Below, piece by piece: positions 1 through 64,000 of a DNA stretch of 64,000 bases (position 1 is the stretch's first letter; every line of letters starts with the position of its first letter). The stretch comes from Portulaca oleracea (Eukaryota; Streptophyta; Magnoliopsida; Caryophyllales; Portulacaceae). Below the pieces are notes generated by a model that did not search any database, was not told where the DNA came from, and saw only the letters and a list, made by a program, of their open reading frames with translations. Made by a program: the position numbers and the translations under genes. Location of the stretch: positions 29,043,679 through 29,107,678 of the forward strand of contig CM055893.1 of assembly GCA_029582165.1 (NCBI GenBank), read 5' to 3'.

Positions 1-1408
1 TCAAGGTGAAACAATGGGTTTCGGGGGCTTTTCGGGATGTAAACGGGAACAAGGAGATAGGTTTTGCAACAAGAGAGCAAGAACGAAGAAAATCAAGTGG
101 CAATTTCGTTAGAAAATACCCACCGGACTTCCTCTTTCAAGGATAGTCCGGATTAACTTCCCCAAAGTCCACCACGGACCCGGAGGGTTAATGAAACAGA
201 ATTCCCTAGTTAGTCTCTACTTACTCTCATGAGTAAAGTGCTAACTATCCCAATTCCAACCTTCGAAAACAAGTGCTGGATGTGTTTGGGAACTTTCGGA
301 CCCAAATACATCCCACTTGAGGGAAGGAATGGAGTCGGAAAAGTGATTTCCCAACTAATTACTCACTAATATTGTTAACCCATACCTAATTACCCATTCA
401 CACCCTTAATTACCCCCTAACCCATTAGGGTTCTAGCCACTACCCATCACAACTATGCTAACAACATCAACAAAACCAACCCTAAACATGATTTCTATCA
501 ACAACAAACACAAATCAAGCAAAACAATGAAATAGCAAGCAAGAACAATTAAACAAGCATGAAAGTAATTAGCAAAGCAATTAATAAAAGAGTTAAAGGA
601 GAGAAAACTTATCAAAACGCTGTAAATGAACAAGGAAAAGCAATAAAAAGATGATCCAACAATCTCTCAATTGTTTCAATCCCCAAATCTTCAAATACCA
701 CAAACCCTAGAATAAATCTCTCACTAATCTCTCTCTAATCTCTCTTCAAAACTCACTAATACAAAGCTGGAAAAAAGAGTCCAACACTAGGAGCTCACTC
801 CACCAAGAAATCGTGAAAGAGGAGTGTATATACAAGGCAAAACAATTGGGAAAAACGCAGCACTTCAAGCCGAACAATCGCGCTGAAAAGAGGGAGACCG
901 TAGGTGCGGTCTAGGGGACCATAGGTGCGGTCTCTTGCTGTCCAGGGGAGGTAACGGGCGCTTCTAGGTGGGTAGCAGGTGCCACTCAGCGAAAACCCAG
1001 GGCGATTTTTCCTTCACTCGACTGCAACTGCGGTCCGGTTGAGCGCAGGTGCTGTTCAGCTGAGGGTAGCGGGTGCCACCAAGGGGGTGATGGGGGCTAC
1101 CCTCTTCTTTCCTTCCCTTTGCTTCTTCCTTCTTTCCGAGGCATGTAACGCCCGCTACAAGGATCGTAGCGGGTGTTACCTGACTGTTTTGTACCAAATG
1201 AAGGGAAGGTGGTCCTGGGTCAACTCCGGCTCGGCTCGGGAAATCACCAAAAATGCTCTAAAATGGTCCTTTTTGCTACGTTTTTGTGTAAAATGCCTAA
1301 ACCTACAAAATAACCAAAAACATACTAAAAAGCCATGAAAATAAACACGAAACGAGTCAAAAGCCTAAGAATTAAGGCATTATTTAGACACAAAATTGGG
1401 TCTAAACG
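1..1408 (-). repeat. 3' LTR of A1 (left end outside window)
   Basis: Position 1 aligns with 6239 of the right LTR, and the match continues to tctaaac at 1401-1407. The minus-strand LTR start should read TG, as in the right copy and in A2 and A3. Here it reads CG (plus base g at 1408), a terminal point change. The LTR holds an imperfect hairpin at 1145-1158/1166-1179 and other short GC-rich inverted motifs. Confidence 0.9.
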
Positions 1409-1420
1409 CCCCCCACACTT
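1409..1420 (-). other. Polypurine tract of A1
   Basis: On the minus strand the bases just before the 3' LTR read AAGTGTGGGGGG, a purine-rich primer for plus-strand DNA synthesis. The same TTAAGTGTG(TG)GGGG motif precedes the 3' LTR of A2. Confidence 0.8.
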
Positions 1421-3434
1421 AAACTTTTGCTCGTCCCGAGAAAAACAAAACAAAACAAAAAAACAAAAAAGAAAAACTAAACACCAACTCCTCTGTCGTG
1501 GGAGGAAACGAGTGCATTTAGCGTATGCACCAATTCCTTTGAACCCCCTGGCAGCCTGGGTGGACGAGATGGACTCGTGATGGTTTATAGCGGCTATACC
1601 CACAAAAGCTAAAGAAAAAGGAGAGAGGGAAAGTAAAAAAACAAAACCTAAAAAAACAAGGCAAAAGGAAAAACAGCTTTGCTTCAAAGAATCATGCAAT
1701 CTCAATCAAGAAAACGATATTAATCCTCCAAAAGGAACCGTTATGAGCATCTCACATACACCTAACTCAAGCAAAAGCCAATCTTTGAGATTTTCGATCC
1801 CCTACACCTCATGCCAAGCAAAACCCCATGTGCATAAGTGCTAGTGGGTTCTAACTGATTCCGATTGACCCCAAAGACTCACACCCGAGCTTACACAAAA
1901 CAAACAAGGAAAGAAAAGAGGTGCCCTTCCCCGTATTTGGTCGCCCTTGGCTTGGTGAGGGCTGCAGGTGATGCAAGGAGAGGCCCCACACTTTATTAAC
2001 ACTTAAACTTTTCTTTTTGGGTTGGGTTTTCCCAACCAATTTTTTAAAGCTTAAAGGTCGAGGCTAGTTTTGCGGGAATTGCACGGCCCAAAATTTGGGG
2101 TCTACCCTCCCAATACAGTCTTTTCCATACACACCTCCGTCGAAAATTTGATATAGGAGGAGCTTAAGGGGTATTAACGTCGTACCGTTAATTCTGGTCC
2201 CGTGTAAGCCGACTAACTTTATGGTGGTTAATGTCGTTCAGCCGACACGCCCCACTTAATCCGATTATTTAGCTTTGCTTTCTTTTTCTTTCTATTGCTT
2301 TTGCTTTTCTCTCTTTTTTTTTTCTTACTTTTTAGAAAACAAGTTCGGATATGAATCCCTAGAATCTCCCAGTTTTAACTAGAACGTGAAAAGAATTGGG
2401 GATCTCGCTAGACATTCAATGAAGGGAATCTAATTAAGACGAGTCATGACAATCACCCAAGATAGGGTCGAAAATGGTCAAACCGATTTCTTTTAAAGAA
2501 GATTAAGAACGGTTTCCCAATTTTTGACAACAAAATCCCAGAAACTAAGCAAAAACAAAACGAAAACGAAAAACTTTTAAGGTTTTTCACTCCCTTTTTT
2601 CTCCTTTTTCACACAAAAAATTTTCAAATTTTAGGCAAAAACTAAGAAAACAAAAACAAAGAACTAGGTGATCTACCCTTGAAACAAATATCTCCCCCCC
2701 ACACTTAAAACGCCACAATGTCCTCATTGTGGGAAGGTGACACATGAAAAAGGGTAGAGAACTTACAAAAAGCATAATAAAACACCTAGCAAGCAAGTGG
2801 TGGCGACCCAAGCCCACACGGCTCCAACAGCAAGATAATCCCAATACAGACACTCAAAGGGGTTCACCACCCAAAAGAAAATCAAGCATGCAACAAGGAT
2901 CATAGGATATTCAACTCAAAAAGAGAAGAGCGAAGAGATATTACCTCGAGTTCTTCAAAATAAATGATTACTCAATCCGTGATCCGTGATAGCCAAGCAA
3001 AGGGTTAGCATTTTCAAGTAAAAACAATCAAAGCTCGTAAGATCCACATGCAAGATTAGAAACATGAAAAAGAGACTAACTAAGAAAAACTAGAAATTAA
3101 CTCAAAAGAAAGAAATAAAAGTATGGGTTGCCTCCCATAAAGCGCTTGTTTAAGGTCCCGAGCTTGACCTAATTACTTACTTGATTCTCGAAAGGCGTGG
3201 TGTGCAAGAGAGAAGCATGGCTAACTTTTTGCACTAACTCTTCTTCCTTCTCCTCCCGCGTACTCTAATAGAACTCATGAAAAATCTAAGATGATCCTCC
3301 GGCGGTCTAGTCAACTCTGAAAGAATCAATGATAATGGCCTCTTCGCTTTGCTCCACCAGTATTTCTTCCTCCTTTTCCATCGCTTACTCTTCTTGCGCA
3401 AATATGGAGCATGCCTCCTTGAAGACTTGATAGG
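1421..3434 (-). other. Non-coding 3' region of A1
   Basis: About 2 kb between the protease frame and the polypurine tract has no convincing reading frame. It is homologous over much of its length to 26017-27835 of A2 in opposite orientation, so it is a conserved family part and not random filler. It contains a second, internal polypurine-like tract with a hairpin. In Athila elements this interval often carries an env-like frame; I see none here. Confidence 0.7.
2694..2732 (-). other. Internal polypurine-like tract with hairpin
   Basis: The plus strand has seven C, then acacttaaaacg, then CCACAATG-TCCT-CATTGTGG, a perfect 8-bp stem with a 4-nt loop (2713-2720 and 2725-2732). On the minus strand this reads hairpin, then GTTTTAAGTGTGGGGGGG. 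A2 has the same arrangement at about 26509-26551. The tract closely resembles the true 3' polypurine tract, so it may act as a second plus-strand primer or mark a fossil element junction. Confidence 0.6.
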
Positions 3435-4756
3435 TCAGATAGAAAGAGAAGATAAACCCGGCTTGATATTCGGTGATGTGCCGGGTCTCGGGCCTTGGAA
3501 AACCATCTCTCTCAATTTCATATTCTCAATATATCTTTCACCCAAGGCAATCTCCCTCCTCAAAGGCACGGTGTTGAGGAAGTCACCATGGAAGGTGAAA
3601 CTATCTACATGAAGCTCAAAATGAATAGATTTAGGGTGACTTTCTCCACCCCAATCATCTGGTTCCACAATAAGTAAGCACGACTCCTTTTGACGCTCAT
3701 CCATAATACCAACCACTGCACTGACCTTGAGGCGTGACTCCTTGTTAGGGTTCCTTCTCGAAGGATCAAGATCAAAATCAATATATTCTCTTCCAACATT
3801 TAGAGACAAACGACCTCTTTTCACATCTATAATTGCTCCTGCAGTGGCCAAGAAGGGTCGACCAAGAATAATAGGGCTTCTCCAATCTTCATCCATCTCC
3901 AAAGAAGCGAAGTCACAAGGGATAAGGAAACTTCCCACTTGAACCAGGTTGTCTTCTAATATTCCCAAGGGCTTCGGTCAACAAGTTGCAAGCTAATAGC
4001 TGTAGGGGTCATGTCATCAAGGTTCAACTTCTTACAAATTGAGTGTGGCATGACACTCACACTTTCCCCCAAATCGCATAATGCATTATCAATGCTCATA
4101 TCACCAATTAAGCACGGTACGGAGAAACTACACGGATCGGCAAGTTTCTCGGGAGTCTTGCTCCCCATAATGGCATTGCAACTGAGAAGAATTGTTGACG
4201 ACTCTTTGATTCTCCTTTTGTTTGTCAAGAGGTCATTAATATGTTTCTTGAAAGAAGGGACCTTCGCTATGACATCCAAAAAAGGAATATTAACTTGGAG
4301 CTTCTTCAATATATCTATAAATCGCGAAAACTTCGCCTCGTGTTTATGTTGAATCAATCTCCCAGGAAAAGGTACTGGTGGTCTATATGAAACGGGTTTC
4401 TCCAAAAGGTTTCCATGATTATCTTTCTTCAAGACTTCCTTCCCTTTCTCTCGTCTTTTCTCAATCTCCACTCTCTCTTCCAACTTCTCTTTTTCCTCAT
4501 CATCGGCCTCATTAACCACGACATCATCCTCTTTCTCCTCAACTATGGCTCGCTCAACTCCTAAGTTCTCCTCTTCATTACTATCCACCACAACTCCCTC
4601 ATTCTCTCCCAAAGGCCTCTCCTCGTCCACATTCTCCTCCACTAAATTAGGCTCTTCAATTTTTCTTCCACTCCTTAGGGTAATAGCATCAACTTGCTCC
4701 CCTTGGATAGGTTGAGCTTGAATGGGTTGAGAAAGGCCGGTATACTTGTTGAGCAA
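3435..4756 (-). pseudogene. A1 gag tail and aspartic protease, frameshifted
   Basis: Two overlapping minus-strand frames (4756-3956 and 3968-3435) together cover an acidic, Glu/Lys-rich linker, the motif PVPFPGRLIQHKHEAKF, and a retroviral-type aspartic protease. The active-site loop reads CDLGESVSVMP; D-L-G instead of D-T/S-G is usual in Athila-type proteases. The second frame holds the flap and C-terminal part with PIILGRPFLATAG. A frameshift at about 3956-3968 splits the protease, and another at about 4689-4756 separates it from gag. The protein would process Gag in virus-like particles, but this copy cannot make it intact. The frame ends about 30 residues past RPGTSPNIKPG with no RT following. 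Confidence 0.8.
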
Positions 4757-5855
4757 CTTGGGTCATTTGGGTTTCAAGGTCTCTAAGACGAGCCTCCTCA
4801 CTTTCTTGATTAGCTACACTTTGTTGCAACAACTTTTCAATCATAGAATCTTGGGATGGTTGAGAAAATTGAGATTGTGGGGTTGGTTGATGTGAGAACT
4901 CTTCTGGAAAATATGCATGATGGTCATAAGGTTGAGAAATAGGGTTAAACACAGGGTTGACAAACGTGGTATAACTAGGATCGTAATCCTCATAAGAATG
5001 GGAATAAAGCTGGTTGGAATAGACGACATTCACATGTTCTACTTGATGATACTCCACACATTGATGTTCAAGATGTGGACCAAAACACAACTTACAAGTA
5101 TGCACAATAGGAATAGGTGTGGATGCAAAGGCTTGCATACCTCGAGCTAAATTCAACTGGTTGGAAACCTCGTCATTCACCATCTTCTTTTGCAAATCAA
5201 GAACGATGGCCATTAGAAGTTTGGTAGTGGGGTTGTGTTCAAAAGAATAGTCCCCATTTCCTGAATTTTGGATGCCTCCCCAACTAGGAACATTCTGAGA
5301 TAGCTCATGAAGAAAAATGTTGGCTTCCTCCGCAGTCTTCTTTAAGAACATCCCTCCGGATGCACGATTAATGGACTCTTTGTATGACTCACAAAGCCCA
5401 TAATAAAAGTGTTGAAGTAGCATCCAATTCGGTAAATTGTGATATGGACATTGGCGTTGAAGGCTTTTAAATCTCCCCCAAGCCTCAAAAAGATCTTCTC
5501 CGAGCTCTTGCTTAAAAGACATTATAACTTGCCGGAGTCGATATGTTTCATCCGCTGGGAAAAATCTATATAGGAAATCTCTTCTAAGTACCTCCCATGA
5601 AGAATAAATGCCAGGAGGACACGTTTGAAGCCATGTCTTCGCTTTCCCCGTAAGAGTTAGAGGAAAGAACTTCAATTTCATAAATTCAGAAGATAAACCG
5701 GGAAGTTGCACGAAACTAATCCGATCTTCAAATTTCTCGATATGTGCAATAGGACTCTCGGATTTGTCTCCATAAAACTGATTGGTCAAGAAGACTTCAA
5801 GTATGTACGGTTTGAACTCGAATACGACATCGGGTGGTAATGGTGGTAGAGTCAT
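4689..5855 (-). CDS. A1 gag (Athila-type retrotransposon capsid protein)
   Basis: A 388-codon open frame on the minus strand resembles plant retrotransposon Gag. From the N terminus it has LPPLPPDVVFEFKP, a capsid-like helical core with NQFYGDKSESPIAHIEKFED, LKFFPLTLTGKAKTWLQ and DLFEAWGRFKSLQRQCP, then a Gln/Ser/Pro-rich tail with a possible coiled coil near residue 340-370. Gag forms the particle that packages element RNA. An ATG lies 76 bases upstream at the place where A2 also has one, but in A1 it is in another frame and stops after 26 codons; I therefore use the ATG at 5855. The tail shifts frame near 4750 before the protease linker. Confidence 0.82.
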   Translation of the reverse strand: MTLPPLPPDVVFEFKPYILEVFLTNQFYGDKSESPIAHIEKFEDRISFVQLPGLSSEFMKLKFFPLTLTGKAKTWLQTCPPGIYSSWEVLRRDFLYRFFPADETYRLRQVIMSFKQELGEDLFEAWGRFKSLQRQCPYHNLPNWMLLQHFYYGLCESYKESINRASGGMFLKKTAEEANIFLHELSQNVPSWGGIQNSGNGDYSFEHNPTTKLLMAIVLDLQKKMVNDEVSNQLNLARGMQAFASTPIPIVHTCKLCFGPHLEHQCVEYHQVEHVNVVYSNQLYSHSYEDYDPSYTTFVNPVFNPISQPYDHHAYFPEEFSHQPTPQSQFSQPSQDSMIEKLLQQSVANQESEEARLRDLETQMTQVAQQVYRPFSTHSSSTYPRGAS

Positions 5856-6059
5856 CGGGTTGCCTTCGTATCCAATGATGGAACGGCATATGATTGAAGG
5901 GTACGGGGTGAACCGGCTTGGCCCTCCGCCATCAGAACTCGAAACCTCCTACAAGAAATGAAGAAGCATCAAATTCATCGGATTTGGAACAAACTAGTTT
6001 CTAGACCGAAAGCAATCTTAAACAACTCAAGACCAAGAAACAAAGCTAAGGGCGCTTGC

Positions 6060-6077
6060 TCCCCGGCAACGATGCCA
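6060..6077 (-). other. Primer-binding site of A1 (tRNA-Asp type)
   Basis: The minus strand reads TGGCATCGTTGCCGGGGA, five bases (caaaa) inside the 5' LTR end. The reference complement to plant tRNA-Asp is TGGCGCCGTTGCCGGGG, so two bases differ. tRNA-Asp priming is established for Athila-type elements. Confidence 0.85.
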
Positions 6078-6082
6078 TTTTG

Positions 6083-7624
6083 TGTAACGTGGTTTTTGTA
6101 CCCCGGTTTTTATATCGTTCTTCACGAGGAGCTAGGGGCCTTGGCTAAGAAACTCGGTCTAAGGTCGGGTAAAGATCGCTAGGTAAGGCAATGGGATGAA
6201 AAAGGCGGTCACAAAGCAACAAATAAATCTAAGGTCAGTCAAGGTGAAATAATGGGTTTCAGGGGCTTTTCGGGATGCAAACGAGAACAAGGAGATAGGT
6301 TTTGCAACAAGAGAGTAAGAAGGAAGAAAATCAAGTGGCAATTCCGTTAGAAAATACCCATCGGACTTCCTCTTTCAAGGATAGTCCGGATTAACTTCCC
6401 CAAAGTCCACCACGGACCCGGAGGGTTAATGAAACAGAATTCCCTAGTTAGTCTCTACTCACTCTCATGAGTAAAGTGCTAACTATCCCAATTCCAACCT
6501 TCCAACACAAGTGTTGGATGTGTTCGGGGACTTTCAGACCCAAATACATCCCACTTGAGGGAAGGAATGGAGTGGGAAAAGTGATTTCCCAACTAATTAC
6601 TCATTAATATTGCTAACCCATACTTAATTACCCATTCACACCCTTAATTACCCCCTAACCCATTAGGGTTCTAGCCACTATCCATCACAACTATGCTAAC
6701 AACATCAACCAAACCAACCCTAAGCATGATTTCTATCAACAACAAACACAAATCAAGCAAAACAATGAAATAGCAAGCAAGAACAATTAAATAAGCATGA
6801 AAGTAATTACCAAAGCAATTAATAAAAGAGTTAAGGGAAGAGAAAACTTATCAAAATATTGTAGATGAACAAGGAAAAGCAATAAAAAGATGATCCAACA
6901 ATCTCTCAATTGTTTGAATCCCCAAATCTTCAAATACCACAAACCCTATAGTAAATCTCTCACTAATCTCTCTCTAATCTCTCTTCAAAACTCACTAATA
7001 CAAAGCTAGAAAAAAGAGTCTAACACTAGGAGCTCACTCCACCAAGAAATCGTCAAAGAGGAGTATATATACAAGGCAAAACAGTTGGGCAAAACGCAGC
7101 ACTTCAAGCCGAACAATCGCGCAGAAAAGAGGGAGACCGCAGGTGCGGTCTCTCGCTGTCCAGGGGAGGTAACGGGCGCTACCAGGAGGGTAGCGGGTGC
7201 CACCCAGCGAAAACCCAGGCGATTTTTCCTTCGATCGACTACATTTCCGCCAGTCTTTCCACTGAGCGCAGTGTGCCACCGAGGGTAGCGTGGCCACTAC
7301 CCTCTTGTTTCCTTCCCTTTGTTTCTTCCTTCTTTCCGAGGCATGTAACGCCTGCTACAAGGATCGTAGCGGGTGTTACCTCACTGTTTTGTACCAAATG
7401 AAGGGAGGGTGGTCCCGGGTCAACTCCGGCTCAGCTCTCGGTCCGGCTCGGCTCGGGAAATCACCAAAATTGCTCTAAAATTGCCCTTTTTGCTACGTTT
7501 TGTGTAAAATGCCTAAACCTACAAAATAACCAAAAACATACTAAAAAGCCATGAAAATAAACACGAAACGAGTCAAAAGCCTAAGAATTAAGGCGTTATT
7601 TAGACACAAAATTGGGTCTAAACA
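6083..7624 (-). repeat. 5' LTR of A1
   Basis: A 1,542-bp LTR bounded by TG..CA (plus strand tgtaacgtgg at the left, gtctaaaca at the right). Its right half, the presumed U3, contains gagaccgcaggtgcggtctc at 7132-7151 (12-base core gaccgc..gcggtc) and an imperfect hairpin at 7345-7358/7366-7379. A TATA-like gtatatatac lies near 7065 on the way to the presumed transcription start. Compared with A2 and A3 the outer 40 bases and the inner half align well, but the U3 palindromes have a different core, marking a subfamily. Confidence 0.92.
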
Positions 7625-7717
7625 GGCGTTCCAAACTCTGTAGTTGTCACATGTCAGCAAAGGTGATTTGTTCCATGAACTTCCTTGACTTAAGTCACTC
7701 ATGTTGTGATCTCCCAT
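7625..7717 (-). pseudogene. Ty1/copia gag start, truncated by A1
   Basis: Thirty-one codons remain from a start at 7717 (MGDHNMSDLSQGSSW..). They include PLLTCDNYRVWNA, which resembles the N terminus of plant copia Gag, where a conserved N-Y-x-x-W motif precedes the capsid core. The frame is cut by the A1 LTR end at 7624. The rest of this copia element presumably lies to the left of the window, beyond A1. Confidence 0.65.
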
Positions 7718-7757
7718 GATCTTTGCCACAGAGCGATTAGTCTCTGAATTTTCAGTG

Positions 7758-7775
7758 GACCAAGCTCTGATACCA
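7758..7775 (-). other. copia primer-binding site (initiator tRNA-Met)
   Basis: The minus strand reads TGGTATCAGAGCTTGGTC two bases inside the LTR. TGGTATCAGAGC is the classic complement of the plant initiator tRNA-Met 3' end used by Ty1/copia elements. Confidence 0.9.
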
Positions 7776-7777
7776 AT

Positions 7778-8742
7778 TGAAAGAGCCCTAGAGGGGGGCT
7801 GAATAGGGTTATGAAAATTTCTGCACAAATAATCACTAGTAAAGGACGTTAGGTTCTTAATCTAGTTAGATTAAGGTTCACTTCAATATAATGCAGGAGT
7901 AAACTTTATGATAAAGGACAATAAGCATAAACTGAATAACTTCCTTTATTATACAGAACTAGAATGAAGCAGAGCAACCTAAGGTGAATTTCCTTAGGTT
8001 TTACACAGAACCTAGCGCCTTGCAGAGGAAACTTCTGGTTTTCTAGAAAACACCCACCTAACTCAACTTTGGTGTAATCACTGATCGATCCTAAGTACTT
8101 CTAGGAATCGATTACAAGAGTATCAACCAAATCCTAAATCCGTTAAGGAATCGATTACACTCAAACACAATCTCACTCAAACTCAGTTTTCTCACTCGAA
8201 AGAAAACTCAATCAAAACAGAGAACACTCTTCTTGTTTTGAACACCCGATTTCTTCCGTTGAATCGTTGGTTTCTTCAGTCTTGGATTCGTCTATTTATG
8301 CAACTTTGTTGTGGCTTGTATCCGTTGAGAAAAGATTCTGTCTTGCTTCAATTCGCTTTTCCTTTCCAACGAGATCTTCCTTCCTTTTCTGAGAGATATA
8401 CTTCTGAGTTTTCTTCCAATTTTCTTCACCGATTATTTCCTGCAATATAGAACCTATAATCAGTTAGTTTGATTAGGAAATAAGATAGAGGAGTAAGATT
8501 CTTGCTTAAATGGAAGACTTCCCTGATTTGGTGTCTTTGTTTGTCTTTCACTTCAAAACTCCTCGACTTGCATAAATGTCCTTCAGGTGGTTTGATATGA
8601 ATGGCCTTGAGGTGTAGTGAGTGAACATCCTTCGTCCTATTCTTCAAAAGGGGTTCTGCAATTAAGATATACAACATGATTCATAAGATACATCAATTGC
8701 TTTATACTATACTTTTCTTAGGGTATCTACCTAGGCCCAACA
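7778..8742 (-). repeat. Ty1/copia 5' LTR
   Basis: A 965-bp LTR. On the minus strand it begins TGTTGGGCCTAGGTAGATAC and ends CTAGGGCTCTTTCA, two bases before the primer site. Ends were set by TG..CA and the primer site, since the second LTR is not in the window. The flanking 5-mer at 8743-8747 is agatg. Confidence 0.8.
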
Positions 8743-8838
8743 AGATGTTAATTAAATCTTTAAAAAAAAGAATCATCAATATTTTAGTATAAAATTTAAT
8801 AATTCAATAAACTATATCATAGAGATCTAAAGCGTAGG
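8743..8838. other. Unassigned AT-rich spacer
   Basis: A short AT-rich stretch lies between the copia LTR and the LINE tail. I see no frame and no repeat. It could be older host DNA or part of a LINE target site. Confidence 0.4.
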
Positions 8839-8867
8839 TTTTTTATTTTATTTTATTTTATTTTTTT
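8839..8867 (-). repeat. A-rich 3' tail of LINE
   Basis: The plus strand is a run of T with repeated ttttatttta units, which reads on the minus strand as AAAATAAAAT repeats. An A-rich tail directly after the RNase H domain is the expected 3' end of an L1-type LINE. Confidence 0.75.
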
Positions 8868-10111
8868 GGAATACCAGACAACACAACAACAAAACACAAA
8901 CAACACAAAATAGAAAACAATAAAACATCCAACACCTAGGTAATTGAGCCTAAGCTCCGCACCGCCTGTTTGGCCACCTGATGCGTTGGATGAACTCCTT
9001 GTCTTGGAACATTCAAAATATGTCCTGATCCAAATTTTCCAATTGCAGAATTGCAACTCCAAGCAAGAGCCCTATATTCAACAGGAACCCTCTTAGCATT
9101 TAATAAACACTCCACCGCCAAAGTAGAGTCCGTCCAAATGACGATTCTATGCAACCCCCTTCTCATCCCCTCCTGGAGAGCGAAAAAGATGGCAAGGAGC
9201 TCCGAAAACATACAGACTCCCCTACCCCTATCTGAACACCCTTCTCCACATAAACCCCATCTTCAACATACACCCAAGCAGCAGCCATCTCCCAAGACTC
9301 CTTCCTTTTAGCTCCATCCACCATATACACACCATTCTCCACGGTAGCCTCCTCTACCCCCATCTATATTCCACCACCCTCTCCATAGATCCCTGCCCAG
9401 CCTTCTCACCCTCATCCATCCTGCCCTTCCTCCATCTATCCTCATCAGCCACCACCTTGCGTATCAATCTCTCCAAAATCGATTGAGAAACAACTTCATT
9501 ACCCATACACACCACATTCCTCGCTTTCCATATTGTCCACATATTTATTACAAACTCACAAATTAACTCCTTCTCATCGTCCTTCCTTTTTGCTAGATAA
9601 GCAAACCAGCCCTTCATCCAATCCCACCACCCAACATAAGGACTAGCATCAGAAATTAATCCCAATGCTGAGCCTTTCCAAATATGCTTAGCGATAGTGT
9701 ATTGCCGGAACAAACGCCCAACATCTTCATCAGCCTCACCACACCAACATTCCTTCACCTCAACCAACTTCCTCTTCCATCTATTTTAACCCGTAGGCAA
9801 CGCATCAACAGCACACCTCCAAGCAAAAGTTTTCCATTTAGGCGGAATTTGGCTATGCCAAAGTAATTTCCAAAATTTTGTCTCCATCTCTGTTGGTGGG
9901 TTCAACCCTATTTCCATTAGAAGAAAAACATAGTACTCCTCCTTAACTTTATAACCAGAGGAACTCTTACCCGGCCATAACATCAAATCAGTTACTTCCG
10001 GTTGTGGAGGGAAAACACGGGCAATCCTCTCAACTGTATTCCTTGTAAAGGCTTGACGTAGAAAATCCCACCTCCAGGCCGCACGACGACTTGTATCTTC
10101 ATTTGCTAACC
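8868..10111 (-). pseudogene. L1-type LINE 3' end: zf-RVT and RNase H, truncated by B1
   Basis: On the minus strand the fragment begins at the B1 LTR (10111). The first frame has the zinc-binding region typical of plant LINE polyproteins: RRAAWRWDFLRQAF, SSSGYKVKEEYY, then PPKWKTFAWRCAVDALPTG. A TAA stop at about 9787 interrupts the conserved stretch. Frame two (9767-9354) continues with CWCGEADEDVGRLF. Two further frames (9363-9163 and 9211-8936) carry an RNase H fold: YMVDGAKRK at its start, then FSELLAIFFALQEG and IVIWTDSTLAVECLL. The RT domain is missing. At least one stop and two frameshifts make it dead. It copied itself through target-primed reverse transcription when active. Confidence 0.82.
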
Positions 10112-11629
10112 TGTAGACACCGGGATTCGCACCGATAAAATCCCGATATATCAAAAGTTTAATAAAACATTTGGCCGGATACCAGGATGGATCATTGGGC
10201 CAATAAGCGGAGCAAGCATAAGGCGGCCCAGTACCTGGGTTAAAACCCGTACGGATTTTAACTCAAGGTAGGCGGCCCAGAAACAGAACCAGCCCAAGGC
10301 GCGCCCCGGCCCTGCTGCTTCAAAACCCGCGCAGGTTTTAAACCGCCTGAAGCGCGTCGTTTTTCCATCCACGTCAGTGATCCGTGCGCCTGGATATTAT
10401 AAAACCCGCGTGGGTTTTCTGTTTGAATTCGGCGCCAAAAATCTTGATCACCCCCCATGATATTAGCCCCATGTGTTTGACTCCTACCCTTGACTTTGTG
10501 TTTGCATGGCATAATCCTTGGGATGTGTCCCTCCATTTCCCTCCTAAAACTCACCTCACTCACCTATAAATACCCCTCTATTTCACCCTCACTAACCACT
10601 AACTATCATTATAATGCTACCTACACTCTCTTAAACTCTCTCTATTATATCCATTCTCGTATTACCATTACCTTTACTCTACCAAATTCTCATCAAATCA
10701 CCACCCATGCATCACCTTTCTATCATCCTCATACTCACCTTCCCAACCCTCAAGTCAAAGCAAAGTCAAGGTTTCCAACCGGCGCATTCGAGCTTCTAAA
10801 TTAAAGAGGTTCGCCTTCATTTTCTTGTTGTTGCTATTATTTAATCATGTAATTTGTACTTTATTTTTCATTATATGTCCATATTTTGTAAAACAAAAAC
10901 CCCATTTTTATATTGCATGTTAAGAATGTAAACTTGCGAAATTAATTAAACTTCTCCCCGCTCTTTTTCATTTTAATGTCGACTTTAGTAGAGTTTGTTT
11001 TCTAACAGGCGAATTCGAGAATTCTTATGATTCACGAATTCGTAACCTTATCCCCGGACTTAGAATCGGGTTTCGTAGACCGGAGTTATTTTTTTTTATG
11101 GTTTGTCAGTTTCCTTAAATCGACTGGCGACTCTTTTATTCTTTTTATAATCCGTTTAATTATTTAGTATTGGAACTTACAATAAAATAATTAAAAATGG
11201 TTTAACATCTTCCTCTCACCCAATTCAAGGCTAAAACCGAGAGAAAGTGGGCTAGGAATCAATAAAACCCCCACGGGTTTTATTGTTTCCAACTCCCATT
11301 CTCTGGCCCAAGGAAACAGGCGGCCCGGTCCAAGGCTTGTCTAAACCCGCGCGGGTTTTGGCAGGTCTTCGCGGCCCGCCCGCTTCCTATTGGGCTTGAA
11401 TTTGGTGTTTGGGCCGATTTTAAACCATTATTAATATATTTCGGTGTAGTTTCAAGTATTTAAATAATGAAAAAATGGATTTGTAAAATAAATAAATATT
11501 TCATCACCCCGAAAATGAATTTCGAGAATAAAAATACTTATTTAAGGATTAAGCAATCTTAGTCGGCTCCCGATCACTTAAGTAGCGCATCACGGGGAAG
11601 AGCGGTCGCTTCTCTCCCGGGGTCCTACA
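10112..11629 (+). repeat. 5' LTR of B1
   Basis: A 1,518-bp LTR starting tgtagacaccgggattc and ending ggtcctaca. It contains five copies of the AAAACCCGC/GCGGGTTTT palindrome in variable states (10242, 10322, 10401, 11264, 11343) among many GGCCCA/TGGGCC motifs. Over the 343 bases shared with its 3' LTR I count by eye about two dozen substitutions plus a few 1-2 base indels, so the insertion is old. Confidence 0.93.
10565..10572 (+). promoter_or_regulatory. LTR TATA box of B1
   Basis: tataaata within cacctataaatacccctc. The same sequence is at 34211-34218 in B2. It is the likely core promoter of the sense transcript, with pyrimidine-rich sequence after it. Confidence 0.75.
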
Positions 11630-11632
11630 TAT

Positions 11633-11650
11633 TGGCGACTCCACTGGGGA
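11633..11650 (+). other. Primer-binding site of B1 (tRNA-Arg)
   Basis: TGGCGACTCCACTGGGGA lies three bases after the LTR. It is complementary over all 18 bases to the 3' end of plant tRNA-Arg(ACG) (..CCCCAGTGGAGTCGCCA), recalled from general knowledge. Confidence 0.85.
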
Positions 11651-12955
11651 CTTAAACTTAAAAAGAGGGTAAAACTTGAAAAAATCGAATTAACTTTAAA
11701 TTGTAAAAGGGAGAAGTTGATTTACTTCGCGATTTTATAATTCTTTTTAGGCATCCTTTGCATATCGGGCCATTAATCGCGTCTTTTGACACGTTAACAC
11801 AAAGGCGACGGTTTAGGTATACCTAGGAGATTCCCTCGAGAGCGGGCAGGCCACTACCTGTGTGATGCATCCTACATCGCCAAACATTTGGTCTCTCCTC
11901 TCCCCATGTTACACTCAAAGGGCTTCCTTGAAGTTCTTTGAGCAATACCCACACTCCTTACCTAAGGGTATAGAGCACCGGGGTGAGAACGTGTGGTAGG
12001 CCATGTAATCCAACCATAGAAATCCATGAACATAGAACCTTGGTTTAGGGTATCCCTTTACGTTGTATGCTATGTGCTATGTGTACCCCTTCCCCTTTTT
12101 CTTCTATTGTTTTAGAGTTGATTCTAGTTTAGAGGTTTTGTTCTAATCCATATAAAATTCATTAGGTTGAGAAAATGATTATTCATTAATTACAATAATT
12201 AGCCCCAAAAAGCATCATGGTTAACCCAAGTGGAAGGGCCCATTTATGCTTGAAGGATGATTATTTTAACTAATAAATAAAAATTGACTCGCCTTTGATG
12301 ATATTATATGGCCCTTTACAAAATTCTCCTAGCGAAGGTCCAATTTTTTTTATTCAAGTCTAACAAAGTTAATGGATAGCGTCTTAGATTGCATATTAGT
12401 CACTAGGCTCGAGAAAATTAATTTGTCGATTTAATCAATAAATCCATCATGTTTATGGCCGACCTGTTGTTAGGCCCAACCATATTGGATTTGTTGATTA
12501 AACCCATAAATTAATTATGACTCGCTTATTGTTGGCTTTATTCAATCCTTTACAATATCCATTTTCCTCGAGAAAAATGAAAGGTAAAAAGAAAGAAGGT
12601 TAAAAAATGGGTCGTCAGTCTTGTTAAACATTATTCTAGTCCGCATAATAGTCATTGTGGCTTGAGCTGTGTGAATTGTTGGGCCAAGTTACGGATTCTC
12701 CTTAAAACGGTCAGCTTGTGGTTTGGGCCCATCCGAATTAAGAAACACTGACTTGAACTTATCAATTTATGTCCCGCTCGCTATGTTTGGCTTTATACGA
12801 CCCTTTATAATGTTTTATCCATAGGTCCATATAGAGTTAGGTCATGCACTCCAAAAAAGTGGGTGTCTCCTTTGTGTCAGCATACATGCGTCGAGTCAGT
12901 TAGGATCATATAGGTCCCTTAGGGCACGCATGCATCGGGTAGTACGTGTCAGAGT
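11651..12955 (+). other. Untranslated leader of B1
   Basis: About 1.3 kb with no convincing frame, but well conserved with 35329-36625 of B2. None of the AAAACCCGC palindromes occur here. Just past its end, tctaactttgaatttccatgcag at 12968-12990 looks like a plant branch site and 3' splice site. A leader intron is therefore possible; Ogre-type elements are known to have one. If so, the first codons of the gag frame below would be intronic. Confidence 0.6.
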
Positions 12956-14130
12956 ATGTCATCGAGTGTTCTAACTTTGAATTTCCATGCAGGCATCATT
13001 GGTGATCGACTCCGAGCCCGCATTCGAGATCCACGAACTGGTCGTTTGATTTCAAACCCGCATTACGATCCATCTGCAACTAAGGACAACATCATGTATG
13101 GAGAGCAATTCCAAGAGATCCCGGTTCAAAGCACTGAAGCCAACATCACGAAGCATTTGGACGAGCTCTATACCAAATGCAAGGACTTGTGTTTGCTAAT
13201 ACATTAAAGCAAGAATAGAAGATGAGTAAAAGGCTGAGTGAACAACAACAAGTGATGGATGGTATGCTGCAAGCCATCACTAAGATCAATACCAAGTTAG
13301 GGTTGAATGTTGAAGAAGATGACGAAGAAATGCAGGGATACGAATCTGAACCTGAAATCATCAAGACATCCTCCGATTCTGGAGGAATAGGGATATCCAA
13401 GGCAAAGGTTAATATTCATGAAGTGACAAAACCTACAAGGGACCCTATTGTTAAGGCCCTTGAACAGAAGTTAGAGAGCCTCACTAAAGCAATGAGCACT
13501 GTGCCAGCTTTTGCTGACAACTACTTGGAGAATCCATTGCCTGTTCAGCCAACCCTGAAGATAGCTGACAAAGTTGAAGTGCCAAATATTAGGTTCAAAC
13601 CTTCTGAGAACCCTATTCATCATGTTGAGGAGTTCATGAGGTTGGCACCTTTAAACCGGATTGATGTCGGTCTATACTCTACCGTCTTCCCATCCACCCT
13701 AGATGGTGAAGCAAAGGTATGGTATCATGCACTGTCACCTCAAGTCAAAGCCAACTGGAGTGAGCTGTTCAAAGCTTTCATCAACCATTACAGCCGCATC
13801 CAGAAGAAACAAGCTATGGTGGATGACCTAACCACCATGAAGCAGCGAGAGGATGAATCCTTTATGGATTACTTTGAGAGATGGCATACGAAGTTGTCCC
13901 ACATCAATGAGACGATCCCTCTCCGCCTACAACTGTCTACCTTTAAGCAAGGGCTCAAGGGCAGTCTGTCCAAGCACATGGGGCACCATGTCATCAAAGA
14001 TTTTGATTACTTGAAGGACATTTGTGTCCAACTAGAGGCGATGCACAATGATAAGACCACTTCGCCTGGATGGAAAGGGTCCAGCTCCAACAAGAGGGCC
14101 ACTAGTGCGGTTAGCCACCCTGGAGACTAA
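12956..14130 (+). pseudogene. B1 gag, frameshifted
   Basis: Frame one (12956-13207) has LRARIRDPRTGRLISNPHYD and ends early at LCLLIH. In B2 the same reading continues smoothly through this point, so B1 has a small indel and stop near 13180-13210. Frame two (13222-14130) carries the bulk of Gag: an acidic segment with EEDDEEMQGYESEPE, a possible coiled coil at VKALEQKLESLTKAM, and the capsid core with VEVPNIRFKPSENPIHHVEEF, LDGEAKVWYHAL and DESFMDYFERWHTKLSHI. An 11-bp deletion at about 14123, relative to B2, shifts the frame into an early stop. Tat-type Gag of this form assembles the particle. Confidence 0.85.
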
Positions 14131-15265
14131 CTCTATCCAGCATAAGGGGCCTTATGTACCGAAGTACGAGACCTATACGCCGTTGGATGTTCCTTACTCT
14201 CAGGCTCTCGACCGTCTGGTCAAGAAGGGTATGTTGGTTTTGCCCTCACTGAAAGAAGAGCCAGAAATCAAAGGCAGAAACTGGGATGCCAACCAATTTT
14301 GCCGCTACCACCGTTGCCGAGGGAATGACACTCAGAAATGCTGGACTCTAAGGAACAAGATAGAAGATATGATAAGGGCAGGGACGCTGCCAATGCCAAA
14401 AGCTGCCAAGAAACCAAATAATCAAAGTAATCCTATGCCTGAGCACGCAAATGCTATTTTCTGTGGGGATTGCAGCTTCGACCCCTCCTCTTTGATTGTA
14501 GAAATAGGTCAACCTATCCTTGAAGGAGTTGGGTTCCCTGAAGGTCTGTTCATCCATGGTATTTGGGACAGTGATGAAGATGACGAGCATGAGCATTCTG
14601 AGGCTGAATGGATGGTGACAAATGAATTAGGTAATGTGGCGTTTCTCACTCGGTCTGGCCGCCACAACCATAGGAACACCATCAGCTCAGTGGCTGTTCC
14701 TAACCATACACCAACAGTCGACAATGACAATCTGGTCTCCCGTGAAGATCGTCTTCTTTCTCAACTCAAAAAGACCAGAGCGGAGGTCACCATATGGCAA
14801 CTCATATGCACGTCGCATGCTCATAGACAAAAGATGTTGGATGCCCATACTGCACTCACGGTATCTCCTACGACGACTCCCGAATCATTGGTTGCTCATG
14901 TTACCACCCAACAAGAGATGATTACTTTTGGGATTGAAGATCTGCCTCAAGGAGGAGCATCTCACAACAAAGCCCTGTACGTTACAGTGCAATGCTCCAA
15001 CAAAACTATCCCACTGGTTCTGGTCGACAATGGTTCGGCTGTAAATGTTTGCCCTTGGAGGACGGCGCAAAAGTTAGGAGTTCAACAACAACACTTGGCT
15101 CAAAACGGTGTACAACTCAGGGCCTATGACAATTCACCTCGGAGATCAGTCAAATCTATAGTATTGCCCGTTACTACTGGCAACGTCACTCGGAATGTGG
15201 AATTCGTGGTGCGAGACATTCCAGCCTCCTTCAATTTGCTACTAGGGAGGCCATGGCTTCACTAG
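14131..15265 (+). pseudogene. B1 Gag zinc-binding region and aspartic protease
   Basis: The frame (open from 14048) continues Gag with CRYHRCRGNDTQKCW, a short zinc-knuckle-like motif of the kind seen in Tat elements. After an acidic linker comes the protease: ITFGIEDLPQGGASHN, then the active-site loop LVLVDNGSAVNVCPW and the C-terminal LLLGRPWLH. D-N-G-S in place of D-T/S-G is a lineage trait and also occurs in B2. The frame stops at 15263-15265 (TAG), where B2 reads on through HECNAIAST. Role: cleavage of the Gag-Pol precursor. Confidence 0.82.
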
Positions 15266-15880
15266 TGTAACGCTATAGCATCCACTCTGCGTCAAAAGGT
15301 GAAAATGTAGGTTCAAGGTCAAGTGATCACTATCTCGGGAGAGTCTATCAATGTTGTTTTCACTCCTAAACAGTCAACTCTTGAAGTGGAGCACAGTGCA
15401 AAGGATGAAGAACTCCACAACTTTCAGCTTGTGGCGATGATGAGCAGGGCTGAAGCACCTTTCGACTTTGATCCCTACTCAAATCCCAAGGTACATGCTA
15501 TGCTCAAGAGACAAGGATATTTCCCTGGGATGTCGCTGGGAAAGAATCTGAAGAATAAAATTCCTCCTGTCTTGAAGACCTTTAAGCAGAAGGGAAGGTT
15601 TGGCTTAGGTTACAAACCAACTGAGAAGGAGGTCAGGCTCACAAAGACGGCTATCGTTGATCAGAAGAGGATGGACAATCCTCCCACTTCATTCCAGATG
15701 AAGCCCTATCCACTTACTCTGAATGGGCAGTTTGTTAGGGAAGGTGATGACTTCCCCTACTATGGCTTCCCTGAGCCATTCTATCAGAAGAACAAAGAAA
15801 TTCAAGTCGCTGGACTGGAAGTCTTCGATGATTGCTCCATTAATATGGCTATTGTCTTTGATCCTGCTCGGGACAAGTAG
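15266..15880 (+). pseudogene. B1 protease-RT linker with G-patch-like segment
   Basis: The frame at 15323-15880 starts with the protease tail (ITISGESINVVFTPKQS). It then contains LKRQGYFPGMSLGKN followed by KGRFGLGYKP, spaced glycines and aromatics resembling a G-patch, which binds nucleic acid or helicases. Similar segments between protease and RT are known in Ogre-type elements. The rest (PYYGFPEPFYQKNKEIQVAG) is lineage-specific and of unknown function. It ends at TAG 15878, where B2 has CAA, consistent with C-to-T decay. Confidence 0.6.
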
Positions 15881-15888
15881 CCTCCATT

Positions 15889-16312
15889 AGAATGGACTCA
15901 TCTTGCTGGGAGCAACATTTTTGGCATGCTGTTTGGACAAGAAGCTGTCCAAGAGAAGTCTGAAGCTGATGCTGTTATTGCTGCATTATCCAACCCAAGC
16001 TTTGATCCATGTTCTATGATTATTGAAGACGGAGAAGTTAAGGCGGTCTCGTGGGTCGATGCTGAGGAGAATAATTTTGCTTTATCTGTAGGAGAGTATG
16101 TTCCTAAGGACATAGGGTCGGGTCGTAAGAGTCTAGAGTCAAGTGATTTTGGTCTTGAGTCTGCTGGCGATGTATTCCTTTCTACATTCAATAAGATGAA
16201 CCTTTCTGCTTATTCTGATTCTTCTTTCCCCTCTTCCCTGAACTGTTGCGCCAATGATAATATGTAATCTAATGATCCCTTAAAAGAACTTTCTAATGAA
16301 CATGAGCATAAA
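15889..16312 (+). pseudogene. B1 acidic spacer between linker and RT
   Basis: Frame 15926-16267 (FGQEAVQEKSEADAVIAALS..) is acidic and Ser-rich, matches the continuous B2 frame, and stops at TAA 16265 where B2 has a sense codon. I recognise no domain. It probably tethers RT to the upstream parts of the polyprotein. Confidence 0.6.
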
Positions 16313-17083
16313 ATGGCGGTGTTAAAAGACACCATCACCATAAATGTGGGCACAGAAGAACAACCTTGGGAGTTAAAGTTAGGTAGCTCACTCATAGCAG
16401 AAGAACGGGAAATTGCGGAGCACACCATACCTTTGCTTCCTAATGCAAAGCCAGTTCGACAAAAGGCTAGGAGGATCAAGCCTGAATGGGCTAAGAAAAT
16501 TGAGGAAGAAGTGATCAAGCAGCTTAACGCTAAATTCATCAAAGCAGTCCAATATCCTGAATGGATTGCTAACATTGTTCCGGTACCCAAGAAAGATGGG
16601 AAAGTGCGCATGTGTGTTGATTTTCGAGACCTCAAAAAAGCTAGTCCCAATGATAGTTTCCCGTTACTTCACATCGATGTATTAGTGGATAACACTTGCG
16701 GGCATGAGCTCCTGTCCTTTATGGATGGATATGCCAGTTACAATCAAATTAAAATGGCAGAAGAAGACATGGAGAAAATTTCATTCACTACACCATGGGG
16801 AACGTACTGTTAAGTGGTTATGCCTTTTGGTCTCAAAAATGCCGGAGCGACATATCAAAGAACTGCCAACACCCTACTTCATGACATGATGCACATAGAG
16901 GTAGATGTTTATGTGGATGGCATGATTGTTAAGTCCAAAACAAGGGAGGAGCACATTCCTAACCTCCGCAAGTTCTTTCTGCGACTTCACAAATACAAGA
17001 TGCGGCTTAATCCAGCAAAGTGCACCTTCGGTGTTACCTATGGGAAGCTGCTAGGTTATGTGGTTAGCCAACGGGGCATTTAA
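16313..17083 (+). pseudogene. B1 reverse transcriptase, inactive
   Basis: Motifs in order: PEWIANIVPVPKKDGKVRMC, VDFRDLKKASPNDSFPLLHI, SFMDGYASYNQIKM, MPFGLKNAGATYQRTANTLL, then VYVDGMIVKSK where YVDD is expected. The second catalytic Asp is Gly; B2 and B3 keep YVDD. A TAA at 16811-16813 splits the domain, and the frame ends at TAA 17081 where B2 has GAA. Compared with B2, 26 codons (78 bp, in frame) are missing just after the start of the segment at about 16408. This copy could not have made active RT. Confidence 0.88.
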
Positions 17084-18229
17084 GTTGACCCTTCAAAGAT
17101 AAAGGCTATCCAAGAGTTGTAGCCGCTCAGGACAGAAAAAGAGATAAGAGGCTTCCTAGGACGAGTTCAATATATCTGTAGGTTCATCTCAAAGCTCACC
17201 ATGACTTGTGAACCTTTATTCAAGAAACTAAAGAAAGGAAGCAAAATAGAATGGGACGATCAATATCAAGTGGCCTTTGAAAAAATCAAGGAGTATTTGC
17301 AACATCCTCTAGTCCTTATGCCGCCAATACTAGATGAACCTCTACTCCTTTACCTTACTATGTCTAGCTCTGTAATGGGGGCTATGCTAGCTCAAAAGGT
17401 CAAAGGTCAAGAGAGCACCATCTACTACTTGAGCAAGAAGTTCCTGGATTATGAAAGTCGATACGCAGACATTGAGAAAATGGCTCTCGCATTAGTATGG
17501 GCCACTAAGAAGTTAAGGCATTATATGCTTTCACATACAGTATATGTCATAGCTGAGAATAATCCCATCCAGTTCATCATGGAGCAACCTACCATCAACA
17601 ACCGCATCGCTCGATGGGTGGTCATGCTTTCAGAGTTCAATCTTCAATACCTGCCTCAGAAATCCATCAAAGGACGGGTTGTTTCAGATGTCCCCGCTAC
17701 TCCACCATCACAGGAACCTCTAAGCACTCACTTGGAATTCCCAGACGAAGATGTATTCTTCACTGATGAAATAACATGGGAAATGTATTTCGACGGAGCC
17801 TCTAACCAAATGGGCTGTGGAGTGGGAGTTTTATTAATCTCTCCAGAAGGGGCACATGTCCTTATATCTGTAAAGTTGGATTTCGATGCTACTAACAACG
17901 CTGCCGAATATGAAGCATGCATCAAGGGTTTACAAGCTGCATTGACCTTAGATATACGCCATATAAAGGTCTTTGGAGATTCTTGTCTCATCATTAATCA
18001 AGCCAAAAATACATGGAAAGTTTGGAATGAATGCCTTATGGCATACCAGCAGAAGCTTTTAGGACTCGCTGCCCGATTCGATCAGATTAGTTTTTAATAC
18101 CTTTCCAGGGATCACAATGAACTGGCCGATGCTCTGGCTAAACTGTCTTTAATGATATCGATCCCATCAGGCACGCTCTAGTTACCAGTAGTAGTAGAGT
18201 GACAGTTTGAACCAACATATGTCTACAAT
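17084..18229 (+). pseudogene. B1 degenerate RNase H plus archaeal-type RNase H
   Basis: Frame 17201-18097 begins with the RT connection (CEPLFKKLKKGSKIEWDD). The first RNase H has DEPLLLYLTMSSSVMGAMLA and YADIEKMALALVWATKKLRH, but where gypsy enzymes have an Asp in V-x-T-D-H this one has VIAENNP, so key acidic residues are lost. A second RNase H follows: MYFDGASNQMGCGVGVLL, NNAAEYEACIKGLQAA and VFGDSCLIINQ, with its acidic residues present. A dual RNase H with a decayed first copy is established for the Tat lineage. It would remove the RNA template during reverse transcription. Stops at 18097, 18181 and 18201 cut the tail. Confidence 0.86.
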
Positions 18230-19504
18230 ATGGAGACACAAGAGGAAGAAACTGAGGAATGGCTCCATGTCATATACAATTTTCTTCGGAAAGGAGAATA
18301 TCCAGCTGAATTAGATGCTCGAGGACAACGAGTGATCAGATCTCTAGCAGCACAATACTGCTTAATCCAAGATCGTCTTTACAAGAAATCACCTACGGGC
18401 ATTAATTTATTATGCATCGATCCTAAGAGTGCCAAGGAGGTCATGGCTACTGTACATGGAGGAGAGTGTGGTCCCCACATGAATGGACGTATGCTGGTGA
18501 AGAAGATTCAAAGGGCTGGTTATTATTGGTCCACTATGGAAATAGATTGCCTAGAGTTTGTTCGAAAGTGTCACAAATGCCAAGAGTATGCCAACCTACA
18601 GCATCAACCCCCATCATATCTAACTACTTTGACATCTCCATGGTTGTTCTCGGTGTGGAGTATCGACATCATTGGCAAGATAAACCCAACCGGCACAGGA
18701 GGACATGAATACATCTTGGTCGCCATCAATTACTTCATTAAGTGGGTAGAGGCAGCCTCTTTTGCCAAACTCACATCCAAGCAAGTGGCCAAATTCATCC
18801 TTCAGAACATCATATGCCGGTGTGGAGTGCCTCATGAGATCATTAGTGACAATGGAAGCCATTTTCGGTAGGAAGTAGAAACTTTGCTCGCCACTTACAA
18901 AATTCAGCATCACCGGTCTTCGCTATACCGACCTCAAACTAATGGAGCTGTAGAAGCGGCCAATAAAACAGTGGCTGGAATCATTAAGAAAATGATCGTC
19001 ACTTACAAAGATTGGCCTGATAAATTGGCATTTGCCCTGCGGGGATACCGAACCTCTATACGAACTGCTACAGGTGCAACACCATATTCTTTGGTATATG
19101 GGATGGAAGCAGTCTTGCCGATTGAAATAGCCATTCCTTCGCTACGGATAGTGGTAGAAAGTCAATTGGCAGAAGTAGAATGGGCTAGGGTAAGGTTCGA
19201 GGAGTTAATATTGATGGACGAAAGGCGCTTAAGAGGATTACATAATGTGCAAGTGTACTAAAGCAGGATCACTCGTGCTTTTAATAAGAAGGTGAAAAGT
19301 TGTTCACTTCAAGTGGGTGATTTGGTGCTCAAGGAGATGAGGGAACCTATAAAAGATCCAAGGGGAAAATTTGCACCTAATTGGAAGGGTCCTTACATGA
19401 TTAGGGACATTTTTCCAGGAGGAGCAGCCCGACTTGCTACTGTGGATGGAGAAGATGTAATTCAGCCTACGAATTTGGATAAGCTCAAGCGATATTATGT
19501 TTAA
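18230..19504 (+). pseudogene. B1 integrase, broken by stops
   Basis: Three frames cover integrase. 18230-18871 has the zinc-binding region (VHGGECGPHM..CHKCQEYANL) and the catalytic core with D in WSIDIIGK and D in HEIISDNGSHF. It stops at TAG 18869. 18884-19261 holds the third acidic residue (GAVEAANKTVAGIIKKM) and ends at TAA 19259 (B2 has CAA). 19292-19504 is the C-terminal module with NWKGPYMIRDIFPGGAARLA. No chromodomain is visible, which fits the Tat lineage. Function: insertion of the cDNA into the chromosome. Confidence 0.88.
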
Positions 19505-19739
19505 TATAACCAAGCCACTGGAAATCCAATTTTCAGACACTTGGGATATATTCCATAAATGCTCATGTATATAAGAAAAATAAAGTTTGCAAGAATACAA
19601 TAATTGTGAACAATATTTCTTCTTTATTAATTGATAATGCAAGTACACTGCTTGTAAATAAGAAATTTCATAAAAGGCTTAATTAAATAAAAGATTATTC
19701 TGGCAAAGCAGTTTCAGTTCCTTCATTCCCGTTCATCTT
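19505..19739. terminator. Convergent 3' ends of pol and antisense gene 1 in B1
   Basis: This 235-bp AT-rich gap separates the stop of plus-strand pol from the stop of minus-strand gene 1. aataaa is present on the plus strand near 19577, and AATAAA on the minus strand (tttatt near 19621-19627). The layout is kept in B2 and B3, so two transcripts converge here. Poly(A) use is inferred only. Confidence 0.45.
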
Positions 19740-21186
19740 CTAGTCTTGCTTCACTTTCTCTACTTCGCCAGTAGTCTCGTGGTCAATCTCCATGTCTATA
19801 GGTCCGTTGAGGGCTTTCTCTTTGTCGTTGGGCTTAAAGAGCCGCCTACTTGGTTTTCGTGTCTCCACTCTCAGACCAAGTCTATCTTTCACCGAATCTT
19901 TTGCACCAAGGTGGTCCTTTACCGATGTACGGGGACCCAATCTTTCCTTTACAGATACTTGCCTTCTTCTCGCCTCTCCAGCACGGCGAGATTCAATAGC
20001 TGCGATTAGCCATCCATGGTAATCAGCATCGGCAATATGGGACACGTGCGCCTTTGGAAGGTCTTTAAGATTTGGTCTTCTTTCCAAGTATTTTAGCCAC
20101 GACTCTATCACTGAGTTTCGAAGCTTCAATTGTTCGGGAGCTTCACACAATAGCTCGGGGATATTTTGCTTGCGACCCATCTGCCGCCTCACTCGCACTG
20201 GAAAATAGAAGGTCATGTGCGTCAAGCCAGCAAGGCACACATAGGCATTGCGGGAATCATGGGTCACATACTCAGAAATGTGCCATCGTTCGATCCACCA
20301 TTTGATGTCGCGAGGTTCCTTCAAGAAAGTAATCCACTCTGTTACCGAGTGGAGGTTAGTGTACTTCCTCTTTCTCTGACAATAGTTCGCCATCGCCAAA
20401 GAAGTTCGGGGTTCTTCGATGAGGCCCAACTGTTCCATTAACCAGATCTGTCCATAAAGTTAGCCAGGGTTAGATTGCATGCCAATTATCCAAACTTAAA
20501 AAAAAAATGCAAAACCCGCGGCGGGTTCTACAAGCAGTAGGGGCAGAAAGTCAGCAGAAGAAGGAATACCTGAAGTAGCAGCGGGCTTCCTCGAAAGTCA
20601 TGTTCTGGATTCGAATCATCGAGGCCCATCATGGTTTCCGCTAGCTTTAAAAGTACGAGATTGTAGCCCCAAGACATGTCTTCAACGATTTGGATCAAGT
20701 TTGCCGGTCCGGTTCTCTTGCCACCATGATAGAAACAAAACTCTCCAAGGAGACATAATGCGAGCGCTCGCACTCGTATCACTAGGCCATATTCCAAAGT
20801 ATCGGGATGTTGAAAATATTCAACAATGGTTTGAAAGTGTACCTTTTCGCCAAATAGTGCATTTCCGATGACCTGAGAAGGAAGACATAAGAGCTCTTTG
20901 TATTGCTTGGGGATGTCAGTTGGCGTTGGAGGTGATGTCGGCCGAGCAAAATGATTTTCCCTAGGATTGAGGACCATTCCTCTGGAAGCGGACATAACTC
21001 TTTCCAAGTAAAACGAAAGACATGCATTTTCAGATCCCAAAAAGTCTCCTCCGCACGAAGAAAGTCGTGATTAGCTCTCACTTGTCGAAGACTGAACAAG
21101 CTCGTCAATTTGTATCTTCCGAGCTCCTTTTTCTCTTCCTTGGACAAGGTACTCATCCAAGTTGCAAGCTTCTTCTCAAATGCCAT
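19740..21186 (-). pseudogene. Antisense gene 1 of B1 (DUF7745-like), two exons
   Basis: Starts at the ATG 21186 (MAFEKKLATWMSTLSKEEKK). Exon 1 (21186-20570) includes ETFWDLKMHVFRFTWKELCP and RVRALALCLLGEFCFYHGGK. A 1-base shift near SSILG moves the frame; B3 reads straight through there. The intron (20569-20448) has GT at CTTCAG|GTATTCC and AG at GGACAG|ATCTGG. Exon 2 (20447-19740) has WITFLKEPRDIKWWIERWHI and a basic tail with three VK(D/E)xLG-type repeats (ERLGPRTSVKDHLGAKDSVK). The pattern recalls the plant DUF7745 family, itself linked to transposons and PMD proteins; that is a by-eye call. Its biochemical role is unknown. Confidence 0.6.
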
Positions 21187-21560
21187 GAGAATTGGGATGT
21201 TTTTCTTTGTGTTTTTGGAGAATATGTGATGAAAACTTTGAAGTGATGATGAGGAGTGTTGATTATATGCATAACATGAGGTATTTATACACCTTCACGT
21301 ATGATAAAAAATAGAGAAAAACAGCCAGCAAGTGATCATGTAGCCGTTGCACTCAAATCCCATGATTTATGCCATCTATAACGGCTAGCAAAAAAAAAAA
21401 AAAGGGGAAAAGAAAATCAAAACCCGCGCGGGTTTTGATTTTCCCAGACCCATGCGCGCGCCTGTCCAAGCCCAGGCCTATGGCCTGCTGAAGAAGAAAA
21501 CCCGCGCGGGTTCTGACGAAATGGGCTGCCTTCAGCAACTCAACCCACCTGTTTTCTGAT
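21187..21560 (-). promoter_or_regulatory. Promoter region of antisense gene 1 in B1
   Basis: On the minus strand a TATAAATA box (21282-21289) lies about 96 bases before the ATG. Further upstream are a perfect 32-bp palindrome (21412-21443), a second copy near 21498-21513, and GGCCCA-type motifs. The box with its following C (TATAAATAC) equals the LTR promoter box. The same arrangement is upstream of gene 1 in B2 and, with a damaged TATA, in B3. Confidence 0.6.
21412..21443. repeat. Perfect 32-bp palindrome
   Basis: The left arm is gaaaatcaaaacccgc and the right arm is its exact reverse complement, with no spacer. It is the longest perfect example of the AAAACCCGC palindrome seen in this window. 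Confidence 0.95.
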
Positions 21561-21620
21561 TGTAACTGGGCCCTGTGAATTAAATTGGCCCGTTCATGTA
21601 TCTTTAATGTTTTGGATCTT

Positions 21621-21916
21621 GTCATTGACCCAATGATGTTCGGTTCTGAAATTTTTGCTCGAGTTTACTCTGACACTTAAGTTTTATATTTTCTTTTCTT
21701 TTTGGGGAAGTGAGATTAATTTGGGATTAATCCCGTCATGTAGAAAGTCATTCAAAAATGCGTTAATACAAGTAAAATCATGCATTCACCGAGTCTTGCA
21801 TATAAAATAAAAATAAAATTCATAAAGAGTCTTGCATCAAAATTTAAAAAAAAGTACAAAATAGTCTTGCATACAAAGGTCTAAATTGCATAGAGTTTTG
21901 CTTGGCATAAGTCTGA
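21621..21916 (-). other. 3' flank of antisense gene 2 in B1 with repeated decamer
   Basis: Between the gene 2 stop and the gene 1 promoter is AT-rich DNA containing agtcttgcat-type decamers (minus ATGCAAGACT) at about 21793, 21831, 21865 and a degenerate one at 21894. The spacing is 30-40 bases. B2 (45540-45680) and B3 (62870-62950) have the same series, so it belongs to the presumed 3' UTR of gene 2. Confidence 0.55.
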
Positions 21917-22551
21917 TCACCATAAAGACCCCGAATCGTCGCTATCTTCAATCAGATTGTTACCAGCATGTGAAGTCTCAGCGTTGGAGGTGCGAGCTAT
22001 GCCAAAGTCGGTATCCCAGGAATAGTAGTCGGGACCAGGAGCCGTCTGCATAGGAGGCGATGGCCCAGACAAGGGAACTTTAAAAGGATGCACGCTCGAT
22101 GGTGACGATATGGAATGTTCCTACGAAGCGGCTAGCCAGGAATGATCAGGAACGTGCCACTCAACAGAAGGGGTAGGCCATACAGGACCGGGGCCTGGCC
22201 AACTAGAAGAAGTAGATCCTCCCAGCCAAGAGTGTTGAGGTGCAGACCACTCTTGCATACCCGTAGGCCATGAAGGACCCGTCCCAAGGGTCGGAACTGG
22301 CTATCCAGCAAAATAAGAGCTAGAGCCAAAAGAGGAGGCGTCGTATGGTGTAGGACGTGAAGTAGCGTCATCCGCTAGGGCCTGACTGCTAGGATACCCT
22401 TCGGATGCACCTGAATCATTGTCCCTCATAACTATCTCCCGACCACGGCGAGCAGAACGCACTGAAGCTGGAGTGCGACGAGAATGAGAAGGCCGCTAGG
22501 AAGCGCTTAACTCCGAAGCATCTTCCACCCAATAGAAATGGGGCTGGGTAT
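21917..22551 (-). pseudogene. Antisense gene 2 of B1, C-terminal part beyond A2
   Basis: This is the last part of exon 6, split from 29442-29889 by A2. It aligns with B2 46310-45688 and B3. It encodes a Ser/Gly/Pro-rich low-complexity tail with a conserved D-Y-Y-S-W-D motif and ends in DDSGSLW before TGA (21917-21919). Frame interruptions prevent one continuous reading. No domain is recognisable in the tail. Confidence 0.65.
22547..22551 (+). repeat. Left target-site duplication of A2
   Basis: ggtat directly before the LTR TG. It is matched exactly after the 3' LTR at 29437-29441. Confidence 0.95.
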
Positions 22552-24007
22552 TGTTTAGACCCAATTTTGTGTCTAAATACCGCCTAAATCCTTAGGCTTT
22601 TGACTTGTTTCGTGGTCTAATTTTATATCTTTTAATATGTTTTTGGTTATTTTGTAGATTCTAGTGTTTTTACTCAAAACATGGTAAAAAGGGCCATTTT
22701 GTACCTACTGTGGAAATCCTGAGATTTCCCGGGTCATGGTCGAGGCAAAGGCGAAGGAAGCGGGAAGGCCGAACATATCAAGAGGATCAAAAGTTAGACT
22801 TTGCTGAATGAATGTGGCCGAGCTTGACCGTACCCACGGTCCTGAAGACCGCACCTACGGTGGGTGCAAGACATGAGCAGTAGGTGAAGTGCCCGAGTGT
22901 GACCGTACCCACGGTCTTGGGAGACCGTGCCTACGACGGTACCCAAGGTCATGACTCATCGTGCCTACGGTGTTGCGAAGAAGAGAGAAATCTGCAGAAG
23001 TTACGCAGAACCGTAGCTATGGTCCCCTGCAGTTTCGCATTTTTTCTGCTTAGTGAAGTGACGCGTTTTGGGTAAATAACTTGGCTTGTATATATTGCTA
23101 TTAGGTCTTTTAGATGAGGGGGATATCTTAGGTTATCGTTTAGCTACATAGACCTTACATTCAGCTTGTATTAGAGAGAGATTAGTGAGAGATTAATCTA
23201 GGGTTTTGGAGATTTGTGTTTATTATTAGATTTGGGGATTCAAACAATTAAGAGATTGTCGGATCATATTTTTATTGCTTTTCCTTGTTCATCTACAGCA
23301 TTTTGATAAGTATTCTCTTCCCTTAACTCTTTCATTAATTACTTTGCTAATTACTTTTCTTGTTCTTTAATTTCTTTGCTTGCTATTTTGATTATTTGGC
23401 TTGTTCTTGATTGTTGGATGTTAGAAATCATGCTTAGGGTTGGTTTGGATGTGAATGGGTAAGTAGGCATGGGTTAGCGATTTTAGTGAGTAATTAGTTG
23501 GGAAATCATTTTTCCCACTCCAATCCTTCCCTCAAGTGGGATGTATTTGGGTCCGACAGTCCCCCGACACATCCAACACTTGAGTTGGAAGGTTGGAATT
23601 TGGATAGTTAGTACTCTACTCACGAAAGTGAATAGAGGCTAACCAGGGAATTCCGTTTCTTCAACCCTCTGGGTCCGTAGTGGACTTTGGGGAAGTTAAT
23701 CTGGACTATCCTTGAAAGAGGAAGCCCGGTTGGTATTCTCTAACGGAATTGCCACTTGATTTCCTTCCTTGTTGCTTTCTTGTTGCGAAACCTATCTCCT
23801 TGTTCCCGTTTGCATCCCGAAAAACCTCAGAAGCCCATTTTCCATTCCTTGACCGACCTTAGTTTTGTTTCTCGATTTGTGACCCCTTCAAATAGATATC
23901 CTTACCTTAGCAATCTCATCCCGACCATTGACCTAGATTCTATGACCAAGGCCCCTAGCTCCCTGAGAGAGAACGACAAAACGGAGGTCTTACAAAACCA
24001 CGTTACA
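22552..24007 (+). repeat. 5' LTR of A2
   Basis: 1,456 bp, tgtttagacccaa to cacgttaca. A TATA-like tatatatt is at 23089-23096. U3 carries several gaccgtacccacggtc-type inverted motifs (22829-23025). Relative to its own 3' LTR it lacks about 67 bp at 23451, about 42 bp at about 22941, and about 21 bp at about 23017; the last two break within palindrome units. Confidence 0.94.
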
Positions 24008-24012
24008 CAAAA

Positions 24013-24030
24013 TGGCGCCATTGCCGGGGA
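24013..24030 (+). other. Primer-binding site of A2 (tRNA-Asp)
   Basis: TGGCGCCATTGCCGGGGA, five bases after the LTR. It differs by one base from the tRNA-Asp complement TGGCGCCGTTGCCGGGG. Confidence 0.88.
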
Positions 24031-24167
24031 GCAAGCGCACCTAGCTTTAGGTTCCTTTGGTTAAGAGTAGTTTAGATTGCTTTCATGCTTGAAATTAGTT
24101 TGTTCCAATTCCAATGAATTTGATGCTTCTTCATTTCTTGTAAGAGGTTTTCAAGTTCTAATGGCTG

Positions 24168-24800
24168 ATGGTCACTACCCTCCTATCATATTCCGTTCCA
24201 TCATTGGGTACGGGAGGCAACCCTATCATCCTACCGCCACTACCATCCACCGCAACATTTAAGTTTAAACCATGCCTACTGGATGCTTTTGAGAGAAACC
24301 AATTCTATGGAGATGGATTCGAGGGTCCTTTTGATCATATTAGAAGATTTGAAGATCGGATTGGTTTTGTTCATCTGCCAGAGGTATCTTCGGAGTTTTT
24401 AAAACTGAAGCTTTTTCCTCTCACCTTGGGAGGAAAAGCTAAGATATGGCTTAACATTTGTCCACCCGACATTTATACTACTTGGGACGCATTGAGCCGG
24501 GATTTTCTTAACCATTACTTTTCGGCCGATGAGACGCACAGGCTTCGACAAGCCATCTTGAACTTCAAGCAAGAGTCGGGAGAAACTCTTTTCGATTCAT
24601 GGGTAAGGTTCAAACGTCTTCAAAGGCGATGTCCACATCACAATCTTCTGGATTTGTTATTGTTACATCAGTCTTACCATGGGCTTCAAGACGATCTTAA
24701 AGAGTCGATTGACATTGCATCGGGAGGAATGTTCCTTATGAAGACCGAGCATCAAGTAAATGTCTTCTTTCATGAATTATTTCAACATTCACCTTCTTAG
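24168..24800 (+). CDS. A2 gag core (Athila-type)
   Basis: A 210-codon frame homologous to the first half of A1 gag: LPPLPSTATFKFKPCLLDAF, NQFYGDGFEGPFDHIRRFED, LKLFPLTLGGKAKIWLN, GETLFDSWVRFKRLQRRCP and ASGGMFLMKTEHQVNVF. An ATG six bases upstream (24162, frame 24077-24262) is in a different frame, as in A1, so the true start is uncertain. The frame ends at TAG 24798; in A1 the same region continues into the Gln-rich tail. The product would be a capsid-like protein. Confidence 0.8.
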   Translation: MVTTLLSYSVPSLGTGGNPIILPPLPSTATFKFKPCLLDAFERNQFYGDGFEGPFDHIRRFEDRIGFVHLPEVSSEFLKLKLFPLTLGGKAKIWLNICPPDIYTTWDALSRDFLNHYFSADETHRLRQAILNFKQESGETLFDSWVRFKRLQRRCPHHNLLDLLLLHQSYHGLQDDLKESIDIASGGMFLMKTEHQVNVFFHELFQHSPS

Positions 24801-24836
24801 GGAAGCCGCCGGAGTTCAGGAAGTGGAGGCTATTGC

Positions 24837-25670
24837 TTGGAGAATGAACCTACTATCAAACTCCTTATGCGCGTCGTCCAAGAGATACAACAGAAGATGG
24901 TATCTAATGGAGCAACCAACCAATTGGGAATCATGCAAGAGACCCAACCCTCCACCCAAAACATCCAATATTTCTCACCCAATTACCAAAATCAAGAAGT
25001 TTGGCAACCCATTTATCACCAACCTACCCCTCAACTTCAAGAATCCCTACCAACTCAAGAGTCCAACATAGAGAAGTTGGTGAAGCAAATTGTTGAAAAC
25101 CAAGAGAATGATACGGCTCGCCTCGAGAACATTGAAAATCAATGGGCCCAAATGGCTCGGCAAGACCATATTCCTCAAACCGTCCCCATCCAACCTCAAC
25201 CTCAACCTACCCCAATTGTACCGGTGAATCTTATTACCTTCCGGAGTGAAGGGGAAGCCATAATACCAAATTTTGTGGAGGAGGGATGTTTGAGAGAAAA
25301 AGAGAAAGAGAATGAGTTGGAGATGAATGAAGCAAGGGAGGTGGTGTTTGTAGAGGCCAAAATTGAGAATGAAGAAAAGTTGAGTGAGGGAGAATTCAAT
25401 GAGGAAATAGATTGGTGCTTAATAGAGCCTTATACTTTTGAGCTTTCATGTGAGTGTCCTTTGGAAGAGATCCTTCTTGAGCCTATCCAAGTGGAGCCCG
25501 ATGGTAGTGAGGCTGTTTTCCTCACTAATCTTATTGATGGGGCATATATTAGAGAGGTGGAGGATGTTCCCTTGGAGGAACCTTTATTAGAACGTATGGA
25601 CATCTCTAAAGTTTTCTCTTTCCCAAATGGAGTTTTAGTACTTCCCGATCACATTGAACTATGTTATTGA
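24837..25670 (+). CDS. A2 gag tail with acidic extension, no protease
   Basis: A 277-codon frame following gag. The first part matches the A1 gag tail (TIKLLMRVVQEIQQKMVSNG, then a Gln/Pro-rich stretch, IENQWAQMARQD). Where A1 goes on through a linker to protease, A2 has a short LITFRSEGEAIIPNF and then a Glu-rich segment (REKEKENELEMNEAREV) and an acidic C terminus of unknown function. The protease is therefore absent, lost or never present in this subfamily. No start context favours independent translation; it was probably joined to gag before decay. Confidence 0.65.
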   Translation: MENEPTIKLLMRVVQEIQQKMVSNGATNQLGIMQETQPSTQNIQYFSPNYQNQEVWQPIYHQPTPQLQESLPTQESNIEKLVKQIVENQENDTARLENIENQWAQMARQDHIPQTVPIQPQPQPTPIVPVNLITFRSEGEAIIPNFVEEGCLREKEKENELEMNEAREVVFVEAKIENEEKLSEGEFNEEIDWCLIEPYTFELSCECPLEEILLEPIQVEPDGSEAVFLTNLIDGAYIREVEDVPLEEPLLERMDISKVFSFPNGVLVLPDHIELCY

Positions 25671-26016
25671 AGAAGAATTCAAGGTAAGGGTTGAGAAGAA
25701 AGAAGAATTTTTGAAAGAAGATGACCATCATCAACCCGAGCTTGTTCCCGAGGCTCCAAAACTCCGGGAACCAACTAAGGTGGAGTTTAAATTGCCTCCT
25801 CATCTATTTCACCCGATTCGATCACCGGAGGAGCAACTTCCTTGGTTCACTATGGTGGTTGGGAGATGTTGGAAGAAGAGAAGAAGACGAAGGTGGAGGA
25901 CGCATAAGAAGTCGTTGCCTCTCTTTTCCCCGAGGTCAACTACAAACTGGTTAGATCATTTTGACCTTGATGTTTGCAAAATGGGGAAATGCTGGAAAGG
26001 GAGGAAGAGGAAATGA
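25654..26016 (+). pseudogene. A2 trailing frame, Lys/Arg-rich end
   Basis: A 120-codon frame overlaps the end of the acidic frame in another phase: VRVEKKEEFLKEDDHHQPEL, then PPHLFHPIRSPEEQLPW and a basic KKRRRRRWRTHKK stretch. It looks like a frameshifted continuation of the same lineage-specific region. I cannot assign a function. Confidence 0.4.
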
Positions 26017-27835
26017 TGGAAGAGATGGAAGATGTTCCTGTCTTGCACACCCCGACTTTCAAGGATCAAATGGGTATTAGGTCAAGCTAGGGACCTAAAA
26101 CAAGCACTATATGGGAGTTAACCCATGCTTTGTTTTTGTTAATTTTCTTTCCTTTCGTTATTAGTTTCTTTTTCTTATTTCTAATCTAGCATGCCAAGGC
26201 TCAAGTATATAGGACGTTTAAATTTGCTTATCCTAACCCTATGCTTGGTACTTTTGGATCGTGGATTGAGAGAGTTTCTATTTGAAGATCTCGAGATAAC
26301 CTCTTTCCACTCTCTTTTAGTCTATTATATCTTTGATCCATGTTGCATGCTTGATTTTTCTTTTGGTGGCGAGCCCCTAAGTATTTGCTTGATGGGTTTA
26401 TCTTGTTGTTGGAGTCGTGTGGGGTCGGGCCACCACCACTTGCTTGCTAGTTGTTTTGTTTGCTAGCTTTTTGTAGGTTCTCTACCCTTTCTTGTGACAT
26501 CCTTCCCATAATGAGGACATTGTGGCGTTTTAAGTGTGGGGGGGGGGGGGGAGTTATTTTTGTTTCAAGGGTAGATCACCTAGCATTTTATTTTCTTTTT
26601 GCTCTTTTTAGGCTAAAATCTGAAAATTTTTTGTGTGAAAAAGGAGAAAAAAGGGAGTGAAAGCCGTCAAAGTTTTCTTTCCGTTTTCGTTTTCGCTTCG
26701 TTTTTCTTTGTTTCTTGGATCTTGTTGTCGAAATTGAGAAGTCGTTCTTAATCTTCTATAAAAGAAACTGGTTTGAGCCTTTTTTCGACCTTGTCTTGGG
26801 TACAAGTCATGACTTACCTTCTTAGATTTCCTTCATTGAGTGTCTAGTAAGACCCCCGATTCCTTTCACATTCTGGTTGAAAGCGGGAGACTCTAGGGGT
26901 TCGTGTCCGAGCTTGTTCTTTTTCCCGTTGAATAAAAGCAAAAGAAAAGTTCAAAAAAAAAAATCTACAATAACCGGATTAAGTGGGGCGTGTCGCTGAA
27001 TGACATTAACCACCTTACACTTAGCCAACCTACACGGGCCTAGTATTAGTGGTACGGCGCTATTATCCCTTAAGCACCTCCCATATCGAATTCTCGATGG
27101 AGGTGTGTATGGAAAAAACTGTGTTGGGAGGGTAAACCCCATATTTGGGCCGTCCAATACCCGAAAGTAAGGCTAATACCGACTTTTAAAAAAAGAAAAA
27201 AAAAGAGAGAAAAGAAAAAGCAATTTCGTTGGTAAAACCAACCAAAAAGAAAAGAAAGTTTAAGCGTTGATAAAGTGTGGGGCCTATCCTTACATCACCT
27301 ACGGCCCTCACCAAGCCAAGGGCGACCAAATGCGCGGAAGGGCAACTCATGCCTTGTTTGTTTCGTTGTTTTTGAGTTCGGACATGAGTCTTTGGAGTCT
27401 TTTGGATTCGGTTAGAACCCACTTGCACAATTGCACAGGGGGTTTTGCTTGGCATGAGGTGTAGGGGGGTCGAAAATCTTTAAGACTGATTTTAGCTTGG
27501 GATAGGTGTTTGTAAGATGCTCATAACGGTTCCTTTTGGAGGCTTAATAACGTTTTCTTAATTAAGGTTGCAAGATCCTTTGAATCGAAGCTTTTGTTTC
27601 TCTTTCCTTTTGTTTTCTTCAGTTTTGTTTTCACTTTCCCTCTCTCCTTTTTCTTTGGCTTTTGTGGGTACAGCCGCTACAAACCCTCACGAGTCCATCT
27701 CATCTACCCGGCCTGCCGGAAGGGTTCAAAGGGCTTGGCACATACGCTAAATGCACTCATTTCTCTCCCACGACAGAGGAGTTTGTGTTAGTCTAGGTAG
27801 TTTTTGTCTTGTTTTGCTCGGGACGAGCAAAAGTT
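26017..27835 (+). other. Non-coding 3' region of A2
   Basis: No supported frame. Homologous to 1421-3434 of A1 in reverse. It contains a hairpin (ccataatg-agga-cattgtgg, about 26507-26526) followed by gttttaagtgt and a run of 14 G (26538-26551), the internal polypurine-like tract. Confidence 0.65.
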
Positions 27836-27849
27836 TAAGTGTGTGGGGG
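27836..27849 (+). other. Polypurine tract of A2
   Basis: taagtgtgtggggg directly before the 3' LTR tgtttagaccc. Same motif as in A1. Confidence 0.85.
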
Positions 27850-29436
27850 TGTTTAGACCCAATTTTGTGTCTAAATACCACCTAAATCCTAAGGCTTTTG
27901 ACTTGTTTCGTGGTCTAATTTTATATCTTTTAATAAGTTTTTGGTTATTTTGTAGATTCTAGTGTTTTTACTCAAACCATGGTAAAAAGGGCCATTTTGT
28001 ACCTACTTAGGGAATCCCGAGATTTCCTGGGTCATGGTCGAGGCAAAGGCGAAGGAAGCGGGAAGGCCGGACATATCAAGAGGATCAAAAGTTAGACTTT
28101 GCTGAATCAATGTGGCCAAGCTTCACCGTAGCCACGGTCCTGAAGACCGCACCTACGGTAGGTGCAAGACATGAGCAGCAGGTGAAGTGCTCGAGTGAGA
28201 CTGTACCCACGGTCTTGGGAGACCGTGCCTATGACGGTGCGAAGGAGAGAAGTTTCACCTGACCTAAATCGCCAGACCGTACCCACGGTCATGACTCACC
28301 ATGCCTACGGTGCTGCGAAGAAGAGTGAAATCTGCAGAAGTTACGCAGGACCGTAGCTACGGTCCCATAGACTATACCTATGGTCCCCTGTAGTTTCGCA
28401 TTTTTTCTGCTTAGTGAAGTGACGAGTTTTGGGTAACTAACTTAGCTTGTATATATTGTTATTAGGTCTTTTAGCTGAGGGGGATATCTTAGGTTATCTT
28501 TTAGCTACTTAGACCTTACATTCAACTTATATTAGACAGAGATTAGTGAGAGATTAATCTAGGGTTTCGGAGATTTGTGTTTGTTATTGAAGATTTGGGG
28601 ATTCAAACAATTGAGAGATTGTTGGATCATGTTTTTATTGCTTTTCCTTGTTCATCTACAACATTTTGATAAGTATTTTCTTCCCTTAACTCTTTCATTA
28701 ATTACTTTGCTAATTACTTTGCTTCTTTATTAATTTCTTTGCTTGCTATTTTGATTATTTTACTTGTTCTTGATTGTTGGATGTTAGAAATCATGCTTAG
28801 GGTTGGTTCGGATGTTGTTAGCTTAGTTAGTATCATTATTAGTTGCTAGAAACCCTATGGGTTAGGGGGTAATTAAGGGTGTGAATGGGTAATTAGGCAT
28901 GGGTTAGCGATTTCAATGAGTAATTAGTTGGGAAATCACTTTTCCCACTCCAATCCTTCCCTCAAGTGGGACGTATTTGGGTCCGACAGTCCCCGGCCAC
29001 ATCCAACACTTGAGTTGGAAGGTTGGAATTGGGATAGTTAGTACTCTACTCACGAAAGTGAATAGAGGCTAACTAGGGAATTCCGTTTCTTCAACCCTCC
29101 GGGTCCGTAGTGGACTTTGGGAAGTTAATCCGGACTATCCTTGAAAGAGGAAGCCCGGTGGGTATTTTCTAACGGAATTGCCATTTGATTTCCTTCCTTG
29201 TTGCTTTCTTGTTATGAAACCTATCTCCTTGTTCCCGTTTGCATCCCGAAAAACCTCCAAAGCCCATTTTCCATTCCTTTACCGACCTTAGTTTTGTTTC
29301 TCGATTTGTGACCCCTTCAAACAGATATCCTTACCTTAGCAATCTCATCCCGACCATTGACCTAGATTCTATGACCAAGGCCCCTAGCTTCCTGAGAGAG
29401 AACAACAAAACTGAGGTCTTACAAAACCACGTTACA
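27850..29436 (+). repeat. 3' LTR of A2
   Basis: 1,587 bp, longer than the 5' LTR by 131 bp because it keeps three segments lost there. Ends cacgttaca followed by the target duplication. Confidence 0.95.
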
Positions 29437-29441
29437 GGTAT
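29437..29441 (+). repeat. Right target-site duplication of A2
   Basis: ggtat, identical to 22547-22551. After it the antisense gene resumes with caccaccatacccaacac, also found in B2 at about 46323. Confidence 0.95.
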
Positions 29442-32218
29442 CACCACCATACCCAACACTGTGATGTGACCCCCTGACCAAGTTGTTCCTCCAAGGACAT
29501 CTGAGCCATGTCCTTCTTCATAGGACGACAATCTCTGCTACCAGATCTGCTACGGTGAGACCGAGTTGAATGGTGACCCTCGATCATAATGCCTTTACCG
29601 TGACCCTCTGGCACTACTGCTAGGGGAGGACAAGAGGACCCACCAACTTTTTCCTGAGATCGACTCTAGGAAGAATACTCCCCTACCGAAGAACGTGGGG
29701 GCTCGGTGCGAGGGACTCCTGCAGTAGAACGTCGAGGTGGATCCCGAGGAACAGACTCTGCATCGGCCTCCATATCAGCCTTTCCGATGGTATTCCCACG
29801 ATATCTGCCTGAGCCGGTGAATACCCGGTCAATGTGCTTCAACATAGTACTCCACTCCTTGGTCTTTGTCGGAAGAAAGCCCATCATGGCTGAAAGATAA
29901 TGAGACCAAGGTTATACATGCATAAGCGGCATATGGGATAAAAGGAAGCACCATGAAATGAAGAATTACCAGTTTCCGATCGAATTCTCGGAGTGCAGAG
30001 CATTGACTGCTGTCTCTACATCCAAGAAGCCGCCAATCCTTCTCCTCGCTGGTGGGACCTCCACCTCAGCGGCCCTAGCATAGGGCCCCAACTGTAAACT
30101 TTACGGTTAGGAATCACCCAAAACATGACAGAGATAAAGGAAGAAGATACATACCACCCGGGGAGCTAAACGGCTCAGATAGCGTTGGAACTCATCATTG
30201 AACTACTCTTGTGGACGTCATGTACAAAGTTGTCGAAGTCATGACCATGAATCAGATCTCCCAGAACACCCGGGTCAACACGCCATGGCTCGAACATATG
30301 CTCCAGAGGATCCCGGAGAATAAGGTTGGGATATCCCCCCAGGATTTGCCTCGAAGCTCTCTCTCCCAGGTACCATACGAAGCCTGAGGGTCCCTCCACC
30401 AGGATGCGGATGCGAGTATCATGCTCCACAAGTTACAAATGGGTGGGCAATCCACCCAAGTTGAACTTAACTCATGGGCACCAATTCACTTGATCTTGTG
30501 AAAGAAAGAGAGTCATGTCAAGAATAGAGACAAAATAAAATAAAGACGTCATGCATAAAGAAATACCGGAGGTAAGGTCATCTAGCACACGACGAATGCG
30601 GTCGAGACTGCCTGGCTGGAATTCCTTCCCACTAATGGCCTCAGTAGTCTAGCGTTCAGCAGCTGGGACCGTCTTATCTTTCTTTGAGTGAATGCTCAAA
30701 GGCAGAATGTACTCGTATGCCCACGACTGCATGAATATAAAGTCAACGAAAAAGCAAAAGAGTAGCACTACTACAAAGAGAAGAGTTTCGGGTACATACC
30801 TCGAGCACCTTCCACAGAGAAAGGCCATACTGGTAGCGAGTATGAGACTCATGAAGGTAAATTGGATCATCATCTAGTGAAAGTCTGACACCGCGGTGAA
30901 GCCAGAGAATGAAGTTCGCATAAGCCGCTTTGCCCCGATTCAAGTTCCGGACATTATTCAGGTCCAGAAGATTCTGAAACCATGTCAAAGTGATGTTGTC
31001 CCCACGATTGGCGAAAAGGGTGGCAGAAATAATGTACGCCAGAAAGATAAAGCGACGTTGATCCCCAGGCAAATTTTGGAAGTTGGCATCACGAATGGCC
31101 GCTTCAAAAAGCGCGTAAGAGAGATTGGAAAGGCCTTGCCCTTGGCCTAAGTGCGTTGACACTGGACCCAGTAGATCCAAGACCATCGGGGGAATCTCGG
31201 CGTCGAAGACTACGTCGCGCCCACCCCAAGGAAGACCAGTAATCATAATAAAGTACGTGGGAGTAACCGTCATCTCACCCACAGGCAAATGAAAGGAATT
31301 GGTAGTGTCCCAAAACCTTTCAGCTATACCACGGCCAATGACACGGAATGTTTGACCTTTCCATGCCACCAAGCATTTCCAGAACGACATGAAACCCGCC
31401 TCGGTCAATGTGTTGTTGACAAAGTCCCCAGGAATTGATTCAGATACTTTAAGGGGATCCTTTAAGACACCAGAAGTCTTCAAATTATCCTCCTAAAAAC
31501 AAATAGAAGGGCTAATTAAAGTCGGGGGCTCATCTAACATTGGACCTAGGCCTAATCTTTCGGGCCCTAGCTGGACCCAGCACCAACACTGGGCTCACAA
31601 CCATGGCCTACAAGATAAATAAAATTAAAAACAAAATAAAAAAAAACACACGGCCCCCGAATGTCCCGGCCCAACAGAATTAAAACCTGCACGGGTTTTA
31701 TTTCTTTGATGGGCCACACATTTAGGCCCATTGTTTTTTCAGGTAGCCAATGGACCAGAAAAATCGCGCGAGTTTTGATTGTGCTAGTGGATCGCTTCCT
31801 TGTCGGCTGGGCCGAGCATGCATGGGCCCAGTAACATAAAACCCACACAGGCTTTCCCTAAACTATGGGCCAGGTTTGGTTATTTCAGGTCCATTCTACG
31901 AGTTATCGGTTGTAATGCGAGCCATCATAGAGTCATGCATATGCATCACATTAAAGCATGCATAAAATAATGAAAATCGACAAGACATGAAAAATAAATT
32001 CGTGCTTGTTCATTTTTACATTAAACTAAGCAAAAAAAGAAGTTTCGGAAGTTACCTTGCCCGTCGGAACGGTAGAACCAAGCATTGTTCCAAGATTGAA
32101 TGGTGAGATCCGAAGGGTCAGCATTCGCACCCGGGATAAAGTTACGCCGTGAAGACATTTCGTGGGGCCATGCTGCCGCATGTGGAATAGAGGGATTCCT
32201 ATGACCTCGGGGATACAG
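29442..32218 (-). pseudogene. Antisense gene 2 of B1: plant mobile domain (PMD) gene, exons 1-6 (start)
   Basis: Six exons can be placed on the minus strand by GT..AG sites shared with B2: 32218-32056, 31492-30799, 30726-30567, 30494-30155, 30091-29970, and 29889 onward into A2. Exon 2 encodes the aminotransferase-like plant mobile domain: FRVIGRGIAERFWDTTNSFH, VGEMTVTPTYFIMITGLPWG, then a helical region with RRFIFLAYIISATLFANRGD. PMD proteins occur as host genes (MAIN/MAIL family, chromatin silencing) and inside plant transposons. Later exons are Arg/Ser/Pro-rich (RDPPRRSTAGVPRTEPP). The expected ATG is CTG here, exon 3 has a TAG, and A2 splits exon 6, so this copy is dead. Confidence 0.8.
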
Positions 32219-32660
32219 TTTCCAAAGAACTAAAATTATCTTCAAAGAAGCGAATTTTCCTAGAGAGAGAGGAAGGAGCTAGAGAGATGAGGAGGAGTTG
32301 AAGATGTGAATGAATGAAGTAAATGAGACATTGTATTTATAGAAATGTTGAGTGAAGATGAGCCGCTCGTTTCTTGGACCCGCCTCGAGATGTCAAATTC
32401 GTTTCATTGGCCGAAAATCCAAAGGTCATCACTTTGCCACCCAAAGAGGAGATCAAGTCAGGTGGCACATTCTCGTCCATACAAAGATGGGTCCCACTTT
32501 GATTCCCTTCACGAGGAGAAGAAAAAAAGAAAAAAGACAAAGGGCCAAAACCCACGCGGGTTTTGGGTGATTTACAGGCCCATTCTCGCGGCCCAGCGCC
32601 TTTCAACGGCCCAGTAGTTGTTATAAAGCCCGCACGGGTTTTACGCTAGCTAATGCCAAA
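32219..32660 (-). promoter_or_regulatory. Promoter region of antisense gene 2 in B1
   Basis: The minus strand has TATAAATA (32334-32341) about 116 bases before the lost start. Upstream lie two AAAACCC palindromes (32547-32564, 32625-32642) interleaved with GGCCCA motifs (e.g. 32578, 32589, 32608). TATA position and the palindrome-rich upstream match gene 1 and the LTR. Confidence 0.6.
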
Positions 32661-32890
32661 TTCAGCGGATCAAGGCCCCACAACCCATTCAAAACAAGCC
32701 ATACGACACAAAACCGATGGCCCTAAGACTGCGGCCCAAGATTTTTCAAAGCTCAGGTAAAAAATCTGAACCCTCCTCACATGTCGATAAAACTAATACT
32801 TGATTTTCTTGTGATTTTCAGGTCGCCGCTAAAAGGGACCATCCACCATCCGGTTGCCACATAAAAGAGCACCATCATCAGTGACAGTCG
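32661..32890. other. Spacer before tandem array in B1
   Basis: No frame is supported. The end (32844-32890) is a diverged partial unit of the tandem array (ccggttgccacataaaagag). Confidence 0.5.
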
Positions 32891-33290
32891 TCCAACGGAT
32901 GCCACCTAAAGGCCTCCAACGATGTCATCAGCGAAAGCCGTCCAACGGATGCCACCTAAAGGCCTCCAACGATGTCATCAGCAACAGTCGTCCAACGGAT
33001 GCCACTTAAAGGTCTTTGACGATGTTAGCAAATAGCAGTCGTCCAACGAATGCCACCTAAAGTTTCCGACGATATCATGAACAACAGTTGTCCCACGGAT
33101 GCCGCTTAAAGGCCTCTGACGACATCCTCTGCATCGGTCGTCCAACGGATGCCACCCAAAGGTTTCCGACGATATCATCAATAGTAGTCATTCAACGGAT
33201 GCCACTTAAAGGTCTCCAATGACATCTTCAGCATCAATCGTCCAACGGTTGCCACCTAAAGTTTACCGACGACATCATCATCAACAACAT
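32891..33290 (+). repeat. 50-bp tandem repeat array, 8 units
   Basis: Units start with tccaacggatgccac at 32891, 32941, 32991, 33042, 33091, 33141, 33191 and 33241, a period of 49-51 bp. The first two are nearly identical; later ones diverge. Partial units flank both sides (32844-32890, 33291-33330). The array sits just before the polypurine tract. Tandem arrays in the 3' untranslated region are an established Tat-lineage trait and a known seed of satellite DNA. Confidence 0.93.
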
Positions 33291-33390
33291 CATTTGGTCG
33301 CCATATAAAAGAGCACCACCAGCATCAAGATAGACATCAAGCATACAACATTTCAGTCTACTTTGACCTTCGTCCTATTCAGACTCGATC

Positions 33391-33405
33391 AAAGTGGGAG
33401 CTCTC
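33391..33405 (+). other. Polypurine tract of B1
   Basis: aaagtgggagctctc directly precedes the 3' LTR. It is purine-rich only in its first ten bases. Confidence 0.6.
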
Positions 33406-33748
33406 TGTAGACACCGGGATTCGCACCGATAAAATCCTGACTTATCAAAAGTTTAATAAAACATTTGGGTCGGATACCGGGATGGATCATTGGGCCAATA
33501 AGCGGAGAAAGCATAAGATGGCCTAGTACCTGGGTTAAAATCCGAACGGGTTTTAATCAAGGTAGGCGACCCAGAAACAAAACCAGCCCAAGGGCGCCCC
33601 GGCCCAGCTGCTTCAAAACCTGTGCGGGTTTTAAACCGCCTGAAACGCGTCATTTTGCCATCCACGTCAGTGATCTGTGTGCCTGGATATTATAAAACCC
33701 GCGTGGGTTTTCTGTTTGAATTCGGCACCAAAAATCTTGATCACCCCC
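33406..33748 (+). repeat. 3' LTR of B1, cut by B2
   Basis: The first 343 bases align with 10112 onward of the 5' LTR and break in the run of C after cttgatca, exactly where B2's LTR starts (tgtagacatcgg). The remainder should lie beyond B2's missing 3' end and is not in the window. Confidence 0.92.
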
Positions 33749-34110
33749 TGTAGACATCGGGATTTGCATCGATATAATCCCGGCTTATCAATAAATCATT
33801 TGGGCCATGTAACAAGCAAAGCAGACAAGACAAACTCAAACCGGCCCACTACTAAAGACAAAACCCGCACGGGTTTTAATCAAAAGAGACGGCCCAAAAC
33901 AGGACCAGCCCAAGACACGCCCTAGCCCAGTCATTTCAAAACGCACACGGATTTTCTACCACCTAAACCCGTCGTTTGTCGTCCACGTCAGCAATTCGTG
34001 TGCCTGGACATTAGAAAACCCGCGCGGGTTTTCTCTTCCAAAAGATGGCGCCATTATCTTGCTCATTCCCTTGATTTTAGCCCACATGCCTTGACCCTCT
34101 GCTTTGACTT

Positions 34111-34134
34111 CAGATAACCCGCGCGGGTTATCTG
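34111..34134. repeat. Perfect 24-bp palindrome in B2 LTR
   Basis: Half-site cagataacccgc followed by its exact reverse complement. The outer arms differ from other copies (ATAACCC instead of AAAACCC) yet remain paired on both sides, i.e. matched changes. Confidence 0.95.
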
Positions 34135-34935
34135 CTTGCATAGGATGCAAGGCATGATCATGGGGATGTGTCCCCCATGATTTTCCCTCCAAATCCTTCA
34201 CCTCATCACCTATAAATACCCCTCCATTCCATTCATTTCCATCAACAATCACCCTCTATCACCCTTATTCTACCAAAACTCTCACCAACTACTCTCAAAA
34301 AACCACCTCTATTATCCTTATTTCATCAACTAATTCTCTTCTCATCATTCTCCGTACTCTACCAAAGTCATCACTCATATACTATCCAACTATCATCCTC
34401 ACGCTCGTCTTTCTATCCACCCAGTCAAGGGAAGTCAAGGTTCTTTTTCGATTGACTCATTCGGTCTCCTAAATCAAAGAGGTCCGTCTTTATGTTCCTT
34501 TCATTGTTGTTATTTTGATCATGTAATTTATATTTTGCTTTACATTATATGTGCATATTTTGTAAAAAGAAAACTCCATTCTTTATAATGCATGTCAAGA
34601 ATATAAATTTGCGAAATTAATTAAACTTCTCCCTGCTCTTTTGTTAATTTAATGTCGATTTTAGTAGAGTCTGTTTTCTAACAGGCGAATCTGAGAACTC
34701 TTATAATTCTCGAATTCCTAACCTTACCCCCGGACTTAGAGTCGGGTTTCGTAGACCGGAGTCATTTTTATTAATTTTATGGTTTGTCGGTTTCCTTAAA
34801 TCGGCTGGCGACTCTTGATTCTTTTTATAACTCGTTTAATTATTTTAAACACACGAATTTACACCAAAATAATAAAAAATGGTTTAATATTTTCCATACA
34901 CTATTCAACGGTTAAAACCGAGAGAAAATGGGCCA

Positions 34936-34972
34936 GAAATTGATAAAAACCCGCGCGGGTTTTATCAATTTC
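34936..34972. repeat. 37-bp near-perfect palindrome in B2 LTR
   Basis: Left arm gaaattgataaaaacccgc, right arm gcgggttttatcaatttc; one extra A on the left is the only mismatch. Confidence 0.93.
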
Positions 34973-35310
34973 AACCCATCTTCTCTGGCCCATGAAGGTG
35001 CACAGCCCAGTCCATGGACTGTTGACACCCGTGCGGGTTTTAACGGTCCATGGTGGCCTGTTTGCCTTATGTTGGGCCTGGGTTGGAAATTTGGTCAATA
35101 TTAAAGTATTTTTTAAAGTATTTTAGTTTAATTTTGAGTGTTTAAATAAATAAAAACGGACTTATAAATAAATGAAGTTTCATCACCCCGAAAACGAATT
35201 TCGAAAATAAAAATATCCTTTTTTAAGGATTAAGCAACCTTAGTCGGCTCCTTATCACCTAAGTAGGGCATCATGGAAAAAGGGTCACCTTTCTTCCGGG
35301 GTCCTACAGA

Positions 35311-35328
35311 TGGCGACTCCACTGGGCA
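35311..35328 (+). other. Primer-binding site of B2 (tRNA-Arg)
   Basis: TGGCGACTCCACTGGGCA, two bases after the LTR; one base differs from B1 (GGGGA to GGGCA). Confidence 0.85.
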
Positions 35329-36625
35329 CTTAAACTTAAAAAGAGGGTAAAACTTGAAAAAATCTAATTAAATTGAAATTGTAAAAGGGAGAAGTTGATT
35401 ATTTTCGCAATTTTATAATTCTTCTTTTAGGCATCCTTTGCATACCGGGCCACTAATCGCGTCTTTTGACACGTTAGCACAAAGGCGACGGATAAGTTAT
35501 ACCTAGGTGATTCCCTCGAGAGCGGGCGGGCCACTACTTGTGGGATGCACCCTACATCGCCAAGCATTTGGTCCCCTCTCTCCCCGCGTTACACTCATAG
35601 GGCTTCCTTGAAGTTCTTTGAGAAATACCTCACACTCCCTACCCTCGGGTACGGAGAACGGAGATAAAAACGTGCGGTAGGCCATGAAATCCAACCATAG
35701 AAAAATCCATGAACATAGAGCCTTGGTTTAGGGTGTCCCTTCATGTGTATGCTACCCCTTCCCCTTTTCCTTTTGTTTTAGAGTCGACCCTAGTTCAGAG
35801 GTTTTGTTCTAATCCATATAAAATTCATTGGGTTGAGAAAATAATTAATTATTAATTAGAATAATTAACTCCAAAAGCATCATGGTTAGCCCAAGTGGAA
35901 GGGCCCATTTATGCTAGAAGGGTGATTATTTTAATTAATAAATAAAAATCGACTCACTTTTAATGATATTATATGGCCCTTTACAAAATTCTCTTAACGA
36001 AGGTCCAAAAAAAGTGAATTAAAAGGTCCAACAAAGTTAATGGATAACGTTTTAGATTGCATAATAGTCACTAAGCTTGAGAAAATTAATTTGTCGATTT
36101 AATTAATAAATCCATCGTTTGTTATGGCCGGCCCGTTGTTAGGCCCAACCTTATTGGATTTATTGATTAAACCAATAAATTAATTATGACTCACTTATTG
36201 TTGACTTTATTCAATCCTTTACAATTTCCGTTTTCCTCGACTAAAAAAATATAATAAAAAAAGAAAAAAAAGAAGGTAAATAAAAAAGGTAGGTCGTCAG
36301 TCTTGTTAAGCTTTATTCTAGTCCGCATAATAGTCATTATGGCTTGAGCTGTCTAAGTTGTTGGGCCAAGTTACGGATTCTCCTTAAAACGGTCGGCCTG
36401 TGGTTTAGGCCCATCCGAATTGAGAAACACTGACTTGAACTCATCAATTTAGGACCCGCTCGCTATGTTTGACTTTATTCAGCCCTTTATAATGCTTTGT
36501 CCATAGGTCCATATAGAGTTAGGTCATGCACTCCCAAAAAGTGGGTGAGTCCCTCGTGTCAGCATATATGTGTCAAGTCAGTTAGGATCGTATAGGTCTA
36601 TTAGGGCATACATGCATCAGGTAGT
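35329..36625 (+). other. Untranslated leader of B2
   Basis: Aligns with the B1 leader, no frame. The ctaactttgaatttccatgcag tract recurs at 36654-36675, with the possible 3' splice site after position 36675. Confidence 0.6.
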
Positions 36626-38041
36626 ATGTGTCAGAGTAAGTCATCGAGTGTTCTAACTTTGAATTTCCATGCAGGCATCATTGGTGTTCGACTCCGAGCC
36701 CGCATTCGAGATTCACGAACTGGTCGTTTGATTCCAAACCCGCATTACGATCCATCTGCAACTAGTGACTGCATCATGTCTGGCGAACAATTCCAAGAAG
36801 TCTTGGTCCAAAGCACCGAAGCCAACATCACGAAGCATTTGGATGAGCTTTATACCAAAATGCAGGGCCTTGTGTTTGCTAATACTCTAGAGCAGGAACA
36901 AAAGATGAGCAAAAGGCTGAGTGAACAACAACAAGTGATGGATGGTATGCTGCAAGCCATCACTAAGATCAATACCAAGTTAGGGTTGAATGTTGAAGAA
37001 GATGACGAAGAAATGCAAGGATACGAATCTGAACCTGAAATCATCAAGACATCCTCCGATTCTGGAGGAATAGGGATATCCAAGGCAAAGGTTAATACTC
37101 ATGAAGTGACAAAACCTACAAGGGACCCTGCTGTTAAGGCCCTTGAACAGAAGTTAGAGAGCCTCACCAAAGCAATGAGCTCTATGTCGGCCTTTGCTGA
37201 CAAATACTTGGAGGTTCCATTGCCTGTTCAACCAACCCTGAAGGTAGCTGACAAAGTTGAAGTGCCAAATATTAGGTTCAAACCTTCGGAGAACCCTATT
37301 CAATATGTTGAGGAGTTCATGAGGTTGGCACCTTTGAATCGGATTGATACCGACTTATACTCTACTGTATTCCTATCCACCCTAGATGGAGAAGCAAAGG
37401 TATGGTATCATGCGCTGTCACCTCAAATTAAAGCCAATTGGAGTGAGCTGCTGTTCAAAGCTTTTATTCATCATTACACTCGCATCCAGAAGAAGCAAGC
37501 TACGGTCGATGACTAACCGCCATGAAGCAACGAGAAGATGAGTCCTTTATGGATTACTTTGAAAGATGCAAAGTTGTCCCACATTAATGAGACAATCCCT
37601 CTCCGCCTGCAATTATCTACCTTTAAGCAAGGACTCAAGAGCAGCCTGTCCAAGCATTTGGGGTACCATGTTGTAAAGGACTTTGATTACCTAAAGGACA
37701 TTTGTGTCCAATTAGAGGCGATGCACAATGATAAGACCACTTCGCCTAGATGGAAAGGGTCCAGCTCCAACAGGAGGGCCACTAGTGCGGCTAGCCACCC
37801 TCCTAAGATTATGGAGACTAACTCTATCCAGCGCAAGGGGCCTTATGTACCGAAGTATGAGACTTACACGCCCTTGGATGTTCCTTATTCTCATGCTCTC
37901 GACCGTTTAGTCAAGAAGGATATCTTGGTTTTGCCCTTTCCGAAAGAAGAGCCAGAAATCAAAGCAGAAACTGGGATGCCAACCAATTTTGCAGCTATCA
38001 CCGTTGCCGAGGGAATGACACTCAGAAATGCTGGACTCTAA
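36626..38041 (+). pseudogene. B2 gag, frameshifted
   Basis: Frame 36626-37516 gives 296 codons: LRARIRDSRTGRLIPNPHYD, the acidic EEDDEEMQGYESEPE, ALEQKLESLTKAM and the capsid core up to SELLFKAFIHHYTRIQKKQ. It ends TVDD at TAA 37514 through loss of bases where B1 reads DDLTTMKQRED. The next frame (37538-38041) resumes with KLSHINETIPLRLQLSTFKQ; bases of the DYFERWHTK segment are also lost. A further shift falls in the zinc-binding region near 37960 (KAETGMPTNF). It shows that the B1 N-terminal break is not ancestral. Confidence 0.85.
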
Positions 38042-38058
38042 GGAAAAAGATAGAAGAT

Positions 38059-39064
38059 ATGATAAGGGCAGGGACGCTGCCAATGCCAAAAGCTGCCAAG
38101 AAACCAAACAATCAAAGTAATCCTATGCCTGAGCACGCAAATGCTATTTTCTGTGGGGATTTTAGCTTCGACCCGTCTGCCTTGATTGTGGAAACAGGTC
38201 AACTTGTCCCCGAAATAGTTGGATTCCCGGAAGGTTTGTTTATCCATGATAATTGGGACAGCGATGAGGATGACGAACATGAGCATTCTGAGACAGAGTG
38301 GATGGAGAAAGATGAACCAGATGATGCTACGTTTCTTACTCGGTCTGACCGCCATAACCATAGGAACACCACCACACCAGTGACTGTTCCGAACCCAACA
38401 CCAACGGTTGGCAATGACAATCAGGTCTCTCCTGAAGATCCTCTACTTGTCTCAACTCAAGAAGACCAGACTAGAGGTTACCGTATGGCAACTCATATGC
38501 ACGTCACATGCTCATAGACAGAAGATGTTAGATGCTCTTACAGCACTAACTGTATCCCCTATGACAACTCCCGAAACGTTGGTTGCTCATGTTACTACCC
38601 AACAGGAGATGATTACTTTTGGGATTGAGGATCTGCCTCAGGGAGGAGCGTCTCACAACAAAACCGTGTATCTTACAGTACAATGCTCCAACAAAACTAT
38701 CCCACTAGTCCTGGTTGACAATGGTTCAGCTGTGAATGTGTGTCCTTGGAGGACGGCGCAAAAATTAGGAGTTCAACAACACTTGGCTCAGAATGGTGTG
38801 CAACTGAGGGCCTATGACAATTCGCCTCGGAAATCAGTCGGATCTATAGTGTTACCAATCACTACTGGCAGCGTCACTCGGAATGTGGAATTTGTGGTGC
38901 TAGACATCCTAGCCTCTTTCAATTTACTGTTAGGGAGGCCATGGCTTCATGAATGCAACGCAATAGCATCTACTCTACATCAAAAGGTGAAAATGCTAGT
39001 TCAAGGACAAGTGATCACTATCTCGGGAGAGTCTATCAACGCTGTTTTTACTCCTAAACAGTGA
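38059..39064 (+). pseudogene. B2 aspartic protease region
   Basis: Frame 38059-38517 is the acidic Gag-protease linker (NWDSDEDDEHEHSETEWMEK). Frame 38408-39064 is the protease: ITFGIEDLPQGGASHN, LVLVDNGSAVNVCPW, LLLGRPWLHECNAIAS, QVITISGESINAVFTPKQ. The two overlap in different phases, so an indel lies near 38450. The active loop DNGS is shared with B1. It ends at TGA 39062, where B1 has TCA. Confidence 0.82.
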
Positions 39065-39217
39065 ACTCTTGAAGTGGAGTACAATTCAATGGATGAAGAA
39101 CTCTACAACTTTGAACTTGTGGCGATGATTAGCAAGGATGAAGCACCTTTTGTCTTCGATCCCTACTCAAATCCCTAGGTACATGCTATGCTTAAGAAAC
39201 AAGGTTATTTCCCTTGA

Positions 39218-40651
39218 ATGCCACTAGGGAAGAATCCGAAGAACAAAATCCCGCCCGTGTTCAAGACCTTCAAGCAACAGGGAAGGTTTGGCTTAGGCTA
39301 CAAATTAGCTGAGAAGGAGGCCAGGCTCGCAAAAATGGCTATTGTTGAACAAAAGAGGATGGAAAATCCTCTCACTTTATTTCAGATGAAGCCCTATCCA
39401 CTTACTCTTAATGAGCAGTTTGTTAAGGAAGGTGATGACTTCCCCTATTACGGGTTCCCTGAACCCTTTTACCTGAAGAACAAAGGATTTCAAGTCGCTG
39501 GACTGGAAGTCTTTGATGATTGCTCCATTAATATGGCTACTGTCTTTGTTCCCGCTCGGGACAAACAACCTCCATTAGAATGGACTCATCTTGCTGGGAG
39601 CAACATTTTCGGCATGCTGTTTGGACAAGAAGCTGTCCAAGAGAAGTCTGAAGCTGATGCTGTTGTTGCTGCTTTGTCCAACCCGAGTTTTGACCCAAGT
39701 CTCATGGTTACTGAAGACGAAGAAGTTAAAGTGGTCCCGTGGGTCAATGATGAGGAGAATTACTTTGCTTTATCTGTAGGAGACTCTGTTCCTAATGACA
39801 TAGAGTCAGGTCTTAAGGGTCTAGAGTCAAGTGAGTCTGGTCTCGAGTCTGCTGGCGATGTATTTCTTTCTGCATTCAATAAGATGAACCTTTCTGCTTA
39901 CTCTGATTCTTCTTTCCCCTCTTCCCTGAACTGCTGCGCCAATAATAATCTGGAATTTAATGAACCCTTAAAAGATTTTTCTAATGAACATGAGCATAAA
40001 ATGGCGGTGTTGGAAGACACCATCTCCATAAACGTGGGTACAGAAGAGCAACCTCGAGAATTGAAGTTAGGTAGCTCACTTACAGCAGAAGAATGGGTAG
40101 CATTCGCGGAGCTTCTCAAGGAGTTTGTCGACGTTTTCGCATGGTCCTATGAAGACATGCCTGGGATTGACAGAGAAATAGCGGAGCACACTATACCTTT
40201 GCTTCCTAATGCAAAGCCAGTTCGGCAAAAGGCTAGGAGGATCAAACCAGAATGGGCAAAGAAGATTGAGGAAGAAGTAATCAAGCAACTTAATGCTAAG
40301 TTCATCAAAACAGTCCAATATCCTGAGTGGATTGCTAACATTGTTCCAGTGCCCAAGAAAGACGGGAAGGTGCGTATGTATGTTGACTTTCGAGATCTCA
40401 ATAAGGCTTGTCCCAAGGATAGTTTCCCATTACCTCACATCGATGTATTATTGGATAACACTTGTCGACATGAGCTTCTATCCTTTATGGACGGATATGC
40501 TGGTTATAACCAAATCAAAATGGCAGAAGAGGACATGGAGAAAACATCATTCACTATACCTTGGGGAACATACTGTTATGTGGTTATGCCGGTCACAAGA
40601 ATGCCGGAGCAACATATCAAAGAACTGCCAATACCCTACTTCACGACATGA
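39218..40651 (+). CDS. B2 linker, spacer and N-terminal reverse transcriptase (longest open frame)
   Basis: A 477-codon frame, the longest in the window. It starts within the G-patch-like segment (PLGKNPKNKIPP, GRFGLGYKL), runs through the acidic spacer and RT fingers (PEWIANIVPVPKKDGKVRMY, VDFRDLNKACPKDSFPLPHI, FMDGYAGYNQIKMAEED). It then goes out of frame at about 40588, where the MPFGLKN motif is destroyed by a small deletion (reads MPVTRMPEQH). Upstream, 39065-39217 holds the start of the linker in other phases with TAG and TGA stops. The start codon of the track is arbitrary; originally this was an internal part of a Gag-Pol polyprotein. Confidence 0.82.
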   Translation: MPLGKNPKNKIPPVFKTFKQQGRFGLGYKLAEKEARLAKMAIVEQKRMENPLTLFQMKPYPLTLNEQFVKEGDDFPYYGFPEPFYLKNKGFQVAGLEVFDDCSINMATVFVPARDKQPPLEWTHLAGSNIFGMLFGQEAVQEKSEADAVVAALSNPSFDPSLMVTEDEEVKVVPWVNDEENYFALSVGDSVPNDIESGLKGLESSESGLESAGDVFLSAFNKMNLSAYSDSSFPSSLNCCANNNLEFNEPLKDFSNEHEHKMAVLEDTISINVGTEEQPRELKLGSSLTAEEWVAFAELLKEFVDVFAWSYEDMPGIDREIAEHTIPLLPNAKPVRQKARRIKPEWAKKIEEEVIKQLNAKFIKTVQYPEWIANIVPVPKKDGKVRMYVDFRDLNKACPKDSFPLPHIDVLLDNTCRHELLSFMDGYAGYNQIKMAEEDMEKTSFTIPWGTYCYVVMPVTRMPEQHIKELPIPYFTT

Positions 40652-40884
40652 TGCACATAGAGTTAGAGGTTTATGTGGATGACATGATTGTTAAGTCCAA
40701 AACAAGGAAGGAACACATTCCTAACCTTCGAAAATTCTTTCTGCGACTTCACAAATACAAGATGCGGCTTAATCCAGCAAAGTGCACCATCGGTGTTACC
40801 TCTGGGAAATTGTTAGGTTATGTGGTTAGCCAACGAGGCATTGAAGTTGATCCTTCAAAGATAAAGGCTATCCAAGAGTTGTAA
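40561..40884 (+). pseudogene. B2 reverse transcriptase, palm and thumb
   Basis: Continues RT in another frame with NAGATYQRTANTLLHDMMHI and the catalytic VYVDDMIVKSK intact, then RLNPAKCTIGVTSGKLLGYV. It ends at TAA 40882 (QEL then stop), where B3 has CAG. Confidence 0.85.
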
Positions 40885-40962
40885 CCTCCCAGGACAGAAA
40901 AAGAGATAAGAGGTTTCTTAGGGCAGGTTCAATACATCAGTAGGTTCATTTCAAAGCTCACC

Positions 40963-42063
40963 ATGACTTGTGAACCTTTATTCAAGAAGCTAAAGAAAGG
41001 AAGCAAAATAGAATGGGACGATCAATGTCAAGAGGCCTTTGACAAAATCAAGGAGTATTTGCAACATCCTCCGGTCCTCATGCCGCCAGTACCAGATGAG
41101 CCTCTGCTCCTTTACCTTACTGTGGCTAGCTCTGAAATGGGGGCTATGCTAGCTCAAAAGGCTAAAGGACAGGAGAGCGCCATCTACTACTTGAGCAAGA
41201 AGTTCTTGGACTATGAAAGTCGATATGCAGACATAGAGAAAATTGCTCTCCCATTAGTATGGGCTACCAAGAAGTTAAGACATTACATGCTCTTACATAC
41301 AGTTTATGTCATAGCTGAGAATAATCCCATTAAATTCATCATGGAGCAGCCTACCATCAATAACCGCATCGCTCGATGGGTGGTCATGCTTTCAGAGTTC
41401 AACCTTCAGTACATGCCTTAGAAATCCATCAAAGGACGGGTTGTTTCAGACTTCCTAGCTGCTTCACCATCACAGGAACCTCCAAGCACTCACTTGGAAC
41501 TCCCAGATGAGGATGTATTCTTCACTGATGAAATAACATGGGAAATGTACTTCAACGGAGCTTCAAACCAAATGGGTTGCGGAGTAGGAGTGCTATTGAT
41601 CTCTCTAGAAGGGGCACATGTCCCTGTGTCTGTGAAGTTAGACTTTGATGCTACTAACAACGCCGCTGAATATGAAGCATGCATCAAGGGCTTACAAGCT
41701 GCATTGACTATGGGTATACGTTACATAAAAGTCTTCGGAGACTCTAGCCTCATAATTAATCAGGCTAAGAATACATGGAAGGTCCGGAATGAATGTCTTA
41801 TGGCATACCAACAAAAGCTCTTAGGAATTGCTGACCAATTTGAGCAAATCAGCTTCCAGTACCTCTCAAGGGATCACAATGAGTTAGCTGACGCCCTAGC
41901 CAAGTTGTCATCGATGATATCGATACCATCAGGCACGCTCCAATTACCAGTAGTAGTAGAGCGACAGTCTGAACCTGCATATGTGTACAATATGGAGGCA
42001 CAAGAGGAAGATATTGAGGAATGGTTCCATGACATTTATAATTTTCTTCGGAAAGGAGAATAG
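40963..42063 (+). pseudogene. B2 degenerate RNase H plus archaeal-type RNase H
   Basis: Frame 40963-41421 is the first RNase H (DEPLLLYLTVASSEMGAMLA; VIAENNPIKFI, Asp missing) and stops at TAG 41419 (CAG in B3). Frame 41494-42063 is the second RNase H: MYFNGASNQMGCGVGVLL with the first catalytic Asp changed to Asn, EYEACIKGLQAA, VFGDSSLIINQ and RDHNELADALAKLSS with the last Asp kept. It runs on into the integrase N terminus and stops at TAG 42061 where B1 and B3 have TAT. Confidence 0.85.
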
Positions 42064-43266
42064 CCAGCTGAATTAGATACTCGAGGACAGCAAGCAGTCA
42101 GGTCTCTAGCAGCACAATACTGCTTGATCCAAGATCCCCTTTACAAGAAATCACCTACGGGCATTAATTTATTATGCATTGATCCTAAGAGCGTCAAGGA
42201 GGTCATGGCCACTATACATGGAGGAGAGTGTGGTCCCCACATGAATGGACGTATGCTGGCAAAGAAGATTCAAAGGGCTGGTTATTATTAGTCTACTATG
42301 GAGGCAGATTACTTAGAGTTCGCCCGAAGGTGTGACAAATGCCAAGAGTATGCCAACCTACAACATCAACCCCCATCATACCTGACTACTTTGACACCTC
42401 CGTGGCCGTTCTCAGTATGGGGTATCGACATCATTGGCAAGATACACCCAACTGGGACAGGAGGACACGAATACATATTGGTCGCCATCGATTACTTCAC
42501 TAAGTGGGTAGAAGCAGCCTCTTTTGCCAAACTCACATCCAAGCAGGTGGCCAAATTCATCCTTGAAAACATCATATGTCGATATGGAGTGCCTCATGAA
42601 ATCATTAGTGACAATGGAAGCCATTTTCGAAAGGAAGTGGAAACTTTGCTCGCCACTTATAAAATTCAGCATCACCGGTCTTCGCCATACCGACCTCAAG
42701 CTAATGGAGCTGTGGAAGCGGCTAATAAGACAGTAGCAGGAATCATCAAGAAAATGGTTGTCACTTACAAATATTGGCCGGATAAATTAGTATTTGCCTT
42801 GTGGGGATATCGAACCTCTATACGAACTACTACAGGTGCAACACCGTACTCTTTGGTGTATGGGATGGAAGCAGTCTTACCAATCGAAGTAGCAATCCCT
42901 TCGTTGCGAATAGTGGCCGAAAGTCAGTTGCCAGAAGCATAATGGGCTAGGGCAAGGTTCGAGGAGTTAATGATGATGGACGAAAGGCGATTGAGGGCGT
43001 TGCATAATGTGCAAGTATACCAAAATAGGATCACTCGTGCTTTTAATAAGAAGGTGAAAGGTCGTTCACTTTAAGTAGGTGATTTGGTGCTTAAGGAGAT
43101 GAGGGCACCTATACAAGATCCAAGGGGAAAGTTTACACCCAATTGGAAGGGTCCTTATATGATTAAGGAAATTTTTCCAGGTGGAGCAGCTCGACTTGCT
43201 ACTATGGATGGAGAAGATATAATTCAGCCCACGAATTTTGATCAACTCAAGCGATACTACGCTTAA
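42064..43266 (+). pseudogene. B2 integrase, broken by stops
   Basis: 42064-42297 covers the zinc-binding half in frame with HGGECGPHMNGRM and a TAG at 42289-42291. Frame 42298-42942 has CDKCQEYANLQHQPPSYLTT and the full D,D,E triad (WGIDIIGK, HEIISDNGSHF, GAVEAANKTVAGI). It ends at TAA 42940 (GAA in others). A further TAA at 43072 (CAA in B3) precedes the C-terminal module 43084-43266 (NWKGPYMIKEIFPGGAARLA). The core is the best preserved integrase in the window. Confidence 0.87.
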
Positions 43267-43500
43267 TATAACCAAGCAACTGGAAAACCAATTTACAGAC
43301 ACTTGGGATGTATTTAATAAATGCTCATGTATATAAGAAAGATAAAGTTTGCAAGAACACAATAATTGCGAATAATATTCCTTCTTTATTAACTAATAAT
43401 GCAAGTACACTGCTTGTAACATAAGAAAATTTAAAAGGCATAATTAAATCAAAGACCATTACGGCAAAGCAGTTCAGTTCCTTCATTTCCATTCCATCTC
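43267..43500. terminator. Convergent 3' ends in B2
   Basis: AT-rich gap between pol and gene 1, aligned with 19505-19739. aataaat and agataaag lie on the plus strand near 43315-43346, and tttatt (minus AATAAA) near 43384. Confidence 0.4.
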
Positions 43501-44958
43501 CTAGTCTTGCTTCACTTTCTCTACTTCGCCAGTGGTCTCGTGGTCAGTCTCCGTGTCTCTAGGATCTGATAGGAGCTTTCTCTTTGTCTTTGGGTTTATA
43601 GGCCCGCCTGATTGGTTTTCGCGCCTCCACTCTCGGACCGAGCCTATCTTTCACCGAGTCTCTCTCACCCAGACAATCCTTCACTGATGTACGGGGACCC
43701 AGCCTTTCCTTTACATGTCTCCTTCTCGCTTCCCCAGCGCGGCGAGACTCAATAGCAGCAATTAGCCATCCGTGGTAGTCAGCATCGACAATATGAGACA
43801 AGCGTATCTTTGGAGGGGCTTTAAGAAATGGACTTCTTTCCCAGTATTTCAACCATGACTCAATTACCGAGCTTCGCAGCTTCAACAGATCAGGAGTCTC
43901 ACACAGGAGCTCAGGGATGTCTTGCTTGCGACCCATCTGGCGCTTCACAAGCGCTGAAAAATAAAAGGTCATGTGCGTCAAGCCGGCGAGACACACATAA
44001 GCATTACGGAAATCATGGGTCACATATTTGGAGATGTGCCACCATTTGATCAACCAAACGATCTCCCGAGATTCCTTCAGGAGTGCAATCCACTCTGTTA
44101 CCGAGCGAAGGTCGGTGTACTTCCTCTTTCTCTGACAATAGTTCACCAACGCCGATGACGTTCGGGGCTCTTCGATGAGACCCAAGTTCTCCATTAACCA
44201 GATTTGTCCAACAGTTAGCCAGGGTTAAATTGCACACCAATTATCCCAAACTAATAAAAAAAAAGGGGCAGAAACCCGCGCGGGTTTTGCAACCAGTACA
44301 GGAAAAAATCAAACAGTGGCAGAAAAGAGGAATGACATACCTGAAGTAGCAACGGGCTCCCTCGAAAGTCGTGTTCTAGATTGGGATCATCCAAGCCCAT
44401 CATGGTTTCCGCTAGCATTATAGGCACGGGATTGTAGACTCGGGACATTTCATCGACGATTTGGATTAAATTCCCCGGTCCGGTTCTTTTGCCGCCGTGA
44501 TCAAAACAAAACTCGCCAAGGAGAAATAATACGAGCGCTTGCACTCGTATCACGGGACTATACTCCAAAGTGTCGGGAGATTGAAAATATTCGACTATGG
44601 TTTGGAAGTGTACCTTTTCGCCGAATATAGCACTTCCGATGACCCGGGACGGAAGACATAACAGCTCCTTGTACTGCTTAGGGATATCCGTTGGCGTAGG
44701 AGGCGATGTCGGTCGAGCAAATTGATTTGTCCCGAGGATTGAGGACCATTCCTCCGGAAGCGGACATTACTCTTTCCACGCAAAGCGGAAGACATGCATC
44801 TTCGGATCCCAGAAAGTCTCCGCCGCGCGGAGAAAGTCATGATTGATCCTCACTTGACGAAGACTCATCAGGCTTGATAACTTGTATCTACCAAGCTCTT
44901 TCTTCTGTTCTTTGGACAAATTGCTCATTCAAGTCGCAAGCTTCTTCTCGAATGCCAT
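43501..44958 (-). pseudogene. Antisense gene 1 of B2 (DUF7745-like)
   Basis: ATG at 44958 (MAFEKKLAT) is followed after nine codons by TGA where B1 has TGG. A second in-frame TAA falls after FRFAWKE. Exon 1 ends at 44341 (CTTCAG|GTATGTC). The rest of exon 1 is open (RVIGSAIFGEKVHFQTIVEY, GEFCFDHGGKRTGPGNLIQI). The intron acceptor is CAA instead of CAG, so splicing as in B1 would fail. Exon 2 (from 44203) has WIALLKESREIVWLIKWWHI and the basic repeats (KERLGPRTSVKDCLGERDSV). The frame ends at 43559, before the KVKQD end conserved in B1. Confidence 0.6.
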
Positions 44959-45330
44959 GAGAGCCGGGAGGATTTCTTTGAGTTTTGGGAGAGTATGTGA
45001 TGAAGACTTTGAAGTGATGATGATTATATGCATAATGTGGGGTATTTATACACCTCCATGCATGATCAAAAATGGAGAAAAAAGAACCAGCAATGATCAC
45101 GTAGCCGTTGCCCTCCATATCCCATGATTTTAGCCCATTTGCAACGGCTAGTTAAAAAAAAGAAGAGAAAAGCGAAGTAAAACCCCCACCGGTTTTTATG
45201 ATCTTAGACCCAGCGCGCCTATCCAAGCCCAGGCCCAAGGCCTGCTGAAGAGAAAACCCGCGCGGGTTTTCTGATGACATGGGCCGCTTCTCCGCGGCAC
45301 GGCCCGCCTGTTTCTCATTGTATTTGGGCC
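44959..45330 (-). promoter_or_regulatory. Promoter region of antisense gene 1 in B2
   Basis: TATAAATA on the minus strand at 45043-45050. Palindromes at about 45178-45197 (decayed) and 45251-45272 (perfect 22 bp, half-site agaaaacccgc). GGCCCA-type motifs between and beyond. Confidence 0.6.
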
Positions 45331-45687
45331 TTGGAATTAATTTGGTCTGTTTGTGTAGTTTTAATGCTTTGGATATTGACCCAATGATGCTCGGTTCCGA
45401 AATTTTTGCTCGAGTTTGCTCTGACACTTAGGTTTTTGTTTTATTTTATTTTATTTTCTTTTTGGGGAAGCGAGATTAAGTTGGGATTAATCCCGTCGTG
45501 TAGAAAATCATTCAGTTATGCATTAATAAAGTCATGCATTCACCGGGTCTTGCATATAAAATCTGAATTAAAATTCATAAAGAGTCTTGCATTAAAATAA
45601 ATAAAATAAATTAAAAAAAAGGGTACAAATCAGTCCTGCATAACGTGAGTTTAAAAATGCATAGAGTCTTGCTTGTCATCGGTTCGA
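45331..45687 (-). other. 3' flank of antisense gene 2 in B2 with repeated decamer
   Basis: AT-rich; (g)agtcttgcat-type decamers near 45545, 45582, 45631 and 45664, in the same order as in B1. Confidence 0.55.
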
Positions 45688-48600
45688 TCACCACAGGGCG
45701 CCCAAATCGCCGCTATCTTCAACCGGGTCGGCACCAGCATGAGAAGTTCCAGCGTTGGAGACACCAGTCGTACCGAAATAGGTATCCCAGGAATAGTAGT
45801 CAGGACTAGGAGCCATCTGCGGAGGCCCAGAAAGGGGAACCTCGGAAGGATGAACGTTCGACGGTGATGATACAGAATGCCCTTGCGAACCGGCCAGCCA
45901 TGAATGATCAGGGACATGCCACTCAACAAAAGGAGTAGGCCATACAGGACCAGCTCCATAACCGAGGGCTGGCCAATCAGAAGAGGAGGGTCCTACTAGC
46001 CAAGAGTGTTGGGGGCAGACCACTCTAGCGTGCCTGTGGGCCATGAAGGACCCATTCCAGGAGTTGGAACTGGCCATCCAGCAGAGTAAGAACCAGAGTC
46101 AAAAGGGGAGACGTCATATGGTGCAGGACGTGAAGTAGCGTCATCCGTAGGGCCTGACCGCCAGGATACCCTATGGATGCACTTGAATCATGGTCCCTCA
46201 CCACAATTTCCCGACCACGACGAGCAGAACGCACTGAAGTCGGAGTGCGGCGAGAATGAGAAGGTCGGTTGGTAGCACTCGACTCTGAAGCATCTTCCAC
46301 CAGTAGGAATGGGGTTGAGTTTCACCACCATACCCAACACTATGATGTGACCCTCCTTGGCCGAGTTGTTCCTCCAAGGACATCTGAGCCATGTCCTCTT
46401 CCATAGGACGGCGACCTTTGCTGCTAGATCTGCCATGATGAGACCCAGATGAATGATGACCCTCGATCATGATGCCTTTGCCACGACCCTCCGGCACAAT
46501 TGATAGGGGAGGAGGAGAGGATCCACCAACCTCTTCCCGAGATCGACCCCGAGAAGTGTATTCCCCTGCCACAGAGCGACGTGGGGGCTCAGTGCGAAGG
46601 ATCCCTGCAGTCGAACGTCGAGGAGGATCTCGAGGAACGGACTCTGCGTCGGCCTGTACATCAGCCCTCTCGGCGGCGTCCCATCGATACCTACCCGAGC
46701 GAGTAAAAACTCGATCAACGTGCTTCAGCATCGTGCTCCACTCCTTGGTCACTTGACGGAAAATATCACATCGTGGCTGGAAAATGATGAGGCTAAGGTT
46801 AGACATGTATAAACGACATAAAGGAGAAGAGAAAGTAACATGAGAACTTACTGGTTTCCGGTCAAACTCTCGGAGTACAGAGCATTGACTACTAGTGTCC
46901 ACCTCTAAGAAATCGCCGATACTTCTTCTCACCGGTTGAGCCTCCGTCTCAGCGACCTTGGTATAAGGCCCGAACTGCAAACCTCACGGTTAGGAATCAG
47001 CCAGAAACATAATGAGAAATCAGAAGGAAAAAGATACCTACCACCCGGGGGGCTAGACGACTTAGATAGCGTTGGAATTTCTCATCAAACTGCTCCTGGG
47101 GAATGTTATGCACAAAGTTGTCAAAGTCTTGGCCGTGAATCCATTCTCCCAGGGTACCAGAAACGACACGCCATGGCTCGAACATATGCTCCGGAGGATC
47201 CAAGGGGATAAGACCGGGGTATCCACCCAAGATTTGCCTCGTGGCTCTCTCCCGCAAATACCATATGAAGCTCGAAGGTCCTTCCATCAGGACACGGAGA
47301 CGAGTATCGTGCTCCACCGGTTGCAAAGGGGTGGGTAATCCACTCAAGTCAAATTCTGCCCATGGATGCCAATTCACGTGGTCCTGCAGGAGAAAGAGAG
47401 TCACTCCAAGGGTAAAAGCAAAATAAATAAGGACGCTAGGTATAAGGACATACAAGAGTGAGGTTATCCAACATGCGACGAATGCGATCAAGGCTACCCG
47501 GCTGGAATTTCTTCCCACGAACAGCCTCGTTAGACCAGCGTTCAGCAGTTGGAATTGTCTTATTCTTTTTGGAGCGAATGCCCAGAGACAGAAGGTACTA
47601 ATATGCCCATGACTGCATTAACATAAAGTCAAAGAAGAATTGAAAGAGTAGCAAAACTACAAAGAGCAGAGTCTCGGAGACATACCTCGAGCACCTTCCA
47701 CAGCGAAGGGCATACTGATGACGAGTATGAGACTCCTGAAGGTAAACCGGATCAGTATCCTGTGAAAGTCGAACGCCGCGGCGAAGCCAGAGGACGAAGT
47801 TCGCGTAAGCCGTCTTTCCCCAGTTCAGGTTCCGGACATTGTTGAAGTCCAGAAGATTCCGAAACCATGTCAAGGTGATATTATCCCCCCGGTTGGTAAA
47901 AATGGTGGTAGAAATGATGTACGCTAGGAAGATGAAGCGGTGTTGATCCACGGGCAAGTTTTGGAAGCTGGTATCGCAGATGGCCGCCTCGAAATGCGCA
48001 TATGAAAGATTGAAAAGGCCCTGTCCTTGGCCCAGACGCGCTGACACTGGACCCAGAAGATCCAAGACCATGGGTGGAATCTCAGCGTCAAAAACCACGT
48101 TACGCCCACCCCACGGAAGACCGGTAATCATAACGAAATCTGTGGGAGTAACTGTCATTTCACCCACAGACAGATAAAAGGAATTGGTGGTGTCCCAAAA
48201 CCTCTCAGCTATGGCGCGGCCTATGACGCGATACGTACGACCCTTCCAAACCTCCAAACATTGCCAGAATGGCATAAGTCCCGCCGCAGTCAGGGTATGT
48301 TCATCGAAATGCCTAGGAATCGAGGCGACTACCTTAAGTGGATTCTTTAAGCCACTAGGGGTTTTCAAGTTGTCCTCCTAAGGACAAATAAAAGGGGCCA
48401 GTTAAAGTTGGGGGCTCGGCTAAATACTTTAGGCATATTTCTTCAGGCCCTAGCTGGACCCAGCACCAACACTGGGCTCATAGCCATGGCCCGTAGGATA
48501 AATAAATTGCAATACAAAAAAAAGAGAAAGAAAAAAATTTATTTGCGGCCCAAATGAGCCGTCCCAAGCAGAACAGAAAACCCGCATGTGTTTTTATGCG

Positions 48601-49070
48601 CTGATGGGCCGCACATCCAGGCCCAACTTCCTTTTGTTAGTCTACGGGCCAGAAAACCCGCGTAGGTTTTCCCTGTCTTAGTGGGCTGATTTTTGGGTCG
48701 AGCATGCATAAGACTCACACTAATTTTTCTCATGGGTCAAGTTTGGTCTGTTTCTCAAGATGGGTTATCATGTGCAAAGCGTAAATAAAAACGAGCCATC
48801 ATGCAAGCATTTTTAACATAATTAAAATCGACAAGACATGAAAAATAAATTCGTGCTTGCTCATTTTTTTTATTAAAATAAGCACAAAAGAGGAGTTTTG
48901 AAAATTACCTTGCCATGAGAACGATAGAACCAAGCATGATTCTAGGGCTGAATAGTAAGGTCCGAAGGGTCGGCATTCGCACCCGGAATAAAGTTGCGAC
49001 GTGAAGACATCTCGTGGGACCATGCCGCCGCATGTGGAAGAGGAGGATTCCTATGACTTCGGGGATGCAT
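45688..49070 (-). pseudogene. Antisense gene 2 of B2: six-exon plant mobile domain gene
   Basis: The only uninterrupted copy. Exons on the minus strand: 49070-48909 (ATG, MHPRSHRNPPLPHAA), 48377-47686 (PMD), 47612-47454, 47383-47042, 46974-46852 and 46776-45688. All introns have GT..AG at positions shared with B1. The PMD exon reads YRVIGRAIAERFWDTTNSFY, VGEMTVTPTDFVMITGLPWG and RFIFLAYIISTTIFTNRGDN. Exon 4 has FEPWRVVSGTLGEWIHGQDF. Exon 6 is Arg/Ser-rich, then low complexity, ending SGDLGALW. A TAG in exon 1 (TGG in B1) and frame changes in exon 6 disable it. PMD proteins are linked to transcription and silencing control in plants; what the transposon copy does is unknown. Confidence 0.78.
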
Positions 49071-49247
49071 CTTCCAAAAAGCTCAAATTATCTTCAAGGA
49101 ACAAATTTTCTAGACAGAGAAAGAGAAGCTAGAGAGATGGTGAAGAGTTGAAGGTGTGAGTCAAAGAGGTGAATGAAACTTGGTATTTATAGAAATGTTG
49201 AGTGAATCTGAACCGCTCGTTTCTAGGACCCGCCTCGAGATGCCAAA
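49071..49247 (-). promoter_or_regulatory. Promoter region of antisense gene 2 in B2, cut by D
   Basis: TATAAATA on the minus strand at 49184-49191, about 115 bases before the ATG as in B1. The palindrome part upstream has been separated by D. Confidence 0.55.
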
Positions 49248-50430
49248 TGTGTTCGCGAGTTTGGTGTGTTTTACAGGAATTAGTGGAGTTATGTCAAAAA
49301 GCATATGGAATTGGACGAAAAATAGCAAAACTCAGAGAAAATAAAAAAAAAAGTTGTAGAAGAAGAAAAGAATGAAGGAAAGACGGCCCAATCTGCCACG
49401 ACCCAATCCCAGTTAGGGCGGAGGAACAAGGCGCAGCCAGCGTTTCTAAAACGCAGCCCGCGCCTTGTCCAGAAGCTTCAGAAGGCGAGAAAGAGCAAAA
49501 CGCAGGTGGCGTTTTTGAGGTGCAACCACCGCCAAGACACGGAGAAGTTTCACTTTTGGGCAAAACGCAGCCAACATTTCCAAAACGCAGGCAGCGTTTT
49601 GTTCCCTAATCTATCGTTTAAACCATGAGTTTTTCTATTAGTTTTCACGCATAGTTTAGAGAGCTTTAAGGGTAGATTTTAGATACTTTCTTTATAGTTA
49701 ATTCACAAACATTGATATTAGATTAGATTGTTGCTTGTGATCGAAGGATACAAAGGAGATCGATTCGGGTGACACGAAGAGATCGATTCCGCCAATTCGA
49801 TTACTTTCATGCTTTCTTGTTCTTGTTTAGATTTCGCAATGTTTACTTATTATGAGTAGCTAATTTCCTTTGTTCGGGGGATAAACTCGATGTCTATTGA
49901 TTGAATTTGAATACAGTCTTGGTGTTAGGTTATCCTTTTATTCGTTTAAACTGCGTGTATTGTATGTCATAGTAATTTGGCAATAGAACGACAGTTTGAG
50001 CCTTTACTTGGTAATAAATTCCTGATAACATGATGACAGTTTGAGTCTTGAATTGGAAGGCGTAGATTGAATAAGTTTAGAAAATAGTTAGACATAATGT
50101 TTAGTTTAATCACTGTAACTCACCTAGAATCGAAAGATCGAAGTGATAAGGTCTAGAAAGATTATAGACCCCGAATTACCTTGTTACCTGCACCAGGATT
50201 GTTGATAATTTGATTGATAGACTAGAGTGGAATCCCCTGAACACTTTTACTTAATTGGTTAAACCCTAAAATTTCTGCTTTCTTAGTTTAGTTTTAGAGA
50301 ACCTTACCACAACCCTGGGATCGACCTAGCATTCTTTGTAGCAAACTAGTTCAGTGCGTGGTTGAACGCAAATCCTTGAGAGAGAACGATATTTTAGGTA
50401 CACAGACACCATATACTTTTAGGTCTGTCA
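49248..50430 (+). repeat. LTR of D (5')
   Basis: Ends are inferred: tgtgttcgcgag after the loss of B2 homology, and ggtctgtca before the primer-site remnant. It contains repeated aaaacgc/gcgtttt inverted motifs at 49497-49515 and 49581-49601 and half-copies nearby. With no second LTR the ends are provisional. Confidence 0.7.
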
Positions 50431-50449
50431 AGTTTTTGTTGCCGGGGAT
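50431..50449 (+). other. Damaged primer-binding site of D
   Basis: agtttttgttgccggggat. Compared with the usual Athila context tttttggcgccgttgccgggg, six bases (ggcgcc) are missing, removing most of the part that pairs with the tRNA-Asp 3' end. Confidence 0.65.
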
Positions 50450-50570
50450 TTGTTCCCCCAACCGCCATTGGACGAACGCGCTCTGGGTGACTAGGTTATT
50501 TACTTTTTGTTATTTTTCTTTAATTCTCTTTATTACGTTTGGTGTTCTTGTTTTTGGCTTTTTCAGGTTT

Positions 50571-51307
50571 ATGCAAAAAGATTTCTCTTTCGAGTACGAT
50601 CCCGAGATCGAACGCACACTTCGAGAGAGAAGGAAAAGAGTAAGACTGGAGAATGAATTTCAAGAAAATCAAGAAACGGACGAAGAAGAGCAAGAATCGG
50701 AATCGGAAAAGGAAGAAGAGATGGGAGAACAGCGACCAATGACGTTCGGGCAATATCCTACTCCCAATGTCACCAACCCACAATCAGCAATCAACGTTCC
50801 TACCATCCAAGCGAATGACTTTGAACTACGTCAATTCTTGATCAACTTGGTGTCAAAGTCACCATTCCATGGATTGGCTAATGAAGATCCAAACCGACAT
50901 CTGCGACTCTTCCGTCAAGCGTGTGACTCTTCCCGTTCTCGTTGGAAGGCAAAGCGTGGGAGTGGCTCGACACACTTCCACCAAATTCAATCACAACGTT
51001 CGATGAACTCGCCAGCACCTTTTTAGCGAAGTATTTTCTTCCAAGCAAGCTCACCAGCCTAAGGAATCAAATTTCAACATTCACGCAAGAGCCGAATGAG
51101 TCACTCTACGATGCTTGGGAAAGATTTAAGGACATTATTCGAAAATGTCCTCAGCACGGATTCGAGCAATGGGTTCTAATCGAATCATTTTACAATGGAG
51201 CAAGTGAGTTAACAAGAGGAAGCATCCTCTCAGCTGTCGGAGGCAATATTTTGGGCAAAACCGTACCGGAAATCTGGACTCTGATCGAGAACCTAGCAAA
51301 CAACTGA
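50571..51307 (+). pseudogene. D gag, N-terminal and capsid part
   Basis: Frame one (open from 50358; first in-frame ATG after the leader at 50571) has a charged N terminus (EEEQESESEKEEEMGEQRPM), the Athila motif PTIQANDFELRQFLINLVSK and LANEDPNRHLRLFRQACD. The reading then shifts; the second frame (50942-51307) has GKAWEWLDTLPPNSITTFDE, NESLYDAWERFKDIIRKCP and SAVGGNILGKTVPEIWTLIE. Compared with related Gag proteins, about 15 residues between these parts are missing, so a deletion with frameshift lies near 50925-50935. It stops at TGA 51305. Confidence 0.82.
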
Positions 51308-51394
51308 CGGCAGTGGTCGGAACCCCGCTGTAGAGTAGGAGCTAAGCAAGATTTTGATGTTATTTCATTATTAACTGCTAAACTTGATTCTTTA

Positions 51395-51745
51395 GTGAAA
51401 AAAATGGACCACCAAGACTCGCCTGCACCCTTGCCTTTATCATGTGATCTCTGTCATTCGACTTATCATGCAACTTCTGCCTGTTCCAAGGAAATAACCT
51501 GTGACGACCAAACCCAACAGATTCACCGTGTTGACGAAAAACCCGACTTAGAAATTTTGGTCAAAAACCTTCTGTCAAACCAGCAAGAACAAGCAGGAAC
51601 CATTAAAAGCCTCCTAGAAAAGATAGAGACTTTGACTCACCTAAACGAAAAGTTGGCCTCCCAAGTGACTTACTCGAACGATTCTTCCACCTCTCTTGCT
51701 GATAACGCATCAGGAGACTGCAGTGCCCTAACCCTTAGGAGTTGA
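51395..51745 (+). pseudogene. D gag C-terminal part with CCHC zinc knuckle
   Basis: The frame carries CDLCHSTYHATSAC, a perfect C-x2-C-x4-H-x4-C nucleocapsid knuckle that would bind element RNA. A coiled-coil-like stretch (LLEKIETLTHLNEKLASQV) follows, then SALTLRS before a stop. The typical Athila L-R-S-G-K continuation is off frame. Confidence 0.78.
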
Positions 51746-51750
51746 AATAA

Positions 51751-52597
51751 TTGGAAGAACCAAGGCGAAAAACACCAGAAAGTACATCAACTGAACCACT
51801 CCCAACTGATAACACTCCTGATAAGGACCCTGAGCCAGAAAAAAAATCACCTATAGAGGAGACCGATAGTGGGAGGAAGAAGAAGCAAAAGAAGCCACCA
51901 GTAGTTAACCAAAGAGTCCATGTACCAGTATCGCCTTACCCCGAGAGGTTAGTTAGTACGAAACATGATAAACACTTTTGGAAGTTTATGGAAATAATAA
52001 AACAACTTCAGGTTACTATCCCGTTCAACGAAGTGTACGCAAATGCCTATTTATGCAAAATTTCTCAAGGAGATCCTCAGTAACAAAAGAAAGTTAGAAG
52101 AACATGAGAATATGGCCCTAAATGACTATTGTAGTGCTGCCATACAGAATAAACTTCCTTCTAAACTTAAAGATCCAGGTAGCTTCACTATTCCCTGCGA
52201 AATTGGTACCTTGCACATTGACTGCACCTTATGCGACCTAGGATCCAGCGTCAATTTGATGCCTTACTCTATGTATAAGAAGTTAGGGATAGGAGAATTG
52301 AAACCTACCACTATTGCACTACAGTTAGCTGACCGATCCATAAAATACCTAGTAGGCGTTCTAGAGGACATACCCACTAAAATAGGGGAGATCTTCGTCC
52401 TTGTAGATTTTGTTATTTTAGAAATAGACGAGGACTCACGAACACCCATCATCCTTGGTAGTCCATTTCTAACCACCTTAGGATGTTGTGTTGATGTTAA
52501 AAATGGAAAAATGACCTTTAATGTGGGAACAGAAAAGATTGAATCCAATCTAAAACATGCCACAAAATTTCCCTCGCTTTCTGATGATTGTAATTGA
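51751..52597 (+). pseudogene. D acidic linker and aspartic protease
   Basis: Frame 51751-52083 holds a Pro/Glu/Lys-rich linker and VPVSPYPERLVSTKHDKHFW. After a frame change at about 52045-52080, frame 52043-52597 carries the protease: LKDPGSFTIPCEIGTLHIDC, the active loop LCDLGSSVNLMPYSMYKKLG and DSRTPIILGSPFLTTLG. D-L-G matches A1's protease and the Athila type. It is closer to a working protein than A1's. Confidence 0.82.
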
Positions 52598-53625
52598 CAG
52601 ATTCTATTGAGGGAATTATCACTAACGCATCCCCTAACGATCGGTCAAGTGATCCACTTGAACTATGTATGCTCAATGATTGCTCAGTGCAGGAAGAAGA
52701 AGATGCCATAGCCGCTTACGCAAGGCTATTGGATACCGCACCTGAGGTAACAAGTGAACCCAAGGAGAAGTACAACCTAACCCATAATTCTGATAGCACG
52801 GAGCCAAAAGCCCGTGAAGTAAAACTGAAACCGCTACCAGATACACTACGATATGAGTTGCTCGGGCCGGATTCCACCTATCCAGTGATTGTGAGTTCAA
52901 CTTTGACAAAAGAAGAAACATCCTCATTACTGAAAGTTTTGCAAACTCACCGAAAGGCAATTGGTTATGTCATTGATGATTTAAAAGGAATCCACCCTTC
53001 CTTCTGCATGCATAGAATTATCCTTGAGGAAGACCATAAACCTTCAGTAGAGCATCAAATGAGACTCAACCCAAATATGAAAGAAGTAGTGAAGAAAGAG
53101 ATACTGAAACTAATCAAGGCAAGGATAATTTATCCCATCTCAGACAGCGAGTGGGTCAGTCCTTTTCATGTAGTCCCCATGAAAGGAGGAATGACTGTAG
53201 TCAAGAATGAGAAAAACGAGTTAATTCCCACCAGGACTGTTACTGGATGGAGGATGTGCATCGACTACAGGAAACTGAACAAGGCTACTAGAATAGATCA
53301 TTTTCCGCTTCCATTTGTAGATCAAATGTTGGAGCGCCTAGCAAAAAATTCCTATTTTTGCTATTTTGATGGATATTCGGGATTCTTTCAAATCCAAATT
53401 CACCGTAAAGACCAAGAAAAGACGACCTTCACCTGTCCCTATATAACCTTTGCCTACAAAAGAATGCCTTTTGGCCTATGCAATGCACCGGCCACTTTTC
53501 AGAGATGTATGATGGCAATCTTTGCTGAATTTATTGAGGATATTGTGGAGGTATTCATGGACAATTTCTCAGTTTACGGGACCTCATTCGACCTTTGCTT
53601 GCAAAATTTGAAGAGGGTACTGTAA
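52594..53625 (+). pseudogene. D reverse transcriptase (Athila lineage), catalytic Asp lost
   Basis: A 343-codon open frame with a connector, then RT: SEWVSPFHVVPMKGGMTVVK, CIDYRKLNKATRIDHFPLPF, YFDGYSGFFQIQIHRKDQEK, RMPFGLCNAPATFQRCMMAI and VEVFMDNFSVYG. Athila RT has F-M-D-D; here the second catalytic Asp is Asn (GAC to AAT-type change), so polymerase activity would be lost although the frame is open. Stop TAA at 53623-53625 interrupts before the thumb; the sense continues (RCEEVNLVLNWEKCHFMVQE). Confidence 0.88.
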
Positions 53626-53673
53626 AGGTGTGAAGAAGTCAACCTAGTTCTAAATTGGGAGAAATGTCACTTT

Positions 53674-54195
53674 ATGGTACAAGAAGGAGTAGTCTTAGGA
53701 CATGTGATTTCTAGCAAGGGAATTTCAGTGGACAAGGCCAAGGTTAAAGTAATAGAGAAACTTCCCCCGCCAGTGTCGGTGAAAGGTATCAGAAGCTTCC
53801 TAGGACATGTAGGTTATTATCGACGATTTATCAAGGACTTTTCGAAGATAGCGCAGCCTCTTACGAACCTACTTGCCAAGGACGCTACATTCGAGTTCAA
53901 TGAAGAGTGCTTAGCTTCTTTTCAAAAATTGAAACAGGCTTTTGTGTCTGCACCCATAATGCAAGCGCCGCATCGGAGTCTACCTTTCGAAATTATGTGT
54001 GACACTAGCGATCACGCTATAGGAGCAGTGCTAGGGCAAAGGATTGATGGGAAACCTTATGCCATCTACTACGCTACAAGACTGTTGATGGAGCTCAAGT
54101 GAATTACGCAACTACCGAAAAGGAGTTTCTAGCAGTAGTATATGCCCTAGACAAATTCAGACCCTATCTAATCAATTCTCAGGTCAGTAGTATAC
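53674..54195 (+). pseudogene. D RT thumb and RNase H, truncated
   Basis: Frame 53674-54102 contains GHVISSKGISVDKAKVKVIE, IRSFLGHVGYYRRFIKDFSK and the RNase H start FEIMCDTSDHAIGAVLGQR with its first Asp. After a shift and stop at 54100-54102, frame 54099 on gives NYATTEKEFLAVVYALDKFR. The expected third strand and T-D-H motif are replaced by unrelated sequence after about 54195, so the domain is cut. Confidence 0.85.
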
Positions 54196-54807
54196 GCACC
54201 ACCGTCGCCATCGCCGTCGACCTCGCCGGCGCAGCCACCACCACCATCTTCCCTCTCCTTTCTCTTCTCACTTGCACTCTCACACTTTTAGCTTTCAAGC
54301 TCCATTTCTCTTCCCTCTTCAAACTTAAGGTATGAAATTCTCAACTCTTTCTCTTGTTCTTTGATTACACTATGATTGTGGTATGATTTTGATTGAATAC
54401 TTGAGTTTATTGAGTAATTTTTCAATTTATACCATTTATCATGCCCTAGATTCGAATTTTTTGATTTGGGTTTGATTCTTGGATTGTATTCTTGATTAGG
54501 GCATGAATTTAGTTGTTAATTTTTTACTTCTTGCTCCAGAATTGAGAGAGTTGTTATGTTTGGTGTATTGAGAGTGCAATGTGATGTTGAAATTGAGAAA
54601 ATTAGGTCTAGATTTTGATGGTGATTGAGTTGTGGTGTTACACTCTGTTTTTTGGTGTAGCTTTAGGTTAGAAATATCTTGATTTCAATCCCCAGTATCA
54701 AATAAGCATGGGGGGATTGTTAATACTAAGTTTATGCATTATGATCATGCTTATTTGATACCTAGGATTTATCTTGGTAATTGTACTGATTTTGTGAGTA
54801 TTTTTAG
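54196..54807 (+). other. 5' part of segment E: GC-rich leader and intron-like AT-rich stretch
   Basis: 54196-54329 is rich in ccacc/ccgtcg and pyrimidines and looks like a plant 5' leader. A GT at 54330 (cttaag|gtatga) and an AG at 54806-54807 (gtatttttag|atggc) could bound a 478-bp intron ending directly before the E start codon. The stretch is AT-rich as plant introns are. It holds a perfect 16-bp inverted repeat. An alternative is that catggggggattgttaat at 54707-54724 is a polypurine tract and LTR start of another element. Confidence 0.4.
54695..54761. repeat. Perfect 16-bp inverted repeat with 35-nt loop
   Basis: gtatcaaataagcatg (54695-54710) and its exact reverse complement (54746-54761). 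Pairing continues imperfectly outside (aatcc/ggatt). The loop contains a run of six G and taatactaag. Confidence 0.9.
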
Positions 54808-55743
54808 ATGGCAAGGATGAAAATTCCGAGCTTCTCCGGACCTCCGGGCGATGATGATGGAGCCGGTGGGAGCTGGAAACGCAAAGCTACGGCAGCCGAG
54901 AAGGGTAAACAGAAAGCTACACCTCTACGAGACTCGAGGAACTCAAACCCCTTCAACTTCGAAGGGGAAACCAAGAAGAGGTACGATTCCCTTTCCCAAT
55001 GAGCCCTCATCCCCACCAAATATATGCATGAACCTTTCTTGCGTAGTTGTGGTATGTTGGATGATGTAAATTGGATGTTAGGACGTTGCCACATGACCAA
55101 CATAGCTAGGTTAGGCGAGCCGACCTATAGGGGGATCACCCTTGAATTTTTGTCTACCTTAGTTGTGAACCTCTAAGGGAGGGACGGGTGCGTTCGTTTT
55201 CAGCTTTTGGGGGTAGAGATGGCCATGACCGTGTCCGAATTTGCCCATGCCTTTGGTTTTCCCAAGCGTACATGTAGGGATTCGTCCCTCATACACCTTA
55301 GAGTGGGATGGAAAGGGTTTCTTTTACATAATTTCTGGTTTTGACAATCGAGACCCTAGCAACACCCCCGCGACCATGATTAGAAACCCCGTGATGAGGT
55401 ATGTCCACCGCATACTCTCTTGCGGTATCTTCGGGAAGCTCGGTAGCTCAAACAAAGCTACCCGGGCTGATTGTTACATGTTGCGTTGCATGCTTGATGC
55501 TGACACTCGTGCCGACCCCGCTGCTATGCTTGCTCACCATCTTTCGAGTGTCACTACCTCGTCCAACAAGGGCATCGCTATAGGAGGTTACATCACACAC
55601 TTAGCACGCCAATATGGCTTTAGACCTCCTAGGAACCCTACTGACCTTGTCTCGGGTAGCATATTTTTGGATGGGGACCAGTGTAACTCTTTTGGTTTGT
55701 GCAAGTTTGACAAAGATTCGCGTTGTCTTTGGGTCTATCCCAG
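54808..55743 (+). pseudogene. Segment E: ATHILA ORF1-like / plant transposon protein, cut by A3
   Basis: Starts MARMKIPSFSGPPGDDDG with a basic stretch (KRKATAAEKGKQKA). After TGA 55000-55002 the same frame continues (MHEPFLRSCGMLDDVNWMLG, RCHMTNIARLGEPTYRGITL) to a second stop (TAA, about 55173). It then moves to another frame from about 55260: YTLEWDGKGFFYIISGFDNR, FGKLGSSNKATRADCYMLRC and KGIAIGGYITHLARQYGF. This resembles the ATHILA ORF1 / putative plant transposon protein domain, also distantly like gene 1. It ends at the A3 LTR (55743), and its remainder is not in the window. Function unknown. Confidence 0.55.
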
Positions 55744-57302
55744 TGTTTAGACCCAATTTTGTGTCTAAATACCGCCTAAATCCTTAGGCTTTTGACTTAT
55801 TTCGTAGTTTAATTCAATAACTTTTAATGCATTTTTGGTAATTTTGTAGATTTCGGAGTTTTTATGCAAAACGTGGTAAAAAGGGCTATTTTGCAACTAT
55901 TTTGGGAATCCCGAGATTTCCTCAATCTTGGTCGAGTCGATCGAAGGCGAAGGAATGCGGAAAGGCCGGACATGTCAAGACGCTCAGAAGACCTTTTGAA
56001 GCCGAGCTGGACCGTGGCCGCAGCCACAGTGCAGTTAAGTCAGGAGCAGAAGAAGTTGAGCCAAGCAAGACCGTGGCCACGGTTATGGTGACCGTAACCA
56101 CGGTTTGTTCATGACCTGCCTAAGTGAAATTTTGGCCGAGCAAGACCGTGGCCACGGTCTTGGGAGACCGTAGCCACGACGGTGCGAAAAGAAGCGAAAT
56201 CTGTAGTTTGCTACGCAAGACCGTAACCACGGTCCCATAGACCGTAGCCACGGTCTCCTTATGTTCTGCACGATGTTTTCGGATGTGCGCTGCGTTTTGC
56301 CAACAAATCTCCACTTGTATATATACTCCTCGTGGACGAATTCTAAGGGGGCATCTAGGGAGAGACTTAGACATTTTCCAACCTTGTAATTAGTGGATTT
56401 TAGAGAGAGATTAGTGAGAGATTAATCTAGGGTTTTGGAGATTTGTGTTTATTATTGAAGATTTGGGTATTCAAACAATTGAGAGATTGTTGAATCATCT
56501 TTTTATTGCTTTCCTTTGTTCATCTACAACTCTCTGATAAGTATTCTCTTCCCTTAACTCTTTTATTAATTGCTTTGCTAATTACTTTGCTTGTTCTTTA
56601 ATCTCCTTGCTTGCTATTTGATTATCTTGCTTGTTTATGGTTGTTTGATGTTAGAAATCATGTTTAGGTTTGGTTTGGATGTTGTTAGCTTAGTTAATAT
56701 CATGATTATTGGCTAGAAACCCTATGGGTTAGGGGGTAATTAAGGGTGTGAATGGGTAATTAGGCATGGGTTAGCAATTTTAGTGAGTAATTAGTTGGGA
56801 AATCACTTTTCCCACTCCAATCCTTCCCTCAAGTGGGATGTATTTGGGTCCGAAAGCTCCCGAACACATCCAACACTTGAGTTGGAAGGTTGGAATTGGG
56901 ATAGTTAGCCCTTTACTCATGAAAATGAATAGAGGGTAACTAGGGAATTCCGTTTCCTCAACCCTCCGGGTCCGTAGTGGACTTTGGGGAAGTTAATCCG
57001 AACTATCCTCGAAAGAGGAAGCCCGGTGGGTATTTTCTAACGGAATTGCCACTTGATTTCCTTCCTTGTTGCTTTCTTGTTGCGAAACCCATTTTCTCAT
57101 CCTCGTTTGCATCCCGAAAAGCCTCTGAAGCCCATTTCCTTTCCTTAACCGACCTTAGTTTTGTTTCTCGCTTTGTGACCCCTACAAACAGTTATCCTTA
57201 CCTTAGCAATTTCATCCCGACCATAAACCGAGATTCTATGACCAAGGCCCCTAGCTCCCTGAGAAGAACGATAAAAACCGAGGTCTACAAAACCACGTTA
57301 CA
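55744..57302 (+). repeat. A3: single A-family LTR fused to B3
   Basis: 1,559 bp, tgtttagaccc to cacgttaca. Preceding bases cccag. After the LTR come caaaatg, the first seven bases of the A-family leader, and then B-family pol. It is therefore the 5' LTR of an A element whose body is gone, not a solo LTR with a target duplication. U3 carries several gaccgtggccacggtc palindromes; TATA-like tatatata at about 56335. Confidence 0.93.
56141..56162. repeat. Perfect 22-bp palindrome in A3 LTR
   Basis: Half-site caagaccgtgg with its exact reverse complement and no spacer. Related 14-16 bp copies are at 56070-56083, 56090-56104, 56219-56234 and 56239-56255 in varying states. Confidence 0.94.
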
Positions 57303-57307
57303 CAAAA

Positions 57308-58225
57308 TGAACCCTTAAAAGAATTTTCTAATGAACATCAGCATAAAATGGCGGTGTTGGAAGACACCATCACCGTAAATGTGGGCACATAAGAACAACC
57401 TCGGGAGTTGAAGTTAGGTAGTTCTCTCACAGCAAAGAACAGGTACTATTCACGGAACTCCTTAGAGAATTTGTTGACGTGTTCGCATGGTCCTATGAAG
57501 ACATGTCGGGGACTGACAGGGAGATTGCGGAGCACACCATACCTTTACTCCCAAATGCAAAATCGGTTCGACAGAAGTCTAGGAGGATCAAGCCTGAATG
57601 GGATAAGAAAATTGAAGAGGAAATGATCAAGCAGCTTTACGCTAAGTTTATCAAAGCAGTCCAATACCCTGAATGGATTGTTAATATCATTCTAGTGCCC
57701 AAGAAGGATGGGAAAGTGCGCATGTGTGTAGACTTCCGAGACCTTAACAAAGCCAGTCCCAAGGATAATTTCCCACTACCTCACATTGATGTGTTGGTGG
57801 ATAACACTTGTGGACACGAGCTCCTGTCTTTTATGGACAGATATGCCAGTTACAATCAAATAAAAATAGGAGAAGAAGATCTAGAGAAGACCTCCTTTAC
57901 CACACCATAGGGAACGTACTGCTATGTGGTCATGCCTTTCGGTCTCAAAAATGTCGGCGCAACATATCAAAGGACAGCCAACACCCTACTCCATGACATG
58001 ATGCACATAGAAGTAGAGGTTTATGTGGACGACATGATTGTTAAGTCCAAGACAAGGGAGGAGCATATTCCTAACCTCCGCAAGTTCTTTCTGCGACTTC
58101 GCAAATACAAGATGCGGCTCAATCCAGCAAAGTGCACCTTCGGTGTTACCTCTGGGAAGCTGCTAGGCTATGTGGTCAGCCAACGGGGCATTGAGGTTGA
58201 TCCTTCAAAGATAAAAGCTATCTAA
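57308..58225 (+). pseudogene. B3 reverse transcriptase
   Basis: 57308-57478 holds the end of the spacer with stops. Frame 57479-57910 has FAWSYEDMSGTDREIAEHTI, VPKKDGKVRMCVDFRDLNKA and SFMDRYASYNQIKIGEEDLE, and stops at TAG 57908 (TGG in B1 and B2). Frame 57926-58225 has MPFGLKNVGATYQRTANTLL, VYVDDMIVKSK with both Asp kept, and LNPAKCTFGVTSGKLLGYVV. It ends at TAA 58223 (CAA in B1 and B2). Confidence 0.87.
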
Positions 58226-59334
58226 GAGTTACAGCTACCAAGGACAGAAAACGAGATAAGAGGTGTCTTAGGACGAGTCCGAGACATCAATGAAGTTCAT
58301 CTCAAGCCGTGACCATGAACCCTTGTTCAAGAAACTGAAGAAAGGAAGCAAAGTAGAATGGGACGATCAATGTCAAGCTGCTTTTGGTAAAATCAAGGAG
58401 TATTTGCAGCATCATCCAGTCCTCATGCCACCAGTACCAGATGAGCTTCTACTCCTTTACCTTATAATGACCAGCTCCGCAATGGGAGCTATGCTAGCTC
58501 AAAAGGTGAAAGGTCAAGAGAGCGCCATCTACTGCTTGAGCAAGAAGTTCCTAGACTACGAAATTCGATACGCACACATAGAGAAAATGGCTCTCGCATT
58601 AGTATGGGCCACCAAGAAGTTAAGGCATTACATGCTTTCGCATACCGTATATGTTATAGCTGAGAATAATCCCATCAAATTCATTATGAAGCAACCAACC
58701 ATCAATAACCACATCGCCCGATGGACAATCATACTTTCAGAGTTCAATCTTCAATATTTACCCCAGAAATCCATCAAAGGGCGGGTTGTTTCAAACTTTC
58801 TGGCTGCTTCACCATCGCAGGAATCTCCAAGCACTAACTTGGAATTCCCAGACGAAGGCGTATTCTTCACTGATGAAATTACGTGGGAAATGTATTTTGA
58901 TAGAGCTTCTAACCAAATGGGTTGCGGAGTAGGAGTCCTATTGATATCTCCAGAAGGGGCACACGTCCTTGTATCTATAAAGTTGGACTTTTATGCTACT
59001 AACAACGCTGCAGAATATGAAGCATGCATCAACGGTCTACAAGCTGCCTTGGCTTTAGGCTTACGTCACATGAGGGTCTTTGGAGACTCTACCCTCATCA
59101 TCAATCAGGCCAAGAACGCATGGAAGGTTCGAAGTGAGTGCCTTTTGGCTTATTAGCGGAAGCTTTTGGGACTTACTGATCAATTTGAGCAAATTAGCTT
59201 CCAATACCTTTCTAGGGACCATAATGAATTAGCTAATGCGCTAGCCAAGTTGTCTTCAATGTTATCTATCCCATCAGGCACGCTCCAGCTACCAATAATA
59301 GTAGAGCGGCAGTCTGAACCAGCATATGTCTGCG
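58226..59334 (+). pseudogene. B3 degenerate RNase H plus archaeal-type RNase H
   Basis: Frame 58290-59156 covers the RT connection, the first RNase H (DELLLLYLIMTSSAMGAMLA; VIAENNPIKFI) and the second (MYFDRASNQMGCGVGVLL with G to R next to the first Asp; EYEACINGLQAA; VFGDSTLIINQ). It stops at TAG 59154 (CAG in B1 and B2). The tail in frame 59166 reads RDHNELANALAKL, the last catalytic Asp changed to Asn. Confidence 0.85.
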
Positions 59335-60614
59335 CCATTGAAACACCAGAAGAGGAGACTAAGGAGTGGTTCCTTGACATATACAATTTTCTTCGTAAGG
59401 GAGAATATCCGGCTGAGTTAGATGCTCGAGGACAGCGGGCAATCAGGTCCCTAGCAGCACAATACTGCTTGATCCAAGATCGTCTGTACAAGAAGTCACC
59501 TACAGGCATCAATTTGTTGTGTATCGATGCCAAAAGTGCAAAGGAAGTTATGGCTATGATACACGGAGGAGAGTGTGGGCCTCACATGAACGGGCGCATG
59601 CTAGCAAAGAAGATTCAAAGGGCTGGTTACTATTGAACCACTATGGAGGCAGACTGCTTAAATTTTGTTCGAAGATGCCACAAGTGTCAGGAGTATGCCA
59701 ACCTGCAGCATCAACCTCCTTCATGTTTGACTACACTAACATCTCTGTGGCCATTCTAGGTATGGGGTATCGACATAATTGGCAAAATACACCCAACCGG
59801 AATAGGAGGGCATGAATACATCTTGGTCGCCATCGATTACTTCACTAAGTAGTGGGTAGAGGCAGCCTCTTTTGCCAAACTCACATCCAAACAAGTGGCC
59901 AAATTCATCATTCAGAACATCATATGCCGATATGGAGTGCCTCATGAGATCATCAGTGATAACGGGAGTCACTTTCGAAAAGAAGTCGAGGTTTTGCTCA
60001 CCACTTACAAAATTCAGCATCACCGGTCTTCACCTTATCGACCTCAAGCTAATGAAGCTGTCGAAGCGGCTAATAAAACGGTGGCAGGAATCATTAAGAA
60101 GATGGTTGTCACTTACAAAGATTGGACTGATAAGTTAGCATTCGCCTTGTAGGGATACCGAACTTCTATACGAACTGCATTAGGAGCAACACCATATTCA
60201 TTAGTGTATGGGATGGAAGCAATCATGCCAATTGAATTAGCAATTCCTTCAGTACGAATAGTAGCAGAAAGCCAATTGCCAGAAGTAGAATGGGCTAGGG
60301 AAAGGTTCGAAGAGTTAATGTTGATGGACGAAAGGCGATTAAGGGCATTGCATAATGTGCAAGTGTACGAAAGTAGGATCACTCGCGCTTTTATTAAGAA
60401 GGTGAAAAGTCGTTTACTTCAAGAAGGTGATTTGATGCTTAAGGAAATGAGGGCACCTATACAAGACCCAAGGGGAACATTTGCACCTAATTGGAAAGGT
60501 CCTTACATGATTAAGGAAAATTTACCAGGAGGAGCGGCTCGGCTTGCTACTATGGATGGAGAAGATATGATTCAGCCCACAAATTTGGATCAGCTCAAGC
60601 GATATTATGTTTAA
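59335..60614 (+). pseudogene. B3 integrase, broken by stops
   Basis: The N-terminal zinc region (HGGECGPHMNGRMLAKKIQR) ends at TGA 59634 (TGG expected). The stretch to 59894 has CHKCQEYANLQHQPP and WGIDIIGK, with a TAG at 59757-59759 and a 3-base insertion (tag) at about 59849. Frame 59895-60152 has HEIISDNGSHF and AVEAANKTVAGIIKKM, then TAG 60150 (TGG/CGG in others). Frame 60204-60614 has the C-terminal module (NWKGPYMIKENLPGGAARLA). Confidence 0.86.
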
Positions 60615-60837
60615 TATAGCCAAGCAACTGGAAAACTAATTTTCATACACTTGGTGAATATTTAATATATGCTCATAAAAAGAAGAAAAAATAAAGTTTG
60701 CAAGAGCAAAATAATTGTAAACAATACTTCTTCCTTTATTAATGCAAGTACACTGCTTGTAAATAAGAAAATTCAAAAGGCGTAATTAAATAAAAGTTTA
60801 TTCTAGCAAAGCAGTTCAATTCCTTCACTTCCATCTT
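60615..60837. terminator. Convergent 3' ends in B3
   Basis: AT-rich gap aligned with those of B1 and B2; aaaataaag near 60686 on the plus strand and tttatt near 60735 and 60799. Confidence 0.4.
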
Positions 60838-62261
60838 CTAATCTTGTTTCACCTTATCCACTTCGCCAGTGGTCTCATGGTCAATCTCCATGTCTCTAGG
60901 CTTGGGTCCATCTCTTTGTCTTTAGGCTTATAGGCTCGCCTATGTGGTTTTCGTGTCTCAACCCTCGGACCAAGCTGGTCTTTTGCTGTCACCTTTACAC
61001 CGAGACGATCTTTTAATATTGAACGAAGACTCAGTCTCTCTTTCACGGATTTTTATCTCCTTCTTGCCTCTCCAGCATGACGAGACTCGACGGCCGCAAT
61101 TAACTATCCGTGATATCCAGCGTCTACAAGGTGTGATACATGTGCCTTTGATGGAGCCTTAAGAGTCGGCCTCCTTGCCCAATACTTCAGCCAAGATTCT
61201 ATCACCGATCCACAGAGCTTCAATTGCTCGGGGGCTTCACACAGCCGCTCAAGGATGTTTTGTTTGCGGCTCATCTGTCGCCACACCCGCTCCGGGAAGT
61301 AGTAGGTCATATGCGTCAAGCCAACGATGCACACATAGGCGTTAAGAAAATCCCTAGTCACATATTCAAGAATGTGTAACCATTCGATCCACCAAGTGAT
61401 ATTGCGAGACTCCTTCAGAAAGGCGATCCATTCTGTTACTAATTGACGGTCGCAATACTTGTGCTTCCTTTGACAATAATTCGCAAGTGCCAAGGAAGTT
61501 CTAGGCTCCTCGATGAGGCTCAAATGCTCCATCAGCCATATCTGCCCACAAAAGTTAGCACGGGTTTCAATTGCATACCAATTATTCCCAAAAAAAAAAA
61601 AGCCTAAAACCCGCCTAGGTTTTACGGGCAGTAGGCAGGAGCACAAAATGAGAAGAAAAGGAAGGAGGGAGAAAATGCACCTGAAGAAGTAGGGGGCTCC
61701 CACGAAGTTCATGTTCTGGATTCGGATCGTCCAAACCCATCATAGTTTCCGCTAGCATCAACGACACTAGGTTATCGCCGGCCCGGTTTTTCGCCCACCG
61801 TGGTAGAAGCAAAACTCCCCAAGGAGATATAATACGAGTGCTCACACTCGTATCACCGAACCATATTCCAAAGTGTCAGGAGATTGAAAGTATTCGACGA
61901 TAGTTTGGAAATGTACCTGATCGCCGAAAAGTGCGCTTCCTATGACCCGGGATGGAAGGCATAGTAACTCCTTGTATTGTTTAGTGTCGTCGGTAGATAT
62001 TGGCGGTGACGTCGGATGTGCAAAGTGATTCGTCTCGAGAATAGAAGACCACTCTTCAGGAAGCGGACATAGCTCCTTCAATAAAGAGCGGAAAACGTGC
62101 ATCTTCGGATCCCAAAAAGTCTCCGCTGCACGGAGGAAATCATGGTTGACTCTCACTTGCTCGAGGCTCAGCAGGCTCGTCAGATTTTATCTCCCGAGCT
62201 CTTTCTTCTCTTCTCTGGACAGGGTGCTCATCCAAATAGCAAGCTTCTTCTCAAAAGTCAT
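60838..62261 (-). pseudogene. Antisense gene 1 of B3 (DUF7745-like)
   Basis: ATG at 62261 (MTFEKKLAIWMSTLSREEKK), followed by a TAA after GR. Exon 1 then reads in one frame through CPLPEEWSSILETNHFAHPT and VIGSALFGDQVHFQTIVEYF, showing the frame ancestral to B1. A frame change occurs near 61842. Exon 1 ends at 61681 (CTTCAG|GTGCAT), exon 2 starts at 61541 (GGGCAG|ATATGG) with WIAFLKESRNITWWIEWLHI, and the basic repeats are at 61046-60930 in another frame (KERLSLRSILKDRLGVKVTA). The stop TAG at 60838 matches the KVKQD-type end of B1. Confidence 0.6.
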
Positions 62262-62620
62262 GAGAATTAGGAGGGTTTTGTTTTCGTGATTTTGGAGGAT
62301 TTTCAATGAAGAGTGCAAAGTGAAGATGATGAGTGATGGTCACATGCATGGGATGAGGTATTTTTACACCTTCATCCATGATCAAAATGGGGCAAAAACG
62401 ATCAGCAAGCAATCACATAGCCGTTGCCACCACATCCCATTATTCAAGTCATTCTCCAACGGCTAGAAAAAAAAAGGGGGGGTCAAAACCCGGCTAGGAT
62501 TAAACCTCAGCAGGCACACGCGCACGCATGTCAACCAGCCTAGGCCCGCCCCCCTTCGGTTGCTTAAAACCCGCCTAGGTTTTAAGCGGCCCAGGCCCAT
62601 TTTTTTTAGTTCTCGCGTCC
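62262..62620 (-). promoter_or_regulatory. Promoter region of antisense gene 1 in B3
   Basis: The TATA position reads tatttttac on the plus strand near 62359, one base from the tatttata of B1 and B2, so the box is damaged. Palindromes at about 62485 (decayed) and 62563-62586 (cttaaaaccc..gcctaggttttaag type) persist. Confidence 0.5.
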
Positions 62621-62967
62621 TATTATCTTGTTGTTTTATTTTGGGCTTTTCCCTTTGGCTTCAACCGGCCCATTTGTGTATTTTGGATGTCTCGGGTTTT
62701 GTTATCGACCCGACCCAATGACGCTTGGTTCTGAAATTTTTGCTCGAGTTAACTTTGACACTTAATTTTTTTTTGGTTCTTTTTTATTTTCTTTTCTTTT
62801 TGGGGAAGCATGATTAATTGGGATTATTCCCGTCGTAGAAAATCACTCAAAATTGCATTAATAAAGCATTCACCAAGTCTTGCATAAAATAAAAATATTA
62901 CAAAAAGTCTTGCATAATAAAAAAATAAAAAATTCAAAGGGTCTTGCATTGCATTACATGTTTGTTA
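62621..62967 (-). other. 3' flank of antisense gene 2 in B3 with repeated decamer
   Basis: AT-rich; agtcttgcat at 62876 and 62906 and ggtcttgcat at 62940, matching the series in B1 and B2. Confidence 0.55.
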
Positions 62968-64000
62968 TCACCACAGGGAGCCTAAATCGCCGCTGTTCTC
63001 TGCCAAGTTGCCACCTGCATTTGAAGCTCCAGCGTTGGAAGTACCGGCCGTGCCAAAATAGGTATCCCAAGAGTAATAATCAGGACCAGGAGCAGTCTGC
63101 CTAGGAGGCGATGGCCCGGACAGGGGCACTCCTGAAAGATGTACACTCAATGGTGAAGACATAGAGTGCTCCTGTGAAGCAGCCAGCCAGGAATGATCAG
63201 GGACTTGCCACTCAACAGATGGAGTAGGCCATACAGGATCGATTCCATAGTTGGGGGCTGGCCAACCAGAAGAAGCATATCCTCCCTACCAAGAGTGTTG
63301 AGGCACATACCACTCTTGAGGACCCATGGGCCATGACGGACCCATACCAGGAGCAGGGACAGGCCACCCGCAAAACCGGAACCAAAATAGTAAGCATCAT
63401 GGGGTGCAGAACGTGAAGTAGCATCATCCGCTACGGCCTGACTACCAGGATACACTACGGATGCACCTGAGTCGCGGTCCCTCACCACTATCTCCCGACC
63501 ACGGCTAGCAGAGCGCACTGAAGTTGGAGTACGACGAGAATGAGAGGGCCGGTAGGTAGCGCTTGACTCTGAAGTATCTTCCACCCAATATGGACGGGGT
63601 TGAGCATCACCGCCATATCGAGCACTATGATACGACCCACCCTGACCAAAAGGCTCCTCCAAGGACATCTGAGCCATGTCCTATTCCATATTCGGAGGAC
63701 GACGATCTCTACTGCTGGACCTGCTACGATCCTCGGGTATAGGAGGGCTGGGAAGACCCACCAACTTATTCCCGAGATCGGCCTCGAGTAGAATATTCCC
63801 CTATCGAGGAGCGGCTTGGAGGCTCCGCGCAAGGAACACCTGCGGTAGAACGTCGAGGAGGTTCCCTAGGAACAGACTCCGCATCAGCCTCCATATCGGC
63901 TCTTTTGGTGGTATCCCCTCGATATCTACCAGAGACAATGAATGCCCGATCAAGGTGCTTCAACATGGTACTCCATTCCTTGATCATTTACCGGAGGAAA
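62968..64000 (-). pseudogene. Antisense gene 2 of B3 (PMD gene), exon 6, cut by window end
   Basis: Only the last exon is in view. It starts at the window edge near the conserved KEWSTMLKHLDRAF motif, goes through the Arg-rich REPPRRSTAGVPCAEPP region and MAQMSLEEPFGQGGSYHSAR, then a Gly/Ser/Pro-rich part. It ends DYYSWDTYFGT..SGDLGSLW and TGA (62968-62970). Frame shifts at about 63660-63770 and about 63150 separate three readings. The PMD exon itself must lie to the right of the window. Confidence 0.72.

Follow-up and report, generated by a model that had tools for sequence, protein, structure and literature searches.

How might a retrotransposon retain multi-exon genes, and what could such genes do for it? 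These questions are raised by a 64,000-nt stretch of the Portulaca oleracea genome (GCA_029582165.1, contig CM055893.1, 29,043,679 to 29,107,678; hereafter the window), for which the original prediction was a Tat-type element in three diverged copies (B1, B2 and B3), sharing two intron-bearing genes that lie on the minus strand, after pol and before the 3' LTR.

Architecture of the element and its copies

The Tat lineage is distinguished by a second, archaeal-type RNase H in pol, placed between RNase H and integrase in Ogre and Retand as these are described in PMC6317226. This domain is present here, B2 showing the order RVT_1, RT_RNaseH, RVT_3, rve, and the pair of RNase H domains that follows RT and precedes integrase bears out the assignment to Tat. 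Both minus-strand genes lie between pol and the 3' side in B1 and B2, as predicted; in B3, gene 1 is followed by no more than the last exon of gene 2 (exon 6) before the window ends, and the gene 2 introns are therefore read from B1 and B2. The framework of the element consists of the following features.

10111..10455, plus strand: B1 5' LTR, 92.2% identical to 33405-33748; 3'-side boundary uncertain
22552..29436, no strand: nested LTR element, not belonging to the cassette, interrupting exon 6 of B1 gene 2
32874..33286, no strand: 50-bp tandem array, 8.3 copies, before the B1 3' LTR
33405..33748, plus strand: B1 3' LTR, 92.2% identical to the 5' LTR; adjoins the B2 5' end at 33749
39218..42939, plus strand: B2 pol, spread over several open pieces, with RT, RNase H, a second RNase H (RVT_3) and integrase; Pfam RVT_1, RT_RNaseH_2/RT_RNaseH, RVT_3, rve

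B2 begins at 33749, its homology to B1 stops at 49248, and no B2 3' LTR was found in the window. The nested element has LTR-like repeats in three pieces, 90.0-95.5% identical, and its flanks correspond to adjacent positions in B2 (46314/46319).

Among copies paired genome-wide, the order of integrase, gene 1 and gene 2 is rigid. The end of gene 1 faces pol, in agreement with the predicted facing stop codons: in 34 of 35 pairs of gene 1 and integrase (at most 15 kb apart) the two occupy opposite strands, and their starts are separated by 1256-1301 nt. The window copies are themselves broken, B2 gene 2 having stops in exons 1 and 3 and an exon 2 one base short relative to the copy L036, B2 gene 1 having two stops, both in exon 1, and B1 gene 1 being frameshifted. 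Broken copies are numerous across the family.

Two antisense genes with predicted introns

The genes themselves, and the TATA-like box TATAAATA that precedes them, are laid out as follows.

19740..21186, minus strand: frameshifted B1 gene 1 in two exons, of PMD/DUF7745 type; its TATAAATA is at 21289
44341..44958, minus strand: B2 gene 1 exon 1 (618 nt) with two stops; its TATAAATA is at 45050
44204..44340, minus strand: B2 gene 1 predicted intron, donor GT, acceptor AA in B2; one palindrome at 44271
43559..44203, minus strand: B2 gene 1 exon 2
61080..62261, minus strand: decayed B3 gene 1 with two exons; lower limit taken from the aligned stretch
29438..32218, minus strand: B1 gene 2 (PMD), exons 1-5 and the start of exon 6, limits from alignment; TATAAATA at 32341
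49184..49191, minus strand: B2 gene 2 TATA-like box TATAAATA, 121 nt upstream of the ATG
48909..49070, minus strand: B2 gene 2 exon 1, 162 nt, one stop
48378..48908, minus strand: B2 gene 2 predicted intron 1, 531 nt; palindrome pair at 48577 and 48653
47686..48377, minus strand: B2 gene 2 exon 2, PMD domain core (PMD E 7.5e-14)
47613..47685, minus strand: B2 gene 2 predicted intron 2, at the codon boundary common to gene 1 and a low-copy PMD gene
47454..47612, minus strand: B2 gene 2 exon 3, 159 nt, one stop
47042..47383, minus strand: B2 gene 2 exon 4, 342 nt
46852..46974, minus strand: B2 gene 2 exon 5, 123 nt
45688..46776, minus strand: B2 gene 2 exon 6, decayed; end is the ORF end
63150..64000, minus strand: B3 gene 2, exon 6 alone, homologous to B2 46319-46751; leaves the window

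Scored against Pfam, as the original prediction had proposed, the spliced proteins exceed the curated cut-offs of 34.9 bits for PMD (PF10536) and 26 bits for DUF7745 (PF24924). The joined exons of gene 1 (copy L056) pass both, with 39.1 bits (E 6.9e-10) for PMD and 30.9 bits for DUF7745, so that the label 'DUF7745-like' was sound but incomplete, the protein being of PMD type too. Gene 2, foreseen as a six-exon PMD gene, has six predicted exons, which when joined (copy L036) reach 67.5 bits for PMD (PF10536; E 1.5e-18). By comparison, the B1 gene 1 exon 2 ORF matches PMD at 265-345 under the cut-off (E 5.8e-4), and neither the separate, partly broken pieces of B2 gene 1 nor the B2 gene 2 piece 45691-46098 match any Pfam family; a whole-domain PMD match is seen with exons joined only, in a comparison of separate and joined exons that involves different copies and is not a strict test. 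The other matches of either gene are weak ones to DUF1985 (E up to 10). A search for a solved relative of gene 1 found none. The C-terminus of gene 1 is rich in K/R.

Gene 2 exons 1-5 most often measure 162, 693, 159, 342 and 123 nt, each a multiple of three, and have these lengths in 28, 17, 19, 15 and 24 of 31 copies, respectively; one-base losses in exon 2 are scattered in position from copy to copy. The predicted introns of both genes are in phase 0 and GT..AG in most copies. For gene 2 introns 1-5, GT donors were counted in 25, 30, 28, 28 and 24 and AG acceptors in 29, 26, 22, 30 and 26 of 31 copies, a gap being scored as a miss, and in gene 1 the GT donor is present in 10 and the AG acceptor in 9 of 13 copies. 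The claim of GT..AG introns at matching positions is thus upheld for most copies and fails for the gene 1 acceptor in the remaining four (AA in B2, L054, L056 and L060) and for the acceptor of gene 2 intron 3, at which AG is absent from 9 of the 31 copies. Some splice dinucleotides of gene 2, in part those of introns 1-3 and 5, are no better conserved than the intron sequence around them. Read along the antisense strand, introns 2-5 of B2 gene 2 are rich in T (44-47%, with 14-19% A; exons 1-5 have 23-28% T), and intron 1 weakly so (32% T, 27% A). Indels per kb per copy amount to 17.1 in introns versus 1.47.

That an intron-bearing cargo persists is supported for gene 2 intron 2, which was retained through amplification: 798 intron-bearing exon 2/3 junctions and no intron-less one were found (reversed control 0). 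The antisense introns are predicted to be spliced, and they would persist because splicing cannot remove them from the sense genomic RNA. The predicted intron of the low-copy PMD gene in the same genome (L052/L053) coincides in alignment column and phase with the gene 1 intron and with gene 2 intron 2.

Median pairwise dN/dS is 0.18 for gene 2 (406 pairs, 29 copies) and 0.12 for gene 1 (78 pairs, 13 copies); the yardstick for the window copies, comprising RT, the two RNases H and integrase, is 0.08-0.19. The proteins of both genes are under purifying selection about as strong as that on pol. On internal branches of gene 2, changes per column are 0.27, 0.16 and 0.91 at codon positions 1-3 and 0.66 in introns. 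A dN/dS near 1 among young copies, which the original prediction had held to be damaging, is partly seen in the closest pairs (0.57-0.85 in the eight closest of gene 2, or 0.54-1.84 for exon 2 alone, and 0.23-0.85 in the eight closest of gene 1), whereas deep pairs and internal branches are strongly constrained, the pattern expected if dead copies decay after insertion.

It is extremely improbable that the element passively carries a captured host PMD gene, or that an exon-intron structure has been misread from decayed sequence. The broken copies, the other PMD genes of the genome and the loss of some splice sites would suit such an account, but it is contradicted by median dN/dS of 0.12-0.18 with signal on internal branches, by spacing that is rigid across independent copies, and by the joined exons that a full-domain PMD match needs (again across different copies, not a strict test). 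Very unlikely, too, is a role of the antisense transcripts as RNA, forming dsRNA with genomic RNA that feeds siRNAs while the open frames are incidental. A role of this kind is discussed in passages of PMC7264820, and tea PMD genes are described as giving 21-nt phased siRNAs (PMC10673657), yet protein-level constraint in the spliced frames and the codon-position pattern disfavour it.

Paired palindromes and a candidate regulatory role

An 18-bp palindrome occurs at 26 sites in the window, where 0.01 would be expected. Its sites recur two or three together at intervals of about 78 bp and occupy the LTR, the leader, the region ahead of each antisense TATA box and introns (listed without strand).

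10242..10418: triplet, B1 5' LTR; starts 10242, 10322, 10401; spacing 80, 79
11264..11359: pair, B1 leader; spacing 78
21419..21514: pair upstream of the B1 gene 1 TATA; spacing 78
31682..31855: B1 gene 2 intron 1; starts 31682, 31759, 31838 (the last with 4 mismatches)
32547..32642: pair upstream of the B1 gene 2 TATA; spacing 78
33537, 33615, 33694: triplet, B1 3' LTR
33860..34032: triplet, B2 5' LTR; 33860, 33938 (4 mismatches), 34015; further site 34114
34946..35041: pair, B2 leader; spacing 78
45179..45270: pair upstream of the B2 gene 1 TATA; spacing 74
61606 (intron), 62566 (upstream): B3 gene 1

Palindromes thus stand ahead of all three transcription units, mostly spaced by 74-82 bp, with one irregular interval of 99 bp (34015-34114); the third site of the B1 5' LTR (10401) overlaps a TATAAA at 10398. 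TATA-like boxes precede both antisense genes, and in 24 of 31 gene 2 copies TATAAATA lies 119-128 nt upstream of the ATG, the TATA block being among the conserved upstream blocks of this gene and not the top-ranked one. Genome-wide there are 2544 exact sites (reversed control 0), with 123 exact pairs at 64-94 bp and 0 at 95-125 bp, and 46 of 50 pairs among those listed are 75-80 bp apart. A spacing of about 78 bp is close to one DNA turn around a nucleosome. In 30 loci, exon 1 and everything from the start of exon 2 are free of the palindrome.

Tentatively, and somewhat short of an even chance, we favour the reading that the two antisense PMD genes encode the element's own transcriptional regulators, probably acting against silencing through the paired palindromes. 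The gene 1 and gene 2 products would pair, by analogy with Arabidopsis MAIN and MAIL1; they, rather than a host factor, would bind the palindromes; and the outcome would be anti-silencing or feedback on the element's promoters. A somewhat unlikely alternative is that a host transcription factor uses the palindromes to activate the three promoters together while the PMD proteins act elsewhere, for example against the MAIN/MAIL1/PP7L silencing complex. One such factor would explain why palindromes precede the TATA boxes of the LTR and of both antisense genes; no DNA-binding domain was recognised in either protein (the gene 2 query being without the exon 6 end), and the PMD proteins MAIN and MAIL1 are described as silencing factors (PMC5418596, PMC7156037). 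On one contig, 30 of 50 listed palindromes lie away from any family match among the matches listed, a further point for a host factor. Against it, the other 20 are no more than 12 kb from a listed family match, in zones that make up 1.2% of the contig, and none of 23 other PMD loci has a site; the palindrome therefore looks concentrated in this retrotransposon family. It is quite unlikely that the proteins instead serve a replication step (RNA export, particle assembly, nuclear import or target choice) like retroviral accessory proteins, with the palindromes unrelated. Constraint equal to that of pol, the K/R-rich end of gene 1 and the accessory-like roles suggested for antisense ORFs by the authors of PMC7264820 are consistent with such a function, which leaves the palindromes before antisense promoters and in introns unexplained.

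It is enticing to extend the favoured regulatory reading to a retrotransposon counterpart of VANC, in which paired PMD proteins on the palindromes would hold the LTR and antisense promoters open and the ancestral intron would be shared with a host-type PMD gene. From that shared intron would follow that cellular and element PMD genes swapped places as unspliced DNA, the antisense orientation having shielded the introns since; in this full form we regard the idea as rather improbable.

Comparison with known systems

That Gypsy elements carry PMD is already known (PMC6317226, PMC5418596, PMC9289625), and a counter-silencing idea for TE-encoded PMD has been put forward (PMC8616336). What appears new, from sequence comparison, is the intron codon boundary common to gene 1, gene 2 intron 2 and the low-copy PMD gene, as well as the 18-bp palindrome that recurs two or three at a time at a spacing of about 78 bp. 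The ancestry of Gypsy PMD relative to cellular PMD genes was termed 'fully open' in a passage of PMC5418596; if the intron site is truly shared, element and cell would be linked by a step that, in either direction, bypassed spliced mRNA, and the ancestry can be tested by mapping introns across further angiosperms. A concrete candidate DNA target for the two proteins is supplied by the palindrome module, and the case suggests a route by which a retrotransposon could keep multi-exon genes over long time.

Ogre elements, as portrayed in PMC6317226, are likewise Ty3/gypsy Tat elements with a second RNase H and an extra PMD coding region, a frequent though not strictly defining feature (57% of elements; Neumann 2019) that is present here. 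The B1 LTRs align over about 345 bp, far under the Ogre range of 1.9-6.5 kb (PMC6431247), with full length uncertain because the 3' copy stops where B2 starts. The present element differs in the short aligned stretch of its LTR and in having two antisense PMD-type genes with predicted introns, a comparison made by description, as the Ogre account in PMC6317226 gives no exon structure for the PMD ORFs in the text concerned. In Retand elements the region separating pol from the 3' LTR contains TRP28 ORFs in antisense as well as tandem arrays (Vicient 2025, PMC11963269), the TRP28 (PF04195) ORF in 97% of clusters and the array in about half of elements. A Retand-type array is present in this region of B1, neither gene 1 nor gene 2 matches TRP28 (PF04195), and a word search of the Retand paper finds neither PMD nor intron. 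Gene23 of maize Grande is antisense, lies between pol and the 3' LTR, and has its own promoter and a nuclear protein, and the account of it (PMC7264820) mentions no PMD, a word search of its text for 'mobile domain' and 'intron' finding neither.

VANDAL21 resembles the present element in having extra protein genes and short motifs that cluster in non-coding parts of the element itself, in its introns and in its promoters (PMC5735166, PMC10398659). VANC21 binds such motifs, arrayed in its own element's non-coding regions and introns; they are of nine bases in one orientation (PMC5735166), whereas here an 18-bp palindrome recurs at about 78 bp. VANDAL is a DNA transposon with demonstrated VANC21 binding, and the likeness claimed is of motif arrangement alone, not of homology to VANC. 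We know of no PMD in VANC. In the same Portulaca genome, MULE/FAR1 transposons (11 loci, five with transposase-type domains) also represent mobile elements with a PMD gene, but they are DNA transposons whose PMD core lies in a single open frame without introns. Finally, Arabidopsis MAIN and MAIL1 are described as two different PMD proteins acting jointly in TE silencing (PMC5418596, PMC7156037, PMC8616336); those are silencing genes of the host, whereas here the PMD genes belong to the element.

Antisense PMD gene pairs in Tat-type elements

The genome searched spans 1.13 Gb, and the window carries three related Ty3/gypsy elements, the diverged copies B1, B2 and B3. The B2 pol domains follow the order RT, RNase H, second RNase H and integrase, an arrangement characteristic of two Tat-lineage clades, Ogre and Retand (PMC6317226). 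The landmarks of these elements, in window coordinates, are as follows.

10111-10455 and 33405-33748: LTRs of B1, 92.2% identical to each other
22552-29436: nested LTR element that breaks B1 within gene 2 exon 6
33749: start of B2, the base directly after the B1 3' LTR

B2 has no recognisable 3' LTR within the window. Its 5' LTR-like sequence begins exactly at the end of the B1 3' LTR (33748/33749), the two elements abutting LTR to LTR. LTR-like repeats of another family occur five times and in both orientations (1-1407, 6239-7624, 22552-24007, 27850-29436 and 55744-57309), among them those of the insertions in gene 2 exon 6 of B1 and in B3.

Two minus-strand genes lie between pol and the 3' side, gene 1 with two exons and gene 2 with six predicted exons. 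The joined gene 2 protein (locus L036, with X at two stops) scores 67.5 bits against PMD, and the joined gene 1 protein (L056) scores 39.1 bits against PMD and 30.9 bits against DUF7745, all over the curated cut-offs; on these scores both genes belong to the PMD superfamily. By itself, B2 gene 2 exon 2 scores 52.1 bits against PMD, and the B2 gene 1 pieces taken separately match no family; as these pieces come from copies other than those of the joined proteins, the exon joins are supported rather than strictly tested. Neither protein matched TRP28, and no relative of solved structure was found for gene 1. The protein collection yielded no gene 2 relative and a single gene 1 relative, a Silene latifolia protein that is 33% identical across 51% of the query; its frame continues across the gene 1 intron site, reading LLQVWLSERLGLI there. 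The gene 1 C-terminus (B2 43562-43750) has a repeated basic stretch (K-E/D-R-L-G-P/A-R ...), possibly serving as a nuclear-localisation or nucleic-acid-binding tail. A single long gene instead of two was rejected, since gene 1 starts with a separate TATA box and ATG and the two products cover one and the same PMD region when aligned.

Genome-wide searches scored the best 147-150 of 5475 (gene 2), 3959 (gene 1) and 19943 (a third search) first-look candidates, so that copy and pair counts are lower bounds. Among these best-scored matches, gene 2 and gene 1 share a strand in all 34 pairs lying within 15 kb (0.6 expected by uniform chance), with exon starts 3649-4350 nt apart in 28 of them, and gene 1 and integrase lie on opposite strands in 34 of 35 pairs, those 34 at 1256-1301 nt.

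An intron position shared with another PMD gene

The gene 2 alignment comprises 31 copies, namely B1, B2 and 29 loci (L012-L040, the best matches after B2 itself among 147 scored). The commonest lengths of exons 1-5 are 162, 693, 159, 342 and 123 nt (in 28, 17, 19, 15 and 24 copies), all multiples of three, which places every intron in phase 0. Across introns 1-5, the donor is GT in 25, 30, 28, 28 and 24 and the acceptor AG in 29, 26, 22, 30 and 26 of the 31 copies; several of these dinucleotides are conserved no better than the surrounding intron, which counts against the predicted introns. Indels per kb per copy amount to 17.1 in introns and 1.47 in exons (28 copies compared with L036, without L012 and L026, the downstream parts of which do not align). 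A frameshift common to copies in exon 2, which is 692 nt long in 10 of 31, was rejected, as bases are lost at several different places and therefore by independent decay. Plant introns are typically U-rich. On the antisense strand, B2 introns 2-5 contain 44-47% T and 14-19% A, intron 1 contains 32% T and 27% A, and exons 1-5 contain 23-28% T, a bias that may point to antisense transcription. For gene 1 the alignment has 13 copies: the window copies B1-B3 plus ten loci (L054-L063) chosen from 150 scored matches, five with and five without an exon 2 stop. Exon 1 measures 618 nt in six of the 13, and the intron begins with GT in ten and ends with AG in nine and AA in the other four.

The junction of gene 2 intron 2 and exon 3, the one junction probed, has 798 genome matches when 3 or fewer mismatches are allowed, against none for the reversed control, and the end of exon 2 fused directly to the same exon 3 start has none. 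Such retention would be expected because the replicating RNA, if sense-strand, reads the introns as CT..AC.

A further PMD gene pair (L052 and L053) scores about 215 bits for its first exon, far above the element genes, and is probably a cellular gene, as only two such places are among the matches listed. Its hand-placed introns, GT..AG and in phase 0, follow ..SLTLLQ and ..LKPTD. A MAFFT alignment set this gene beside four gene 2 copies (L034 being left out for its length), five gene 1 copies, the Silene protein and three further PMD sequences, two from single-exon genes and one from a MULE. The first intron of the L052/L053 gene, gene 2 intron 2 (between ..LWKVLE and SWAYEY) and the gene 1 intron (between ..SPLLLQ and IWLMEH) all come directly after column 416, and gene 2 intron 3 lies two columns off the second L052/L053 intron (475 versus 477). 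On the simplest reading of this alignment, all three genes would descend from one intron-bearing ancestor and would not have passed via a spliced mRNA since then.

The proposal that intronless PMD matches are processed copies of the element gene was rejected: MULE or FAR1 domains were present in five of five loci tested among L041-L051, and none of those 11 loci matched the element proteins. They carry the PMD core in one intronless open frame inside MULE/FAR1-type transposons, with PMD gene and transposase on opposite strands in the five loci checked against Pfam. Single-exon PMD genes (L001-L005, L008-L010) form two clusters on separate contigs, at C19 19.49-19.62 Mb and at C24 3.78-3.91 Mb, which resemble tandem arrays duplicated as a homoeologous pair.

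Constraint on both proteins

Among 29 gene 2 copies (406 pairs; L012 and L026 dropped), median dN is 0.089, dS 0.531, intron divergence 0.226 and dN/dS 0.18, although picking loci by exon 2 similarity perhaps lowered dN in that exon, exons 1 and 3-5 lying outside the query. By dS bin, gene 2 dN/dS is 0.46 at dS <0.15 and 0.15 at dS >0.5; gene 1, with 78 pairs from 13 copies, has a median of 0.12 and 0.39 at dS <0.15. In the eight closest pairs of each gene, dN/dS is 0.57-0.85 for gene 2 (0.54-1.84 for exon 2 alone) and 0.23-0.85 for gene 1. On internal branches, changes per column at codon positions 1, 2 and 3 and in introns are 0.266, 0.164, 0.909 and 0.661 for gene 2 and 0.196, 0.087, 0.725 and 0.642 for gene 1, whereas gene 2 terminal branches are less uneven (1.176, 0.945, 1.497 and 1.452). 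This pattern argues that both proteins were constrained while the family replicated, and the contrast between branches that copies decay after insertion. Between the window copies, dN/dS is 0.08-0.19 for RT, both RNase H domains and integrase, 0.08-0.18 for gene 1 and 0.12 for gene 2 exon 2.

A palindrome module and its possible role

With 3 or fewer mismatches allowed, the 18-bp palindrome AAAACCCGCGCGGGTTTT has 26 sites in the window where 0.01 would be expected. Every one lies within B1, B2 or B3, and most are paired or tripled, some members of these groups having 4 mismatches.

Palindrome groups and their spacings (bp)
LTR triplets: 80, 79 (B1 5'); 78, 79 (B1 3'); 78, 77 (B2)
Leader pairs: 78 (B1); 78 (B2)
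Pairs upstream of gene 1: 78 (B1); 74 (B2)
Pair upstream of gene 2: 78 (B1)
Gene 2 intron 1: 77, 79 (B1); 76 (B2)

Single palindromes lie in the gene 1 intron and 99 bp past the B2 LTR triplet. The third palindrome overlaps a TATAAA box in both B1 LTRs; a search of the B2 LTR gave no such box. In both antisense genes TATAAATA stands 92-128 nt upstream of the ATG, for gene 2 in 24 of 31 copies and for gene 1 in B1, B2 and, by eye, L054 and L059; B3 differs, and the other gene 1 loci are too short upstream. At least two palindromes precede the ATG in 24 of 30 gene 2 loci (B1 with just 202 bp upstream examined) and at least two lie in intron 1 in 25, with none in exon 1 and none between the start of exon 2 and the end of the stretch examined. 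Ranked by conservation among windows of 18 bases, the two intron 1 sites lie above 93% and 77% of them. The aligned spacers are unlike one another except for a short CCA, often GGCCCA, near the middle, which the alignment may favour.

The genome holds 2544 exact palindromes (reversed control, 0), and over the probed spacings of 64-125 bp there are 123 exact pairs at 64-94 bp and none at 95-125 bp; 46 of 50 exact pairs among the matches listed are spaced 75-80 bp. No palindrome site occurs at 23 other PMD loci. In the open-access literature 17 papers contain one of the palindrome strings; the ten listed include none with the palindrome's 16-mer and look unrelated by title.

Pol-like constraint, the genes' own TATA-like boxes and the presence of one DNA module upstream of each of the three transcription units fit a self-regulating circuit, in which the element's PMD proteins may bind the palindromes; the main rival is that a host factor binds them instead.

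The open-access literature yielded no antisense multi-exon PMD pair, no intron common to element and cellular PMD genes and nothing matching this palindrome module, the founding extra-ORF survey (Steinbauerova 2011) lying outside that scope. PMD in Gypsy elements is already known: it is reported in 57% of Ogre elements (PMC6317226), PMD-A clades are described as Gypsy-only (PMC5418596), and Gypsy consensuses with PMD come from ten plant species, or 40 under a looser filter (PMC9289625). Antisense genes are likewise described for Retand and Grande (PMC11963269, PMC7264820), with a call for examining antisense and spliced transcripts (PMC7264820). The Arabidopsis proteins MAIN and MAIL1 are interacting PMD proteins acting in TE silencing, and counter-silencing by TE-made PMD was proposed earlier (PMC8616336). 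The proposed self-regulating circuit has a precedent in VANC21, the VANDAL21 anti-silencing protein, which binds motifs in its own element's non-coding regions, introns and upstream regions and removes silencing (PMC5735166); whether extra ORFs of other LTR lineages shape methylation as VANC does is a question raised in PMC12844716.
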